Positions 1 to 64,000 of a stretch of DNA of 64,000 bases are shown here, piece by piece. A program made the translations under genes and the position numbers. The number at the start of each line of letters is the position of its first letter. The stretch's first letter is position 1. A model generated the notes under the pieces. It did no database searches. It saw only the letters and a list, made by a program, of their open reading frames with translations, and was not told the origin of the DNA. Location of the stretch: contig CP032507.1 of assembly GCA_008375315.1 (NCBI GenBank), positions 992,001 to 1,056,000 of the forward strand. Direction: 5' to 3'. The DNA comes from Ectothiorhodospiraceae bacterium BW-2. GTDB taxonomy: Bacteria; Pseudomonadota; Gammaproteobacteria; Thiohalomonadales; Thiohalomonadaceae.

Positions 1-1066
1 CGCTGGCGGTGAGTTGTTCAATCACTTCGCTGCCGTGCGGCAGGCTGGCGATGTAGGCGATGCGGTTTTTGTCCATCGCTAGGTTATCATCCAGCATCTG
101 TTTGGGGTATTCGCAGCTGTGTTGCCACTGTTTCCAGAAGTAGAGGCAGAGGGTCGGGTTGTAGAGTCGGGTGTCACTCGCTTCGCTAAAGCAGTAGCCG
201 TTGTAGTAGTGGCGCATCACTTCCATCGCTTCCATCGCCGCTCCCGGCGGTAGCTGGCACAGCTGCGCAATCTGCCGGTTCATCGCCACCACTTCATCGC
301 GCTCAAAGCCGCACAGTCGATTAAATTCGGCAAAATGGCTGATGTTCTCCACCACATTGTAGCCGCTGGTGATGTCGCTCATCACTAAGGGGGAGACGCC
401 GGTGAGAAAGACCCGTTCTAGTCCGCGACCGCCCGCCAGCGATTTCACCATCTTAAAGACGGTTTTGATAATGCCTTCACCCGTGGTGAGTGCATCGTAG
501 CGTGCTTTGCCTTGGGCGCGGCTGGTGAGCACTTCGTTGGCGAAGTTGTCGTACTCATCAACCAATAGGTAGAGCGGGTGGCCGAGCGTTTTCACAGCGG
601 CCAGCAGATTTTCGAGACTCCCTAGCGCATCGTCAAGGTTAAGCACCACCTCTTGGTTCAGGTATTCGGCGTAGCGACTATTAAAGAAGTTAATCGAGCT
701 ATTGATATGACGATGCACACTGCGTGCTATCGTCATCACATCACCACTAGCATCAATGGCGGAGAAGTCCCAGTTAAGAATCAGGTAACGGTTGCGGTTC
801 GGGGTTGGATTCTGGCCGATAGTCAAAGCGCCGAATAGGGTCTCAAACTGCTCTGTCCGGCCGAGGTCGTAGTAGTTCTCCAGCATCGATAGCAGGCAGC
901 TCTTACCAAAACGGCGCGGGCGCAGGAACAGTAGCTGTCGCCCTGCCTCTTCGATGGCTGGAATGAGGTCGGTGCGGTCGGCGTAGTAGTACCCTTCACT
1001 AATCAGGGCGTTAAAGTCGCTTAAGCCATAGGGGAGTTTAATCGGTATAGGTTGCTGCTGTTTCAT
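1..1066 (-). CDS. AAA-ATPase-like / PD-(D/E)XK protein (DUF1703 type), partial at window edge
   Basis: About 355 N-terminal codons are visible; the gene runs off the left edge. The protein starts MKQQQPIPIKLPYGLSDF and has the AAA-ATPase_like (PF09820) P-loop-type motif RPRRFGKS near residue 48 and the LYLLVDEYDNFANE strand expected for Walker B. It is nearly identical to the full copy at 2250-4058 except for a block around residues 100-230, where the two have diverged. The C-terminal PDDEXK_9 (DUF1703) domain should lie outside the window. This family is often multicopy and its cellular role is not established. The start codon lies about 65 bp from the end of a truncated reverse-transcriptase fragment, so this copy caps a degraded DGR unit. 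Confidence 0.85.
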   Translation of the reverse strand, partial: MKQQQPIPIKLPYGLSDFNALISEGYYYADRTDLIPAIEEAGRQLLFLRPRRFGKSCLLSMLENYYDLGRTEQFETLFGALTIGQNPTPNRNRYLILNWDFSAIDASGDVMTIARSVHRHINSSINFFNSRYAEYLNQEVVLNLDDALGSLENLLAAVKTLGHPLYLLVDEYDNFANEVLTSRAQGKARYDALTTGEGIIKTVFKMVKSLAGGRGLERVFLTGVSPLVMSDITSGYNVVENISHFAEFNRLCGFERDEVVAMNRQIAQLCQLPPGAAMEAMEVMRHYYNGYCFSEASDTRLYNPTLCLYFWKQWQHSCEYPKQMLDDNLAMDKNRIAYIASLPHGSEVIEQLTAS

Positions 1067-1086
1067 TGGTTGTTATCCGGGTTTTA

Positions 1087-1130
1087 GCTGGAAGAGAAAA
1101 AGGGGACGCAGGGCGTTCGCCGAAGCTACC
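1087..1130 (-). repeat. Breakpoint repeat R1, copy 1
   Basis: A 44-bp sequence containing GTAGCTTCGGCGAACGCC (minus strand), with the short palindrome TTCGGCGAA at its centre. It lies between the cut-off reverse transcriptase fragment and the start of the nuclease-type gene. Near-identical copies occur at 4079-4122 and 9562-9605, each time exactly where a DGR gene or its flank stops matching the intact version. Confidence 0.7.
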
Positions 1131-1424
1131 AATCGCCGGCTCTATCAGGCTCATCACTGCATGGTGTACCACCCGGTCTCTGAACGGCGCGGCGGCGATT
1201 TGACGCGGCTTGCGCTCATAGAGGGTAAAGAGGCGGTAGCGATCTGGGCGGTAGGTGTGGTGCTGTAGTTCTTGTTGCAGTTTAACTAGCTCCTGCTCCA
1301 AATTAAGACTAAACCACAGCATCGCCCTTTTATGGCGCTTGCCCCGCCGAGCCAGACGATAGGCGTGATAGAGGTGTTCCAAAGTCATGAGTTGTGGCCA
1401 GAGTTGGCTAAGGCGTTTACGCAC
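1131..1424 (-). pseudogene. DGR reverse transcriptase, N-terminal fragment
   Basis: About 98 codons from a GTG start (MRKRLSQLWP) are homologous to the N-terminus of the intact DGR reverse transcriptase at 4406-5425: both contain YRLARRGK and YRLFTLYERKPRQIAAAPF. Homology stops after LIEPAI, where the R1 repeat begins, before all catalytic motifs (no GxxxSQ, no YVDD), so it cannot be an active polymerase. The frame runs on through R1 into the upstream region of the next gene but that tail is not RT. It is similar to, but clearly diverged from, the intact gene, so it came from a sister DGR rather than a very recent copy. Confidence 0.85.
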
Positions 1425-1512
1425 GGCTATGGCGCAGCCAGCCCCCTATCTGTTGCCCTAACTGCTCTGTGCCGTAACTGTAGCGTTTGATGCCAATGTA
1501 AAGACGCTGTGC
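1417..1512 (-). pseudogene. Avd C-terminal fragment fused out of frame to the metacaspase fragment
   Basis: Minus-strand codons reading YIGIKRYSYG...QQIGGWLRHSRA match the last 30 residues of the intact Avd (YIGIKRYEHG...RQIGGWLKQQQT). The stop at 1417 overlaps the GTG start of the RT fragment, as the intact avd and RT genes also overlap. The upstream side joins directly to the interior of the metacaspase gene fragment (shared TAC at the joint), so a deletion removed the end of the target gene including its variable repeat, and the start of avd. Confidence 0.8.
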
Positions 1513-2159
1513 GCCGGTACTTCCTCTCCCGCACTGCCGGCGGTGATAAAGCGTCTTACCGGTTCGGCCATCAGTTTGCTAATCAGTGGCGGTGGTTCAT
1601 CCGCCCCTTTGGTCGCTAAAATGGTGCCGGAAAAACAGCTATCAAACAGAAACAGTACATGGTTGGTGGTGATGTTGCGGTTCCACGCCAAGATGTCGTT
1701 AAAGTTAAGTGCTTTGCGCCGAAACCCTGCTTCATCACGGGAGGGGAGCGGTGCATCGGTCGGGACTAAAAAGCCTTGCCGCCCGTTATCAAGGCTGTAA
1801 CCGTGACCAGAGTAATAGACCAGCAGACGGTTATTACGGGCGTAGCCATACTGTTCCAGAAACTGTTTTATCTCCGCTTCTAGTTCGCGGCTGTCAGGGT
1901 TATCGAGACGGTGAATTTGGTAGCTCTGCTCTTCTAAAACCGCCACAACATCATCCAGCTCTGTGGGGATGCTGTCTAAATCGTCCCACCCCGCCGTGTA
2001 GTCACTGATACCAATAATGAGCGCGTGGCTCTGTTGGTATTGCAGCAGCGGTTTGCCATCGGGTAGGGCGATGTCCACCGGCAGGCTGCCCCGGTTCTGC
2101 GCTTGTAGCCACGGCGATAGTAGTAGAGATAGTAACAGGGGCAGTAGTCGATAGTTCAT
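1513..2159 (-). pseudogene. Metacaspase DGR target protein, N-terminal fragment
   Basis: About 215 codons nearly identical to the first part of the intact target at 5912-8011: signal peptide MNYRLLPLLLSLLLSPWLQA, caspase His in YYSGHGYS, caspase Cys in FDSCFSGT. Homology ends at AHSVFT, where the sequence switches to an avd 3' fragment; the open frame then runs 18 meaningless codons to a stop at 1458. The PEGA and FGE/C-lectin domains and the variable repeat are gone. If translated, it would give an exported caspase domain without its recognition domain, but there is no sign of selection for this. Confidence 0.85.
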
Positions 2160-2249
2160 GCTCGTAAGCCTATGGTGGTTAAAGGAGGGGGGTAAGGCAT
2201 CCTACCGAAACGGGTCGCTGGGCTCAAGTCAAATAGCTGGGCGATTCGG

Positions 2250-4058
2250 TCAGCACTCACTCAACCACACCAGCCGACTAAAGCCGAGTAGCACCACTGC
2301 ATGGCGTTGTAGTTGCCACGCTTTTTGGGGTTGGTCGTGCTGGAGTTGTTGCCAGTAGGCTTCTCCCTGCTGCTTCGCGCCTTCGAGCGCGGCTTTGACC
2401 AGCGGTAACTCGGCTAACTCCTCCCGGCTCATCGTTTGCAGCTCGCGGTCGCTCAGTTTGAGCTGTTTGAGCGGGATGAATTTAAGCTCAAACAGGTGGT
2501 CGAGGAGCGGGCTCTGGCGGCGGTCGGGGCGGACTTCGAACAGAATGTCGATATATTGCTTGCCGGTTGCCGCTTCCGATTGGGTGTTGTAGAAGAAGGT
2601 GTTGTGTAGCAGGGTCATGAAAATTAGTTTCGGGCTTAACTCATTGGCCCAGCGCAGGTCGCGATTGGCGAGGCTTTGGAGCATATTCTGTTCGATAAAG
2701 GCTGCTAGCGGTGCCATTTCGCCACTTAGGTAGAACGCTTCCGCCACCGCTTCGCGGGTGTTGACTAACTCATAGCTGGGGAGTAGCTCCTGCTGCAGCC
2801 GCTCTAAGTAGAGCTGGCGTATCACTTGGTTGGGGATTTTTAGGTAGGTCTTACCCAAAGCGTCGTTTCCGTCAACGGTTAATACGCCAAACCAGTAGAG
2901 CAGCGACAGCAGGTAGCCCTCATCCGGTACTTCGCGCGCTAACAGCTTTTCGATGCCAAAGCCGGTCTGGAGCCACATTGTCACTGCGCGGTCGCTGGCG
3001 GTGAGTTGTTCAATCACTTCGCTGCCGTGCGGCAGGCTGGCGATGTAGGCGATGCGGTTTTTGTCCATCGCTAGGTTATCATCCAGCATCTGTTTGGGGT
3101 ATTCGCAGCTGTGTTGCCACTGTTTCCAGAAGTAGAGGCAGAGGGTCGGGTTGTAGAGTCGGGTGTCACTCGCTTCGCTAAAGCAGTAGCCGTTGTAGTA
3201 GTGGCGCATCACTTCCATCGCTTCCATCGCCGCCCCCGGCGGTAGCTGGCACAGCTGCGCAATCTGCCGGTTCATCGCCACCACTTCATCGCGCTCAAAG
3301 CCGCACAGTCGATTAAATTCGGCAAAATGGCTGATGTTCTCCACCACATTGTAGCCGCTGGTGATGTCGCTCATGACCAGTGGCGAGACGCCGGTGAGAA
3401 AGACCCGTTCTAGTCCACTCCCCTCTGCGGAGGCTTTGACCACCTTAAAGACGGTTTTAATAATCCCTTCACCCCGAGTCAGGGCATCGTAGCGTGCTTT
3501 ACCCTGGGCGCGGCTGGTTAAGACTTCGTTGGCAAAATTGTCGTACTCATCAACCAGCAGATAGAGTGGATGACCAGCTTCGGCGGCGACATTGAGCAGG
3601 TTTTTCAGCGATATCAGACTGTTTTTCGGATGTAGCTTTACCTTATGCGGCAGAAGCTGGCGGTAGCGGATGGAGAAGGTATCAATCTCACTGTTAATAT
3701 GGTCATGCAGCCGTTCGCTGATTTGTTCCACATCGCCACTGGCATCAACCATAGAGAAGTTCCACTTTAGAATCAGGTAGCGGTTGCGGTTCGGGGTGGG
3801 ATTCTGGCCGATAGTCAAAGCGCCGAACAGGGTCTCAAACTGCTCTGTCCGGCCGAGGTCGTAGTAGTTCTCCAACATCGATAGCAGGCAGCTCTTGCCA
3901 AAACGGCGCGGGCGCAGGAACAGTAGCTGTCGCCCTGCCTCTTCGATGGCTGGAATGAGGTCGGTGCGGTCGGCGTAGTAGTACCCTTCACTAATCAGGG
4001 CGTTAAAGTCGCTTAAGCCATAGGGGAGTTTAATCGGTATAGGTTGCATCTGTTTCAT
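2250..4058 (-). CDS. AAA-ATPase-like / PD-(D/E)XK nuclease-family protein (DUF1703 type)
   Basis: Complete 602-residue protein. N-terminal AAA-ATPase_like domain (PF09820): LPYGLSDFNALISEGYYYADRT leads into RPRRFGKS (~residue 50), with LYLLVDEYDNFANEVL as the Walker B-like strand. C-terminal PDDEXK_9 domain (PF08011, formerly DUF1703): the D-x(n)-ELK-type core is visible as ILFEVRPDRR followed by HLFELKFIP (~residues 515-545). Such proteins are predicted ATPase-nucleases of unknown role, common as paralogous families. It sits between DGR units: the template repeat ends ~215 bp upstream of its start and the broken metacaspase gene starts 91 bp downstream of its stop, the same spacing as the truncated copy at 8099. 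It therefore seems to be part of the duplicated unit. Confidence 0.88.
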   Translation of the reverse strand: MKQMQPIPIKLPYGLSDFNALISEGYYYADRTDLIPAIEEAGRQLLFLRPRRFGKSCLLSMLENYYDLGRTEQFETLFGALTIGQNPTPNRNRYLILKWNFSMVDASGDVEQISERLHDHINSEIDTFSIRYRQLLPHKVKLHPKNSLISLKNLLNVAAEAGHPLYLLVDEYDNFANEVLTSRAQGKARYDALTRGEGIIKTVFKVVKASAEGSGLERVFLTGVSPLVMSDITSGYNVVENISHFAEFNRLCGFERDEVVAMNRQIAQLCQLPPGAAMEAMEVMRHYYNGYCFSEASDTRLYNPTLCLYFWKQWQHSCEYPKQMLDDNLAMDKNRIAYIASLPHGSEVIEQLTASDRAVTMWLQTGFGIEKLLAREVPDEGYLLSLLYWFGVLTVDGNDALGKTYLKIPNQVIRQLYLERLQQELLPSYELVNTREAVAEAFYLSGEMAPLAAFIEQNMLQSLANRDLRWANELSPKLIFMTLLHNTFFYNTQSEAATGKQYIDILFEVRPDRRQSPLLDHLFELKFIPLKQLKLSDRELQTMSREELAELPLVKAALEGAKQQGEAYWQQLQHDQPQKAWQLQRHAVVLLGFSRLVWLSEC

Positions 4059-4078
4059 TGGTTGTTATCCGGGTTTTA

Positions 4079-4122
4079 GCTGGAAGAGAAAAAGGGGACG
4101 CAGGGCGTTCGCCGAAGCTACC
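4079..4122 (-). repeat. Breakpoint repeat R1, copy 2
   Basis: Same 44-bp sequence as at 1087-1130, lying ~150 bp beyond the template repeat and ~20 bp before the nuclease-type gene start. The sequence between the template repeat and R1 (4123-4272) has no recognisable gene. Confidence 0.7.
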
Positions 4123-4272
4123 GACCCTGCGACCTGTCATCCTGACGCTGCTATTGGCTGTCCCTTCCTTGCAACAGGCAGGAAGTTGATTCATGGACAC
4201 CTTGATACCACGCTGACTGAAGCCGTAACCGCAGCCACTCTGGGTAAGCAGGTAATATTCCCACGAGGCGGA

Positions 4273-4396
4273 CTGGAGAATCAGACGGAAGCCGTTGTTG
4301 TTCCTGCGGTTGCCGGTGTTGTTCCTGTTGCGGTTGGCCGAACGGAGGTTGTTCGGTTTGTTGTTCCAGGAACCACCGCGCAGAACGCGCTGGCCA
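4273..4396 (-). other. DGR template repeat (TR)
   Basis: This 124-bp segment aligns without gaps to the variable repeat at 5918-6041. Of 17 mismatches, 16 are at adenines of the TR (minus-strand sense) and one is a G-to-C. The TR is rich in AAC codons; read in frame it would encode SWNNKPNNLRSANRN, the classic asparagine-rich DGR template whose adenines mutate to any base. It begins 10 bp after the reverse transcriptase stop codon, so it lies distal to the RT gene, rather than between avd and RT as in the Bordetella phage element. It can be transcribed with avd-RT. Confidence 0.95.
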
Positions 4397-4405
4397 TCTG
4401 TTCGA

Positions 4406-5425
4406 TCAACTCCCTCGGCTAAAGACAATACCCCCTAATAGTTTGCGGCGCAACCCCTCAGTGTCGCCGTGGCGGGCATGACCAATCCAACTTTGCACCG
4501 CCGGACGCATTTGCGTCAGCTCAAGCTGTCCGGCTGCAAATGCGCGAGCGCGTTGACGGTGCTGGCGGGCAAAACGGTGGCCGTTGTCGTTGCGCAGTTG
4601 TCGTTTTGTGGGCCAGATACGGTAACCAAACAGGTCGATGCCGTCGGTGACTTTGGAGAGTGTGGGTTGGGAGTGGAGTTGTAGTCGCTCCTGTTGCAGG
4701 GTGTCGCTGATTACTTGATACCAGTGCCAGAGCTGGTGTTTGCTATCAGCGAGCAAAACCAGATCATCCACATACCTGAGATAGGCGCGACAGTGTAGCT
4801 GCTGTTTGATAAAGTGATCGAGTCTATTGAGATAGAGATTGGCAAAAAACTGGCTGGTCAGGTTGCCTATCGGGATACCGCAATCGGAATCTGAACGGGC
4901 ATCTTCAGGACTATGGTCGATGATGGTATCGAGCAGGTGCAGAGTGTGCGGCTCTTTTAGATAACGGCGCAGTCTCTGTTTGAGTGTGGGGCGATGAATT
5001 GAGGGGAAGTAGCGTTGAATATCGAGCTGTAGTACATAGGGGTAGCGTTGTGACCAGTGCTGATAGCGATCCACTGCTGCATGCACCCCTTTACCTTTGC
5101 GACAGGCGTAGCTATCGTGAATAAAGCGTCTGTCCAGTTCCGGCTCAATGATGCGCATCAGGGCGTGGTGAACCACCCGGTCTTTAAAGGGGGCGGCGGC
5201 TATTTGGCGTGGTTTGCGTTCGTAGAGGGTAAACAGGCGGTAGTTACCCGGCTGGTAGTTAAAGCTCTGTAGCTCCCACTGCAAACGGTGTAGCTGCTGC
5301 TCTAGTTGCAGGGTAAAACGGGCTACCTCCTCCCGGTTGCTTTTACCCCTTCGTGCCAGTCGGTAAGCTGCATAGAGGTTACCAAAGTCGGTTATCGCCT
5401 CCCATGTCTGACCAAGGCGCTTCAT
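4406..5425 (-). CDS. DGR reverse transcriptase
   Basis: 339 residues, the normal size for a DGR reverse transcriptase. Motifs in order: the polymerase A motif YVLQLDIQRYFPSI (Asp135), IPIGNLTSQ at ~185-192 and the catalytic YVDD at 218-221. The SQ ending of the GxxxSQ motif replaces the QG of retroviral and group II intron enzymes and is diagnostic for DGR RTs. The enzyme makes mutagenised cDNA from TR RNA, which replaces the variable repeat of the target gene. Its ATG overlaps the avd stop by 4 bp (ATGA), indicating translational coupling. All catalytic residues are present, so the element may be active. Confidence 0.96.
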   Translation of the reverse strand: MKRLGQTWEAITDFGNLYAAYRLARRGKSNREEVARFTLQLEQQLHRLQWELQSFNYQPGNYRLFTLYERKPRQIAAAPFKDRVVHHALMRIIEPELDRRFIHDSYACRKGKGVHAAVDRYQHWSQRYPYVLQLDIQRYFPSIHRPTLKQRLRRYLKEPHTLHLLDTIIDHSPEDARSDSDCGIPIGNLTSQFFANLYLNRLDHFIKQQLHCRAYLRYVDDLVLLADSKHQLWHWYQVISDTLQQERLQLHSQPTLSKVTDGIDLFGYRIWPTKRQLRNDNGHRFARQHRQRARAFAAGQLELTQMRPAVQSWIGHARHGDTEGLRRKLLGGIVFSRGS

Positions 5426-5766
5426 GTTTGCTGCTGTTTAAGCCAGCCACCTATTTGGCGACCCGGTTCATTAATCAGCTTAATGCCGTGCTCGTAGCGC
5501 TTTATACCGATGTATTGTAGCCGGTAACTGAGCCGCCACAGATGGCGCAGCAGCTCCAGTTTGCGATTAGCACGGATTAACAGGTCGCGCTTTTGTGGGC
5601 TGTAGGCGGCTTCAATCAGTAGCTCAAGTACCTCCAGCAGCAGATTCTCAATGCGCTGTGCCAGTGTATGGCGACGGGTGCGGGGAAAGTTATCCAACAG
5701 CGGTATCATCCACTCCATCAGCTGATGCCACCCATCAACGGCTTTAGGGGTTGAGCTTTGGGCCAT
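5422..5766 (-). CDS. avd: Avd, DGR accessory variability determinant
   Basis: 114 residues, predicted all-helical and basic (RTRRHTLAQRIENLLLEVLELLIEA, ...RANRKLELLRHLWRLSYRLQ), in the four-helix-bundle family shared by Avd and the S23 rRNA intervening-sequence proteins. In known DGRs Avd binds the RT and the template RNA and is needed for mutagenic homing. The position between target gene and RT, with a 4-bp overlap with RT, fits. Fragments of two further avd genes are in the window, at 1417-1512 and 9608-9834; the latter is nearly identical over its length. Confidence 0.9.
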   Translation of the reverse strand: MAQSSTPKAVDGWHQLMEWMIPLLDNFPRTRRHTLAQRIENLLLEVLELLIEAAYSPQKRDLLIRANRKLELLRHLWRLSYRLQYIGIKRYEHGIKLINEPGRQIGGWLKQQQT

Positions 5767-5798
5767 GTAATCAACCTAAACCTGTGGATAACTCTGTC

Positions 5799-5829
5799 AA
5801 AAAAATCGCGCGAGCCCCGCACGCGGGGC
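5799..5829 (-). terminator. Hairpin with T-run between target gene and avd
   Basis: On the minus strand GCCCCGC-GT-GCGGGGC (5829-5814) is followed after eight bases by seven Ts (5805-5799). This resembles an intrinsic terminator about 85 bp after the target gene stop and would separate high target expression from low avd-RT expression. DGRs also often carry a DNA hairpin just past the variable repeat that stimulates homing; this one is ~90 bp beyond it, rather far for that role. Both readings remain open. Confidence 0.5.
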
Positions 5830-5911
5830 ACTCTGTAACGGCTCCATCGGCACTCATCACCTAATCCGTCCCACTGAGTTTAAAGGGTAAAAGGGTAAGG
5901 GGGACATAGGG

Positions 5912-8011
5912 TTAGTCCTGGAGAATCAGACGGAAGCCGAGGCTGGTCCCGGGGAGGCCGGTGAAGTTCCAGTTGCGGTCGGCCGAACGGAGGTTGATCG
6001 GTCCGCTGCTCCAGGAACCACCGCGCAGAACGCGCTGGCCACACTCACCGCTCTCCCAAGCACTGCCATCAGCCGGAGCGCCATGGTAGCTGTTGTTCCA
6101 ACAATCCTGCACCCACTCCCAGACATTGCCGCTCATGTCATATAACCCAAAGGCGTTGGGTTGAAACGAGCCAACAGGTAGTGTTATCTTGCGATAGGTG
6201 CCGGTCTTAGCGCCGCAATCTTTATAGTCATAATTACCATTATAGTTTGCTTGCTTTGTAGTGATACAATTTCCTGTCCAGAACGGAGTGGTGGTGCCGC
6301 CTCGAGCCGCATACTCCCACTCAGCCTCACTCGGTAAACGGTAACGCTTGCTCGTCTTTTGGTTCAGTTTTTTGATGTATTGCTGAATATCATCCCAACT
6401 GACCTGTTCTACCGGGCAGTTGCTGCCGCAGTTACTAAAACGGCTCGGATTGCCCCCCATCACTGCCTGCCATTGGCTTTGGGTGATTTCGTATTTGCCT
6501 ATCTTAAAACTATTAACACAGACGCGGTGTACCGGTTTTTCGTCACTATCACCACTGTTGCTGCCCATCTGATAGCAGCCACCGGGCACTGGTTCCATCT
6601 CCGGTTCGTAGCTGCGGCGCTGCTGGCTGCTGGTTGTCGTCGGGCGTGAGCTGCTTTGTGAGGGGGCGCTCGTTTGTTGTACCGACTGGGCTATCTCACT
6701 GAGCGTGACATGATGCGTCGTCGCTCTACCACCATGCTCGACCCACTCAAGATGCTTTTCATAGCCGTCCGCCGTGACTTCAATCCGGTAGCGGCCATCT
6801 TTTAGTTCTATGCCATCATAGTATTTCGGGACGATGTTAAGAATGCGAACACGGGCATCGACCGGGGTGGTGCTGACCGTGAACGGGTGATTCGCCGGCT
6901 CGCGGGTGAGTGAGTCCAAAATAAAGTTGACCACTCTCGGCTGATTGCTCGCGCTTAAAAATATCGTCTCGCTTTCGCTTTGATAACCCGCTTTTTCTGC
7001 ACTTAGCTCGTAGCTCTTATTAGCCGGCAAACCGGGAATCGTCTGTGGCGCTGCGCCGACTTTGGCACCATTAAGACGAATAATCGCACCACCGGGGGTG
7101 CTGTCTATCGCTAGTATCCCCGTTAGCGCTGTCGGTTGCGGGGCGGGAATAATTTGGCTGCTGCCACCGGCGACTAAAATAATATCCCCGCGCGAAAGGT
7201 GGTAGTCTTTAATCGTCCCCGACTGCGGCGTCTGGTCGCTGTGGTTACCAACGGTCTGTTTCAGGTGTAGCCCCAGCTCTTCGCCAGTAATGTAACCATC
7301 GCGGTTTAAGTCCCCTTTGCGGTAGCGTATCGCATCGACAAACGCTGGCGTAAAGACGCTGTGCGCCGGTACTTCCTCTCCCGCACTGCCGGCGGTGATA
7401 AAGCGTCTTACCGGTTCGGCCATCAGTTTGCTAATCAGTGGCGGTGGCTCATCCGCCCCTTTGGCCGCTAAAATGGTGCCGGAAAAACAGCTATCAAACA
7501 GAAACAGTACATGGTTGGTGGTGATGTTGCGGTTCCACGCCAAGATGTCGTTAAAGTTAAGTGCTTTGCGCCGAAACCCTGCTTCATCACGGGAGGGGAG
7601 CGGTGCATCGGTCGGGACTAAAAAGCCTTGCCGCCCGTTATCAAGGCTGTAACCGTGACCAGAGTAATAGACCAGCAGACGGTTATTACGGGCGTAGCCA
7701 TACTGTTCCAGAAACTGTTTTATCTCCGCTTCTAGTTCGCGGCTGTCAGGGTTATCGAGACGGTGAATTTGGTAGCTCTGCTCTTCTAAAACCGCCACAA
7801 CATCATCCAGCTCTGTGGGGATGCTGTCTAAATCGTCCCACCCCGCCGTGTAGTCACTGACACCAATAATGAGCGCGTGGCTCTGTTGGTATTGCAGCAG
7901 CGGTTTGCCATCGGGTAGGGCGATGTCCACCGGCAGGCTGCCCCGGTTCTGCGCTTGTAGCCACGGCGATAGTAGTAGAGATAGTAACAGGGGCAGTAGT
8001 CGATAGTTCAT
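5912..8011 (-). CDS. DGR target: exported metacaspase-PEGA-FGE/C-type-lectin protein
   Basis: 699 residues. Residues 1-20 are a Sec signal peptide (LLPLLLSLLLSPWLQA). Residues ~40-250 are a peptidase C14 (caspase/metacaspase) domain with catalytic His119 (YYSGHGYS) and Cys175 (LFDSCFSGT). Residues ~220-275 contain an EF-hand-like stretch (GDLNRDGYITGEEL). Two PEGA-type beta domains follow (~293-360, ~370-440), then a Ser/Thr/Gln-rich linker and a formylglycine-generating-enzyme/SUMF1-type domain (~470-699) with GGCYQMGS, YRLPSEAEWEYAARGG and FGLYDMSGNVWEW. This last domain has the C-type-lectin fold used by DGR targets, and its final ~41 residues are the variable repeat. It is predicted to be an exported protease whose ligand-binding face is diversified. 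What it binds and cleaves is unknown. Confidence 0.95.
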   Translation of the reverse strand: MNYRLLPLLLSLLLSPWLQAQNRGSLPVDIALPDGKPLLQYQQSHALIIGVSDYTAGWDDLDSIPTELDDVVAVLEEQSYQIHRLDNPDSRELEAEIKQFLEQYGYARNNRLLVYYSGHGYSLDNGRQGFLVPTDAPLPSRDEAGFRRKALNFNDILAWNRNITTNHVLFLFDSCFSGTILAAKGADEPPPLISKLMAEPVRRFITAGSAGEEVPAHSVFTPAFVDAIRYRKGDLNRDGYITGEELGLHLKQTVGNHSDQTPQSGTIKDYHLSRGDIILVAGGSSQIIPAPQPTALTGILAIDSTPGGAIIRLNGAKVGAAPQTIPGLPANKSYELSAEKAGYQSESETIFLSASNQPRVVNFILDSLTREPANHPFTVSTTPVDARVRILNIVPKYYDGIELKDGRYRIEVTADGYEKHLEWVEHGGRATTHHVTLSEIAQSVQQTSAPSQSSSRPTTTSSQQRRSYEPEMEPVPGGCYQMGSNSGDSDEKPVHRVCVNSFKIGKYEITQSQWQAVMGGNPSRFSNCGSNCPVEQVSWDDIQQYIKKLNQKTSKRYRLPSEAEWEYAARGGTTTPFWTGNCITTKQANYNGNYDYKDCGAKTGTYRKITLPVGSFQPNAFGLYDMSGNVWEWVQDCWNNSYHGAPADGSAWESGECGQRVLRGGSWSSGPINLRSADRNWNFTGLPGTSLGFRLILQD
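5918..6041 (-). other. DGR variable repeat (VR)
   Basis: The last ~41 codons of the metacaspase target, ending 3 bp before its stop. The 124 bp align gap-free to the TR at 4273-4396. Compared with the TR-encoded sequence, 13 residues differ; most are Asn codons that have become Ser, Ile, Asp, Phe, Leu or Thr. The invariant 3' part (GFRLILQ codons) is identical in both and is where an initiation-of-mutagenic-homing site would lie. Sixteen of about 33 template adenines are changed, so the repeat has been rewritten extensively. Confidence 0.95.
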
Positions 8012-8098
8012 GCTCGTAAGCCTATGGTGGTTAAAGGGGGGTAAGGCATACTACCGAAACGGGTCGCTGGGCTCAAGTCAAATAGTAGGGCGATTCGG

Positions 8099-8678
8099 TC
8101 AGCACTCACCCAACCACACCAGCCGGCTAAAGCCGAGTAGCACCACTGCATGGCGTTGTAGTTGCCACGCTTTTTGGGGTTGGTCGTGCTGGAGTTGTTG
8201 CCAGTAGGCTTCTCCCTGCTGCTTCGCACCTTCGAGCGCGGCTTTGACCAGCGGTAACTCGGCTAACTCCTCCCGGCTCATCGCTTGCAGCTCGCGGTCG
8301 CTCAGTTTGAGCTGTTTGAGCGGGATGAATTTAAGCTCAAACAGGTGGTCGAGGAGCGGACTCTGGCGGCGGTCGGGGCGGACTTCGTAGAGCAGCGACA
8401 GCAGGTAGCCCTTATCCGGTACTTCGCGTGCTAACAGCTTTTCGATACCGAAGCCGGTCTGGAGCCACATTGTCACTGCGCGGTCGCTGGCGGTGAGTTG
8501 TTCAATCACTTCGCTGCCGTGCGGCAGGCTGGCGATGTAGGCGATGCGGTTTTTGTCCATCGCTAAGTTGTCGTCCAGCATCTGTTTGGGGTATGCGCAG
8601 CTGTGTTGCCACTGTTTCCAGAAGTAGAGGCAGAGGGTCGGGTTGTGTAGAGCTGGGTGTCACTCGCTTCGCTAAAGC
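8099..8678 (-). pseudogene. AAA-ATPase/PD-(D/E)XK protein, internally deleted and 5'-truncated copy
   Basis: DNA homologous to 2250-3180 of the intact paralogue. An in-frame deletion of 119 codons joins LLSLLY directly to EVRPDRRQSP. The 5' part stops at ~8678 and the region just inside that end carries small indels, so no original start remains; the readable frame (MLDDNLAMDK...) begins at 8581. The ATPase motifs are absent, while the ELK of the nuclease core remains. It ends 88 bp upstream of the metacaspase gene, the same arrangement as at 2159-2250. Confidence 0.85.
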
Positions 8679-8739
8679 GCGAGTCTCTCCCTCCCTAAAG
8701 GCATACGATTTAACTGTGCATATCCCGAGCCGAACACGC

Positions 8740-8745
8740 TATAAT
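8740..8745 (+). promoter_or_regulatory. Possible -10 element next to the JAB-domain gene
   Basis: A perfect TATAAT ends 6 bp before the most likely ATG (8752), so a transcript from it would start at or next to the start codon and be leaderless. No good -35 hexamer is visible at 16-18 bp, so this is tentative. Confidence 0.35.
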
Positions 8746-8751
8746 CGTGGG

Positions 8752-9342
8752 ATGCAGTCTGAAGAGTTAGCGTTGTGCCTTGGTGATTTGTATCCGGTTA
8801 AGCTGGATAGAGTAAACGCTGAGGCTGCGGACTATGTTATTAGCAGGGGAAAGGATAGCGGCAAAGAGTACGGAGCTATCATTTTTTCATCTGGTCGAAT
8901 TGTCAGAGTTGGTGGGGCGTTTGAAAACAAATTACTGATTCCCCGCTATCCCGATGAGCCTGACGCGAGTATCACCGTTCACCATAATCACCCTTTTGGT
9001 GATAGCCTTAGTCGGGACGATTTGGCCATATTACTGTCTCGTACAGAACTAGGCCAGGTTTATGCTCATGGGCATCAAGGGGGCGTATCAGTAGCCCAAA
9101 AGAGCGGAGTTACTTTAACCGATACCGCTGCTATTATTACGGTTATGGATAACTACTCCCGCGCTCATCGACTTATTATACGCGCTATTGATGATGGTAT
9201 CATTGATGAGGGGACAGCAGGAGCAGGCTTTTGGCAGGTGGTTATGGGGTTGCTGCTGGACACTGAAGGGTTGATTAACTACAGTTATAATAGTGATGGT
9301 GTGATTAAACTGGCTAAAAAGGTGATTGAAAATGGTTTCTGA
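8752..9342 (+). CDS. JAB/MPN-type (RadC-like) metalloprotease-fold protein
   Basis: 196 residues from the ATG at 8752 (MQSEELALCLGDLYPV). The motif HNHPFGDSLSRDD at ~78-90 is the JAB metal-binding pattern H-x-H-P-x(n)-S-x-x-D, as in RadC and phage or Mov34-type proteins. The open frame extends further upstream, but that part overlaps antisense nuclease-gene DNA and is unlikely to be coding. No exact family was recognised. It is on the opposite strand to everything around it and, with the next gene, lies between an R1 repeat and the deleted nuclease copy, so it looks like an insertion into the DGR array. The zinc-dependent peptidase role is inferred from the motif only. Confidence 0.7.
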   Translation: MQSEELALCLGDLYPVKLDRVNAEAADYVISRGKDSGKEYGAIIFSSGRIVRVGGAFENKLLIPRYPDEPDASITVHHNHPFGDSLSRDDLAILLSRTELGQVYAHGHQGGVSVAQKSGVTLTDTAAIITVMDNYSRAHRLIIRAIDDGIIDEGTAGAGFWQVVMGLLLDTEGLINYSYNSDGVIKLAKKVIENGF

Positions 9343-9532
9343 TCCTTGCGATATGCTTTATGAAGATCCAAAAGAGATGACGGTTAAGGCCTGGAGTGAC
9401 TATGTCGCCATGCTGGCATCCGACTTAACACACAACCCGCAGTGTCAGCGTTTAGCGATACTGTTAAAGGGCTCCAGAGAAATTTTAGCTGATCTAAAAC
9501 AGAGAGAGCAAAAGCGTGCTAAAGCAGCCTGA
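9332..9532 (+). CDS. Small conserved-looking protein, unknown
   Basis: 66 residues from ATG 9332 (a TTG six bases upstream is possible). It overlaps the end of the JAB-domain gene by 11 bp, so the two are probably translationally coupled. Composition is mostly helical with a basic end (LKQREQKRAKAA). No family recognised; the coupling suggests a partner, for example an antitoxin-like or regulatory subunit, but nothing in the sequence proves this. Confidence 0.55.
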   Translation: MVSDPCDMLYEDPKEMTVKAWSDYVAMLASDLTHNPQCQRLAILLKGSREILADLKQREQKRAKAA

Positions 9533-9561
9533 AACAGAGCGCCGGGGCGAAGTTTTGTAGG

Positions 9562-9605
9562 GCTGAAGGGAGAAAGGGGTACGCAGGGCGTTCGCCGAAG
9601 CTACC
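9562..9605 (-). repeat. Breakpoint repeat R1, copy 3
   Basis: Third copy of the 44-bp R1 sequence, sharing GTAGCTTCGGCGAACGCC with the copies at 1087 and 4079 and slightly diverged in the C/T-rich half. It abuts the truncated avd gene at 9608. Here it is followed by the JAB-domain gene pair rather than by a nuclease-type gene. Confidence 0.65.
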
Positions 9606-9607
9606 CA

Positions 9608-9834
9608 CCTTGGCGCAATAGCTCCAGTTTGCGATTAGCACGGATTAACAGGTCGCGCTTTTGTGGGCTGTAGGCGGCTTCAATCAGTAGTTCAAGTACC
9701 TCCAGCAGCAGATTCTCAATGCGCTGTGCCAGCGTATGGCGACGGGTGCGGGGAAAGTTATCCAACAGCGGTATCATCCACTCCATCAGCTGATGCCACC
9801 CATCAACGGCTTTAGGGGTTGAGCTTTGGGCCAT
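9608..9834 (-). pseudogene. Avd, N-terminal fragment
   Basis: About 74 codons nearly identical to the intact Avd (MAQSSTPKAVDGWHQL...RANRKLELLR), then cut at R1 with a few foreign codons and a stop at 9601. The 38 bp upstream (to ~9874) also match the leader of the intact avd. Homology ends inside the A-run that in the intact copy belongs to the hairpin/T-run structure. This is the remnant of a third DGR unit whose RT and target have been lost. Confidence 0.85.
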
Positions 9835-9876
9835 GTAATCAACCTAATCCTGTGGATAACTCTGTCAAAAAAACCG

Positions 9877-10312
9877 CCTCGACAAGTCCGGAACACTTGC
9901 TGAATATCTGAATGTGATGCCCCCAAGGAATCTGCGCGATGCGTTGCGCAAGCTCGGCCTCCACGCCGACCCAAGGTTCGGAGTTCAATTTGGCAACAGC
10001 CTGTTGCCAAATTGCAGGGTCACAATAGAAGCGGAAGAAAGCTCGACAGTAGCGCAGATTTTTAGCTGAAAAACCGCCCACATCGGGAAACGAGGCTTTC
10101 AGGTCTCTGCTAAAAGCATCAATAAAACCTGTACCCCACCGCGCAGTTGACTCCCGCTCGCTGATCCGCGCCCCGAGCTCGTAATACAACGTAATCAGCT
10201 CGCTGTTCGCCGACAGCGCGATTTTCATTCGCGCTGCATGAATCCGGCTTTTGACGGATGCCAACCAATCGCGATAGGCCGCCCCTTGGGTCAATTTCAT
10301 GTCAGCAGGCAT
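9877..10312 (-). pseudogene. DUF1016 (YhcG-type) N-terminal domain, 3'-truncated
   Basis: About 145 codons of a DUF1016 N-terminal domain: YRDWLASVKSRIHAAR, LYYELGARISERE, WGTGFIDAFSRDLKASFP, FSAKNLRYCRAFFRFY and IPWGHHIQIF. Family members are ~340-380 residues with a C-terminal PD-(D/E)XK nuclease domain; here the sequence is cut after IQIFSKCS and joined to avd leader DNA, so the nuclease part is missing. The ATG overlaps the stop of the preceding PglX-tail frame (TGATG). DUF1016 proteins are commonly found near restriction and BREX loci. Confidence 0.8.
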
Positions 10313-10452
10313 CAATCCTCCTTCGCATCCAGCCCGACGATCTTCTTCAAGGCCGCGCCGAGTTTGGGATAGCTGACCTTCACGCCATCATCGAGGTCGA
10401 TCAGCACCTGCACTGTAGCCAGCAGATTATCGGACTGTTGATCGCTCACCAT
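10312..10452 (-). pseudogene. PglX C-terminal tail D, as a 46-codon open frame
   Basis: Minus-strand frame ending ...LIDLDDGVKVSYPKLGAALKKIVGLDAKED, the typical C-terminus of the BREX methyltransferase PglX. It starts with an ATG that overlaps the vapC stop and ends in a TGA that overlaps the DUF1016 start, so it is coupled on both sides. Its sequence differs from tails A-C, so it is not a simple recent copy. Either a remnant of a pglX gene whose 5' part was replaced by vapBC, or a retained mini-protein. Confidence 0.75.
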
Positions 10453-10832
10453 ATCCGTGTGACTCCATAGCTATCAAAAGCACCGTCACAGCTCACCAGC
10501 GGAATCGCTTCCGCGAGCGATTGGGCAATCAGCAGACGATCGAATGGATCACGGTGATGAAAAGGCAAGTCAATCAGTGCAGTGGTATGTTTTGGCAGGA
10601 TCGGCAAGATATGGAAATCGTTGTGGGCCAGTTCTCGTTCCATGAATAACGCATAGGATTCTGGCAACGCATATTTACCCAGACTGATCTTGATGGCGAT
10701 CTCCCAATAGATTGCCGGACTGATGTAAACCATCGTCCGCGCATCGCTGATGATCGACTGCGCGGTTGCAGAGAGTTTCGGATCATCCAGCAAGAACCAC
10801 AGAAAGGCGTGGGTATCCAACAACACTCTCAC
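10446..10832 (-). CDS. vapC: VapC-type PIN-domain toxin
   Basis: 128 residues with the PIN pattern: N-terminal LLDTHAFLWFL (first Asp), YWEIAIKISLGK (Glu) and DPFDRLLIAQSL with the later VSCDGAFDSYG acidic residues. PIN toxins cleave RNA, commonly tRNA or rRNA. The ATG overlaps the stop of the antitoxin gene by 4 bp, the usual vapBC layout. It sits between two PglX tails (C and D), as a cargo unit. All acidic residues appear present, so it may be functional. Confidence 0.9.
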   Translation of the reverse strand: MRVLLDTHAFLWFLLDDPKLSATAQSIISDARTMVYISPAIYWEIAIKISLGKYALPESYALFMERELAHNDFHILPILPKHTTALIDLPFHHRDPFDRLLIAQSLAEAIPLVSCDGAFDSYGVTRIW

Positions 10833-11062
10833 GGCATATAGCCCTGGAAATCGTCTAGATGTGCCTCATCCTCTACCAGCACCTGCAACTTTCCCTTGGC
10901 GCTGCCTGGCGTACGCCGCCGAATGGGTGGTTGTTCGATGGTTTCGCTGTTTTGCCGCAAGGCATAGCGATTTTCAATGAAATGGACAAAATCAAGCACC
11001 TCACGCGCCAAATCGTCCGGCAGTGTTTTCACTTCAGAATAGATCTCTTCTGCTATCGCCAT
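10829..11062 (-). CDS. DUF2281/VapB-type antitoxin
   Basis: 77 residues (MAIAEEIYSEVKTLPDDLAREVLDFVHFIE...), matching the DUF2281 antitoxin pattern of an N-terminal helical region followed by a disordered, basic stretch (PPIRRRTPGSAKGK) and an acidic C-terminus. It precedes and overlaps vapC. The antitoxin should bind and neutralise VapC and repress its own promoter. Confidence 0.85.
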   Translation of the reverse strand: MAIAEEIYSEVKTLPDDLAREVLDFVHFIENRYALRQNSETIEQPPIRRRTPGSAKGKLQVLVEDEAHLDDFQGYMP

Positions 11063-11092
11063 GGCTTACCTCTCTCAATTTGAATCACTGAA

Positions 11093-11169
11093 TCAGTCAT
11101 CGTTACCCTCAAGACCGACAATCTTCTTCAACGCAGCACCCAATTTCGGATAGTTGACCTTCACGCCGT
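11093..11169 (-). pseudogene. PglX C-terminal tail C
   Basis: Minus-strand codons DGVKVNYPKLGAALKKIVGLEGNDD followed by TGA. This is the PglX C-terminus again, diverged in DNA from tails A, B and D. On its upstream side it is joined directly to a truncated IS66-like transposase, and on its downstream side vapB starts 31 bp later. It has no start codon of its own. Confidence 0.75.
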
Positions 11170-11610
11170 CAGCAGGCGGTAGGCCTCGCCCTGTGGGTCG
11201 CGGTAAAGTAGGCACCACAGCTATTGCAGCGCAGCCGCTCGAAAATATGTTCGACCGCACTTAAAGGGGACTCGCCCTGAATCCGTACCCGTATCACCGG
11301 CTGATAGAGGTAGAGCCGGCCATGACCGCATTCTGGGCAGAGCTGTCCCGCCTTCAGCTCATCATGGTTGTGATGGCACTGCAACCGAATCACCCGCTCT
11401 GCTTTTTGAGTCGATGGCTTTTTCTTCCCATTTGTGTATCGTGACATCTTTCAGAGACAATGAGATCTGTCGCTCTGTGACCATTAACAAACCCCCCAAC
11501 AGTAGCTGCCTATCGGCTTTAGAGAGGGCCAAATCTTCTGCAATGGCTCTCTCAACACGCTCAATCAGCTCGTCAATCTCGGTTTTACTCAATGTTTTAA
11601 ACTCTGTCAT
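11169..11610 (-). pseudogene. IS66-like transposase N-terminal part, frameshifted and truncated
   Basis: Two overlapping frames make up one broken gene. The first (11610-11362) has the N-terminal helical region of IS66 TnpC (TEIDELIERVERAIAEDLALS...). The second (11447-11169) has the zinc-ribbon section (QLCPECGHGRLY ... ERLRCNSCGAYFTA). A frameshift lies near 11430 and the gene is cut at ~11169 by PglX tail C, so the DDE catalytic domain is missing. Confidence 0.75.
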
Positions 11611-11614
11611 GGCG

Positions 11615-12133
11615 CTATTTTACCAAAGTTGAGAGGAGTTGGCGTAATTGTTGTGCCTTAATCGCACTTATCGGCTCTGCCGGGCGAGGCCAACCCCGGT
11701 ATTTGCCTTTGGAGAGGCGTTTGGTCATCAGCCAGTAGCCATTGTTCTCATAGACTAGCAGGCGAATCATCGTTTTGGGAAGCAGTTGCCGCCATTGTTC
11801 CGGTGATAACTCGCCCTCCACACTCAATGGCCGACCGGTAGTGGTTTCGGTCGTCCATTTGAGAGCCAGAAGAGGTTCGCTAGTCGGCTCTGACGGTTCA
11901 AGCGCGATGAATCCCGGGATGGTGTTGTTCTCCTCCCGGCTCTTCTTCCAGCTACTGAGTTGACGGTAATTGATGCGCAGCGCTTTGAGTATGTGGCTCA
12001 CCGGGTAGTGGCCTATTAACGCTACGGTTTGTTGTTGTAGCGCCTCGGGAATTCGGCTTCGCGCGCTCTTTTCTGGGTTCTCCCGCCAATCTTTAAAGGC
12101 CTGCGATACGGCTGCTAGGGTGGGGTTCGGCAT
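11615..12133 (-). CDS. IS66-like accessory protein (TnpA/TnpB-type fusion)
   Basis: 172 residues from an ATG with an upstream GGAG (12133); an upstream TTG would add 14 residues. The N-terminal half has a helix-turn-helix of IS66 Orf1 type (YPVSHILKALRINYRQLSSWKK). The C-terminal half resembles IS66 Orf2 (PF05717-like): LLVYENNGYWLMTKRLSKGKYRGWPRP. In typical IS66 elements these are separate genes. Its stop is 5 bp from the broken transposase start, so the three belonged to one element. The element is no longer self-mobile. Confidence 0.7.
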   Translation of the reverse strand: MPNPTLAAVSQAFKDWRENPEKSARSRIPEALQQQTVALIGHYPVSHILKALRINYRQLSSWKKSREENNTIPGFIALEPSEPTSEPLLALKWTTETTTGRPLSVEGELSPEQWRQLLPKTMIRLLVYENNGYWLMTKRLSKGKYRGWPRPAEPISAIKAQQLRQLLSTLVK

Positions 12134-12192
12134 CTCTGTTCTCCTCTGTGGTTCATCAGGGGAGTAGTGAAACAAATGTTGCGGCGTTTTTT

Positions 12193-12216
12193 ACGCTATG
12201 GTGGCGTAAGGTTACA
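12193..12216 (-). repeat. End of the IS66-like element (24 bp, also at 22048-22071)
   Basis: A 24-bp sequence with the core ACGCTATGGTGGCGTAAGG, capable of a short hairpin (ACGC/GCGT), lies 60 bp upstream of the IS66-like accessory gene and is repeated exactly at 22048-22071 in the same orientation. The position fits a terminal repeat of the element, but the opposite end is not visible, so the assignment is by position only. Confidence 0.5.
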
Positions 12217-12234
12217 TTTTATTTCCAAGTCTAT

Positions 12235-13080
12235 TCATCGCTGGAGCTCCTCCAATTCCACTAACTCCCCAGCCGCCCGAACCCCCAACTGCATCGACCA
12301 AAGTAGTGACTGTTCCAAAAACTGCGCTAACGGTTGCAGATCGCCACTATCGGCCATCGCAATCGCATCGAGATAGCTTCGTCGCCGGCTGGTCTGAATA
12401 ATGAGTGGTAATAGTTCCAACCGTAGTAAAACATAGTTCAACAGCAGTCGTACCACCCGACCATTGCCATCATCAAATGGATGGATAGCAATAAAGCGGT
12501 GGTGTATCTCTGCTAATAGTTGCATTAACTCTTGTTGCGGTTGCTCAATCTGTTCTGTCAGCCAGTGGCAAAACTCCGCCATCTTTGCCGGAGTCTCCTC
12601 CGAGGTAGCAAAGTGAAACAGCTCACCCGTGGCGGTAATGACATGATTCGGAGCCGTTTTATACTCCCCCGGCTCAATCCAGCGGCGAGTCGGGTTGCCA
12701 TCGACCGTTTCAGCAATGCGCCAAAAACCCTCTTTTAAGACGATGCGATTCAAATCACGAATATCTCCTTCACCGATCATGCGCTCCTCTTTAGCTAAAC
12801 TACGTAGATACTCAATCGCCACATCGTGACCACGCATCTCCTCATATTCGCGTAACAGATGTTCGCCTCGGGTACGGCCATGAATCAGTAACAACAGTGT
12901 TTCACCATAGGTTAAGGTGTTGCCTTCAATGTGGTTAGAGTTGTAGTTCCACTCCAGCCGTAACCGCTGCCAAAGTCGTTGCTCAAATTCAGCTTTAAGT
13001 GGTTGTGCTGCCAACCATTGATCGCAAACATCCGCCAGTTCAGCCGTCAATAAGGGACGAAATTTGTGGTAGTCACTCAT
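12235..13080 (-). CDS. Fic/DOC family AMP-transferase-type protein
   Basis: 281 residues. The Fic active-site motif HPFDDGNGRVVR (~residue 200) is complete, and the N-terminal inhibitory motif S-x-x-x-E-G-N is seen as SNHIEGN (Ser48-Asn54), as in class II Fic proteins, which autoinhibit in cis. Such enzymes transfer AMP or other phosphate-containing groups to protein hydroxyls; the target is unknown. The ATG overlaps the stop of an upstream frame (...QQMAEKLEAIQR) of which only ~20 codons remain before the IS607 end, so a partner gene upstream has been lost. Confidence 0.92.
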   Translation of the reverse strand: MSDYHKFRPLLTAELADVCDQWLAAQPLKAEFEQRLWQRLRLEWNYNSNHIEGNTLTYGETLLLLIHGRTRGEHLLREYEEMRGHDVAIEYLRSLAKEERMIGEGDIRDLNRIVLKEGFWRIAETVDGNPTRRWIEPGEYKTAPNHVITATGELFHFATSEETPAKMAEFCHWLTEQIEQPQQELMQLLAEIHHRFIAIHPFDDGNGRVVRLLLNYVLLRLELLPLIIQTSRRRSYLDAIAMADSGDLQPLAQFLEQSLLWSMQLGVRAAGELVELEELQR

Positions 13081-13136
13081 CGCTGAATCGCCTCCAACTT
13101 CTCAGCCATCTGCTGCCGTACTGTTGCCAACTGTTC

Positions 13137-14543
13137 CTAAAAACCTAAGCAAAGTTGCTCATGGCAGTTTTTCGGTAATTCGCTCTCCGTTGATAACACC
13201 CGTACGGGCGAGCAACTGGAGTCCTGGTTGAGCAGTCCCAACCGGAGGCGCTCAGTCCGCGCTTGCAAGATCGTCTTCACCTGTCGGTACGGCATGAACC
13301 GATCGATGTCAAGATCGGACAACCGTGCCAGCACGTTTCGCGCAGCGTTCTGATCTGCCTGCAACACAACCCCGTCGAAACAGTAAAACCGATCCCCCTG
13401 GCGTTTGCCGAGTAGGCATCCGTTGCGGGAATCAATTTGCGATGTGTAGGCAGGATTGACCAGAACGACCGCAGAACCTCTGCGGCTTGAAACACTATCA
13501 AGTGCTTCGGCAATGACGCCTTTCGTCCAGCTTGCCAGCCGACGATTGACGTTCTTGCCGAAGGACTTGCCCGACATCGGGGCGGTGAGCTCTTCCGCCG
13601 CAATCACGGCGGCTTTATCAACAACCTTATGAACCGACTGAAACACCACATCACGGATGCTTGCATGGGTTTTGTCCATCTGCCGGTTTAGCTTTTTGCG
13701 CCCAAGGTTAAAGCGACGAATGTGCTCGCGTTTATGCGGGTTACGGGTCGTGTTGGCGAGCGCTCGCAGTTTTGATCGGCGCTGATATTTGGCTTTTAGC
13801 TTATCGGATTGTTCGGTCAGTACTTGACCGAGCTCCTGGCCGTGGTGATCGCCGTCTGAATCCACAAGCACTTCGGAGTAGCCTTTATCAATGCCGAGGG
13901 TGCGCTTGCCGCAATCCTGTTTGGTTTCGACATTAACGGTGGTGTGAACCTCAATACGGTCATCGTCTTTGATAATGACGCGCAGAGTGCCAGTTGGCGT
14001 GATCGTGGTATTGAGCAAAATGGCGATACGCTGACCTTTAACAAGGCCGGGGATCTTGATCCAGACGCACCCACCCAGGAGGAAGGTAGTGTAATTATCT
14101 GAACGGACAATAATCTGGTTATGGGTATGGTTATGGCCATGATGCCAGTGCTTACGCATGAGCCGGCGCAGATAAGAATCGCCCGTCCATTCGTTGCGCT
14201 TGAGGGCAGTGAACAGGCGTTTTTGCTCGGCTTCGTCCCGGATGTGACGAAAGACAGATTGGCGAACCTTAACCTTGGCCGCTTCCATGCAGGCGGTGAT
14301 GTTGCCCTTCGCATCGCGTAGGGTCTCTTTCCAAGCGTTGGCGGAAACCGGAAAGGCGCGACCTTCCTTCAGCCAGCCATCGCGAATCTTGCGATCCGAG
14401 AGACCCACGCCACCGACCGACCCAAACCTCTGCCAGACCTCGGTACGCACTTGGCCAAGCCGACGCGCCTGCTCGCGCAATGCGGCGACTTTGCCCTTGT
14501 TCGGGCGTTTTGCGTTCAAAACTCGCGTGACCTTCATTCGCAC
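13137..14543 (-). CDS. tnpB: TnpB, RNA-guided nuclease-family protein of IS607
   Basis: 468 residues. RuvC-like catalytic residues are visible in order: Asp in RTLGIDKGY, Glu in AAEELTAP and Asp in ADQNAARN. The zinc-finger region is degenerate: NGCLLGKRQGDRFYCFDG keeps two cysteines where four are usual. TnpB proteins of IS200/605 and IS607 elements are guided by a reRNA/omegaRNA from the 3' end of the gene to cut donor sites and help retain the element. Here the element seems to end right after the stop codon, so the guide RNA scaffold would have to lie inside the last part of the coding sequence. It overlaps tnpA by 10 bp. Confidence 0.9.
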   Translation of the reverse strand: MRMKVTRVLNAKRPNKGKVAALREQARRLGQVRTEVWQRFGSVGGVGLSDRKIRDGWLKEGRAFPVSANAWKETLRDAKGNITACMEAAKVKVRQSVFRHIRDEAEQKRLFTALKRNEWTGDSYLRRLMRKHWHHGHNHTHNQIIVRSDNYTTFLLGGCVWIKIPGLVKGQRIAILLNTTITPTGTLRVIIKDDDRIEVHTTVNVETKQDCGKRTLGIDKGYSEVLVDSDGDHHGQELGQVLTEQSDKLKAKYQRRSKLRALANTTRNPHKREHIRRFNLGRKKLNRQMDKTHASIRDVVFQSVHKVVDKAAVIAAEELTAPMSGKSFGKNVNRRLASWTKGVIAEALDSVSSRRGSAVVLVNPAYTSQIDSRNGCLLGKRQGDRFYCFDGVVLQADQNAARNVLARLSDLDIDRFMPYRQVKTILQARTERLRLGLLNQDSSCSPVRVLSTESELPKNCHEQLCLGF

Positions 14544-15163
14544 ACATCCTTTGGTAACTGAATGGGACTATCGGGAAAATCCTCCTTGATCTGCTGCTTG
14601 TACTTGCGCATCCGATACAGTCGGCAACTGAAGGTATGCACAATCGCCAGTAAATCCTCAACCATCTCTTGCTCAGGGGAGAGAGACTCCTGGTTCACAA
14701 CGACTATCTCACAGCCATTTTCTGCTGCGATATGCGCCAACAAATCGAAGCCAAAGCGCATCAACCGATCCTTGTGGGCAATCAGCAGTAGGCGCACTTC
14801 CCCACGATGAATCCGATCGACCAGAGCGAGAAAGCGCTTGCGCTTGAAGTTCATCCCGCCGCCGATTTCTTGCACCCACTCATCGACCGCAATCCCTGCG
14901 CCCAGACAGTAGGTTTCCATCGCTTTGACCTGGGAGGCAAGATCGTCTTTTTGTCCCGCACTGGAGACTCGGCAATACACCACCACATCTCGCCTCTTAG
15001 GCGCCCCGCCCAGCATCAGGCGAACATCGGACTCATCGAAATACCGATGCCCCGATGGCAGGCGCTTGGACTGCAACTTCCCCTCTCTTTCCCAACGCCG
15101 CACGGTTTGCACTGACCGCCCAATGCGCTTAGCAAACTCACCTATGCTGTATCTACTGCTCAT
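14534..15163 (-). CDS. tnpA: IS607-type serine recombinase (TnpA)
   Basis: 209 residues: N-terminal MerR-like helix-turn-helix (YSIGEFAKRIGRSVQTVRRWE) followed by a small serine resolvase domain with the nucleophile in VVYCRVSSAGQKDDL and the conserved KDRLMRFG segment. This order, DNA-binding domain before catalytic domain, is specific to IS607. The protein moves the element by site-specific recombination with low target specificity. It looks intact. Confidence 0.94.
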   Translation of the reverse strand: MSSRYSIGEFAKRIGRSVQTVRRWEREGKLQSKRLPSGHRYFDESDVRLMLGGAPKRRDVVVYCRVSSAGQKDDLASQVKAMETYCLGAGIAVDEWVQEIGGGMNFKRKRFLALVDRIHRGEVRLLLIAHKDRLMRFGFDLLAHIAAENGCEIVVVNQESLSPEQEMVEDLLAIVHTFSCRLYRMRKYKQQIKEDFPDSPIQLPKDVCE

Positions 15164-15213
15164 AACACGTAATTATAGACATATTCGAGTATAAATCAAG
15201 CAACTGTTAATTG

Positions 15214-15271
15214 CTCCTCCGTCGCTTCCAGGCCGACGATCTTCTTCAGGGCCACGCCGAGTTTGGGGTAG
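15214..15271 (-). pseudogene. PglX C-terminal tail B
   Basis: 58 bp with one mismatch to the end of pglX' at 17248-17305, encoding the YPKLG...KKIVGLEATEE end of PglX. It stands alone between the DUF4435 gene and the IS607 element. The near identity shows a recent duplication of the pglX 3' end flanking the ATPase/DUF4435 pair (tail A on one side, tail B on the other). Confidence 0.85.
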
Positions 15272-15354
15272 GGATACAGCGCCACTGACCCATTCGTCCA
15301 CCCCATCCTTCTTTAATTTCCAGAGGCGGATCGGTCATGCGTTGCGCTGGCATT

Positions 15355-16182
15355 TCATTCTATCAGTCCTGCTGATCCAAGCCTGTCCCACAAGGCCGAC
15401 AGATCATCAGGAAGCGGCAGGGTGCGGATAATGCTTGACCGTCTGTCCTTTTCAGATTTTTGACCCAGCAGGGTATTTAAGGCCGGATTCACCACAGAGG
15501 AGTAGAAACTTTTCCCATGTATCCACTGCTTAAGCCGCTCGTCTTGAGGCAATGCGCGTACTCGTTCAAGGGTCGATTCATAGCGCACCATGATGCACTC
15601 AGGATCAAGAAATTGATGCCATTCCTTGAGCTTTTCCTTGATTCTGTCACTATCGAGGGCTACTTCAGGTGAAAGAAGATCTTCTTTGAAACCCCGAGAA
15701 CGCAATCCCTCCCAAAGAGGGTTTATGACCGACCACAGAACACCATGTGCTACCCAACGATCAAGATCGTTCAAGAGTGCCTCACGGAGTTTATGCTCGC
15801 CTTCAAGGATTTTGCGCTGCTTTTCAGGAAACGCCGCCCAAAGTTCCTGCGGGACTATCAGATAGTTTTCTACGCAAAAACGGGGACTGATCCAAAGATT
15901 GGGGTGGGTGGTTTGCTTTTCGGTAAGGACTTCACTGCTCCATTCATCACGATCAACAATCCCGAACCAGTCAGGCTCCCTGATCAAAATATCAAGAACA
16001 ATCTTCTTCCCGCCAACTTCGACAATGCAGAAACTGGATTCCCAGCCAGCATGACGCTTAGACAGAAGTTCAGCGTAGAAAGCAGCATCATCAACGCCCT
16101 CAACAATCAACACACCCTTACGTGTTGCACCGATCTGTTGTTCTTTGATCTTTTTGATTGTTGTTGAAATTCCCTTGCTCAT
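15355..16182 (-). CDS. DUF4435/TOPRIM effector, PARIS AriB-like
   Basis: 275 residues. TOPRIM-type acidic residues: Glu28 in VLIVEGVDDAAFY and Asp77/Asp79 in GIVDRDEW. The segment RFCVENYLI is typical of DUF4435, the effector family of PARIS and related ATPase systems. It overlaps the ATPase gene by 4 bp (ATGA). In PARIS, AriA senses a phage anti-restriction trigger and releases AriB, which acts as a tRNA nuclease. Sequence class and pairing support a PARIS-like system; assignment to PARIS proper needs family searches. Confidence 0.8.
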   Translation of the reverse strand: MSKGISTTIKKIKEQQIGATRKGVLIVEGVDDAAFYAELLSKRHAGWESSFCIVEVGGKKIVLDILIREPDWFGIVDRDEWSSEVLTEKQTTHPNLWISPRFCVENYLIVPQELWAAFPEKQRKILEGEHKLREALLNDLDRWVAHGVLWSVINPLWEGLRSRGFKEDLLSPEVALDSDRIKEKLKEWHQFLDPECIMVRYESTLERVRALPQDERLKQWIHGKSFYSSVVNPALNTLLGQKSEKDRRSSIIRTLPLPDDLSALWDRLGSAGLIE

Positions 16183-17243
16183 CGCGCACCACCTTCGGGT
16201 TGGAGCGCAACACGCAGCCCATTGTTGTCATACCGATGCCAAACATCCACGGCATGGGAGGTAATAAGAAGCTGCCCGTCCTTTTTAACAATCAGCTGTT
16301 CTAATGCAGACAAAAAGGGATCGACGAGCGAAGGGTGTAAATAAAGATCCGGTTCATCGATCAGGACGACCCCCCCTTTTTGCATCCAGCGGGTAATGAG
16401 GTAGATAAGAATGAGTACCTGATGCTCTCCGGCGCTGAGGTCATCAAGGGAGTGAGAGAGTCCTCTCTGATTCTGAAGTTTGACCCGGATCCGCCCTTCA
16501 CCTGGACGGATATCCGGATCAATCTCCTTGCCAGCTAAAAACCGGTTCAGGGAGCGGATTACCTCATGATAGAGGTGAAGCTGAGATGTTTTGAGGGTAA
16601 TCAGGGACGCTTCCAGCTGGCCTTTCCAGTCATCCGTAACGAGATAGCGTGTCAGCCAGCGCTGAGACAACAAGTCGGGCTGAGGTTCGGAAAGATTTCG
16701 CTTCGGAGACACCCACCTCCGCTCTTCAGCATCCAGATAAACAAGATTCGGCGCATCTATAGCCTCGTAGGTGAGTATCTGTTTTTTCCGGGCGGTGCTC
16801 CAGGCATCCAGCCATCCTTCTTTGGGCAAGTGCAGTTCCCGCTTTGGCTTGCCAACATTCCCCCTCGTAAATGTTTCACCGATTCTGGCCACATTGTCAT
16901 ACCCAGGTAAAATTTCCTTGCTCCATTCCTGCGTACCAAACAGAACCACGACCGGTTCAGGATAAAACGGTTCCAGACTGTCCAGAACTACCGCAAAGCC
17001 ATCCCATCGCTGCAGCCATGAACGGGATTCATGTTTTTGCGGCAGAACTTTTCGCTGATCCAGCCAATAGCCCAGCGCATCCCACAACATGGCAACACCC
17101 CGGAGCAGGGTAGATTTGCCACACCCGTTCGGCCCAGTAAAAAGAACCTTTGACTCTACCGAATCTGTCCAGTCATTATTCAGGGTAATTTCACCATCCG
17201 GCAGAGATCCGACACCCTGAGTGACAATTGATTTGATTTTCAT
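16179..17243 (-). CDS. ABC/AAA-type ATPase, PARIS AriA-like
   Basis: 354 residues with a complete ABC-type ATPase set: Walker A GPNGCGKST (~37-45), signature-like DDLSAGEHQVL, Walker B VVLIDEPDLYLHPS and His-switch LLITSHAVD. It belongs to the AAA_15/AAA_21 group used as sensor in PARIS, Septu, Gabija-like and RloAB systems. It starts immediately after the pglX' stop and its end overlaps the DUF4435 gene, so it forms an operon with the BREX remnants. Confidence 0.85.
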   Translation of the reverse strand: MKIKSIVTQGVGSLPDGEITLNNDWTDSVESKVLFTGPNGCGKSTLLRGVAMLWDALGYWLDQRKVLPQKHESRSWLQRWDGFAVVLDSLEPFYPEPVVVLFGTQEWSKEILPGYDNVARIGETFTRGNVGKPKRELHLPKEGWLDAWSTARKKQILTYEAIDAPNLVYLDAEERRWVSPKRNLSEPQPDLLSQRWLTRYLVTDDWKGQLEASLITLKTSQLHLYHEVIRSLNRFLAGKEIDPDIRPGEGRIRVKLQNQRGLSHSLDDLSAGEHQVLILIYLITRWMQKGGVVLIDEPDLYLHPSLVDPFLSALEQLIVKKDGQLLITSHAVDVWHRYDNNGLRVALQPEGGAR

Positions 17244-17244
17244 A

Positions 17245-17694
17245 TCACTCCTCCGTCGCTTCCAGGCCGACGATCTTCTTCAGGGCCGCGCCGAGTTTGG
17301 GGTAGTTGACCTTCACGCCATCATCAAGGTCGATCTTCACCTGCTCGGTGGCCAGAGGGTAGAGCACCTCGCGTTCGTACGCCTCCATCTCGGTGATCAT
17401 CCTGGTGATCTTTAGGGTCTCCTTCAGGGCCTTGGTCTTCTCGCTCTGGCTGCTGCTGGCGCTGATGCTGACCGCCTCCAGATGGTTTTTGTGGGAGGTT
17501 AGCTTGGTGCGGAACTCGCGCAGGTAGTCGTTGCCATGCCCCTTGATCGCCTCTTCTAGCCTCTTTATAGCCACGGCACATTCACGCCGAGCCGCGCTGT
17601 TTTCAGCAAGCACCCGTTTCAGCTTGGCGGAGACCTGATCCAGCAGGCTGCGGCGGGCGAACTGAGCGAATTTTTTTAGTTTTGCTGTTTCCAT
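17245..17694 (-). pseudogene. pglX: BREX methyltransferase PglX, internally deleted (tail A)
   Basis: 149 codons remain of a gene normally ~1,200 codons long. The start METAKLKKFAQFARRSLLDQ is the conserved PglX N-terminus; the end LATEQVKIDLDDGVKVNYPK...GLEATEE is the conserved C-terminus; the methyltransferase core between them is gone, but the frame is open. The start lies 3 bp after the nuclease-like gene stop and its end is 2 bp before the next ATPase gene, so the operon is still tightly packed. It cannot methylate DNA. Confidence 0.85.
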
Positions 17695-17697
17695 GAA

Positions 17698-18252
17698 CTA
17701 AGCCCCCAACCCGGCAAGCTGGTTAAACTGAAGGTAGTTAGGCCAGTCGACCTTCATCGCCCGGTCGGGGGTGTCATGACGTTCTGCATTTCGGGTGATC
17801 CGCGTTTTCCTCTTTGCGATGCTGGTATGCCCAATACTAATGAAGCGACTTTTATAGCCGTTCAAAAATTCATTCTGATTCCAGAAACCTTTGCCAACCT
17901 CCTGGCAATATTTGACAAAACACTGTGAACCCAGCAATTGTTTGACGATTTGGTTCCATCCATCTTTTGTGCGCTTCATCTCGATGTAGATAATGCATTT
18001 CTTCTCCGCGCTGATGATTACATAATCAGCGCGTTTACATTCACCATTGCCACCATTGAAAACATCATCTGGCGACCGGAATGCTTCTACCTTGATAATC
18101 ATTACGTTAGCTGGCAGATTTCGAATCGTTGCCTTGGAATCTGGTGCTTGTGGTTCACTGAGTTTGACAAGCGGCTTGCCGTACTCTTCTTCCGGTTGTA
18201 CCAATGCAGTGCCCTTGATCATTTGGGAAAGGATATCCATATCCGGCATCAC
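17698..18252 (-). CDS. PD-(D/E)XK-like putative nuclease, partner of the upstream ATPase
   Basis: ~184 residues (GTG at 18252, or ATG at 18249, both overlapping the ATPase stop). The core ADYVIISAEKKCIIYIEMKR shows Asp, then Glu-x-Lys on the following strand, which fits a restriction-endonuclease-fold active site, with a helix (DGWNQIVKQLLGSQCFVKYC) after it. No named family recognised. Coupling to the ATPase and the position inside a BREX remnant argue for an effector role in a two-gene defence module. Confidence 0.6.
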   Translation of the reverse strand: MMPDMDILSQMIKGTALVQPEEEYGKPLVKLSEPQAPDSKATIRNLPANVMIIKVEAFRSPDDVFNGGNGECKRADYVIISAEKKCIIYIEMKRTKDGWNQIVKQLLGSQCFVKYCQEVGKGFWNQNEFLNGYKSRFISIGHTSIAKRKTRITRNAERHDTPDRAMKVDWPNYLQFNQLAGLGA

Positions 18253-19643
18253 TCATCTCCTCCCCAAACGATTTCTTCCTGGATTCGATTCATATCTTCT
18301 ATGGTTTTATCGAAACTACGCGCTTCTATCCCAAGCTTGCTGTCAATGTCGGCTTGAACGAGTGTCTGGCATCGTGTTTTGCGCTGCGCTCCATCTAACT
18401 TAATGAGCGCTTCTTCCGCTATGTAGACTCTTACCTTGTCAGAATTCAGCATTTCAGAGGCCTTGTAATGCTCGCGATCGGCAAGAGTCTCTAGCCGTTC
18501 TCCTCCCTGATTAAGCATAATCAAGGTATTCAGCTCTTTGATAATGTAGTCACTGTGCGTCGTGATAAATACCTTGATGCCGATATTGACCAGTCGTGCA
18601 AAAAGGCGAGCTACACGCCGCTGATTTTCTGGATGCAAATTCAGCTCCGGCTCATCGACCATCAGAAGGTCGCCCGGAGTGGCGACATGCCGAAGGTAGA
18701 ACCCGATATCCAATAGCGAGCGCACAGCACTTGAACTTTCGACTAGTGACAACTTAATGCGTTTGTTGGATGAGGGGTGGAATTGAATTTCTCCATCTTT
18801 TGATACTTTGTATTCCCCCCCGATAATATCTTTGAACGCTTCTAATAAATCAGAATGATTTTTTAGAATAAAGCTCTCTCTATGGGTAATATTTGGCAGC
18901 TCGCGAATAAAGTCGACGTTCTTCCTTACTGCGATAGGGTATTCACCACTAAACTTGCCCAGCAATTGAACAGGGTGCAGTTTAGCGCTTTTATCACCCA
19001 GCATTTCAACGAGCCTATTCCTAGTAAAGTCAAGCTCCTTTTGGAAAATTGCCGCTCCTGTCCGCTCGGCGCTTGCTAAAAACGGTTTAGGAATGACGCT
19101 TCCCATCAATACATTCCCTATCCCACTTCGGATCATGTCTTCTACAACATGCTTGGGCGGTAATTCATCATCGGATTTTTCAACAATCAGGCTTATTTCA
19201 ATGCTATTAATATCAGGGATCGATTTAATATTGAGAATGCCTCTGTTGGCTGTCCCAAATGTGAGTTCAACCTTATCGGTTAGCTTGCTATCCCCGCAAT
19301 CCATATCAAAAGTCAGCGCAGCATCATCAAAATGCTGTTCGCTACCTGCAAATATTCGATGCAATATTTCTGAGTAGTTTTTTGAGCTGATATTTAGATG
19401 CTTTTTTAAATCCCCGATGTACGGCTGAAGTGATATTTGAACCGCTCCTTCAGAGTACAACTTTTCAATATCGCTTTGGTTTACAGGAAATTCAGCATTC
19501 GTGCGCAGAAAGTCCAAGAATCCGTAAGTCGCATGGGTTGCATAGGTCTTTCCGGTGTTATTTCCGCCGCAGATTATCGTCAGTTCGCCAAGCGTGAACT
19601 CCGCCTGCTTTATAGCGCCGAGATTTTTTATTGAAATCTTCAT
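18249..19643 (-). CDS. AAA_15/OLD-type ATPase of an embedded two-gene module
   Basis: 464 residues. Walker A GGNNTGKT (26-33), Walker B LLMVDEPELNLHPENQ, and TTHSDYIIKELN for the His-switch: the pattern of OLD/RecF-like AAA_15 ATPases, without a TOPRIM domain of its own. Its ATG overlaps the stop of the truncated brxC (ATGA) and its end overlaps the nuclease-like gene, so the module sits exactly between the two broken BREX genes. Probably senses infection or DNA ends and controls the partner. Confidence 0.8.
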   Translation of the reverse strand: MKISIKNLGAIKQAEFTLGELTIICGGNNTGKTYATHATYGFLDFLRTNAEFPVNQSDIEKLYSEGAVQISLQPYIGDLKKHLNISSKNYSEILHRIFAGSEQHFDDAALTFDMDCGDSKLTDKVELTFGTANRGILNIKSIPDINSIEISLIVEKSDDELPPKHVVEDMIRSGIGNVLMGSVIPKPFLASAERTGAAIFQKELDFTRNRLVEMLGDKSAKLHPVQLLGKFSGEYPIAVRKNVDFIRELPNITHRESFILKNHSDLLEAFKDIIGGEYKVSKDGEIQFHPSSNKRIKLSLVESSSAVRSLLDIGFYLRHVATPGDLLMVDEPELNLHPENQRRVARLFARLVNIGIKVFITTHSDYIIKELNTLIMLNQGGERLETLADREHYKASEMLNSDKVRVYIAEEALIKLDGAQRKTRCQTLVQADIDSKLGIEARSFDKTIEDMNRIQEEIVWGGDE

Positions 19644-20506
19644 ATCGCTGATCTCTCGGCGATGGTCTGGAGGTTAGTCATCAGCTTGATGTTTTCAGCG
19701 ATGTACTGACCGACCTCATCAACAAAGAAGTTCAGACGGAACTCTTTTTGATTTTCCTGGGTCGATTGCCGTTCGATATAGGCGTTTATCTGTTCGGCAA
19801 AATCTTCGATGGAGACACGGTACTGGCTGCGGTATTTATCGAGTATCCCCAGGGCCAATGCCTCGTCACCACCGGTTGCCTGAGCATAGGCTTTGGCAAT
19901 GTTTTTCGCCTCCAGCAGCGCCTGCTCGCGGCCTTTTTGCCATGTTCTGCCCGCAGTGGATTCATAGGCCGACTTGAACAGGTCATAGAGGCCACGGCTG
20001 TCGAGGTCGCGCTCGAACTGGGCGATGTGCCCCTGCTTGCCGTAGTAGCCGCACATCTCGTCAAAGACTTTGACGAAGACCGCGAGCAGCGCATCGATCT
20101 GGGTCTTGCTGATGACATCTGCTTTCTGGTCGATATTGAATAGAATGCTCTTCGACGGAATGGCGACCGCTCGCTTGAGATCACCGCGCAGGATTTCGTT
20201 GTCGCCACACTTGGGCAGGAACAGATCAAGAGCCGAGGCCCCGTCGATCTGCCGGTTTTCGAGCAAGAGCGCCAGCATCTTCAACAGGTGGGATTTACCG
20301 GACCCGAAGAAGCCGGAAACCCAAACGCCATTGGCACCTTCATAGTTGTTGTAGGCATCCAGAAAGGACTCAAGCCGCTTCTCGACTTCGTTGGTCAGAA
20401 CATACTCTTCAATCTCTCGGGATAAGCTGGCTTCATCGTCAGCTTTGATGACCCCTTCAATCGGGCGGTCAACTGGCTTGTTAAAAATGGTCTTAAGAGT
20501 CATCAC
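19640..20506 (-). pseudogene. brxC: BREX ATPase BrxC (PglY), 3'-truncated
   Basis: 288 codons of a gene normally ~1,200 long. It starts MMTLKTIFNKPVDRPIEGVIKADD and includes the P-loop GFFGSGKSHLLKML and the segment NFFVDEVGQYIAENIKLMTNLQTIAE, all characteristic of BrxC. It then ends in a few non-BrxC codons whose stop overlaps the start of the next ATPase gene. The larger part of BrxC is missing, so BREX cannot be functional here unless provided elsewhere. Confidence 0.9.
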
Positions 20507-20517
20507 GCTTCCCTCGT

Positions 20518-21129
20518 TTATGCTTCGCAGTGAAAGATGTTAAATGCCCGGTAGTACTTGTCGTCATGCAGCCTTCCGAAGAGATCAAGCGATGCTCCGG
20601 ACTCCAGGGAGTGGGTGTAGGCTCCTGGGAAAAACATGACAGTCGGCTTCTCTTTCGCCGTGCTCTGCAAATTGTTCAAAACGTTGTGCGAGCGGATGTA
20701 GGGGAACACCTCGCCAACGCCGGACAGAAAAAGAACCTCGAAATCGGTGCTTGCCAGCTTGGCTGCAATGGCCGGAACAAGATGTGCTTCCGGGTCCAGT
20801 ACGCCTTGCAACAGCTCTTTGAGCTGCTCTTTGGAGACGGAATCCTCCATCTCGACAATCTGCTCCCAGATGTCTCGTTCTTTGAGGATTTCTATCGAAA
20901 GGTCATACAGATTGATCTCCAGAATCCGAATACCGGCCTGCTCAAGGCGATTGATCAGCTTTGGCTTTTGCCGCTCCATTTCGACGGACTCTTCAGATTT
21001 GAAGGGACAGATGAAGAACGGAACCTCGTTACCGAGACCTTGCTTATTGAGAAAACGCTGGCCCGAGATCACAGCAAAAAGATGCTGAAATCTGTCTTGC
21101 ATTGGCATTCTGGCTACATCTGATGTCAC
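20518..21129 (-). CDS. brxB: BREX protein BrxB (DUF1788)
   Basis: 203 residues matching the DUF1788 family: RFQHLFAVISGQRFLN, VPFFICPFK, LEINLYDLSIEIL, VLFLSGVGEVFPYIRSH and PTVMFFPG. The full length is present. The GTG start overlaps the brxA stop by one base (TAGTG); an internal ATG (MPMQDRFQ) is also possible. BrxB is a small core component of type I BREX with unknown biochemical function. Confidence 0.92.
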   Translation of the reverse strand: MTSDVARMPMQDRFQHLFAVISGQRFLNKQGLGNEVPFFICPFKSEESVEMERQKPKLINRLEQAGIRILEINLYDLSIEILKERDIWEQIVEMEDSVSKEQLKELLQGVLDPEAHLVPAIAAKLASTDFEVLFLSGVGEVFPYIRSHNVLNNLQSTAKEKPTVMFFPGAYTHSLESGASLDLFGRLHDDKYYRAFNIFHCEA

Positions 21130-21740
21130 TACGCCATCCCCTTCAGATCGGATTCAAATACAGGGAAGCACGAAAGATCCCTGCGGCTGCCACGATGGAT
21201 CACATCCAACAATCTCGGGCTGAGCATGGCAGCGTTTATCATGTTGTTGGCCGCTAAGAGATCAGCCTCTCGAAGTATCTTGAATAAGACCTGCCGCAAT
21301 TTGCTTCGCGTCGCTGGGGTGATCTCATCCAGTTCCAAATGCCATTCGGACTTTCGGTTGAAGAAGGAATCAAAATCATCAGAGGTCAGATCACTTTTCA
21401 GCGTGATATAGCGCTCGCGAAGCACTTCGACGGCAAAATCAGCGATGAATCGGTACCGACGGCAAACGGCAAGCCACAGGAGATAAGCCTGCTCTTGGTG
21501 GCTGCCCTCAACAAGGAATTCAAGTTCACCTGGGCTCATCGTTCTAAGCCGAGAGATGATCTCGCGGCAGACTCGTTTGAGCGTATTCAGTATTCTGGTC
21601 TGTAGTAAGTTTTCTGCGATGACTTTGTCTCGAACAGCGTTCCAGTCGCCAAGATCAAGATACAGCGCGGCCAGCTTCACCGATTCGCGGTGAAAGAGAC
21701 TGCCCGTTGTAAATGACAGGCTGTATCTATCATTACTCAT
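21129..21740 (-). CDS. brxA: BREX protein BrxA (DUF1819)
   Basis: 203 residues matching DUF1819: SLSFTTGSLFHRESVKLA, LLWLAVCRRYRFIADFAVEVLRERY, and a winged-helix-like C-terminal part with SPRLLDVIHRG. BrxA is a DNA-binding protein and the first gene of type I BREX operons. It is intact, followed by brxB with a one-base overlap, so the 5' end of the operon is preserved while the enzymatic genes are lost. Confidence 0.92.
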   Translation of the reverse strand: MSNDRYSLSFTTGSLFHRESVKLAALYLDLGDWNAVRDKVIAENLLQTRILNTLKRVCREIISRLRTMSPGELEFLVEGSHQEQAYLLWLAVCRRYRFIADFAVEVLRERYITLKSDLTSDDFDSFFNRKSEWHLELDEITPATRSKLRQVLFKILREADLLAANNMINAAMLSPRLLDVIHRGSRRDLSCFPVFESDLKGMA

Positions 21741-22047
21741 TCTTGGTCAGCCATTTTGTGTATTAGAGGGCTTTTTGTAATGCTCGGCAGCGCCACCGGC
21801 CTTTACCCATTCGTCCACCTCCTCGTGGGCGATTGGGGTTAAGCCATGCGCTCGCCAGAGGCGAAGTAAGGGAAAACAGACGGAGTTCTCCCAATCAAAT
21901 CACTTGAAAATATACGAATTGGCCGTCGGATGTCAAACGATCTTTACCGATTAAAGCCGATTATTTGCTAACAAGGTCGATGCCAGACGCCTGATCCGAG
22001 CCTGATCCCCCTCTCTCTAAGTCTATCAGGTCGGCTCCGAGGCCGTC
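21741..22047. other. Gap upstream of brxA with a small coding remnant
   Basis: About 300 bp without an intact gene. On the minus strand (21884-21745) a frame without start codon reads ...LRLWRAHGLTPIAHEEVDEWVKAGGAA..., the end of an unrecognised protein. A 15-bp piece of it (ACCCATTCGTCCACC, 21805-21819) recurs at 15288-15302 beside PglX tail B. The brxA promoter should lie here, but no clear -35/-10 pair is visible. Confidence 0.4.
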
Positions 22048-22071
22048 ACGCTATGGTGGCGTAAGGTTACA
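22048..22071 (-). repeat. Second copy of the 24-bp IS66-like end
   Basis: Identical over 24 bp and in the same orientation as 12193-12216. It lies 7 bp from the single CRISPR repeat, so an element once inserted in the spacer next to that repeat; no transposase remains beside it. Confidence 0.55.
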
Positions 22072-22078
22072 GCTTATC

Positions 22079-22111
22079 GTTTCAATCCACGCCCCCCGCA
22101 CGGAGGGCGAC
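22079..22111 (-). CRISPR. Single type I-C CRISPR repeat, array otherwise lost
   Basis: 33 bp which on the minus strand begins GTCGCCCTCCGTGCGG and ends GTGGATTGAAAC, the classic type I-C repeat form with a GC-rich hairpin and GAAAC end. Only one unit is present; 7 bp of what may be a spacer follow before the IS-like end. Orientation is the same as the adjacent cas3 remnant, as in intact I-C loci. Confidence 0.75.
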
Positions 22112-22125
22112 ACCAGCAGCACAAT

Positions 22126-22389
22126 TTATTTTCCCTTTAATCTACCCGCATCTACCCAATCATCCTCATCGGGATCAATCCGACCAACAGCCGACTGTAG
22201 ATAGGTTTGAAACGCTGCACTGTACTTTCCTAAATCGTGCAGCAAACCCAGTAACTCACCCATCGGCTCTAAGCCGATTTTTGCGCTACCTCTAGCACCT
22301 ATATGGCCTACTTGCATTAGATGCTCTGCCAATGTTTGCGCCATGCCGTCATCTTGACGATAGTGAGCCATGCTATTTTTTACTTTCAT
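22126..22389 (-). pseudogene. cas3: Cas3 HD-domain N-terminal fragment (type I CRISPR)
   Basis: 87 codons. After MKVKNSMAHYR it shows an early His (AEHL) and LLGLLHDLGKYSAAFQTYL, the HD nuclease motif of Cas3''. Cas3 is ~730-800 residues; the rest of the HD domain and the whole helicase are missing. The single I-C-type repeat 14 bp away implies that one deletion removed most of cas3 and the entire cas operon. Confidence 0.8.
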
Positions 22390-22898
22390 CGTAACTAATT
22401 TGTTCCTGTCATCTCATGCTAACACCAATGTACAACAACACTTTAACCAAACAATCGGGCATTTCTTGCATCGACCTGTCGCTAAGCCATGGCTCCGTAG
22501 AGGGTTTGGCATGATGGCTCAATTATAGTTTTGTTTATAGACTCAAGCCAAGACCTAACACGGCATGCTCGTAGCTAGCTTACACTCACCACAGGTCATC
22601 TAGCAACTAAAAACATCTCTAGCGAGATAGCCACTATTTTTCTTCTTTCTATCCTAAGTTACTATCGAGAGAGTTAAACAAGAGGCCGTGTTGTCAGAGT
22701 GGGGCTCCATTTCACCAAGATCCCAAGATCGCCCTTAGCTGTTGTCGCTCGTTTGCTGCACCGTTTTAATGCCAAAATTTTCTGGCATTTCGACCAAAAT
22801 CGAGTATATTTCGCATTAGGAGTGCAGAGGCCGACAGCTCGACCGCTGACCCCTAAAGCGGTTAAATCCCCAATGACTATTGATATGGAGAAGCAGCC
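22390..22898. other. 509-bp intergenic region with an inverted repeat
   Basis: No credible gene on either strand. It separates the defence island from the chromosomal genes. At 22768-22789 lies AATGCCA-N8-TGGCATT, a 7-bp inverted repeat resembling an operator, followed by an A/T-rich stretch (GAGTATATTTCGCATTAG) and a GGAGAAG ribosome-binding site 6-7 bp before the ATG at 22899. These probably control the next gene. Confidence 0.45.
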
Positions 22899-24047
22899 AT
22901 GATCGGCCTTAGCAACGACAACAGCACAACACTGGCCTACCTCAATACCTCGCGCCTAAAATCGACTGTCGAGGCGTCCAGAACTCAAATTCCGACTCCC
23001 CCGACTCCCCCCTTCAACCTGCCGGCTAATAACAGCCTTAACAACAACCTCTTTGGCAGTCTTAGCCTTAGCGATGTTGCCCAGCAGATGTTTGCCGCCT
23101 ATCGGGCAACCGGTTCAGAGAGTAGCGCCGCCTCCATCAGGGGGGCTCAGAGCGATCCGGCCATGCGGCAACTCAACGCCTACTTAGGGCTAGGTCGAGA
23201 CTATGCCACCAGCAGCGCCAGCGTCCAGAGCCGTTCTGGCAATGCCAGTGGCGATATCTCCCTCGCTATCGGCCCCCGTGCCTCAGGCTCTGTCTCAATT
23301 AACGGCTCACAACTCAATGCCGAAGGTAGTTTTGAGACCGGCATCGGCGTTGAAGCGAATGGCCGTTTTAACTACGGTCGAGGCGAGATTGACGCCACCG
23401 CCAGTGCCAGAGTCGGTGCTGAGGGGAGCGCGTCGCTCACGGTAGGGCCAAACGGCTTTACGGTCGAGGCGAGCGCTGAAATCGGGGCCTCCATTGAGGC
23501 CACTGTCCGTAACGAAACCGAAGTTGTCGATGGCGTTACCAGTATCACTGAAGTTTCGGGTTACGCCTATGCCGGAGCCGGAGTCGAGGGGAGAGCGAGT
23601 CAGAATATCAGCGCTAACGGCGCTAGCGCTAGCGCCTTTGGCGGAGCCCATGCCGGTGCTGAAGTCGGCGCAGGCACCAGTCAGACGGTCGGCGTTGGCA
23701 ATAGTAGCGCTACCGGCGGTGCCGGAGTCAGTGTCGGCCCCTCTATTGGCGCTCAGGGAGGCGCCGAGTTTGAGCTAAGCAGCAACAGAATTATGCTAGG
23801 GGGAGAGATGGATCTCGATCTGGGCATCGGACTATCGGTTGAGGCCAATATCGATATCAGCACTCGCGATGTCAGCCGTGCCGCCAACGCGGTGAGTGAT
23901 GCCGTTAGCAGTGGTAGCAGCGCAGTCTCATCCGCCGCTAGCAGTGTCGCGAGCGAGACCACGAAAGCGGCCACAAGTACCATTAGCTCTACCGCTAGCG
24001 CTGCCGTTAGCGCCTATCGCGCCATCTCAAGCGTGAAATTTTGGTAA
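22899..24047 (+). CDS. Ala/Gly/Ser-rich repetitive protein, unknown
   Basis: 382 residues from an ATG with a good ribosome-binding site. Residues 1-45 are Asn/Thr/Pro-rich, 50-100 helical (LSDVAQQMFAAYRA), and ~115-315 consist of alternating Gly/Ala/Ser with regularly spaced charged or hydrophobic residues (e.g. EASAEIGASIEATV, GAGVEGRASQNISANG), suggesting a beta-rich, repetitive fold. The C-terminal 70 residues are Ser/Ala-rich helical. There is no signal peptide, transmembrane segment or cysteine. Such composition occurs in secreted structural or adhesin-like proteins and in some toxins; no family recognised. Confidence 0.75.
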   Translation: MIGLSNDNSTTLAYLNTSRLKSTVEASRTQIPTPPTPPFNLPANNSLNNNLFGSLSLSDVAQQMFAAYRATGSESSAASIRGAQSDPAMRQLNAYLGLGRDYATSSASVQSRSGNASGDISLAIGPRASGSVSINGSQLNAEGSFETGIGVEANGRFNYGRGEIDATASARVGAEGSASLTVGPNGFTVEASAEIGASIEATVRNETEVVDGVTSITEVSGYAYAGAGVEGRASQNISANGASASAFGGAHAGAEVGAGTSQTVGVGNSSATGGAGVSVGPSIGAQGGAEFELSSNRIMLGGEMDLDLGIGLSVEANIDISTRDVSRAANAVSDAVSSGSSAVSSAASSVASETTKAATSTISSTASAAVSAYRAISSVKFW

Positions 24048-24061
24048 GTAGGACGACTTTT

Positions 24062-24541
24062 TTACCGCTCTCGCTCTGTGCCGTTACAGCCGGCACAGAG
24101 CCCTACTAGTTCCACCACGGGGCGCTCGGTACTAAACCCCGCCGCCTCGGTCGCCTGCTGTAGCGACTGGTTGATCGCCGTACTCTCCACCTCATCTACC
24201 TCACCGCAGCGACTACAGATTAAAAACTGGCTCGCGTGCGGCTGTTCTGGGTAGCGACAACCGACATAGGTGTGCTGGCTCTCTAGCTTATGAATCAACC
24301 CCTGCTGCTGCAGAAAATCGAGCGCCCGATAGACCGTAGGCGGAGCCGGCTTTTTGAGCCGACCCCTCAACTGTTCCAACAGCTCATAGGCACTTAAAGG
24401 GCGTTCAGCACCACACAACAGCCGTAACACCATTTTTCGTTGCCCAGTCAGCTTAACCCCACGCTGCTCGCATATCTTTTCGGCACGCTCTAAAACTCGC
24501 TCTAACTGCCGCGCTTGCACAACTAGGCTCCCATACGCCAT
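24062..24541 (-). CDS. zur: Zur, zinc uptake regulator (Fur family)
   Basis: 159 residues. Winged-helix part KLTGQRKMVLRLLCGAERPLSAYELLEQLRG...PTVYRALDFLQQQGLIHK, then the structural zinc cysteines CSRCGEVDE and GLCAGCNG. It represses zinc uptake genes when zinc is replete. It overlaps the end of znuB by 19 bp as the last gene of the znuACB-zur operon; a Zur box precedes znuA, which implies autoregulation. Confidence 0.93.
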   Translation of the reverse strand: MAYGSLVVQARQLERVLERAEKICEQRGVKLTGQRKMVLRLLCGAERPLSAYELLEQLRGRLKKPAPPTVYRALDFLQQQGLIHKLESQHTYVGCRYPEQPHASQFLICSRCGEVDEVESTAINQSLQQATEAAGFSTERPVVELVGLCAGCNGTERER

Positions 24542-25353
24542 TGACGATAAAACTGCTTTGATGCGGCTGAAATAATATAGAGCAACCCAGCGAGCAGAAT
24601 AATCGTCGCTCCAGCCGGAAGATCGTATTGATAGGAGAGTGCCAACCCCGAAACACTTAATCCCGCTCCAAGCAGAGTCGCCACCACCATCATTCGACCT
24701 AACGAGTGGAGATAGTGGCCCGCCACCGCCGCCGGTAGCGTCAATAACGCTAAAACCAGAATCAGCCCCACCACCTGAATCAGCAGCACCACGGTCACCG
24801 CCACCAAAATCAGTAGCAACAGATAGAAAAAGGCGACCGAAATACCGCGCAGACGGGCAAACTCCTCATCGAAGACTACCGCCAAAAATTGGCGCTGAAA
24901 TAGCCCCACCACTAGCAGTAAGATCAGATCTAGCCCGGCCATAAACCAAAGGCTCTCCCTCGGCACCAGCAGAATATTGCCAAATAGATAGCTAGTTAAA
25001 TCGCTCTGATAGCCAGGAGATTGGGAGAGAAACAGAATTCCGATAGCCATTCCCACCGCCCACAACGCACCGATGAGGGTATCCTCCTGCGCCCGCCACT
25101 GTAGCCGCACCCAACCAATGAGCAGCGCCGCCACCACAGCGGCAATCAGCGCCCCGTGCAGCGGCTCAAAACCGTAATAGACCGCCGCCCCCATGCCACC
25201 GAGTACCGAGTGGGCAATCCCCCCAGCGATAAAGGCGATCCGCTTCACCACCACATAGGTTCCCACCACCCCACAGCCGAGGCTAGCTAGCAGAGCAGCG
25301 AGTAACGCATGTTGCAAAAAGGGGTAACTGCCGAGTGCTATAAAAAATTCCAT
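24523..25353 (-). CDS. znuB: ZnuB, zinc ABC transporter permease
   Basis: 276 residues, strongly hydrophobic with ~8 membrane segments, ABC-3 permease family (GVVGTYVVVKRIAFIAGGIAHSVLGG is the conserved N-terminal region). It forms the inner-membrane channel for zinc received from ZnuA, energised by ZnuC. It lies 21 bp after znuC. Related manganese/iron permeases look similar, but the Zur neighbour supports zinc. Confidence 0.92.
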   Translation of the reverse strand: MEFFIALGSYPFLQHALLAALLASLGCGVVGTYVVVKRIAFIAGGIAHSVLGGMGAAVYYGFEPLHGALIAAVVAALLIGWVRLQWRAQEDTLIGALWAVGMAIGILFLSQSPGYQSDLTSYLFGNILLVPRESLWFMAGLDLILLLVVGLFQRQFLAVVFDEEFARLRGISVAFFYLLLLILVAVTVVLLIQVVGLILVLALLTLPAAVAGHYLHSLGRMMVVATLLGAGLSVSGLALSYQYDLPAGATIILLAGLLYIISAASKQFYRQWRMGA

Positions 25354-25374
25354 TAAACGATACGACCACTTAGG

Positions 25375-26124
25375 CTAATGTTGATGATGATGGATCATGC
25401 GGACCGACTCGCCATAGAGATCCTGGACTATCTCGCCGCTAATCGCATCGGTAGGATGGCAGACAAGGGTCTGATTAATACAGGCAACTCGGTTAACATA
25501 GCGAGAGATAAAGGCGATATCGTGCGAGACCACCACAATTGTCATGCGCTGATTGAGCTGGCGCAGTAGCTCAAAAATCTCCCCCTCCAGCCGCTGGTCG
25601 ATATTAGCCGTCGGCTCATCGAGCAGCAGTAGCTGTGGGCGACTCACCAGCGCTCGGGCTAAGAGTACCCGTTGTAGCTGGCCACCAGAGAGGTTACCAA
25701 TTTGGCGTTTAGCGATACTCTCCGCCTCGACCTCGGCTAACGCCGCAGCAACGCTCTGCTGTCGTAGGTGGCGTGCTCGGTAGCGCCGCCACGGCCAGCG
25801 CCCCTCGTCATCACGCCCGATGCAGCCTAGTGCCACCACCTGCTCTACACTAATCGGAAAATCGCGGGCAAAGGCAGGATATTGCGGCACATAACCCATG
25901 TGACGCCGCGCTTGCACCGGTCGCCGCCCCAACACCGTGACCCTCCCCTGCTGCGGCTTTAATAGCCCTAAAATCAGTTTTAGCAGCGTGCTCTTGCCAC
26001 CGGCATTTGGGCCGACGATCGCTAGAAACTCGCCGGCGCTCACGCTTAAATCGACCCGCTGGAGTACCGGCACCCGCTCATAGGTGAAACTGACCTGCGA
26101 CAGGGTAATGACCTCCATCGTCAT
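25375..26124 (-). CDS. znuC: ZnuC, zinc ABC transporter ATPase
   Basis: 249 residues with Walker A GPNAGGKSTLLKL, signature LSGGQLQRVLLARAL, Walker B LLLLDEPTAN and His switch VVVSHDIAF. The C-terminus is His-rich (MIHHHQH), common in metal transporter ATPases. Its start lies 2 bp past the znuA stop. Confidence 0.93.
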   Translation of the reverse strand: MTMEVITLSQVSFTYERVPVLQRVDLSVSAGEFLAIVGPNAGGKSTLLKLILGLLKPQQGRVTVLGRRPVQARRHMGYVPQYPAFARDFPISVEQVVALGCIGRDDEGRWPWRRYRARHLRQQSVAAALAEVEAESIAKRQIGNLSGGQLQRVLLARALVSRPQLLLLDEPTANIDQRLEGEIFELLRQLNQRMTIVVVSHDIAFISRYVNRVACINQTLVCHPTDAISGEIVQDLYGESVRMIHHHQH

Positions 26125-26126
26125 CG

Positions 26127-27011
26127 CTAATTAGCCGAGCTAAAGGCGCGAACAAACTGCTCACCGACCCGATGGAGATTGACAAAGTACTCCTCGGCGA
26201 GTGGATCGACCGCAATCACCTCCCCCCCAATCGCTGCGGCAATTTGTGCCGCTTGACGCTGGTCAAACTGCGGCTGCACAAAGACCACCTTAATCCCCTC
26301 CTGCCGCGCCTGTTCAATTAGCTGAGTCACCGCCCTAGCCCCGGGCTGTTTACCCTGGTGCTCAATCGCCACCTGCTGTAGCCGATAGCGATCGGCAAAG
26401 TAACCCCATGAGGGGTGAAAGACTAAAAACTGCCGTCCGGCATAAGGTTCCAATTGGCGAGCGAGGCTCTGATCTAACTGCTGTAGCTGCGATAGAAGCC
26501 GCTGATGGTTAGCGGCAAAGTACTCCTTTTGCGTCGGCTCTAGCGCTGTGAGTCGATCTCTAATGGTGCTGATCATCATCATCACTAGCTGAGGTGAAGT
26601 CCAGAGGTGGGGATCGAGCGCCTCAGCCTCATGTTCGTGCTCATGTTCGTCTCTCTGTTCAGCGTCGTGGTGGTGCGCCTCCAGACGGCGTAGCGGCAAC
26701 CCCTGGCGCAGATCGACAATCTCCATCTCTCCATTAGCAGAGCGAATTCGCTCCATCCAGCTATCTTCGAACGGTACGCCAACTCGTAGATAGAGTTTAG
26801 CCTTCGATAGCGCCGCAATCTGCTGCGGGGTCGGGTCGTAAGTTGCCGGACTGTGGCCTGGGCGAACTAGGCTCTCGACCGCCACCCGCTCGCCGCCGAT
26901 GCCACTCACGAGCGCCTGTAGCGGCAACACGCTGACAAAGACCGAAATCGGTGCGGGCTGAGCGACGCCCCATAATGAGAGCAACAGAAACAAAACCCCA
27001 TAACGCATCAT
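26127..27011 (-). CDS. znuA: ZnuA, periplasmic zinc-binding protein
   Basis: 294 residues from the ATG at 27011, chosen because AAGGGAG lies 8 bp upstream; a further upstream TTG frame is unlikely. Signal peptide MMRYGVLFLLLSLWGVAQPA. Cluster A-I metal-binding fold with the His/Asp/Glu-rich loop HHHDAEQRDEHEHEHE characteristic of zinc-specific binding proteins, and conserved DPHLWTSP. First gene of the operon, directly under the Zur box. Confidence 0.94.
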   Translation of the reverse strand: MMRYGVLFLLLSLWGVAQPAPISVFVSVLPLQALVSGIGGERVAVESLVRPGHSPATYDPTPQQIAALSKAKLYLRVGVPFEDSWMERIRSANGEMEIVDLRQGLPLRRLEAHHHDAEQRDEHEHEHEAEALDPHLWTSPQLVMMMISTIRDRLTALEPTQKEYFAANHQRLLSQLQQLDQSLARQLEPYAGRQFLVFHPSWGYFADRYRLQQVAIEHQGKQPGARAVTQLIEQARQEGIKVVFVQPQFDQRQAAQIAAAIGGEVIAVDPLAEEYFVNLHRVGEQFVRAFSSAN

Positions 27012-27037
27012 CTTAAAATCTCCCTTGCACAAAAAAA

Positions 27038-27052
27038 TGTTATTTTATAACA
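27038..27052. promoter_or_regulatory. Zur box
   Basis: TGTTAT-TTT-ATAACA, a perfect 6-bp inverted repeat within AAATGTTATTTTATAACAT, matching the proteobacterial Zur operator. It is 27 bp upstream of the znuA start and 60 bp from the divergent DUF3301 gene. Confidence 0.85.
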
Positions 27053-27111
27053 TAACTGGCTACTAGTCACAAATAGTCACAAACCACCAAAAATTGAGTA
27101 TACTGCCCCTC

Positions 27112-27486
27112 ATGATCTCCACAGAATGGCTCCTCATTACCCTGATTGGCACGCTGATTTGGTTCTGGCTTAGTCAGATTCGCGCTAAAGAGCAGGCGAT
27201 AGTGGCGGCTAAGCTCCACTGCGATAGCCGCGGCCTCACCATTCTCGATCAGACTGTGGCGATGGTTACCCTGCGTCCCCGTCGTAACTCTCACGGTCGA
27301 ATGGCGTGGTGGCGCAAGTTTGCGTTTGAATTTACGATTGATGGTGAGCAGCGTTATGCCGGCTCTCTAGTGCTGCACGGCGACCAGCTGCTTGAGCTAA
27401 CCACTCCCCTCCCTGAGGGTCTCTCTCACCTAGCGCCAACCTTTGTCCCGTACCGTCCCTTTAAAACCACATCGCCTCATGGGTAG
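27112..27486 (+). CDS. DUF3301 membrane-anchored protein
   Basis: 124 residues from ATG 27112 (a TTG at 27094 is possible). One N-terminal transmembrane helix (WLLITLIGTLIWFWL), followed by the DUF3301 pattern: RAKEQAIVAAKLHCDSRGL, VAMVTLRPRRN and WWRKFAFEFTIDGEQRYAG. The function is unknown. First gene of an operon with the YqfO-like, nfo and DUF3050 genes, overlapping the next by 8 bp. Confidence 0.85.
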   Translation: MISTEWLLITLIGTLIWFWLSQIRAKEQAIVAAKLHCDSRGLTILDQTVAMVTLRPRRNSHGRMAWWRKFAFEFTIDGEQRYAGSLVLHGDQLLELTTPLPEGLSHLAPTFVPYRPFKTTSPHG

Positions 27487-27832
27487 TTCAATCCTCTATA
27501 AATTGGTCATATTTCTACCTGAAACGGCGTTAGCCTCCGTTAAGGCGGCGCTGTTTGAGGCCGGTGCCGGTGCCTTTGGCCACTACGACTGCTGCTGCTG
27601 GGAGTCGAGCGGCCAGAGTCAATATCGCCCCCTCGCCGGTAGCCACCCCCATAGCGGTGAGATGGGGCGACTCCACGTTGAAACAGAGTATCGGCTGGAG
27701 ATGGTCTGCCGTGAAGAGGTGCTCGAAGAGGCGGTAACCGCGCTGTGGCACCACCACCCCTACGAGCAGCCCGCTTATGAGGTGATTCAGCTCCATCCAT
27801 TCACTCTGTTTATCCCGCCTAATCTAAGCTAG
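27479..27832 (+). CDS. YqfO/NIF3-like CutA-fold protein
   Basis: 117 residues from the ATG at 27479, which overlaps the DUF3301 stop. KLVIFLPETALASVKAALFEAGAGAFGHYDCCCW and HHHPYEQPAYEVIQL match the stand-alone YqfO family, which corresponds to the CutA-like insert of NIF3 proteins. Metal-related or trimeric binding roles have been suggested for the fold; the actual role is unknown. Confidence 0.87.
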   Translation: MGSSILYKLVIFLPETALASVKAALFEAGAGAFGHYDCCCWESSGQSQYRPLAGSHPHSGEMGRLHVETEYRLEMVCREEVLEEAVTALWHHHPYEQPAYEVIQLHPFTLFIPPNLS

Positions 27833-27844
27833 GAGCTCTACCTC

Positions 27845-28708
27845 ATGAAATATATCGGTGCCCATGTCAGTGCCTCCGGTGGCGTCTTTAATGCCCCGCT
27901 AAACGCGACCAAGATCGGTGCGAATGCCTTTGCGCTGTTTACTAAGAATCAGCGTCAGTGGCACGCGAAACCTCTTGATGCTGACACTATTATTCGCTTT
28001 AAAGAGAACCTGCAACAGAGCGCTATTCGCCCCGAACAGGTGCTGCCGCACGATAGCTATCTTATCAATTTAGGCCACCCTGAAGATGAAGCGCTCGCGA
28101 AATCGCGCCACGCTTTTATCGATGAAATGTCTCGTTGCCAACAGCTAGGGTTAGATCGACTCAATTTCCACCCCGGTGCCCATCTAAATAAGATTAGTGA
28201 AGAGGAGTCACTCGCGCGGGTCGCTGAGTCGATTAATCTCGCCCTCAGGAGTAGCGAGGGGGTCACTGCGGTCATCGAGAATACCGCCGGTCAAGGCACC
28301 ACACTCGGCTACCGTTTTGAGCACCTTGCCGCGATTATCGACCAAATCGAGGATAAGAGCCGGGTTGGGGTCTGTCTCGATACCTGCCACACCTTTACCG
28401 CCGGCTATGATCTGCGCACTGTGGAGGCATGTGCGGCGACCTTTGCCGAGTTTGATGCCATTGTTGGCTTGAATACCCTGCGTGGTATGCACCTAAATGA
28501 TAGCAAGCCTGATCTTGGAAGCCGAGTTGACCGCCACCATAGTCTCGGCAAGGGTAACATCGGTCTTACCTGTTTTCGCTATATTATGCAAGATAGCCGC
28601 TTTGATGAGATCCCCTTAGTGCTAGAGACGATCGATGAGTCGCTCTGGCCTGCCGAAATTGAGCTGTTACGCGGTTTCGCGGCACACCCACAGGAGTCCT
28701 CTGCATGA
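27845..28708 (+). CDS. nfo: Endonuclease IV
   Basis: 287 residues. [58 protein letters not shown] and HLNDSK are the metal-binding and substrate motifs of AP endonuclease IV, a tri-zinc TIM barrel that cuts at abasic sites in base-excision repair. The end overlaps the DUF3050 start by 4 bp. Confidence 0.97.
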
Positions 28709-29484
28709 GCCATTTTAGTCAGGAGTTAATTCAACAGTTCCAGCAGCAGCTACAGGGCCATCCGCTCTATGAGCGTATCGACTCGGTAGCTGCGCTGCGC
28801 GTCTATATGTCGCACCAAATCTTTTCGGTGTGGGATTTTATGTCGCTTATTAAATATCTACAGTCGCTAGTTGCTCCGGCCAGAGCGCCTTGGCAGCGCG
28901 GCCACGATACCGCCATTCGGCGCTTTATCAATGAGCTGACGCTAGAGGAGGAGTCGGATGAGTACCCGCACCCTAACGGTGATATCGAGTATCTAAGCCA
29001 CTTTGAGCTCTACTGCCGCGCCATGGACGAAGTGGGTGCCGATAAGCATCCGGCACTACAGTTTGTAACCACCGTTGAGACTCAGGGGATTGAGGCGGCA
29101 CTACAGCTCGATACCACTCCGGTTGCCGCACGAGAGTTTACCCGCCAGACCTTCGATTTTATCGGCAGTAGCCAACCCCACGCAGTCGCCGCAGCACTAG
29201 CTTTAGGGCGAGAGCACCTTATCCCAACCATGTTTCGCGCCTTGTTAAACAACATGGGGATAGCCAGAGCCGATGCCCCCCTGTTCCACTTCTATCTGGA
29301 GCGCCATATCCATTTAGATGAAGATTTTCACGCCCCGCTGTCGTTAAAGCTGCTCGATGCTTTGTGTGGTGATGACGCTCAAAAACAGCACCAAGCACTT
29401 CAAGCTGCCCACCAAGCAGTTGCCGCCCGCTGCGCTTTTTGGGACGGCATTGTGCAAAAGATCGATACCGACGACCTAGCTTAA
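28705..29484 (+). CDS. DUF3050 protein, haem-oxygenase-like fold
   Basis: 259 residues matching DUF3050: [26 protein letters not shown] near the start, [12 protein letters not shown], and [19 protein letters not shown] near the end. The spaced His/Glu residues ([15 protein letters not shown]) resemble the di-iron or haem-oxygenase-like superfamily. The function is unknown. Confidence 0.87.
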
Positions 29485-29502
29485 TTTCAATAAAGGCAGC
29501 CG

Positions 29503-32500
29503 ATGACACCCCCACTCCCAACAACAACCGAACGCACCGAGTCGATACAGAGGCCACTCATGGCGGTCGGTATTGGGGCATCGGCTGGGGGCATTGAGGC
29601 GCTGACTGAGCTGATTACCTCATTAAAACCGCAGCGATCGAGCTTCTATATCGTCGCCCAGCACCTCTCACCCGACTATCGCAGTATGCTGGTGGCGATT
29701 TTGTCCAAAAATAGCGCCTTAAAGGTTAAAGAGGGGCTATCGGGTACCCTCCCCGAGGCCGATACTATCTACATTACCCCCGAAAATCGCAATATCGTCG
29801 TCCAAGAGGGTAGGCTACAGTTACAGGAGCCGGAGATAGGCGAATACCCTAAACCGTCGGTCAACCTACTGTTAAAATCACTCGCCGAGGAGTACGGCGC
29901 CATGAGCTGCGGTATTATCCTCTCCGGTACCGGCAGTGATGGTAGCCACGGTATTCGCCAAATTAAAGAGCGCGGCGGCATCACCTTTGTCCAGCTACCG
30001 CAGAGTGCCCAATACAATGGCATGCCGCTATCGGCGATACAGAGCAGCGATATCGACTATATCCTCCCCCCATCCGCTATCGCTACCGAACTGCATCAAC
30101 TCAATCAGATTAACTCGCTCATAGAGCTAGCCCCGGAGAGTGTCGCCTCTCCCCCCGCTTTTCGTCCACTGCTACAGCGGCTGCGGCTCCACTACCCGAT
30201 CGATTTTTATACGCTTGATCCCCCCCAGTTATGGCAGATATTGCAACAGAGCTCAGCGGAAACCACCCCGAATAACTTAGAGCAGACTGGACGGCAACTG
30301 CTGCTACAGACCAGCCACTTCTTTACCCACCCTAGCCACTGCTCTACCCTGCAACAACAGCTACTGTCGCTATGGCAGAGCCGTACTACCGAAGAGCAGG
30401 AGTTTCGCATTTGGGTTCCGGGCTCCGCGACTGGGATAGAGGCCTACTCTATTGCTATTTTATGGCAAGAGCTTACCTTTGAGCATACCCTGCCAACGCT
30501 ACAAATATTTGCCACCCACAGCAACGAAAATGCGCTCCAGTTAGCCCGCAAGGGGTGCTTTCCAACCACAGCGCTGCAACAGCTACAGCCTAAGTTACAG
30601 CAGCGCTACTTTCTCCCTAGCGGCGGTAACTACGAAATCGGCAAAGATATTCGTAAAATGGTTATCTTTGCTCGCCACGAGCTGATGCAAGATCCCCCCT
30701 TTTTACGCATCGATCTCATCGCCTGCCACCGCCTGTTACAGCCGCTCCACCCCGATCTGCGCCAGCAGCTACTCAAGCTATTCCACTACGCTCTTAAACC
30801 CGATGGGCTGCTATCTGTCGATCAGGAGAATATGGCGCTAATTCCGGTCGATCTCTTCCAACAGGCGACCCCAAAGGAGCCGATATTTCGCCGGCTGCAT
30901 ACCCCTCCACTAGAGACGAATCGGCCTAGATTTCAAAACAGCCCCGTCTCGCCCCCGCTACGAACCTCCCCCTCCGGACGGGCGCGTACCGAAGAGCTCT
31001 ATCAACGACAGCTACAAAAACTCTATGTTCCGCCAGGGATGATCGTCAATACTATGCACGATATTCTCTATATCAGCGGTGAGATCAGCAGCTACTGTAC
31101 CCTCAGTGGCGGTATGTTGCAGTACGATCTAGCTCATTTGCTCAATCCAGAGCTCAAGAAAGAGACGCAGCTACTACTCTATCAAGCTAAACGCAACCAA
31201 GCCCCTAGTAGCGGTCGCGCCCACTACACTCGCCATCCGTTTCGGATTAAGGTCACCCCCCTCCCCGGTAAACGAGATCAGGAGCTCTACTTTGTCGGCT
31301 TCGAACCGATAGAGGAGGAGAGCCCGCCAGTGCTATCGGCCGATGAGAGTGAAGGTGATGGCCAGAGTAACCAGAGTCAGAACGAGATCAACTTTGAACA
31401 GCTACAGAGTGAGTTACAGACCACCCGAGAGCAGCTCTATAGCACTATTGAGGAGTTAGAGACCTCCAATGAGGAGATGCAGGCGCTCAATGAGGAGGTG
31501 CAGGCGGCGAACGAAGAGCTACAGGCGACCAATGAGGAGCTAGAGACCGCCAATGAAGAGCTGCAATCGACCAATGAGGAGCTTCTGACCGTCAATGATG
31601 AGCTACAGAACAAAAGCGATCAGTTCGCCAGCCTCAACCACCAATTAGAGAATATTCAACAGAGTCTGACGCTGCCCCTGATTGTGTTTGATGCTCAAAC
31701 ACGGCTAATCCGCTTCAATCGTGCCGCTAACTACCACTTCGAGCTGCATAATGGCTACCACCTGCACCACCTGCATGAAATTCCAGCCCCCCTACCGGTC
31801 GGTGAGCTCGAAAAGTTGCTCCAACAGGCGCTAACACACGGCAATACCACCCGCACCACCTTAACCCACAATCGCCACCACTATCTGATTCAGGTCTCAC
31901 TCTACTTTGACGATGAGCAGCAGCTACTCGGCTCGATCTTCACCTTTGTCGATGAGACCGAGCTTATTGAGATTCGTAACCATCTGCAGCATAGCGAGCA
32001 GCAGCTACAGGCGATGATGAATAACTCCCCGGCAATGATTGCTCTAAAAGATACGGCTGGGCGCTACCAGTTCGTCAATCGCGCCTTCTGCCGTTTCTTT
32101 AATCTTGTTCCTGAACAGATGCTACAAAAGAGCGATCAACAGCTATTTAACCCCGCACTATCCGATCTATTTCGCTCTCGTGAGCTAGAGGTACAGCAGA
32201 AAGGTCGGTTGATAGAGGTCGAAGATCAGATCTCCTGCGGCGGTAAGCACTATATTTTACAGTGCCACCGCTACCCGCTATTCGATGACGATGGCATCAT
32301 CAGTGGTCTCTGCATTCAGGCTAACGATCTGACCGAAAAGCGTCACGCCGAAGAGCATCTGCGTCTAGTCGCTAAGGTATTCGAACGCAGTACCGAAAGT
32401 ATTGTCGTCACTGATGCGGATAACCGTATCTTAACTGTCAATGATAACTTTACCACTGTCACCGGCTACAGCCGCGAAGAGGCGATCGGTCAAACCACGG

Positions 32501-34017
32501 CTCTGCTCAAATCGGGACGCCATGATCACGCCTTTTATGAGTCGATGTATCTAGCGCTCACTCACCACGAACAGTGGCAGGGCGAAATCTGGAACCGGCG
32601 CAAAAATGGCGAACTCTACCTAGAGTGGCTCACGATTAATGCGGTCAAAAATAGCGATAATGAGGTGGTCAACTACATCGGCACCTTTACCGATATTACT
32701 GCCATCAAAGAGGGGCAGAACCGGTTAGAGTACCTCGCCTCCCACGATGAACTAACCGGACTGCCGAATCGCACCCTCCTGCTCGATCGCCTGAACCACG
32801 CCCTTCAAATCGCGGCGAGAGAGGGGCGTCGCTGTGCGCTCTGCTTTATCGATTTAGATCACTTTAAGAGTGTTAATGATAACTTTGGCCACGCCGTCGG
32901 TGATCAGATGTTAATCCAAACCGCAGCTCGGCTGAGTAGCCACCTGCGCAGCAGCGACACTCTCGCCCGCGTTGGCGGTGATGAGTTTATTCTGCTCTTA
33001 GAGGATAGCGATATTAGCGATGCCCACCTAATCGCCACCAAAATGTTACGGTCGATGCAGCAGCCGCTGGTGATTGAGGGGCATGAGCTGTTTCAGTCAC
33101 TCAGTATCGGTATCAGCCTCTATCCTGATGACGCCAAAGAGGCTGCAGTCCTGATGGAGTATGCCGACACCGCCATGTATCGAGTCAAAAAAGAGGGGCG
33201 CAATAACTACGCTCTCTTCTCTAGTGAGTTCAATCAAGTGCAGTTTAATCTAAAAAAGATGGAGACAGAGCTCCACCGTGCCTTAAAAGAGGATCAGTTC
33301 ACTCTGCTCTATCAGCCGCAGATAGCGCTAGCGACTAACCAGACCGTCGGCCTAGAGGCACTCATTCGCTGGCAACGCCCCGATAACGAGATAGTCTCAC
33401 CGGCGCTATTTATCGGCATTGCCGAAGATATCGGTCTGATTGAGGAGATCGATATCTGGGTCGTTAACCGAGTCTGTCAGCAGATCAACCAGTGGCAGCA
33501 TGAGGGACATGCCGTTCCCCCTGTCTCGGTTAATATCTCTGCCCGCCACCTACGGCAGGAGAATTTGAGCGAGGAGCTAGTCCAGATTTTGCGTCGCTAC
33601 CGTATCCCCCCCTCCCAACTCACGCTGGAGATTACCGAAGGCACCTTGGTTGAGCACGCCGAAAAGGCTCGTAATACCTTTAGTCAACTACGACAGCAGC
33701 AGTTTCAGTTAGCGGTCGATGACTTTGGGATGGGCTACTCGTCACTCATCTATCTGAAAAAGTTTCCGTTTAACGAGTTGAAAATTGATCGCAGTTTTAT
33801 TAACGGTATTGGTCTTTTAGGTAGTGACGATGATGTCATCTGCAGTGCCATGATCGCTATGGCCCATGCGTTAGGAATGGAGGTAGTGGCCGAAGGGGTC
33901 GAAACCGAAATCCAGCTGCAACGACTACGACAGTTAGACTGTGAGCGGGTACAGGGCTATCTGTTTGCCAAACCGCTCCCACCCGCAGAGACTACCTCTT
34001 GGTTTCGTCCTAGCTAA
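29503..34017 (+). CDS. CheB-CheR-PAS-GGDEF-EAL giant sensor protein
   Basis: 1,504 residues. CheB methylesterase domain ~20-205 with Ser in GASAGG, His in [10 protein letters not shown] and Asp in [10 protein letters not shown] CheR-like domain ~220-460 that is degenerate: [12 protein letters not shown] instead of PGCATGEESYT, and DLIACHRLL in place of DLISCRNVLIYF. A long heptad coiled coil ~625-715 ([18 protein letters not shown]), three PAS-like domains ~730-1075, GGDEF ~1085-1245 with an intact VGGDEF, and EAL ~1260-1500 with LEALIRW. It could make and break c-di-GMP in response to PAS-bound signals, and demethylate receptors. Adjacent to a second CheB-CheR protein 15 bp downstream. Confidence 0.93.
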
Positions 34018-34032
34018 CCCACCGAGCCCCCT

Positions 34033-37000
34033 ATGTCCAAAGTCACCGACACGCCACCTACCCTTCCTCCCGAATCTCAGAGTGAGACCGATCCTAAGAG
34101 CGAGACAGATGGCGCTTCCCCCCCTCTGTTTACCCTGCTCGTCGGCATCGGCTCCTCTGCTGGCGGACTAGAGGCGCTCACCCGACTCTTTCATCAGCTA
34201 CCACTCGATTTAGGCTTTAGCTATGTCGTGGTGCAACACCTCTCGCCCCACTATCGTAGTATGTTAGTACAGCTACTCGGACGAGAGATCGAGCTACCGG
34301 TGCTAGAGGCGTCCCATGGTCAACGCCCCAAGGCCAATACGGTCTATATTACCCCCGCCAACCGTAATATTAGCTACCACCGCCATCGATTTCAGCTCAC
34401 CAGCAGCGGCAATGAGATAGGCCCTAAACCCTCAATTAACACCTTCTTCACCTCTATCGCTACCGAATTAGAGGAGCGAGCCATCGGGATTATCCTCTCC
34501 GGCACCGGCAGTGATGGTGCGGCCGGCATTCACGATATTAAGGCCGCCGGCGGCTACACCTTTACCCAACTGCCAGAGAGCGCTAAATATATCGGTATGC
34601 CGCAAGCGGCCATCGATACCGGTAGTGTTGACTGGATCCTACCCCCAGAGCAGATCGGCCAAGAGCTAGCCAACCTCTTCTATCAACGCAAAGAGCGCCA
34701 CCTGCTACAGCCGAAAATACCCGACCGTGCCGAAACTTTAAAAAAGCTGCTAGTTCGGGTTCGTCAGCGCACCAAAGTTGACTTTAGCGGCTATAAAGAG
34801 GCCACCCTATGGCGTCGGATTACCCGTCGCATGGACGCAACCCGTCACCATACGCTGGAGGAGTATATCGAATACTGCGAGAACCATCAGGAGGAGTTTA
34901 CCGCCCTTTGCAAAGATATTTTGATCTCGGTGACCGCCTTTTTTCGCGATCCACCCGCCTTTGCGCTACTCTCAAAGCAGCTACAGCAGCTGATCGAACA
35001 GAAAAATGATGGCGACTCTATTCGTATCTGGGTTCCCGGCTGCGCCACCGGCGAGGAGTCCTATACCCTTGCTATTTTACTAGCCGAAGCGATGCGAGAT
35101 CGCTTCTACGGCGAGGTGCAGATATTCTCCACCGATATCGATATGGAGGCGATGGCGCGCGCTCGGCGCGGTCTCTACAGCGGTAGCTGCCTCAATAATC
35201 TCCCCCCAGAGCTGCTCACCCGCTACTTTAACCGCCACGGTGACCACTATGAGGTCAATAAACGGATTCGGGAGATGGTGATCTTTGCTCGCCAAGATCT
35301 GGTACTCGATCCCCCCTTTCTCCATCTTGATCTGATTAGCTGCCGCAATGTGCTCATCTATTTTCAAAACGAGCTACAGGCTCGAATTTTAGCCACCTTC
35401 CACTTCGCTCTTCGCAATGGCGGGATGCTCTTTTTAGGCCGCTCCGAAAGTGTGTTACAGCAAGAGGAGCTCTTTACGGTGGCCGATAAGGAGCACCGCC
35501 TGTTTCTAAAAATAGCCGATCAGCGCCCGCCGATGCGTTTTTCACCGCTCCACTCCAACCATAAGAGCCACCCTCCGGTCACAACGCCCCATCCTCACCA
35601 CGAAACTCGTTCCCCCTCCCCTCTAGCCACCGTACCTCAGACGCTGCAAAATTTTATCGCCAAAACTTTCGGCCCCCCCGGGATCGTCATCACTACACAG
35701 ATGAAAATCAAGCAGATGAGCGGCCAAGTTACCCCCTTTATCCACCTGCCGGAGGGGCGTCCGGTCGCCGATCTAGCGGTGCTCATCCACCGTCAACTGC
35801 GTATTGAACTGCAAGCACTAGTGCGCAAGGCTGTCACTGAGGGGAGCGCGGTGTGGGGTAACCGACAACAGATCCCCGATGAGGAGCATGACACCACGAT
35901 GACTCTACTCCTCTCAGTCCACCCCATCCCCGATAATGAGGCCGAACCGCTGCTCTTTGTCGCCTTTCACCGTATCGCTGACGCCAACGCCGCCCCCCCC
36001 TCTCTAACTCGCCCTAGCGATGAGGAGGGGGAGCGGGAGGAGGAGCTACAGGCGACTCGTCTCCACCTACAGACGCTTATCGAGGAGATGGATACCTCTA
36101 ACGAGGAGATGCTCGCACTCAATGAGGAGATGCAGGCCGCCAACGAAGAGCTACAGTCAACTAACGAGGAGCTAGAGGCGGCCAATGAGGAGCTGCAATC
36201 GACCAATGAGGAGCTCTATACGGTTAATGAGGAGCTACAGGCCAAATCGGTCTCGCTCGAACAGGCCTACAGCGAAATTAACGCCCTACTCAACAGCATC
36301 AGCTATCCGCTACTGGTGCTCGATAACCGCTCGCAACTGGTACGATTCAATAGCGCCGCAGCGCAGCTATTTAACCTCACTCTCGCTAGCCGTGGCCACC
36401 GCTGGCAGAGCCTACCGCTACCGGACGATACCCCCCGCTTTGGAATCCAGCTAGAGCAGGTACAACAGAATCAGCAAGCGGTAATGGCTCAGGCTAGTAG
36501 CGGTAAGAGCCACTATCTCATCCATATCAACCCCATTTTTGATCACGATAATAGAGCTAGCGGGGCGATTATCACTCTATTCGACAATACCCGCCTCTTC
36601 GATGCCGAAAAGTTGAATCGGGAGATGCAGCAGAAGCTCTCTAAGGCGATGCAATACTCCACCCTCGCGATGGCTATCAAAGATACGAGTGGTCGCTATG
36701 AGCTAATTAACCCAAGCTTTGAGCAGCTATTTGGCTTCGAGGGCGATAGCGCTACCGGCAAGACCGATCCTCAACTCTTTAGTGCCGAACTAGCGCAAAA
36801 GTGGCATGAGGCGGAGATTGCAGTACTACGACACCGCAATGCAATTCAGAGCGAGGAGGAGATTACCCTAGTCGGCGATCGTAAACTACAGCTACTGGTC
36901 GTCCGTTATCCGCTCATGGATGAACACGATATTATTACTAGCATTGGGATACAGATTCTCGATATTAGCCAACGGATTCGAATTGAACGCGAGCTAAGAC

Positions 37001-38247
37001 TCCATCGTGACCACCTACAGCAGCTTATCGATGAACGAACCTTAGAGCTAGTGACCGCCAGAGAGCTAGCCGAATCGGCCAACCGCGCCAAAGGTGCCTT
37101 TCTAGCCACCATTAGTCACGAAATTCGCACTCCGCTCAATATTTTAGTCGGCATGGCTTCACTGCTACAGCGCAAGTGCCAGCTACCAGAGCAGCTAAAA
37201 TATATTAGCAACATCAATAGCGCCTCTAACCGCTTACTCTCAGTCATTGAGGATATTCTCGACTACACCCAATTAGAGTCAGAGCAGATTACCCTCCAGC
37301 CACAGACCTTTCTACCGCACCAATTAGTCGAAGCCCTACAGCTCCAGTTTAATGCCGAAGCCACCGCACGGGGGCTAGCGTTACAATTTGAGTTCGACAC
37401 CGCCCTACCGGTTAAACTCTGCGGTGATGTTATGCGTACCGAGCAGATTTTGCATCAACTTCTCAAAAATGCGCTCAAATTTACCCCCACCGGTACCATT
37501 ACTGTCCGCGCCACACGACTAGCAGAACAAGATGAGCTAAAACCGATCATCGCTTTTGAGGTCGAAGATAGCGGTATCGGTATGAATCCAGAACAGCAAC
37601 AGCATATTTTTGAAGCTTTTACCCAAAGCGACCACGGTATGTCGCGCAACTATGGCGGTATCGGTCTTGGGCTAGCGATTGTACGGCGGCTGACCGAGTT
37701 GATGCAGGGCAAATTTTCGTTCCGATCTGAGCCAAAACAGGGGAGCTGCTTCCGTATTGAGCTCCCCTATCAGATCAAAACGCACCCCTCACAACAGCAG
37801 CGTAACTCGCCTAAGTTGACCACCCTCTGCCAACAGCTCCAACGCCAACTACAAGGGGAGCGGCTACTGCTAGTCGAGGATGACGCCGCGAGCTTAGAGA
37901 TGATACAGCTATTAATGGATGAGTGCGGCCTCTGCTACGATAGCGCCCGCTCCGGCAACGAAGCGCTAACGCAGATAACCCAACACCCCTACCGAGCGCT
38001 CATCACCGGTGTGGCGATGACACCGCTCAATGGCCTAGAGCTGTGTCGCGCCCTGCACCAACTAGAGAACTATACCTCTTTGCCGGTTATCGGCATCACC
38101 GCCCATATCGATCGCTTCACCCCTGAGGCGGCACAAAACGCCGGCATGGCGGCGCTACTCTACAAGCCCTACCAAGCCGAAACGCTGTTCGAAGCACTAA
38201 CAGAGCAGTTAACTCCCACCAACCCCCCCGGATCGGACTCCTCATGA
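34033..38247 (+). CDS. CheB-CheR-PAS-histidine kinase-REC giant hybrid
   Basis: 1,404 residues. CheB ~30-225 (GSSAGG, QHLSPHYRS, GTGSDGAAG). Complete CheR ~235-500 with LWRRITRRM, VPGCATGEESYT and DLISCRNVLIYF. A heptad coiled coil ~670-760, two PAS-like domains, HisKA ~1015-1085 with ISHEIRTPLN, HATPase ~1130-1245 (LLKNALKF, DSGIGM, GGIGLGLAI), and a receiver-like domain ~1270-1395 starting LLLVEDDAAS. The receiver's usual phospho-Asp position reads ALITGVAMTPLNG, with Gly where Asp is expected, so it is probably not phosphorylated. It overlaps the next small gene by 4 bp. Confidence 0.93.
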   Translation: MSKVTDTPPTLPPESQSETDPKSETDGASPPLFTLLVGIGSSAGGLEALTRLFHQLPLDLGFSYVVVQHLSPHYRSMLVQLLGREIELPVLEASHGQRPKANTVYITPANRNISYHRHRFQLTSSGNEIGPKPSINTFFTSIATELEERAIGIILSGTGSDGAAGIHDIKAAGGYTFTQLPESAKYIGMPQAAIDTGSVDWILPPEQIGQELANLFYQRKERHLLQPKIPDRAETLKKLLVRVRQRTKVDFSGYKEATLWRRITRRMDATRHHTLEEYIEYCENHQEEFTALCKDILISVTAFFRDPPAFALLSKQLQQLIEQKNDGDSIRIWVPGCATGEESYTLAILLAEAMRDRFYGEVQIFSTDIDMEAMARARRGLYSGSCLNNLPPELLTRYFNRHGDHYEVNKRIREMVIFARQDLVLDPPFLHLDLISCRNVLIYFQNELQARILATFHFALRNGGMLFLGRSESVLQQEELFTVADKEHRLFLKIADQRPPMRFSPLHSNHKSHPPVTTPHPHHETRSPSPLATVPQTLQNFIAKTFGPPGIVITTQMKIKQMSGQVTPFIHLPEGRPVADLAVLIHRQLRIELQALVRKAVTEGSAVWGNRQQIPDEEHDTTMTLLLSVHPIPDNEAEPLLFVAFHRIADANAAPPSLTRPSDEEGEREEELQATRLHLQTLIEEMDTSNEEMLALNEEMQAANEELQSTNEELEAANEELQSTNEELYTVNEELQAKSVSLEQAYSEINALLNSISYPLLVLDNRSQLVRFNSAAAQLFNLTLASRGHRWQSLPLPDDTPRFGIQLEQVQQNQQAVMAQASSGKSHYLIHINPIFDHDNRASGAIITLFDNTRLFDAEKLNREMQQKLSKAMQYSTLAMAIKDTSGRYELINPSFEQLFGFEGDSATGKTDPQLFSAELAQKWHEAEIAVLRHRNAIQSEEEITLVGDRKLQLLVVRYPLMDEHDIITSIGIQILDISQRIRIERELRLHRDHLQQLIDERTLELVTARELAESANRAKGAFLATISHEIRTPLNILVGMASLLQRKCQLPEQLKYISNINSASNRLLSVIEDILDYTQLESEQITLQPQTFLPHQLVEALQLQFNAEATARGLALQFEFDTALPVKLCGDVMRTEQILHQLLKNALKFTPTGTITVRATRLAEQDELKPIIAFEVEDSGIGMNPEQQQHIFEAFTQSDHGMSRNYGGIGLGLAIVRRLTELMQGKFSFRSEPKQGSCFRIELPYQIKTHPSQQQRNSPKLTTLCQQLQRQLQGERLLLVEDDAASLEMIQLLMDECGLCYDSARSGNEALTQITQHPYRALITGVAMTPLNGLELCRALHQLENYTSLPVIGITAHIDRFTPEAAQNAGMAALLYKPYQAETLFEALTEQLTPTNPPGSDSS

Positions 38248-38777
38248 ATGTCTGCTATCGTCTCAATCCCCAAAATACCATTATCGATGTCAACGCCAAT
38301 TGGGATCGCTTTGCGCTAGAGAATGCCGCCGGGCAGCTCTGTCGCCAACGCATCATCGGTCTGCCGCTAGAGCGATTTATTCAGGGCGACACCACCCAAA
38401 TGTTCGTCCGCACCATGCTACAGTCGGTGCGCCTGCGCCAGCTACCACTCACACGGCAATATCGCTGCGACTCTCCCGACAGACGCCGATTAATGCAGAT
38501 GACTCTAATACCGGCCACCAGTGGCGAAGTAGCGCTAGAGCATCGCCTACTACAGGAGACCCCCTTTCCGCTACCGTTCCACTTCGCCACCGTTCAGAGC
38601 CCCACCCCCCTTCCCAAAATTAACCGCTGCAGCCACTGCAACCGCCTGAACCGCCCGCCCGATCTCGATTGGCTCGATCCACAACAGCTCCTGCCTGCCC
38701 CCGATCCAACACAGCCGATAACCGTTCACTACACTATCTGTCCTAAGTGCCACCGTTTGAATCACGCCTGTGAATAA
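38244..38777 (+). CDS. Small PAS-like protein with a zinc ribbon
   Basis: 177 residues. The N-terminal ~110 residues look like a PAS domain (IIDVNANWDRFALEN, YRCDSPDRRRLMQM). The C-terminus has two Cys pairs, CSHCNRLN and CPKCHRLN, ~55 residues apart, forming a probable zinc ribbon. It is translationally coupled to the hybrid kinase (ATGA), so likely an accessory sensor or partner of it. Confidence 0.75.
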   Translation: MNVCYRLNPQNTIIDVNANWDRFALENAAGQLCRQRIIGLPLERFIQGDTTQMFVRTMLQSVRLRQLPLTRQYRCDSPDRRRLMQMTLIPATSGEVALEHRLLQETPFPLPFHFATVQSPTPLPKINRCSHCNRLNRPPDLDWLDPQQLLPAPDPTQPITVHYTICPKCHRLNHACE

Positions 38778-38853
38778 AGTGTCAATTGCCGCACGCCGCC
38801 TTTTTATGATAGTGTGAGCCCCAGTAGCTGTTGTAACTCAACCTTGAGGTCGT

Positions 38854-39444
38854 ATGATTCAGATACCAACACCGGTTCCCGGACTCTCCTTTTATGAAAA
38901 TGTGATCCCCGATGAGCATCACGATGCCTTTGTCGCCCAGCTTAATGCCGCCTTTTATGAACTTAATCAGGGGCACTACGATGGCTTCTCCTTTGCCGAT
39001 GACCGCGCCTTTGATGCCGTATTCTATCCCCTGCTACAGCGACTCTTTCACCAAATGCGCCTCTGTGGCGGCGTGTTTCGCAACAAACAGGCCGATAAGC
39101 CGCTAAAACTAGGCTGCACGCTAGTCGGTTATGAGAAGAAGGGCTACATTCCGCGCCATGTCGATAGCTGGCAGTTAAGCGGAGATACCGTGGTCGTCTT
39201 CAGCTTTAACTCTCCTTGCGTGATCCACTTTTACCAAAATCAGCCCCCTCACCGCCACGAACAGGTGTTTATTCCGGCAAAATCGATGTATGTGATGCAG
39301 GATGAGGCGCGATACCACTGGAGCCATGAGATTAAAGCGAATGATAATCACTTTGCCGGCAAGCGCTTCACCCGCCGCAAACGCTACTCTCTGCTGCTGT
39401 TTGAGCCCGGAACGCTCTATCGGGAGGAGATTGTAAACTATTAA
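38854..39444 (+). CDS. AlkB-like 2-oxoglutarate/Fe(II) dioxygenase
   Basis: 196 residues. The iron ligands are visible as HVDSW (HxD) and a later His in YHWSHEI, and RRKRYSLLLF provides the R-x5-R type 2-oxoglutarate binding of the AlkB family. The order and spacing fit ALKBH-type proteins; substrates could be alkylated nucleic acid or protein. Single gene with its own promoter region upstream. Confidence 0.82.
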   Translation: MIQIPTPVPGLSFYENVIPDEHHDAFVAQLNAAFYELNQGHYDGFSFADDRAFDAVFYPLLQRLFHQMRLCGGVFRNKQADKPLKLGCTLVGYEKKGYIPRHVDSWQLSGDTVVVFSFNSPCVIHFYQNQPPHRHEQVFIPAKSMYVMQDEARYHWSHEIKANDNHFAGKRFTRRKRYSLLLFEPGTLYREEIVNY

Positions 39445-39569
39445 GATCGCGACAGTATTGATGACAAGATTGCACGCTATTGACAGTGGGAGCAATGAGG
39501 TTGCAGACACTTGCCGCACTCCCCCTTTTCAGCCACAATAGCACCCTTCCTGAATAGCCGGAGAGGTCG

Positions 39570-40736
39570 ATGAATCTGCATGAGTATCAGGCCAAACAGC
39601 TTTTTAGCCGTTTTGGCATTCCCGTCCCTAAAGGCCAGGTGGTCTCCACCGTGGCCGAAGCCGAACAGTTCGCCCAGCACAGTCACTTATCACACTGGGT
39701 GGTGAAAGCACAGATACACGCCGGTGGTCGTGGTCAGGCGGGCGGAGTTAAAAAGGTCAACTCCAGCGCTGAACTCGCAGCGGCGGTTAACACCCTGCTC
39801 GGCTCTCGTCTGGTCACCCACCAGAGCGATAGCCGTGGCCAGATAGTCAATCAGCTACTGATAGAGCCGGTGAGCCCGATTGCCAGAGAGCTCTATTTGA
39901 GTATGGTGGTTGATCGTAGCTGTCAAAAAATTGTCTTTATCGTCTCAGCAGCCGGTGGCATGGCGATCGAACAGGTTGCGACAGAGACCCCAGAGCAGCT
40001 ATTGACCATCGCCATCGACCCGCTCACCGGACTCCAACCCTACCAGACTCGTCAGGCAGCCTTCTTCCTGACATTAGAGGGCACTCAGATTCGGGAGCTC
40101 GGTCAGCTAATGTCGGGGCTCTATCGCCTCTTTACCGAGTGTGACGCCTCGCTAGTGGAGATTAATCCGCTCATCGTGACCGATAGCGGCCAGCTACTAG
40201 CACTCGATGCAAAGATCAATCTGGATGACAACGCCCTCTATCGCCAAAAAGAGCTAGCTAGCTGGCGTGATGCTAGTCAAGAGGACGAGCGGGAGTATAG
40301 CGCTGCCCAGCACGGTCTGAACTATGTCAGCCTAGACGGTACCATCGGCTGCATGGTCAACGGTGCCGGTCTGGCGATGGCGACGATGGATCTAATCAAG
40401 CTGCACGGTGCGACACCGGCCAACTTTCTTGATGTCGGCGGCACCACCACAGCCGAGCGGGTCGCCGCAGCGTTTAAACTTATCCTCTCCGATAGTCAGG
40501 TGAAGGCGATTTTAGTCAATATCTTCGGCGGCATCGTCCGCTGCGATCTCATTGCCGAGGGGATCATTCAAGCCTTTAAAGAGGTTAAACCTAAGGTGCC
40601 GCTAGTGGTACGACTCGAAGGGACCAATATGGCGCAAGGCCGTGAACTGCTCGCCCAAAGCGGACTCAATATTACCGCAGAGAACGATCTAGAGCAGGCG
40701 GCAGCCGCTGTGGTCGCCGCTGCACAAGGAGCCTAA
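39570..40736 (+). CDS. sucC: Succinyl-CoA synthetase beta subunit
   Basis: 388 residues: ATP-grasp N-terminus [32 protein letters not shown], and C-terminal CoA-ligase domain with [12 protein letters not shown] and [15 protein letters not shown]. Forms succinyl-CoA synthetase with SucD in the TCA cycle. Two bp before sucD. Confidence 0.97.
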
Positions 40737-40738
40737 CG

Positions 40739-41608
40739 ATGACCATTTTAGTTGACCGTGATACCAAAGTGATCTGTCAGGGCTTTACCGGCAAACAGGG
40801 CACCTTCCACTCCGAACAGGCACTCGCCTACGGCACCCAATTAGTCGGTGGCGTCACCCCCGGCAAGGGGGGAACGAGCCATCTTAAGCGACCGGTGTTT
40901 AATACCGTGAAAGAGGCGGTCGCTGAAACCCATGCCGATGCGACGATGATCTATGTCCCCGCCCCCTTCGCAGCCGATGCCATTTTAGAGGCCGCCGATG
41001 CCGGAATTGAGACGATTGTCTGTATTACCGAGGGCATTGCCGTACTCGATATGCTCAAAGTGAAAGAGGCTTTAAAGGGGAGTGAGTCGCGCCTAATCGG
41101 CCCCAACTGCCCCGGCATTATCAGCCCCGGTGAGTGTAAAATCGGCATTATGCCCGGTGCGATTCACCAACGGGGCAAGATCGGTATCGTCTCCCGCTCC
41201 GGCACCTTAACCTATGAGGCGGTACACCAGACCACGGCCGCCGGACTAGGGCAGAGTACCTGCATCGGCATTGGCGGTGATCCGATTCAGGGATTGAGCT
41301 TTATTGAGATCCTCTGTCTCTTTGAGCACGATCCTCAAACTGAGGGGATTATTCTAGTCGGGGAGATTGGCGGCAGTGCCGAGGAGGAGGCGGCTGAATT
41401 TATCACCCACCATATCAGTAAACCGGTGGTGGCCTATATCGCCGGTGTCACAGCACCGGTAGGCAAACGGATGGGCCACGCTGGTGCCATTATCGCCGGC
41501 GGTAAGGGGCGTGCTAGTGATAAATTTGCCGCCCTAGAGAGAGCGGGCGTGACGGTGGTCAGATCGCCAACGACGATGGGGGCAGCGATGGTGGCACAGC
41601 TAGCGTGA
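40739..41608 (+). CDS. sucD: Succinyl-CoA synthetase alpha subunit
   Basis: 289 residues: CoA-binding [34 protein letters not shown] and the phospho-His in [15 protein letters not shown]. Overlaps the GTG start of nadE by 4 bp (GTGA). Confidence 0.97.
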
Positions 41609-43236
41609 TTGTCGCTCTTGCGCAATATAACTTCACCGTTGGCGCGATTGAGGCTAATGGAGCAAAAATCGCCACTCTTATCGCTAAGGCAGCTACGACC
41701 GATGCCGCGCTGGTTATCTTTCCCGAACTCGCGCTCTGTGGCTACCCGCCCGAAGATCTGCTCTATCGGCCCGAATTTATCGCGCGTATCGAGCAGGTAT
41801 TAGCCCAGCTACAGCAGCAGCTCCCCTTAGGGGTGACCGCCATCATCGGCACCCCTAGCTATCAACAGGGTCGGCTCTATAACAGTGCCGCGATTATGGA
41901 TCGCGAGCAGATCCGCTACTACCACAAACAGCAGCTCCCTAACTATGGGGTCTTTGATGAGCGACGCTACTTTACCCCCGGAGATGGCCCCTCAGTTATC
42001 GAGCTAAATGGCCTGCGCTGTGGGATAACGATTTGTGAAGATATCTGGTTTGAGCAGGTTATTGCGGCGACCTGCCAAGCGGGTGCCGAGCTCATTATTA
42101 CCCTAAACGCCTCACCGTTTCACCGCCATAAGAGTCGGGAGCGGCAGCAGTGGCTCAGTGGGCAAGCGCGACAGCACCAGACGGCGTTACTCTACCTCAA
42201 CCTAGTCGGCGGTCAAGATGAGCTGGTCTTCGATGGTGACAGCATGGCCTTTAGTGCCAGCGGTGAACAACGGCTCCACGCCGAACCGTTTTGCGAACAG
42301 CTATTAGAGCTACAAATTGAGCCCACTCTCCTGCCCCTGAACCACCCCGCCTGCGCTCCCCCACTCGATGAGCTCGAACTCATTCGTCGCGCCCTAACAA
42401 CCGGCCTGCGCGACTATGTGGCTAAAAATGGCATTCCCGGGGTCGTACTCGGCCTCTCCGGCGGGATCGACTCAGCGCTAACGCTGCTCTTAGCCGTTGA
42501 GGCGCTTGGCCCAGAACGAGTTATCGCCCTCGCGATGCCCTCTCGCTATAGCGCCGATATCAGTACTCAGGATGCCCAAATGCAGGCAGAGCAGTTAGGG
42601 GTAGCGCTCCATACCCTCCCTATTGAGTCCCCCTTTAGCGCCTTTTTAGAGCTGCTACAGCCACTACTCTCTGAACGACAGCCCGATATTACCGAGGAGA
42701 ATATTCAGGCTCGCTGTCGTGGGGTACTCGTCATGGCGGTTGCGAATAGAATGGGCTATATGGCGCTAACGACCGGCAATAAGAGCGAAATGGCGGTCGG
42801 CTACGCCACCCTCTATGGCGATATGGCTGGCGGTTTTTCGCTCCTAAAAGATCTGCTTAAAACCGATCTCTATCGCTTAAGCCGCTATCTCAATCGCCAA
42901 TACCCGCAGCCGGTGATTCCGCAGCGAGTGATCGAACGCCCCCCCTCGGCAGAGCTCGCCCCGAATCAAAAAGATAGCGACTCTCTACCCGACTATGCGA
43001 TCCTTGATGCCATTATTGAGCGTTATGTGGAACAGCAGCAGTCGGTTAGAGACATCGCGGCAAGTGGTATTGAGTTAGCCACGGTAGAACGGATTGTGCA
43101 GCGACTGCAAAGCAACGAACACAAACGGCGGCAGGCCGCTCCTGGCGTTAAAATCTCTGCTCGCGCTTTCGGGCGTGACCGACGCTATCCGATAACCAAC
43201 CACTGGAGAGAGCACTTAACAGTCACTAAGGCGTAG
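41605..43236 (+). CDS. nadE: Glutamine-dependent NAD+ synthetase
   Basis: 543 residues from a GTG start that overlaps the sucD stop. The N-terminal nitrilase-type glutaminase domain has Glu in [13 protein letters not shown], Lys in [15 protein letters not shown] and Cys in [10 protein letters not shown]. The C-terminal synthetase has [12 protein letters not shown] (P-loop-like ATP motif) and [18 protein letters not shown]. Coupled to sucCD in one operon. Confidence 0.96.
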
Positions 43237-43245
43237 TTACCTAAC

Positions 43246-43281
43246 CGCCGCCTCCCCCCAAACTAAGAGGGGAGAGAGGCG
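43246..43281. terminator. Possible bidirectional terminator between nadE and the lipoprotein operon
   Basis: CGCCTC...GAGGCG inverted repeat extended by CCCC/GGGG with a 3-base bulge, placed between two convergent operons. No T-run follows on either strand, so the call is weak. Confidence 0.4.
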
Positions 43282-43292
43282 TCATCAGTCGA

Positions 43293-43877
43293 TTACTCTA
43301 CCTGCTCCTTGGCAATTTCGGCTGCCATTTCGTCAAATGCGTTCTTCGCTTTAAACTGCTGCCACAGGGCCTGATTATTTCCCATGCTAGTACGAACAGC
43401 CTGCTGAGTTGACTGTTGAGCCGCCATCGGATCGAGCCCGACTAACACAAACAGACGCCCGTTCGGGCCGGTACGCGACTTATAGATTCGTGAACCACTT
43501 AAAGTCTCACTACTGAGGGTTTTAATCACCGACTCAGCGGCGCTATCCACCGTTTCGGCATCGCCGACACCGGTCGTCCCCAGATACTTTTTCACCATCT
43601 TCGAGACTTTAATCTTCATCTGCTCGGCTAGTCGGCCTCGAGCATCGGCCGCCGCCATATCTTTCATATAACTCATTCCGGCGGCAGACTTCTCGGCCAT
43701 CCCAACCGCCTGTACATCAAGCCCCGGTACCGGTTCATCGCAGATCCAGCCCGGTGCCGCCTTTTCGGTATCGGGAAAGACGCAGTCGGGTACATCGGCC
43801 ATATCGGGAGTAGAGCTACAACCAGCTACCCCCCAAACCGCGGCTGCGGCCAAAAGCGCTTTAAATGATGTTTGCAT
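43293..43877 (-). CDS. LPP20-family outer-membrane lipoprotein
   Basis: 194 residues with a lipoprotein signal peptide MQTSFKALLAAAAVWGVAGC (lipobox VAGC). The body (PGLDVQAVGMAEKSAAGMSY, ADARGRLAEQMKIKVS, TLSSETLSGSRIYKS) fits the LPP20/LpoB-like group. Last gene of a three-gene operon with the MltC-like transglycosylase and another lipoprotein, which suggests a cell-envelope role. Confidence 0.8.
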   Translation of the reverse strand: MQTSFKALLAAAAVWGVAGCSSTPDMADVPDCVFPDTEKAAPGWICDEPVPGLDVQAVGMAEKSAAGMSYMKDMAAADARGRLAEQMKIKVSKMVKKYLGTTGVGDAETVDSAAESVIKTLSSETLSGSRIYKSRTGPNGRLFVLVGLDPMAAQQSTQQAVRTSMGNNQALWQQFKAKNAFDEMAAEIAKEQVE

Positions 43878-43935
43878 GAGTGATTCTCCTCTAGTAACAA
43901 ATCAGTTGATTAAAAAAAATCGAAAATAACTATCT

Positions 43936-45171
43936 CTAAAGCCCCTGATATTTCCCCATGCGAGTTGAGACTTTTTCGATATAGCGCCGAGTCTCATCGT
44001 AGGGGAGATCCCGCTTCAGGCGTTGATAGACCTGCTGCGGTGTCAGGGAGTTTATCATCGGTGCCGCTTTGTTAACACTACGACTATCGCCGGTAAAGGC
44101 GCGAGCGACATTGCCAGCACCGGTATTATAGGCGGCAATGGTGCAAAAGAGGCGGCTAGTCGGGTTCTCTACCGCCTTTAGATAGCGGTAGAACAGAATA
44201 TGCAGATAGGCACCGCCTATGGCGATATTTTTATCGCTATCATAGAGATAGGAGGGGGTTAGCACCTTGGCCTTGCCAAATAGATAGGCGGTGGCATCCT
44301 TGCCGGCACTATTAGGCACAATCTGCATTAAGCCATAGGCGGGAATATGGGATTTAGCTCGTGGGTTAAATGAGCTTTCAGATTCAATCACGGCAAAGAT
44401 GAGCGGTAAGGGAATCTCCTCTTTCGCTGCGATCTCTTCGGCCCGAACGAGCAGTGGTCTCACCTTTGCTTCTAATCGTGGCGGCAAGTCAAACTCAACT
44501 TTGGTAATCTTCTTCTCTTTATCGGCCGGATTAGGTTTGATGCTGACCGTCGCTTCCCCTAGTAGCTGTTTCGATAGCTGCTGTCGTTGCGGCTCATTGA
44601 GCGGCTTCTCGCCCACTAGCGGAGTTAGCAGCGCCTTTTTATCTGACGGCTCTCCCTGCTCTACGACCTCTTTGTGTTGCTCAACCAGCCGCTTTTCGAC
44701 CGCTTTGGCCACTCTATCCGACTCATAGGCCCCCTTTTCGGTGGTGCCTAAGAGCTCGGTTAGTCGCTTTTCAATCTCTCTTTTAATCTCCGCCGGCGAG
44801 GTTGACCCATCGCTAATGAGCTCCAAGGTCACTTTGCCGCTCTCAAAATTGACACTGTTACGGCTGCGGTTATCGGCATCATAGCTAACCCAAGTCTTAC
44901 GGTCACTATCTTGGGTATCGCCCCATATCTCTTTAATTGAGGCCTCAAATCGCGCCTGCTCCTCCTTGTAGAGCTGTTTATAGGCAGCAAACCCCTCCTC
45001 TAGTGCCTTAAGATAGCGCTCATACTCTTGCTGCTGCTGCTGCTGATAGCCTAAGAGCTGCTGCTGTTGCTGCTGCCTATAGTCGCTGAAGGCATCGGCG
45101 AGTGTTACCGTCGTTCCCAATCCCAGTCCCAAAAACAGGATCAATCCTAGCAGGAAGTTTCGTACCATCAT
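43936..45171 (-). CDS. MltC-like lytic transglycosylase
   Basis: 411 residues. Hydrophobic signal at 1-26 without a lipobox Cys, a Gln-rich coiled start (DYRQQQQQQLLGYQQQQQQ), DUF3393-type region ~50-240, and an SLT domain ~255-411 with catalytic Glu in AVIESESSFNP, AYGLMQIVP and AAYNTGAGNVARAF. Cleaves peptidoglycan glycan strands. E. coli MltC is a lipoprotein; this one seems not to be. Its start is one base from the stop of the upstream lipoprotein gene. Confidence 0.88.
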   Translation of the reverse strand: MMVRNFLLGLILFLGLGLGTTVTLADAFSDYRQQQQQQLLGYQQQQQQEYERYLKALEEGFAAYKQLYKEEQARFEASIKEIWGDTQDSDRKTWVSYDADNRSRNSVNFESGKVTLELISDGSTSPAEIKREIEKRLTELLGTTEKGAYESDRVAKAVEKRLVEQHKEVVEQGEPSDKKALLTPLVGEKPLNEPQRQQLSKQLLGEATVSIKPNPADKEKKITKVEFDLPPRLEAKVRPLLVRAEEIAAKEEIPLPLIFAVIESESSFNPRAKSHIPAYGLMQIVPNSAGKDATAYLFGKAKVLTPSYLYDSDKNIAIGGAYLHILFYRYLKAVENPTSRLFCTIAAYNTGAGNVARAFTGDSRSVNKAAPMINSLTPQQVYQRLKRDLPYDETRRYIEKVSTRMGKYQGL

Positions 45172-45600
45172 CTAATCCTCCTCAACCCAAAGATACATCT
45201 TTTCGGCCCGTTGATCGCGCCACTCATCAATAATTTTCGCCTTAATCTCAACCGCCCCCTCTGGCGTATTGACCGTGGCCAGACTCACGACCGATCCTTT
45301 GCTAAAGCTGTTATTGTTAATCACCTGCTGATACTTTTTGACAATCGACTTAGTGTTCACCTCGGCCCCATAACGGCGGCGGGAGAGCTCCACTAGCGCC
45401 TGCTCAAACAGATGGGCTCGGGTCTGCTCCCGGCGAATATAGAACGGCGACTCGACCACCAGCCCCCGTTCAGGCGGCTCCACCACCCAACACGGCTTAC
45501 CACTACGGTGAAAATCGCCCGCCTGACAGCCAAAGGGGTTTAGCTGACTACAACCACCAAGCAGCAATACGCTTAATAGTACAACTGTAACTCGATACAT
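45172..45600 (-). CDS. Small lipoprotein, LPP20-like
   Basis: 142 residues with lipobox in LLSVLLLGGCSQLNPF. The RREQTRAHLFEQALVELSRRRYGAEV region resembles the LPP20-type protein at 43293. First gene of the operon, with no gap to the transglycosylase. The function is unknown; probably acts with it at the outer membrane. Confidence 0.75.
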   Translation of the reverse strand: MYRVTVVLLSVLLLGGCSQLNPFGCQAGDFHRSGKPCWVVEPPERGLVVESPFYIRREQTRAHLFEQALVELSRRRYGAEVNTKSIVKKYQQVINNNSFSKGSVVSLATVNTPEGAVEIKAKIIDEWRDQRAEKMYLWVEED

Positions 45601-45660
45601 TTTGCCCTCTCCAAAGCAGTTTTATCCTGAACTATAGCACGCTTTGAAAAGTTTGGTACA

Positions 45661-45686
45661 AAAAATACCCCGCTCGGGGCGGGGTA
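45661..45686 (-). terminator. Intrinsic terminator of sat
   Basis: ACCCCGC-N5-GCGGGGT stem of 7 bp (45667-45685), followed on the minus strand by ATTTTTT. It lies ~40 bp past the sat stop codon. Confidence 0.85.
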
Positions 45687-45723
45687 GTCTCTACTATTTT
45701 AAGCAAGAGCGCTCAAAATGCGG

Positions 45724-46911
45724 CTATTTAATACTCTGATAGTAGTTAATCAGGATTTGCGCGACCTCAGGACGGGAGAACTCTTTTGGCGGAGCGATGC
45801 CGTTACCGAGCATCTCGCGTACTTTGGTACCAGAGAGGAGCACAAAATCCTCTTTTTGGTGATCTTCGGCCTCGCACATCATCACGACCCGATTGAGCTT
45901 CTTCGACCAAGCGGTATGGTCGGCACGGAAGATCTCAATCTCCAGCGCCCCTGCCGGAACCTCGTCGTCAAAGATAGTCTGGGCATCAAAAGCGCCGTAG
46001 TAGTCGCCGACACCGGCGTGATCACGACCGATAATAAAGTGGCTCGCCCCCATATTTTGGCGGAAATAGGCGTGCAGTACCGCCTCTCGTGGACCGGCAT
46101 AGAGCATATCGAAACCGTAACCGGTAACCATGGCACTATTGGGCGGGAAGTAGAGTTCAACCATTTTTCGAATTGCCGCATCACGAACAGGTGCAGGAAT
46201 ATCACCCTTCTTCAGCTTACCTAGCAGCATGTGAATCACCAGACCGTCACAACCGAGCCTATCCATTGCTATATGGCACAGCTCCTCATGAGCGAGATGC
46301 ATCGGATTGCGAGTCTGGAAGGCGACCACCTTTTTCCAGCCGCGCTCAGCAATTTCGTTACGAATTTCGACCGCCGTACGGAAGGTATCGGGAAACTCGG
46401 TCTGGAAGTAGCTGAAGTTCAGCACTTTAATCGGGCCAGAGACAGCCACTCGACCCTGACTGTTAAACGCTGCCACACCGGGGTGTTCGCTGTCACTAGT
46501 CCGATAGACCTTATCGGTCATCATCGCCATCTGTTCATCGGTCACAGTCTCAATCGCTTCGACATCCATCACCGCTAGCACCGGATTCCCCTCCACATTG
46601 GGATCTTTCAGGGCGATACGGCTACCTACGCTCACACCATCCGCGCTCGGTAACAGACAGAGAACCGGTACCGGAAAGAATGAGCCGTCAGTTAAGGTCA
46701 TCTTTTCGGCAGCGCCCATAGCGTCGGCAACACTCATAAAGCCTTTAAGGGGGTTAAAGTAGCCTGCGCCCATCATGACGGCGTTACCGGCAGCCTGGGA
46801 GCTAATCACGACCGCAGGAAGCGACTCGGCTTCGTGGCGCCATTTTTCATTCTCGTCCGAATTATAAACAAACAGAGGTTGCAGTTCATCAGAACCGATG
46901 GGTTTAATCAT
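45724..46911 (-). CDS. sat: ATP sulfurylase, dissimilatory type
   Basis: 395 residues of the single-chain Sat/MET3-type enzyme with QTRNPMHLAHE (QxRNPxH motif) and GRDHAGVGDYYG. It interconverts sulfate + ATP with APS + PPi. This form is typical of sulfur oxidisers (APS to sulfate with ATP gain) and sulfate reducers, rather than the CysDN form. AGGAG lies 9 bp before the ATG. It is monocistronic with its own terminator, and no aprAB is near. Confidence 0.95.
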   Translation of the reverse strand: MIKPIGSDELQPLFVYNSDENEKWRHEAESLPAVVISSQAAGNAVMMGAGYFNPLKGFMSVADAMGAAEKMTLTDGSFFPVPVLCLLPSADGVSVGSRIALKDPNVEGNPVLAVMDVEAIETVTDEQMAMMTDKVYRTSDSEHPGVAAFNSQGRVAVSGPIKVLNFSYFQTEFPDTFRTAVEIRNEIAERGWKKVVAFQTRNPMHLAHEELCHIAMDRLGCDGLVIHMLLGKLKKGDIPAPVRDAAIRKMVELYFPPNSAMVTGYGFDMLYAGPREAVLHAYFRQNMGASHFIIGRDHAGVGDYYGAFDAQTIFDDEVPAGALEIEIFRADHTAWSKKLNRVVMMCEAEDHQKEDFVLLSGTKVREMLGNGIAPPKEFSRPEVAQILINYYQSIK

Positions 46912-47143
46912 GTTACGCTATCTCCTGAAATTGATATATTTTAAACCTTGTCGTGCAAACGCCGGCTGCCAATCGGATCTAACCGATAACCACCGATCAT
47001 TTAAACCGCGCTACTATAACCCAACTGCCATGGTTAGCGTAATTAGAACAGGTAATAGGGCCATAGAGCTTTTTTTCGCCTCCAGCTTGCTCATGCCGGA
47101 CTCTCTCTGCGAGCGCACTTTAATAATGTCTGTGATAGCTCGC

Positions 47144-48358
47144 TTAAGCGGGCGATTCTGCCAATGTTTGCTCATTCAGGGTAGTCTCACACCACTCACC
47201 GACCTCACAACACTGACTCTTATCCGGTTTTAAGCGAATATAGTGGCTACTTAACCCCGTTCCCCCCTCCTCTAATAAAATCGCCACTCGGCGCCCCATT
47301 TGCGAGCGGATAAAATTTTGCCGCATCGTCACCGCTAGCTGTCGCAACTCTTTAGCACGCGCTTTTCGCTCTGCTATCGCCACCTGTTCGGTCAACCTAG
47401 CCGCCTCAGTCCCCTCGCGCTCTGAATAGGGGAAGATATGGAGTTTGGAAAACTGGAGCGAGTCGATCAATTGATAGCTCTGTTGATGATCTGCAGCACT
47501 CTCGCCCGGAAAACCGGTGATGAGGTCGCCGGCGAGTGCCGTGTGGGGCCGAACGGCTCGTGCCCGTACGGCAATCCGCTCTATCTCTGCGGTACCATGA
47601 CCTCGCGCCATCGCCTTTAGCACTGCATCCGAGCCACTCTGCATCGATAGGTGCAGGTAGTCACAGATGCGCTCATCGGCATAGATCTGAAAAAAATCCT
47701 CATGTAAATATTGCGGCCCTAACGAAGAGAGCCGCAACCGCTCGATTGATGTCCGGTGTAGAATCTGCTCTAGTAGCCACGCTAGCTGCGACTCAGAGGC
47801 TAAATTAGAGTTGCTCGCCCCCCAAGCGGCCAGATTGACTCCAGTCAAAACCACCTCGCGCACCCCCTGCTCAATCCCCTGTTCAATATGGCTGATAATG
47901 GTATCTAAATCGATATTGCGATGAGCCCCTCGGGCAACTTTGGTGATACAGAAGCGACAGTGGTTATCGCACCCCTGCTGAATCGCGATCGGTAGGCGAG
48001 TCCGTCCTAACATCGGATAGGGCAGCAGTTCGGGGTTTAGCCCTAGCTGCTGCTCAATCAGCTCCTCAACCGAATTGAACAGAGTTAAGCTCTTTGCGTA
48101 CTGCCGCTGCCAAGTGGGATCGATACGAATACTGCAACCGGTCGCAATCACCGCCCGCCCCTGTTTAAGCTGACTAGCGGCGATTTGGTGCGACTTACGA
48201 TTTGCCTCTGCCGTCACGGTACAGCTATTGACAACCACCGTATCGGCTTCGCGACTTGAGGCCACAATCTCATGGCCACTACTCACTAATGCCGCCTGTA
48301 GCTGCATCGAATCGAGCCAATTCACCTTGCAACCAAGCGTTTTAAGATAGATTCGCAT
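47144..48358 (-). CDS. mtaB: tRNA t6A37 methylthiotransferase MtaB
   Basis: 404 residues from the ATG at 48358 (GGGGGGT upstream). N-terminal UPF0004 domain MRIYLKTLGCKVNWLDS with VNSCTVTAEANRKS and GCSIRI, then the radical SAM motif GCDNHCRFCITKVARG (CxxxCxxC), and a TRAM-like end. Converts t6A to ms2t6A at tRNA position 37. GEDLITGFPGE-like DLITGFPGES supports MtaB over MiaB or RimO. Confidence 0.93.
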   Translation of the reverse strand: MRIYLKTLGCKVNWLDSMQLQAALVSSGHEIVASSREADTVVVNSCTVTAEANRKSHQIAASQLKQGRAVIATGCSIRIDPTWQRQYAKSLTLFNSVEELIEQQLGLNPELLPYPMLGRTRLPIAIQQGCDNHCRFCITKVARGAHRNIDLDTIISHIEQGIEQGVREVVLTGVNLAAWGASNSNLASESQLAWLLEQILHRTSIERLRLSSLGPQYLHEDFFQIYADERICDYLHLSMQSGSDAVLKAMARGHGTAEIERIAVRARAVRPHTALAGDLITGFPGESAADHQQSYQLIDSLQFSKLHIFPYSEREGTEAARLTEQVAIAERKARAKELRQLAVTMRQNFIRSQMGRRVAILLEEGGTGLSSHYIRLKPDKSQCCEVGEWCETTLNEQTLAESPA

Positions 48359-48470
48359 CACGTTACCCCCCATTTTGAGCCGCCCCTAATCACGGTACCG
48401 CTTGAGTATTACAAACGGATACCACCAAACAGTGATTTCAAATCCGCACCATTTCGACTACCATTATGGC

Positions 48471-48821
48471 ATGACGACTCTTCCCCTAAAACAACTTGAA
48501 GCCGGAGTGACTCTGGCAGCAGATGTGCTTGACCTCAATGGCCGAACCCTCCTTTGTGCCGGAAATAAAATTACCGAAAAGCATTTAACCATCTTCCGTA
48601 CCTGGGGCGTGAGTGAGGTAACGATAGAGAGCAGTGACCCCTGTGCGGATGACCAAGAGCCGGAACTACTGCCACAAAATATCGCACCAGAACTGCTGCA
48701 ACGGCTGGAAAACGAGTTAGAGAGCTATTTTCAATTCGCCACAGCCGATCACGCCGTCACTCGGGAACTACGACACTACCTAATCATGAAACGGGCCAGA
48801 GCCGCCCTACAAGCGAGGTAG
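48471..48821 (+). CDS. Small protein of the HDOD operon, unknown
   Basis: 116 residues from ATG 48471. The N-terminal half LEAGVTLAADVLDLNGRTLLCAGNKITEKHLTIFRTWGVSEVTI matches a small beta-rich module often found ahead of HDOD or HD-GYP proteins; the C-terminal half is helical. It ends 2 bp before the HDOD gene, so the two are cotranscribed. Confidence 0.65.
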   Translation: MTTLPLKQLEAGVTLAADVLDLNGRTLLCAGNKITEKHLTIFRTWGVSEVTIESSDPCADDQEPELLPQNIAPELLQRLENELESYFQFATADHAVTRELRHYLIMKRARAALQAR

Positions 48822-48823
48822 CT

Positions 48824-49669
48824 GTGGCGCTAACGGTACAACTACTGGTCAATCGGGTCAAATCGATCTACTCCCTACCGACAATCTACACTCGTATCGA
48901 CCATGCCATTCACGATCCCCGCAGCAACTTAGAAGATATCGGCCACATTCTGGCCGAAGATAGCGGCCTTTCGGCCCGTCTGTTACGGTTAGCTAACAGC
49001 GCGATGTATAACTTCCCCTCACGAGTCGATACCATCACCCGAGCCATCGCCATTATCGGGACTCAACAGCTACGCGATCTGGTATTAGCGACCTCAGTGA
49101 TCCAGATGTTCAAAGGCATTGATGCCAAAATAGTCGATATGGAGCAGTTCTGGCACCATAGTATCGCCACCGGTATCGCCGCTCGGGTACTGACCACCTA
49201 TCAACGCGAAGGTAATGTGGAGCGATTCTATCTCATGGGGCTGCTGCACGATATCGGACGACTCATTATGTACACCCAAATACCACAGCAGATGTCACAG
49301 CTACTACAACAGGCCGAGAGTCCGCCGCAACTACTCTACCGTCTGGAGCGACAGCAGCTCGGCTTTGATCACGCAGCAGTAGGGCGGCTACTATTAAAAA
49401 ACTGGCAGCTACCTGAGGCGATACAGCACGCTGTCGGCTACCACCACAACCCCACCGGCTCGGCTAGTTGGCAGAAGGAGGCGGCGGTCATTCACTGCGC
49501 TGATGTCCTAGTTTACGGCATGGCGCTCGGCAGTAGTGGCGAGCACTTTGTCCCCAAACTATCAGACATGGCGTGGCAGAGCCTAAAGCTACCCGCCAGT
49601 CTGCTTCCCGATATTCTGCAACATACCGAACAGCAGTTTAACGATGCTGTAGCGATCTTCCTCTCATGA
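48824..49669 (+). CDS. HDOD-domain protein
   Basis: 281 residues from a GTG start. HDOD signature: LAEDSGLSARLLRLANSAMYNFPS, ITRAIAIIGTQQLRDLVL, FWHHSIATGIAARVL, LMGLLHDIGRLIMY and HHNPTGS. HDOD proteins are degenerate HD hydrolases that act as signalling adaptors. It overlaps the hybrid kinase by 4 bp. Confidence 0.9.
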   Translation: MALTVQLLVNRVKSIYSLPTIYTRIDHAIHDPRSNLEDIGHILAEDSGLSARLLRLANSAMYNFPSRVDTITRAIAIIGTQQLRDLVLATSVIQMFKGIDAKIVDMEQFWHHSIATGIAARVLTTYQREGNVERFYLMGLLHDIGRLIMYTQIPQQMSQLLQQAESPPQLLYRLERQQLGFDHAAVGRLLLKNWQLPEAIQHAVGYHHNPTGSASWQKEAAVIHCADVLVYGMALGSSGEHFVPKLSDMAWQSLKLPASLLPDILQHTEQQFNDAVAIFLS

Positions 49670-51486
49670 GTGACGCCCCTGCTTACCAAGACGAAATTGA
49701 GCGCCTCAAGGCGCGACTCGCCCATTTAGAGCAGACCCATCTGTGGTATATCAACGCCATGAATATGCTTATCTTAATGAGCGAAGTCTATGGCAGTAGT
49801 GAAGATGTGCGCAACGAACAGAGCATCTTTCGCGCCGCCCGCAACTATGTCGCCCAACTAGCCGATTTCGCCGCCATTATCTTCTTTAAAGTCGATGAGC
49901 GAGACTCCAGTTTTGTCCTCACCGAATGCAGTCAAAACTACCAACAGCAGTTCGATCTGGAGGGGTTAAAACAGTCGTTAATCGATAAGGGGGAGTTTGC
50001 CTGGGCAATTTCACAAAACCGTACCATTGAGGTCGAGAGTGACACCCTACAACAGCGCATTATTATGCATGTCCTCACCACCAAAACCAGAGTACGGGGG
50101 ATGTTTATCGGCATTCCGGCACCCAATCAACCTAGACCTAGCGTCGCGAGCCAAAATTTAATATCGGTCGTGCTGCAAAATAGCGCCCATGCACTAGAGA
50201 GCGCGGCACTCTATCAGATGATTAACGAACACAATCGTGAACTAGAGAGCCTGAACCAGAGCCTAGAGCAGAAGGTCAGCGCCCGCACAGCGCAGCTCCA
50301 TGCTGCCCTAAAACAGGCAGAGGAGGCGACTCGGGTTAAATCGCAGTTTCTAGCCAATATGAGCCACGAAATTCGCACACCGATGAATGCGATTATCAGT
50401 CTAAGCCACCTTGCACTCAAAGGAGAGTTATCGGAGCAGCAGCAGGAGTTTATCGAAAAGATAGAGTACTCTGGTAACCATCTACTCAATCTGATTAATG
50501 ATATCCTCGACTTCTCTAAAATTGAGGCCGGCAAGCTCCACTTAGAGCAGATCGACTTTGATCTACAGCAGATAGTGCACGAAATGATCGGTATGCTTGA
50601 CTACTCTGCTGAACAGAAGGGGATAGTCCTCAATAGCGATCTATCGCCCCAGCTACCGCGCTATCTTCATGGCGATCCCTACCGACTGAGGCAGATATTG
50701 AGCAATCTGCTCAATAATGCGATTAAATTTACCCACCACGGGTCGGTCACACTCAAAATAACCCCACTCGCTGAGACAGCGGCAGAGAGCACCTGGCTAC
50801 AGTTCCAAATTATCGATACCGGCATCGGCATTAGTCAGCCGGCACAACGGCAGCTTTTTCAATCCTTTACCCAAGCTGACAGCTCGACCACACGCCAATT
50901 TGGCGGTACCGGTCTAGGGTTGGCTATCAGCAGACAGCTCACCGAGCTGATGGGAGGGACGATTCGTGTCACCAGCGAGCTAGATCAGGGGAGCTGCTTT
51001 GAGGTTGAGTTGCCGTTTACCCTCGCCTCAGCCACCGCGATCGCCAATAGTGAGCTGCTGCGACAACAGACTTTAGAGAATTTAGATCAGCAGCTCTCCG
51101 ACTACGCTAACGAACCGGTGTTAGTGGCCGAGGATAATAAAATTAACCAACTCGTCGCCCGAGAGATATTGACCCGATTCGGTTTTCAAGTCACCATCGC
51201 CGCCGATGGCAAAGAGGCGGTCGCCCTGTGCCAGCAGCGGCGGTTTGCACTGGTGTTAATGGATCTACAGATGCCGGTGCTCGATGGCTATCAGGCGACC
51301 GAAATGCTGCGCAACCAGAAACAGTTTGCCCGCCTACCCATCATCGCCATGACGGCCGATGCCTTTAGCGATATTCGAGATAAGTGTCTCGCTAGCGGCA
51401 TGAACGACTATATTACCAAACCGGTTGACCAAGAGCAGTTAAAACAGAAGCTGCTCTTTTGGCTCCAAGAGAGTCAACGCCCCTAA
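49666..51486 (+). CDS. Hybrid histidine kinase (GAF-like, HisKA, HATPase, REC)
   Basis: 606 residues, no membrane segment. A GAF-like sensor at ~40-185, a coiled coil, HisKA ~225-290 with MSHEIRTPMNAI, HATPase ~335-450 (LLNNAIKF, DTGIGI, GGTGLGLAI), and REC ~480-600 with an intact phospho-Asp in LVLMDLQMPVLDG. Coupled to the HDOD gene, so kinase output and HDOD protein probably belong to one pathway. Confidence 0.93.
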   Translation: MSDAPAYQDEIERLKARLAHLEQTHLWYINAMNMLILMSEVYGSSEDVRNEQSIFRAARNYVAQLADFAAIIFFKVDERDSSFVLTECSQNYQQQFDLEGLKQSLIDKGEFAWAISQNRTIEVESDTLQQRIIMHVLTTKTRVRGMFIGIPAPNQPRPSVASQNLISVVLQNSAHALESAALYQMINEHNRELESLNQSLEQKVSARTAQLHAALKQAEEATRVKSQFLANMSHEIRTPMNAIISLSHLALKGELSEQQQEFIEKIEYSGNHLLNLINDILDFSKIEAGKLHLEQIDFDLQQIVHEMIGMLDYSAEQKGIVLNSDLSPQLPRYLHGDPYRLRQILSNLLNNAIKFTHHGSVTLKITPLAETAAESTWLQFQIIDTGIGISQPAQRQLFQSFTQADSSTTRQFGGTGLGLAISRQLTELMGGTIRVTSELDQGSCFEVELPFTLASATAIANSELLRQQTLENLDQQLSDYANEPVLVAEDNKINQLVAREILTRFGFQVTIAADGKEAVALCQQRRFALVLMDLQMPVLDGYQATEMLRNQKQFARLPIIAMTADAFSDIRDKCLASGMNDYITKPVDQEQLKQKLLFWLQESQRP

Positions 51487-51519
51487 TATCAGCCCTCACT
51501 CAGATCGACTAGCCCTACC

Positions 51520-53391
51520 ATGCGTTTTGCCCAAAAATTTGATGTTATTGTTGTCGGCGGCGGCCACGCCGGTACCGAAGCGGCCCTCGCCGCCGCTCGG
51601 CGGGGAGCCGCTACACTCCTCTTAACCCACACTATCGAGAGCCTCGGTCAGATGTCGTGTAATCCGGCCATAGGCGGTATCGGCAAGGGACATCTGGTCA
51701 AAGAGATCGACGCCCTCGGCGGGATAATGGCAGCGGCGATTGATCGGGCCGGCATTCAGTTTCGCCTCCTTAACCGCAGCAAGGGGCCGGCGGTACGCGC
51801 CACCCGAGCCCAAGCAGATCGACTGCTCTATAAGGCCCAAATTCGCCACGCGCTAGAGAACCAACCTAGGTTACAGCTATTTCAGCAGGCGGTTGACGAT
51901 CTCATCATTGAGCAGCAGCGAGTCATCGGCGTCGCCACGGCGATGGGGTTGGAGTTTAGCGCCCCCACCGTGGTACTCACTACAGGCACCTTTCTCGGCG
52001 GCATCATCCACATCGGCCTCAACCACTATCAGGGCGGTCGCGCTGGCGATCCACCCGCCAATCGGCTCTCACAACGACTGCGCGAACTACCCTTTCAGGT
52101 CGAGCGGCTCAAAACCGGCACCCCGCCCCGCATCGATGGCCGCACTATCGACTACGAGCAGCTCATACCACAACACGGCGATACCCCCCTGCCGCTCTTC
52201 TCTTTTCTTGCCAGTGGCGACGAGTCGCCGCAACAGCTACCGTGCCATATTACCCACACCAATGAGCAGACCCACGAGATTATCCGCGCCGGTCTTGATC
52301 GCTCACCTATCTACAGGGGGGTGATTGAGGGGAGCGGCCCCCGCTACTGCCCCTCAATTGAGGATAAAGTGGTTCGCTTTGCCGCACGACACTCCCACCA
52401 GATATTTCTTGAGCCAGAGGGGTTAACCACGCACGAAGTCTATCCTAACGGCATCTCCACCAGCCTGCCGTTCGATGTTCAACTAGCGCTAGTGCGCTCA
52501 ATGAAGGGGCTTGAGCAGGCGCAAATTACCCGCCCCGGCTATGCAATTGAGTACGATTTTTTTGACCCACGGGATCTAAAACCGACACTAGAGACCAAAG
52601 CGATTAGCGGACTCTACTTTGCCGGCCAGATTAATGGCACCACCGGCTACGAGGAGGCGGCGGCTCAGGGACTCCTCGCAGGGATGAACGCCGCAGCGAA
52701 CGCACTGAATCAGGAGCCGTGGCAGCCGCAGCGTCACCAAAGCTATATCGGGGTAATGGTCGATGATCTCATTAGCCAAGGCACCTTAGAGCCCTATCGT
52801 ATGTTTACCAGTCGCGCTGAGTACCGCCTACTGCTACGAGAAGATAACGCCGATCTACGCCTCACCCCCCTCGGACGAGAGCACCACCTAGTAGATAACC
52901 GACGCTGGGAGGCCTTTTGCCGCAAACAAGAGGCGATAGAGGCCGAAAAAGAGCGCCTGAACCACTACCGCATCACACCAGAGCAGTTCGATCCGCAGCA
53001 GTGCCAACAGCAGCTAGGGGAGAGCCCCAAACAGTCACTAACGCTAGAGGAGCTGCTGCGTCGCCCCCAAGTTAGCTATAGTGACTTAACCACACTACTG
53101 CCCTCGTTCAGCCCCATAACCGACCAGAGCGTGAGCGAACAGGTCACCACCCAGATCAAATACGCCGGCTATATTGAGCGCCAGCGGCAGGAGATCGAAC
53201 GCCAACTGCGCCACGAATCGCTCACCCTTCCCGATGATTTCGACTATCACCAGCTACAGAGCCTCTCTAGCGAGGTGCGAGAGAAGCTCTCACGCCAGCG
53301 CCCCACCACCCTCGGTCAGGCGAGCCGCATCCCCGGCATCACCCCGGCGGCTATCTCGATTCTGCTCGTCTATCTGAAAAAGGGCCATTAA
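51520..53391 (+). CDS. mnmG: tRNA uridine-34 carboxymethylaminomethyl enzyme MnmG
   Basis: 623 residues: FAD motif [53 protein letters not shown] and [16 protein letters not shown]. Works with MnmE (58365-59705) to modify the wobble uridine. Confidence 0.98.
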
Positions 53392-53396
53392 CCGCC

Positions 53397-54059
53397 GTGG
53401 ATAGAGTAAGATTAGCGCTAGCTAAAACGCTACAACAGGGGGCAGAGACCCTAGGCGTTGAGATTAGCGCTCGGCAGCAGCAGCAGCTACTCGACTATCT
53501 ACAGCTACTCTATCGCTGGAACCGCACCTATAACCTCACCGCCATTACCGATCAGAGTCAGGCTGTGAGCCGCCACCTGCTCGATTCACTAGCCGTTGTG
53601 CCCCACATCGAAGCGCAACGATTACTCGATGTCGGCAGCGGCGGCGGCCTGCCGGGGGTAGTCATCGCCATTATGCGCCCCGATATGGCGCTTACCCTAC
53701 TCGACAGTAACAGTAAAAAGTGCCGTTTTTTAGTTCAAGTCAAAGGAGAGTTGGGCCTACAGCGGCTGAATGTGTTACATTCGCGTCTGGAGCACTACTC
53801 TCCAGAGCCGCGCCACGATGCGATCATCAGCCGCGCCTTTGCCTCACTAGCGACCATGGTGCGCCTCTGCGCCCCCTGCCTGACCCCCAACGGACAGCTA
53901 CTGGCGATGAAGGGGCGGCTAGAGGAGAGCGAACTCAATGAATTAACCCGACTGATACCGATTGAGCAGACCCTGTCGCTAACCGTTCCCGGACTGGAAC
54001 AGGAACAGCGCCATCTGCTACTGCTATACCCAAAAGGAGTGACCCAATGGCCAAAGTGA
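53397..54059 (+). CDS. rsmG: 16S rRNA m7G527 methyltransferase
   Basis: 220 residues from a GTG start 5 bp after mnmG. LLYRWNRTYNLTAI, RHLLDSLAVVPHI and the SAM-binding LLDVGSGGGLPGVVIAI are characteristic of RsmG/GidB. Overlaps parA by 13 bp. Confidence 0.97.
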   Translation: MDRVRLALAKTLQQGAETLGVEISARQQQQLLDYLQLLYRWNRTYNLTAITDQSQAVSRHLLDSLAVVPHIEAQRLLDVGSGGGLPGVVIAIMRPDMALTLLDSNSKKCRFLVQVKGELGLQRLNVLHSRLEHYSPEPRHDAIISRAFASLATMVRLCAPCLTPNGQLLAMKGRLEESELNELTRLIPIEQTLSLTVPGLEQEQRHLLLLYPKGVTQWPK

Positions 54060-54892
54060 TTGCAGTTGCCAACCAAAAGGGGGGCGTAGCTAAAACCACC
54101 ACCTGTATCAACATCGGTGCCTCACTGGTGGCAACCAAACGACGGGTGTTAGTGGTCGATCTCGACCCCCAAGCCAACGCCACTGTCGGCAGTGGCATTG
54201 ATCGCCATCAGCTCTTAGCTAGCTGCTACCACCTGATTTTGGGCAAAAAACCGATTCACGAAGTGATGCTCCCAAAGACACCGGCTGGCTACGCTTTAGT
54301 CCCGACCTCCAGCGAACTGACCGCCGCCGAAGTGGAGCTGATGAGTATGTATGTCGGGCGCGAAAAGCAGCTCAAAAAGGGGCTCGAACCGATCACCGAC
54401 CAGTTTGACTACATCTTTATCGACTGCCCCCCCTCCCTAAATATGTTAACCCTAAATGCACTGGTCGCCGCCGATTCGGTCATGATCCCGATGCAGTGCG
54501 AATACTACGCTTTAGAGGGGCTCAGCGCTCTGCTACAGACGATTGAGCAGATTCAAGATAGCGTCAATCGGTCGCTGGAGATTGAGGGTATCCTGCGCAC
54601 CATGTTCGATCCGCGAAACAATCTGGCCAAAGATGTCTCAGAGCAGCTATTAGAACACTTTGGAGAGAAGGTCTATCGCACCACCATTCCTAGAAATATC
54701 CGTCTAGCCGAATCGCCTAGCCACGGCCTGCCGGTATTTCTCTACGATAAGAGCTCTCGCGGCTCAAAAGCCTACCTAGCCCTAGCCGGTGAGATGCTCT
54801 CGCGCGAGGAGAGCCGTATGCCGAACGAAGCTCGCAGCGACAGCGTCGTCGAAGCGGCATCGGTCACAGAGCGGGCCAGCTTAAATAACTAA
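54047..54892 (+). CDS. parA: Chromosome partition ATPase ParA
   Basis: 281 residues. Deviant Walker A KGGVAKTTT, VVDLDPQANAT, and IFIDCPPSLNML. Uses ATP-dependent DNA binding to separate ParB-parS complexes. The C-terminal ~25 residues are a variable acidic/Ser tail. Confidence 0.96.
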   Translation: MAKVIAVANQKGGVAKTTTCINIGASLVATKRRVLVVDLDPQANATVGSGIDRHQLLASCYHLILGKKPIHEVMLPKTPAGYALVPTSSELTAAEVELMSMYVGREKQLKKGLEPITDQFDYIFIDCPPSLNMLTLNALVAADSVMIPMQCEYYALEGLSALLQTIEQIQDSVNRSLEIEGILRTMFDPRNNLAKDVSEQLLEHFGEKVYRTTIPRNIRLAESPSHGLPVFLYDKSSRGSKAYLALAGEMLSREESRMPNEARSDSVVEAASVTERASLNN

Positions 54893-54931
54893 TTCATTTT
54901 TTTAAACCAAAAAGAGGCGATACTGACAGAG

Positions 54932-55846
54932 ATGACGGTAAAACGGAAACGGGGACTCGGCAAAGGTCTGGAGGCGCTTTTAGGCAGCGGAAGTGCCGGT
55001 ACGCTTGACTCTACGACGGCACTACCGCTCGATATCCCCACTCAAACAGCTCTTCTAGCCGAGAGTGACAACGATCTCAAATATCTCCCCCTAGAGCAGC
55101 TACAACGAGGCCGCTTTCAGCCCCGTCTCGATATCGATCCCGAACGACTGGAGGAGCTAGCTAACTCGATCAGACAGCAGGGGGTGATACAGCCTATTGT
55201 CGTCCGCCCACTAGAGACTCCCCCTAATCGCTACGAAATTATCGCCGGAGAGCGGCGCTGGCGGGCGGCCCAGCTAGCGGGCATAGAGCAGATCCCCGCG
55301 CTTATTCGCCCCATTAACGATCAGGCGGCCATCGCCATCTCACTTATCGAAAATATCCAGCGCGAAGAGCTCAACCCGATTGAGGAGGCGCAGGCGCTAC
55401 AGCGACTCATTGACGAATTTGGCCTAACCCACCAACAGAGCGCCGATGCCATTGGCCGCTCCCGCGCTTCAGTAACCAACCTGCTGCGACTACTCTCGCT
55501 CCAGAGTGATGTCAAACAGATGGTTGAAAACGGCGATCTGGAGATGGGCCACGCTCGGGCGCTATTGACCCTAGAGCAGCCAAAGCAGTTAACTCTCGCA
55601 CGGGAGGTAGCCGATAGACGGCTCTCGGTAAGAGAGACCGAAAAGCGGGTTAAAGAGCTACAGCAGCCACCTCCAAAAAAAGCGCCCAAAGCCGACGATC
55701 CCGATGTCAAACGGCTAGAGCAGACGCTAGCCGAGCGCATCGGTGCGTCGGTCGCTATCCAGCAGGGGGGACAGGGGAAGGGTAAGGTGGTGATTCGCTA
55801 TAACAGCCTCGATGAGCTAGAGGGCATTCTGGCCCATATCCAGTAA
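54932..55846 (+). CDS. parB: Chromosome partition protein ParB
   Basis: 304 residues. N-terminal KRKRGLGKGLEALLGS, CTPase region RRFQP-type and RYEIIAGERRWRAAQLAG, ENIQREELNPIEEA, HTH with HQQSADAIGRSRASVTNLLRLL, and a dimerisation end. No parS consensus was seen in the window. Confidence 0.96.
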   Translation: MTVKRKRGLGKGLEALLGSGSAGTLDSTTALPLDIPTQTALLAESDNDLKYLPLEQLQRGRFQPRLDIDPERLEELANSIRQQGVIQPIVVRPLETPPNRYEIIAGERRWRAAQLAGIEQIPALIRPINDQAAIAISLIENIQREELNPIEEAQALQRLIDEFGLTHQQSADAIGRSRASVTNLLRLLSLQSDVKQMVENGDLEMGHARALLTLEQPKQLTLAREVADRRLSVRETEKRVKELQQPPPKKAPKADDPDVKRLEQTLAERIGASVAIQQGGQGKGKVVIRYNSLDELEGILAHIQ

Positions 55847-55901
55847 ACTTACCGGAAATCAGTATCGGCTAGCGGGAATAGCCGAAACTTACAAATACCA
55901 A

Positions 55902-55930
55902 TTGACTTTAAGGCGCAAATTATGTAGATT
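55902..55930 (+). promoter_or_regulatory. Promoter of rpmH-rnpA
   Basis: TTGACT at 55902-55907 and TAGATT at 55925-55930 with 17 bp between them. Transcription would start ~55937, giving a ~38-nt leader to rpmH. Confidence 0.65.
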
Positions 55931-55974
55931 TCCCGCTCTTTTTCGACCCGTTTTTAACTTGCAGGTTTTTTGTT

Positions 55975-56109
55975 ATGAAAAGAACTTTTCAGCCCAGTAA
56001 TATCAAGCGGGCCAGAACCCACGGCTTTCGCGCTCGCATGAAGAGTGTTGGTGGCCGCAAGGTCCTCAAGGCTCGTCGCGCAAAAGGTCGCGCCCGTCTG
56101 GCGCTCTGA
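55975..56109 (+). CDS. rpmH: Ribosomal protein L34
   Basis: 44 residues, highly basic: [19 protein letters not shown]...RARLAL. First gene of rpmH-rnpA-yidD-yidC-mnmE. In most gammaproteobacteria dnaA and oriC lie just upstream; here it is parB. Confidence 0.98.
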
Positions 56110-56143
56110 TTTGGCTGCAGCGCCGCTGGCGCTGCCTCCCCCA

Positions 56144-56512
56144 TTGACAGACTCCTCTCTCTGCTTCTCTCGTCAAATGCGTGTCGTCAGTTCGGCTGAG
56201 TTTGGTGGCCTCATTCGTTACGGCAGGCGTATTCACGGCAATCTGCTCTCGATACGCTGGCGTTTAAACCGACTGGATCACCCTCGGATCGGCCTGACTA
56301 TCCCCAAACGACACCTAAAGCGTGCGGTAGATCGTAATCGAATCAAACGCCAACTGCGGGAGTGTTTCCGATTACAGCAGCACCAGCTTCAACCGGTCGA
56401 TATTATCGTGATGCTTATGCAACACCCCACTCCAGAAGAGCAGCAGCAGCTCTGTCAACTGATCACCGAGCAGTGGCAACCATTACGCAATTCTGCAGCG
56501 ATCTGCTGCTAG
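56144..56512 (+). CDS. rnpA: RNase P protein component
   Basis: 122 residues from a TTG start, chosen because it restores the conserved F-x-R-x-x-R-V...EF beginning (LCFSRQMRVVSSAEF); an ATG at 56177 would cut this short. The signature HPRIGLTIPKRHLKRAVDRNRIKRQLRE is complete. Binds RNase P RNA for tRNA 5' processing. Overlaps yidD by 40 bp. Confidence 0.92.
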   Translation: MTDSSLCFSRQMRVVSSAEFGGLIRYGRRIHGNLLSIRWRLNRLDHPRIGLTIPKRHLKRAVDRNRIKRQLRECFRLQQHQLQPVDIIVMLMQHPTPEEQQQLCQLITEQWQPLRNSAAICC

Positions 56513-56724
56513 GCGTTATTCGCCTCTACCGCTTCACCCTCAGTCCGCTGGTGGGCGGTCAGTGTCGTTTTACCCCTACCTGCTCAGCCTATGCCGAAGA
56601 GGCGATTCTGCTGCACGGCCCCCTAAAAGGGAGCGGGTTAGCGGTGTGGCGACTACTGCGCTGCCACCCCTGGCATCCTGGTGGAGATGACTCCGTCCCC
56701 CCGATTAACCCCCCAAGGTTGTAA
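56473..56724 (+). CDS. yidD: Membrane protein insertion efficiency factor YidD
   Basis: 83 residues from a GTG start inside rnpA. LLLGVIRLYRFTLSPLVGGQCRFTPTCSAYAEEAI and RCHPWHPGGDD are the YidD signature. Confidence 0.94.
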   Translation: MATITQFCSDLLLGVIRLYRFTLSPLVGGQCRFTPTCSAYAEEAILLHGPLKGSGLAVWRLLRCHPWHPGGDDSVPPINPPRL

Positions 56725-56732
56725 TAAAAGAT

Positions 56733-58361
56733 ATGGATTTTCAACGAGTTTTACTCTTTATTGCGCTTAGCTTTACCCTGTTAATGATCTATGAGGCGTG
56801 GCAAAACGACTATGTACGACCACAGCAACCTCCCCCCAATTCAACGGCAACGGCATCGACAGCCATCGGCGATCGCCCCGATACCAGCTCACTGCCAGGG
56901 CGTCCCGATACTCCAGCGAGCACCACAGCCCTGCTCGAAAGCGTCGCTAGAGTCACTATCGACACCGATCTCTACCATATCGAACTCGATACCCGTGGCG
57001 GCGATCTGCGCTATCTAGAGCTAAAGCACTACCCGATCTCGCCCGAAGATCCCGACAACCTAGTCACCCTAATGAACGATGCCTCACCCATTTTTATCGC
57101 CCAGTCGGGGCTACTAGCCACCTCGGGTAACCATGCGCCAGATCACCACGCCGACTATCGAGTTGAACAGAGCCACTTTAAGATGGATCAAAACAGCGAT
57201 ACCTTGACAGTACCGCTCACCTGGCAGCACGATAGCGGCCTTACCGTCACCAAAAGCTATATCTTTCATCGTGATAGCTACCTTATTGATGTTACATTCC
57301 ATATCGATAACCAGAGCGCCGACCCCTGGGGCGGCTTCCTCTACCAGCAGCTCCAGCGACAGCGGCCGCAGGAGGGGGGGAATGCCTTCATCTATACCTA
57401 TACCGGCGGGGTGATCTACAGCCCGGAGGAGAAGTATGAAAAGATAAGTTTCGATGATATGGATAAAATAGCCCTACAACGGACGATTCAGCAGGGATGG
57501 CTAGCGATGATTCAGCACTACTTCCTCGGTGCTTGGCTACCGGCAACAGAGGAGCCCTATCAGTACTACTCCAAAAAGGCCTCGGGCGGGCGCTACATTT
57601 TAGGCGCTATCGGCACGCAACAGAGTCTCGCCGCCGGTGAGTCGCTAGAGCTCACCTCACGGCTCTTTGTCGGCCCGAAACTGACCCATCAGCTCGAAGA
57701 GGCGGCAGAGGGGTTAGAGCTAAGTGTTGATTACGGTATCTTAACCATTCTCGCCAAGCCGCTCTTCTGGATGCTAGAGTTGATCCAATCCTTTGTCGGC
57801 AACTGGGGCTGGTCGATTATCCTGCTCACTATCTTAATCAAACTGGCCTTCTATAAACTCTCCGAAACCAGCTACCGCTCCATGGCGCAGCTACGCAAAT
57901 TCCAGCCGAAGCTACAGGCGCTGAAAGAGCGCTATGGCGATGATCGCCAGGCGATGAATCAGGCGATGATGAAAATCTATAAAGAGGAGAAGATTAACCC
58001 CCTCGGCGGCTGCCTGCCTATTTTGATACAAATTCCGGTCTTTATCGCCCTCTACTGGATGCTACTTGAGAGCGTCGAGATGCGCCAAGCCCCCTTTATG
58101 CTCTGGATTCAAGATCTCTCTGCCGCCGATCCCTACTTCGTGCTGCCGCTACTGATGGGGGTGACGATGATTATTCAGCAAAAACTCAATCCGGCACCCC
58201 TCGATCCGATTCAGGCTAAAGTGATGATGGCACTGCCTATTATCTTCACCGTCTTCTTTATCTTCTTCCCGGCCGGACTGGTGCTCTACTGGGTGGTTAA
58301 TAACGCCCTCTCCATTGCCCAGCAGTGGTATATCACCCGCGTGGTCATTAAAGAGAAGTAG
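56733..58361 (+). CDS. yidC: Membrane protein insertase YidC
   Basis: 542 residues: N-terminal membrane anchor, ~300-residue periplasmic domain (~60-340), then five membrane segments with NPLGGCLPILIQIPVFIALYW and FFIFFPAGLVLYWVVNN. Inserts proteins in the inner membrane, alone or with SecYEG. Confidence 0.97.
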   Translation: MDFQRVLLFIALSFTLLMIYEAWQNDYVRPQQPPPNSTATASTAIGDRPDTSSLPGRPDTPASTTALLESVARVTIDTDLYHIELDTRGGDLRYLELKHYPISPEDPDNLVTLMNDASPIFIAQSGLLATSGNHAPDHHADYRVEQSHFKMDQNSDTLTVPLTWQHDSGLTVTKSYIFHRDSYLIDVTFHIDNQSADPWGGFLYQQLQRQRPQEGGNAFIYTYTGGVIYSPEEKYEKISFDDMDKIALQRTIQQGWLAMIQHYFLGAWLPATEEPYQYYSKKASGGRYILGAIGTQQSLAAGESLELTSRLFVGPKLTHQLEEAAEGLELSVDYGILTILAKPLFWMLELIQSFVGNWGWSIILLTILIKLAFYKLSETSYRSMAQLRKFQPKLQALKERYGDDRQAMNQAMMKIYKEEKINPLGGCLPILIQIPVFIALYWMLLESVEMRQAPFMLWIQDLSAADPYFVLPLLMGVTMIIQQKLNPAPLDPIQAKVMMALPIIFTVFFIFFPAGLVLYWVVNNALSIAQQWYITRVVIKEK

Positions 58362-58364
58362 CCT

Positions 58365-59705
58365 TTGAGTGATACCATCGCCGCTCTGGCGACCCCCCGT
58401 GGCTATGGTGGCGTCGGCATTATTCGACTCTCCGGCCCAGCCTCAGCGACAGTGGCCCAGGCCACCACTGGGCGCGATAGGCTCACCCCCCGTTTTGCCC
58501 ACTACGGCCCCTTTTACAGCCCCTCTGGCGAGGTGATTGATCACGGTATCGCGCTCTGGTTTCCCGCCCCCCACTCCTTAACTGGCGAAGATGTACTGGA
58601 GCTACAGGGGCACGGTGGGCCGGTGGTGCTCGACCGTCTGCTAGAGAGTGTATTGAGTCGTGCGGCGGTGCGACCGGCGCGAGCCGGCGAATTTAGCGAA
58701 CGAGCCTTTCTAAATGGCAAGATCGATCTGCTACAGGCCGAGGCGATAGCCGATCTAATTGACGCCGCAACTACCGAAGCGGCCCGCTCCTCCATACGCT
58801 CGCTACAGGGCGACTTCTCCCGTGCGATTCATCAGTTAGTCGAGTCGCTAACCGAGTTAAGAGTCTATATCGAAGCGACTATCGACTTTCCCGAGGAAGA
58901 GATCGACTCTCTCAGCTCAGGCCGAGTCGCACAGCAGTTGCAGCAGCTACAGCAGCAGCTACGGACGATAGACGCCGCAGCGCAACAGGGGCAACGACTA
59001 CGAGAGGGGATGAGTATCGTCCTCGCCGGCCAACCTAATGCCGGCAAATCGAGTCTGCTCAACACACTCTCCGGTGGGGAACACGCCATCGTTACCGATA
59101 TTGCCGGCACCACCCGCGATATTGTACGCCAAGAGATTCAGATCGATGGGATGCCACTACGAATTATCGATACCGCCGGATTAAGAGAGAGTGACGATCC
59201 GATCGAACAGGAGGGGATGCGTCGCTCGTGGGAGGCGATAAAATCGAGCGATCGTACGCTACTGCTCATCGACAGCCAACAAGGGTTAACCCCCGCCGAC
59301 CGCGCCATCCTCGCCCAACTACCCCACAGCGTCGGCACTACCTTAGTCTATAATAAGATCGATTTAGTCACCTCCCTGCCGACGGCAGAGCCTGGCTATC
59401 CGGCTCTCTACCTCTCCGCCCGCCATGGTGACGGCGTAGAGACGCTTCGCAGCCACCTTAAACAGGTCATGGGGTTTCAAGGCGATAGTGAGGGGGTCTT
59501 TATGGCTCGCCGCCGCCACCTAGAGGCGCTATCCCAGAGCCAACGCCACCTTATCGCAGCCACCGAGGAGCTGCACCATCAGGCCGCTGAACTAGTCGCC
59601 GAAGAGCTGCGACAAGCGCAACACCACCTAGGCACTATTACCGGAGCGGTGACTGCCGATGATCTGCTCGGCGATATCTTCAGCGCCTTCTGTATCGGCA
59701 AATAG
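58365..59705 (+). CDS. mnmE: tRNA modification GTPase MnmE
   Basis: 446 residues from a TTG start (MSDTIAALATPRGYGGVGIIRLSG). GTPase G1 GQPNAGKSSLLN, DIAGTTRD, DTAGLRE, NKID, and the terminal CIGK with the catalytic Cys. Partner of MnmG. Confidence 0.97.
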   Translation: MSDTIAALATPRGYGGVGIIRLSGPASATVAQATTGRDRLTPRFAHYGPFYSPSGEVIDHGIALWFPAPHSLTGEDVLELQGHGGPVVLDRLLESVLSRAAVRPARAGEFSERAFLNGKIDLLQAEAIADLIDAATTEAARSSIRSLQGDFSRAIHQLVESLTELRVYIEATIDFPEEEIDSLSSGRVAQQLQQLQQQLRTIDAAAQQGQRLREGMSIVLAGQPNAGKSSLLNTLSGGEHAIVTDIAGTTRDIVRQEIQIDGMPLRIIDTAGLRESDDPIEQEGMRRSWEAIKSSDRTLLLIDSQQGLTPADRAILAQLPHSVGTTLVYNKIDLVTSLPTAEPGYPALYLSARHGDGVETLRSHLKQVMGFQGDSEGVFMARRRHLEALSQSQRHLIAATEELHHQAAELVAEELRQAQHHLGTITGAVTADDLLGDIFSAFCIGK

Positions 59706-62700
59706 TGGTACTCTCCCCCTCCTCGCTGCTACTGCTGCTATCGTTACTACTACAGAGTGTGGCTGTCGCCGAGACGCTTAAACTCGGCATCTTCGCCTAT
59801 CGACCAGCAGAGCTTATACGCCAACGCTACCAGCCACTAACCGATTACCTCAATCAACAGCTCAACGGCTACGCCACCATCGAACTGAAGGTAATGGGGC
59901 TCGAACAGCTCGATACGACAATGGCCGCCCGCGAAATCGATCTACTCTTCACCAATCCCAACCACTACCAGTTTGTACGCAATCAGTATGCCCTCTCTGG
60001 GCCGCTAGTGACCCTCATTCGAGCAGAGAACGGTATCGAAACCACCCGCCTTGGCGGCGTGATCATCACCCGCAGCGATAATCCACTCATTAAAGATATT
60101 ACCGATCTAGCCGGCGAGCGAATAGCGATTCCCAAAGAGCGGCACATGGGAGGTTACTTAGCCCAAGCCTTTGAGCTGCATCGCTACGGTATCTTCTCTC
60201 CCAACGGTGTCCACCTCATCGAGAGCGGCAGCCATGACGCCGTCGTCGCTGCGGTGCTCAATCGCGAAGTGAATGTCGGCTTTATTCGTACCGGTGTGCT
60301 AGAGCAGCTACAGCAGGAGCAGGGGCTCGATCTGTCGCAGCTACAGGTTATCCATAGCCGCAAAGAGGATGACTTCCCCTTTCTACTCTCCACCGAACTC
60401 TACCCTGAGTGGGCCTTCGTTGCCCTTCCGTGGGTCAATAGCGATTTAGTCCGGCGAGTCACCGCCGCTCTGCTACTACTAGAGCGAGATCACCTAGCGG
60501 CACGACAGGCTAATATCGGCGGTTTTGCCCCCCCTGCCGACTACATCAAAGTAGAACAGCTAGCTCAGAAACTACAACTCCCCCCCTACGATACCCCACC
60601 CCCTATTACCCTACAGCAGTTCTGGCACCACTACGCGATCCAGCTAACCTTTATGCTGAGTTTAATCATATTCGGCAGCCTTGTTCTCATTCTGCTCTCC
60701 CGCAGCCACCACCGTCTGCAAGAGTCGAATCGGGCGCTCATTCGAAGTGAGGAGCGCTTTCAACTGGCGATGCGCGGCAGCCATGACGGCCTGTGGGACT
60801 GGGATCTACTCACAAATCAGATCTACTACTCCCCCCGCTGGATGGAGATGCTCGGCTACGAGGCTGACGAACTGCCCCAAACTCTTACCACCTGGAAGCA
60901 GCTACTGCAGGAGCAGGATCGACACCATAGCTGGCAACAGATTGAGGCGTATATTGAGGGGCACAGAACCTCGCTAGAGCTTGAGTTACAGATGCGCCAC
61001 AAGCAGGGGCACCGCATCGATATCCTCTCACGCGGCTTTTTAGTCCGAGATGAGAACCTACGCCCGACCCGACTCGTCGGTACCCATGTCGATATTAGTC
61101 GTCAAAAACAGTATGAGCAGGAGCTGCAATTAGCCGCTAGCGTCTTTATCAACGCTAGAGAGGGGATAGTTATCACCAAAATCGATGGCACCATCATCGA
61201 AGTTAACAGCGCCTTTGAGGAGATTACCGGCTATCGGCGCCAAGAGGTGATCGGCAAAAGCCCCGCCATACTCAAATCGGGTCGTCAGGGGGAGGCTTTT
61301 TATCAACAGATGTGGCAGCAGCTACAAAACGAAGGCCACTGGAGTGGTCAAATCTGGAATCGGCGCAAAGATGGCTCGCTCTATGCCGAAAAACTCAACA
61401 TCAGTAGCGTCACCGGCGCGACCGAAAAGTTACAAAACTATATCGGTTTTTTCTCCGATATCACCCTCCAAAAGCAGAACGAAGAGCAGCTAAATCGGCT
61501 AGCCCACTACGATCTACTCACCAATTTACCGAACCGAACCCTGCTAATTGACCGCCTAGAGCAGGATATGCGCCGCACCCATCGGCGCCGACAACTACTG
61601 GCGGTTATCTTTCTCGATCTAGATCGCTTTAAGATTATCAATGAGCAGTATGGCCACCCGATTGGCGATGAGATACTGCTACAGCTCTCACAAAAAATGG
61701 CCGCCACCCTGCGCGAAGGGGATACCCTCGCCCGTATCGGTGGCGATGAGTTTGTCGCTATAGTCACCGATCTAGAGCATGACGATCAGGGGCTACCGCT
61801 CTTTAACCGCCTGTTAGAGGCTGCGGCGGAACCACTCTCTCTAGATGAGATAACCGTTAGGCTCTCTGCCAGTCTCGGCATTAGCTACTACCCCCAAGTA
61901 GAGACTATCGATGCCGAACAGCTACTGCGACAGGCCGATCAGGCGATGTATCAGGCCAAACAGGCGGGCAAGAACCGCTTTCAGATCTTTGATACCGAAG
62001 TCGATCACCATGTACGACAGATCTATGGGAATCTACAAAACATCCACCAAGCACTAGAGCAGAATCAGCTCCTACTCTACTATCAACCTAAAGTTAATCT
62101 CCACACCGGCCAAGTCACCGGCTGTGAGGCGCTACTGCGCTGGAACCACCCTGAACGCGGCATTTTACCCCCGGCCGCCTTCCTCCTCGGTATCGATAAC
62201 TATCCGGTCATTTGTGATGTCGGCGATTGGGTGCTTCACCAAGCACTACAACAGCTACAGCAGTGGAACGATCAGGGGCTCTCACTCTCGGTTAGTGTCA
62301 ATATCGCCGCCCGCCACCTGCAACAGCCTGGCTTTAGCGACTCGATAGCGGAGCTATTGCAGCGCTACCCGAAGGTTGCCCCGAAGCAGCTCATTTTGGA
62401 GATTCTTGAGACCAGTGCGCTAGATAACATCGAAGCGAGCGTCGATATCTTTCGCCGCTGCCGCCGATTGGGGGTTCGCTTTGCGCTAGACGACTTTGGC
62501 ATAGGCTACTCCTCCCTCGCCTACCTCAAACAGCTACCGGTTAACGAACTCAAAATAGACCAGCACTTTGTGCGCGATATGCTTGATGATCCCGATGACT
62601 TTGCCATCCTTGAGGGGGTACTGGGGCTGGCCAACGCCTTTCGGCTCGACTCGGTCGCCGAGGGGATGGAGAGTGTCGAGCATGGAGTGATGCTCATTCA

Positions 62701-63163
62701 ACTCGGCTGCGAACAGGCGCAAGGGTACGGTATCGCCCGCCCGATGCCAGCGGCTAACATTCCCGACTGGATAGCGCAGTGGCAACCCGAACCGGCGTGG
62801 GCCGCCGTACAACCGGCCACACAGGATAATCAGTCCGTCCTCTACGCCTGCATCGAACACCGAGCGTGGGTTGGTGCCGTTGAGCGCTATATTACCGTTA
62901 AAAACGCCCCCCTCCCCGAACTGCAAGAGGGTATCTGCCGCTTTGGTTACTGGCTACACAAACAGCAGCAGCTACGCAATGAGACCATTTTGGACGACAT
63001 TATTCGTTCCCACAGCGCCATACACCAATTCGCAGCACGGCTAATCGATGACTACCACCACCAGCCCCAGGCCGACTACCAGATGCAACTACAGCAGTTA
63101 CACGACCTGCGGGATCAACTCCTCGCCGAACTGCGCTTTTTGTCGGGGATGTTTACCCAATAA
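59705..63163 (+). CDS. PhnD-PAS-PAS-GGDEF-EAL-CZB membrane sensor
   Basis: 1,152 residues from a GTG that overlaps the mnmE stop by one base. Signal peptide 1-22; periplasmic PhnD-like binding domain ~23-285 (LKLGIFAYRPAELIRQRYQPL, DLLFTNPNHYQFVR); one membrane helix ~320-340; two PAS domains ~355-600; GGDEF ~605-770 with IGGDEF intact; EAL ~785-1030 with CEALLRW; C-terminal CZB zinc-binding domain ~1045-1150 (EHRAWVGAVERY, GICRFGYWLH, HSAIHQFA). Reads a periplasmic ligand, perhaps an oxyanion, and zinc or hypochlorite-type signals, to set c-di-GMP. Confidence 0.9.
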   Translation: MVLSPSSLLLLLSLLLQSVAVAETLKLGIFAYRPAELIRQRYQPLTDYLNQQLNGYATIELKVMGLEQLDTTMAAREIDLLFTNPNHYQFVRNQYALSGPLVTLIRAENGIETTRLGGVIITRSDNPLIKDITDLAGERIAIPKERHMGGYLAQAFELHRYGIFSPNGVHLIESGSHDAVVAAVLNREVNVGFIRTGVLEQLQQEQGLDLSQLQVIHSRKEDDFPFLLSTELYPEWAFVALPWVNSDLVRRVTAALLLLERDHLAARQANIGGFAPPADYIKVEQLAQKLQLPPYDTPPPITLQQFWHHYAIQLTFMLSLIIFGSLVLILLSRSHHRLQESNRALIRSEERFQLAMRGSHDGLWDWDLLTNQIYYSPRWMEMLGYEADELPQTLTTWKQLLQEQDRHHSWQQIEAYIEGHRTSLELELQMRHKQGHRIDILSRGFLVRDENLRPTRLVGTHVDISRQKQYEQELQLAASVFINAREGIVITKIDGTIIEVNSAFEEITGYRRQEVIGKSPAILKSGRQGEAFYQQMWQQLQNEGHWSGQIWNRRKDGSLYAEKLNISSVTGATEKLQNYIGFFSDITLQKQNEEQLNRLAHYDLLTNLPNRTLLIDRLEQDMRRTHRRRQLLAVIFLDLDRFKIINEQYGHPIGDEILLQLSQKMAATLREGDTLARIGGDEFVAIVTDLEHDDQGLPLFNRLLEAAAEPLSLDEITVRLSASLGISYYPQVETIDAEQLLRQADQAMYQAKQAGKNRFQIFDTEVDHHVRQIYGNLQNIHQALEQNQLLLYYQPKVNLHTGQVTGCEALLRWNHPERGILPPAAFLLGIDNYPVICDVGDWVLHQALQQLQQWNDQGLSLSVSVNIAARHLQQPGFSDSIAELLQRYPKVAPKQLILEILETSALDNIEASVDIFRRCRRLGVRFALDDFGIGYSSLAYLKQLPVNELKIDQHFVRDMLDDPDDFAILEGVLGLANAFRLDSVAEGMESVEHGVMLIQLGCEQAQGYGIARPMPAANIPDWIAQWQPEPAWAAVQPATQDNQSVLYACIEHRAWVGAVERYITVKNAPLPELQEGICRFGYWLHKQQQLRNETILDDIIRSHSAIHQFAARLIDDYHHQPQADYQMQLQQLHDLRDQLLAELRFLSGMFTQ

Positions 63164-63178
63164 TGGGCATGTGCCTTG

Positions 63179-63646
63179 CTACCAACTAGCATCCTCGATA
63201 ATCGACTGCAACAGCTCCCCTATCGCCGTTGAGATCGACTCCGAGCCCTCACTCCCCTCAGGGATCGAATAGGAGACTCGCACACTCCCCTCCTCATCAC
63301 CCACAACCCGATAGACGGCAATGGTAAACGGGCAGAGGACAATATGTTCCGGATTAAATCGGGCTAATTGATGCGATAACTTAGCGCTACAAAACTGATA
63401 AGTCAGCGCCTGACTATAGATATCCTCCTCATAGCCATAGGCCGGCCCGGTGCGGTGGAGCATATCGCCCGACTCTAGCACATGGGCGATATTGATTCCC
63501 TTACCGACAATCGCCGCTCGCACCGACTCCGATACCTCCTCAAAACCACCCTCAAGAGTTTGGGTCACAATCTCCGCCTCTGCGGCCGACATAGCCAAAC
63601 AACTCAAGGCAACCCAACTCACTAACGAGCCATACCTTCTACTCAT
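63179..63646 (-). CDS. DUF302 protein, exported
   Basis: 155 residues from ATG 63646 (AGGAG 7 bp upstream). Signal peptide ending SCLAMSAAEA; then DUF302-type sequence (FEEVSESVRAAIVGKGINIAHVLESGDML, FCSAKLSHQLARFNPEHIVLCPFTIAVY). Function unknown. Convergent with the preceding sensor gene. Confidence 0.82.
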   Translation of the reverse strand: MSRRYGSLVSWVALSCLAMSAAEAEIVTQTLEGGFEEVSESVRAAIVGKGINIAHVLESGDMLHRTGPAYGYEEDIYSQALTYQFCSAKLSHQLARFNPEHIVLCPFTIAVYRVVGDEEGSVRVSYSIPEGSEGSESISTAIGELLQSIIEDASW

Positions 63647-63667
63647 GGTCACACTCCTCTTATCAAC

Positions 63668-64000
63668 TTACTCAATAATCTGCCATTGTCGTAACTCTCC
63701 CCGCCCCTGTCGATAGGGTTGAAACATCGCCTCAACCTCAACCGCCGGATCGGTATAGCGACCGGGGCTCACCACCCGCACCAAATAGGCTAGCCGGCGG
63801 CTACCGTCATCTGGCAAGAGCGTTAAGGCGGCTAGGTAGCGATCCTCTAGCCACTCTTGGTAGTCAAGCGGCACCAAATCGGGCAGCCAATCGAGCTGCG
63901 AAACGCTCAACCGGTGCAACAGGGCGCTATTCTCCAGCGCCAGCCCAGCAGCGATACGGTCAATCACCAGCGTCTCTGTCGGCTGCGACAGCGCCTTAGC
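63668..64000 (-). CDS. Probable alpha-2-macroglobulin-like protein, C-terminal end
   Basis: The last ~110 codons; the gene continues past the right edge. VIDRIAAGLALENSALL and LAYLVRVVSPGRYTDPAVEVEAMFQPYRQGRG match the C-terminus of bacterial alpha-2-macroglobulins (YfhM/YfaS type), periplasmic protease traps. With only the end visible the thioester or its absence cannot be judged. Confidence 0.65.
   Translation of the reverse strand, partial: AKALSQPTETLVIDRIAAGLALENSALLHRLSVSQLDWLPDLVPLDYQEWLEDRYLAALTLLPDDGSRRLAYLVRVVSPGRYTDPAVEVEAMFQPYRQGRGELRQWQIIE

Follow-up and report, generated by a model that had tools for sequence, protein, structure and literature searches.

We conclude that the stretch analysed here carries an intact diversity-generating retroelement (DGR) that works by the canonical mechanism, in which an RNA made up of TR and tail is bound by Avd and RT and the same TR and RT most likely serve three remote targets in trans; we put the probability of this reading at roughly 0.93. 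The evidence consists of a complete set of components, TR/VR differences restricted to adenines, flanks shared among the targets, and a covarying tail. In the proposed mechanism, Avd and an error-prone RT would bind a transcript consisting of the TR and then a folded tail of ~170 nt, the TR would be copied with random bases at its adenines, and the cDNA would take the place of a target gene's terminal VR. Targets would be marked by the conserved 3′ end of the VR and by a 3′ flank with a GC-rich hairpin.

The window (64,000 nucleotides) corresponds to C1:992001-1056000 in the 4.07-Mb, one-contig genome of Ectothiorhodospiraceae bacterium BW-2, and positions given without a prefix are those of the window. 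The first-pass annotation had described a complete DGR, and a check of the ORFs confirmed that all four components (a target ORF with its VR, avd, RT, and TR) are intact and lie on the minus strand. The target ORF (5912-8011) is open and full length, encodes 699 aa, and carries VR1 (5918-6041, 124 bp) just ahead of its stop codon. The product of avd (5422-5766, 114 aa) matches bAvd (PF22296, E=4e-21) and scores 102 bits against the NCBIfam equivalog NF033474 DivGenRetAVD, passing the cut-off of 80. The full-length RT (4406-5425, 339 aa) contains IPIGNLTSQ and YVDD and is 37% identical to BPP-1 brt; its top PDB match is 8ub7 (E=1e-47), with sister entries alongside, which is titled just “reverse transcriptase” and is presumably the bRT complex of Bordetella. 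The RT ATG overlaps the avd stop codon, and the TR (4273-4396, 124 bp, 33 adenines) starts 9 nt past the RT stop, so the TR is distal to RT and a single transcript could span all of these elements. The distal TR had been singled out in the first-pass annotation. Its position stands, and its noteworthiness only in part, because a TR downstream of RT already defines DiGReF group 2 (PMC3521204), to which this locus belongs with TR after RT and both on the minus strand, and because the same order is found in eight of the related loci that we examined (L073, L075, L077, L078, L081, L085, L124, and L127). An AAA-ATPase_like gene (2250-4058, minus strand, 602 aa) adjoins the cassette copies described below and was duplicated along with them, a truncated copy being present at 8099-8581; by position and co-duplication it is a neighbor of the DGR, and any role in the DGR is putative.

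The target protein contains three Pfam domains: Peptidase_C14 (residues 45-189, E=3e-13), PEGA (298-356), and FGE (470-696, E=5e-55). The caspase (Peptidase_C14) domain, encoded at 7445-7879 on the minus strand, was assigned from the domain match and from residues in the translation, in which both a candidate catalytic His (YYSGHGYS) and a candidate catalytic Cys (FLFDSCFSG) are found. A hydrophobic leader is apparent by eye at the N terminus. VR1 occupies the last 41 codons but one, within the C-terminal FGE-sulfatase domain (C-type-lectin fold), which also matches the established DGR target TvpA (2y3c, E=4e-24). We made no use of an AlphaFold model of the FGE domain, as its pLDDT was <50 across most of the VR. 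The target proteins are probably ligand sensors of the caspase/FGE type that are exported and carry a randomized binding face. FGE paralogs at 2,049 and 2,603 kb were considered as DGR targets and left out; they resemble lectin homologues and have no TR in the genome.

TR and VR1 align without gaps over 124 bp with 17 mismatches. The first-pass annotation had placed 16 of the 17 at template adenines, and our recount gave the same figure (hypergeometric P=3.1e-10, with 33 A in 124); the sole exception is a G to C change at TR offset 89. The annotation had also proposed a genome-wide search for further VRs matching this TR. We found three: VR2 (C1:987893-988016, 10 kb away), with 11 of 12 differences at template adenines, and VR3 (C1:858077-858200, 140 kb away) and VR4 (C1:1993811-1993934, 1 Mb away), each with 18 of 18. 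Pooling the four VRs places 63 of 65 differences at TR adenines (P=9e-40). All 65 fall in codon positions 1 and 2, just one TR codon (AAA) could mutate to a stop, and the TR has a coding capacity of ~6e18 proteins. Judged from the sequence, the adenine bias shows that mutagenic homing has taken place at some time, as the first-pass annotation had held, but not that it is still going on; present activity is presumed.

VR1, VR2, and VR3 are flanked by sequences without a single difference over 121-199 bp on the upstream side and 139-281 bp on the downstream side, and the three VRs differ from one another at 18-20 sites in 124 bp, 17-19 of them at template adenines. This combination of identical flanks and divergent VRs needs targeted mutation following a recent duplication. 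By itself it is no proof of action in trans, because a cis target copied on several separate occasions would leave a similar picture.

The VR 3′ flank (5788-5917, minus strand) comprises 130 bp that include the last codon, the stop, and non-coding DNA. Only the four targets of this TR have it, at 98-100% identity; it is absent elsewhere in the genome, and beyond it the sequences of the dispersed targets soon diverge abruptly. Within the flank, 88 nt past the VR, lies a GC-rich inverted repeat (5814-5829, GCCCCGC-GT-GCGGGGC), whose 7-bp stem is present at 4/4 targets with a 2-nt loop (or a 4-nt loop, CGTG) and without a GRNA loop. Its distance and loop place it outside the description of phage DGR hairpins, which lie 4-34 bp past the VR and have a GRNA loop; in BPP-1 a GC-rich hairpin downstream of the VR is needed for efficient homing, and the hairpin together with the IMH sufficed to direct the machinery to another gene (PMC3240598). 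By analogy, the inverted repeat is a candidate target-recognition hairpin or cruciform.

A second complete avd-RT-TR set is located at C1:867-868 kb, 128 kb away, and its RT is 59% identical to that of the window. Its TR matches four VRs of its own, with 22/23, 22/22, 15/16, and 18/18 differences at adenines. The four targets of the second DGR share a different flank, in which an 8-bp stem lies 79 nt past the VR and carries a GGCA loop that fits the GRNA rule. Because CGCGAT and a run of T come next in the flanks of both DGRs, these may act as terminators as well.

Five further sets are incomplete or decayed (987, 993, 1001, 248, and 896 kb). The one that houses VR2 has decayed avd, RT, and TR. 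In the window, decayed copy A comprises an N-terminal RT remnant (1038-1424, minus strand), joined at 1107-1130 with a perfect copy of the distal part of the Sp hairpin, and the N-terminal caspase part of a target (1458-2159, minus strand), identified by sequence and domain match; positions 1498-2538 are 98.7% identical to 7350-8387. Decayed copy B (9582-9834, minus strand) consists of an N-terminal avd remnant (9601-9834) fused to the distal part of the Sp hairpin (9582-9605). Copy A is cut in RT and copy B in avd, and both resume within the 3′ hairpin of the tail (GGTAGC...). A search for VRs belonging to the orphan TR at 248 kb yielded matches to other TRs only. The three remote VRs, the decayed copies in the window, the second DGR, and the conserved RNA 3′ of the TR all go beyond the first-pass annotation.

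It is possible, though we doubt it, that only VR1 is rewritten, in cis, and that VR2-VR4 are snapshots copied from the cis target or left behind by cassettes of their own that have since decayed. Target, flank, and cassette pieces were clearly duplicated together, and the decayed surroundings of VR2 are what this explanation would predict. VR3 and VR4, however, are not accompanied by an RT, a TR, or a tail of the class to which they belong; both equal the TR at every non-adenine site and retain the full 3′ flank, and targets with the same signature in Thiohalocapsa PB-PSB1 vary in nature (PMC10907252). We therefore favor the reading in which the TR and RT of this locus most likely also serve the three dispersed target genes in trans. 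That the DGR was formerly active and is now frozen, so that the VR differences are old, is unlikely. Several cassette copies in the cluster have indeed decayed, but no part of this cassette, whether RT, avd, TR, or target, is interrupted or shortened, and the identity of the VR1-VR3 flanks over 260-400 bp, set against 18-20 differences within the VRs, indicates that diversification postdates a recent duplication.

The tail itself is a conserved structured RNA (Sp-like tail, 4099-4272, minus strand) of ~170 nt that directly adjoins the TR. Sequences 3′ of TRs from this genome and its relatives align across ~170 nt, and their RNAalifold consensus has 28 pairs, 21 of them with compensatory double changes. 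Among its elements, an outer stem begins beside the TR, an inner hairpin bears a loop of the UUUACGGA type, and a 3′-terminal hairpin (CGCAGGGUCGGUAGCUUCGGCGAACGCCCUGCG, 4099-4131, minus strand) contains a GUA/GAA internal loop and leads into a T-rich run; the internal loop may resemble the bulged-G (loop E) module. None of 500 shuffles matched the covariation observed in the last 100 nt. Taken by itself, the tail folds with an energy no better than that of shuffles (z=-0.4), so the evidence for structure is the covariation.

Among 42 non-redundant DGRs, 19 have a terminal hairpin of this kind after the TR, some of them from cyanobacteria and phages, compared with 0.39 (at most 2) in shuffles. 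A covariance model of the tail, R1, which matches 4096-4197 at this locus, matches all eight of the nearest RT relatives (E<=4e-5), four of which played no part in building it, whether the TR comes before or after RT. These eight include four loci in which no TR/VR pair was detected, and each of the five matches of R1 in this genome adjoins a TR or a TR remnant. R1 gave no match to BPP-1, and an Rfam search with the tail gave none. We considered a mobile-element origin for the 3′ hairpin and rejected it, as near-exact copies (<=3 mismatches) are confined to this DGR cluster.

The order in L074 is TR, tail, and RT; in L073, L075, and L077 the TR lies 11-23 nt after RT, once more with the tail on its 3′ side. 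TR and tail therefore appear to act as one unit, and they probably move as one. The spacer 3′ of the TR in BPP-1 folds and recruits bRT-Avd (PMC12875486, citing Handa 2025), and by analogy RT and Avd may bind the tail. Another view of the tail, which we consider improbable, is that it is mainly a transcription terminator with leftover homology and not an RNA bound by RT and Avd. Its end is what a terminator would look like, a stable hairpin and then a T-rich run, but the boxes UCCAUGAG, AAAUAG, and GGAUGA and two more paired regions are kept in distant genomes, and the internal loop of the hairpin, which a terminator does not need, is conserved. Moreover, the L074 tail sits between TR and RT, where a terminator would cut off RT, and it is the spacer in the same place in BPP-1 that recruits bRT-Avd. 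The weakest alternative, that TR and VRs are alike through simple duplication and differ by normal divergence or by errors of sequencing, draws on the abundance of duplications in the region and is refuted by the counts: the pooled differences are almost all at adenines, the flanks are identical, and the second TR gives a like pattern with its own four VRs.

To a more general proposal we give about even odds: the TR and its covarying tail (outer stem, apical hairpin, and loop-E-like terminal hairpin) may constitute a portable RNA gene across cellular and phage DGRs, a unit free to occupy either side of RT and to supply numerous dispersed targets, for which a VR and a hairpin flank would be the only marks. 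TR placement would then be free relative to RT because the handle for RT and Avd travels with the TR. A search of viral contigs with the RT of the second DGR as the single query returned no match.

The placement of the TR after RT and the existence of remote targets were already known; what is added here is the RNA tail and a pair of four-target networks, a single template apparently diversifying four proteins of the caspase/FGE type across 1 Mb beside a second such network. We regard the tail as the most useful part of the analysis. It may explain why the TR can be placed after the RT gene, and it offers a testable reason for the free position of the TR relative to RT; its covariance model also allows DGR templates to be found independently of TR/VR matches. 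The hairpin flank common to all targets provides a hypothesis for what marks genes for rewriting.

The locus resembles the DGR of BPP-1 (mtd-avd-TR-brt) in its Avd and RT, in the adenine-directed transfer from TR to VR, in a TR that comes right after a stop codon, in the folded RNA 3′ of the TR, and in a candidate GC-rich hairpin past the VR. It differs from BPP-1 in that the TR follows RT rather than lying between avd and RT, the target is a caspase/FGE protein rather than a tail fibre, the hairpin is 88 nt rather than 4 nt past the VR, and several VRs correspond to one TR. Thiohalocapsa PB-PSB1, whose DGRs belong to clade 5, has remote targets, degenerate loci, and transposon-driven copying, and its targets are proposed antigen sensors (PMC10907252); it has four complete DGR classes where BW-2 has two, the targets in BW-2 differ in probably being exported caspase-PEGA-FGE proteins, and the consulted portion of the PB-PSB1 description mentions no RNA tail. 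FGE/caspase targets and multiple loci would fit the clade 5 cellular DGRs (Roux 2021; Dore 2024). The FGE-type C-lectin target is shared with Treponema denticola TvpA, which, unlike the target described here, has neither a caspase nor a PEGA domain. Cyanobacterial DGRs also have remote targets (PMC7517822), and they share with this locus the avd-RT-TR order and dispersed C-lectin/FGE targets (PMC7517822; PMC3521204). Their RTs are just ~41-44% identical to the one described here and the N-terminal domains of their targets differ, but a related 3′ hairpin follows the TR in DGRs of Fischerella, Nostoc, and Anabaena and of a Microcystis plasmid.

Beyond the diversity-generating retroelement (DGR) in the window, we found a second complete DGR at C1:866-893 kb of the same genome (loci L057 and L058), which has its own template repeat (TR) and four variable repeats (VRs) and is housed in an island formed by several caspase-domain genes. 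Two orphan TRs, each retaining an intact RNA tail and adjoining a C-terminal fragment of the reverse transcriptase (RT), lie at C1:247920-248210 (L060) and C1:896439-896706 (L059); a search for a VR belonging to the 248 kb orphan TR found none. A genome of the same family, G004, yielded no RT at the search threshold applied; one of its short contigs carries an RNA tail and TR-like sequence close to its end (C46:6258-6359; L180).

Within the window, two separate deletions have affected cassette copies (1107-1136 and 9582-9612), one running from RT and the other from avd. Their breakpoints are nearly shared, each deletion ending near GGTAGC within the 3' hairpin of the RNA tail. The cassette copies are adjoined by repeats of a 600-aa AAA-ATPase_like gene, the pieces of which are 93-96% identical or more (window 2250-4058 and 8099-8581; 1456-3261 and 7259-9067 in locus L056).

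The neighborhood of the DGR cluster also includes a toxin-like gene encoding a PIN domain, accompanied by a small partner gene, as well as a gene with a Fic domain (10446-11062 and 12235-13080). Short repeats, 63-112 bp long and sharing 81-88% of their sequence, are scattered at 10311-10422, 11109-11171, and 17244-17355 and resemble mobile or palindromic elements of small size. Farther along, two neighboring signaling genes of 1400-1500 aa each (29503-38247) are partly repeated in sequence, and the first carries CheB, CheR, several PAS, GGDEF, and EAL domains. At 13137-15163, a MerR-resolvase gene adjoins a TnpB-like gene with a Cas12f1-like_TNB domain, an arrangement that constitutes an IS607-type pair.
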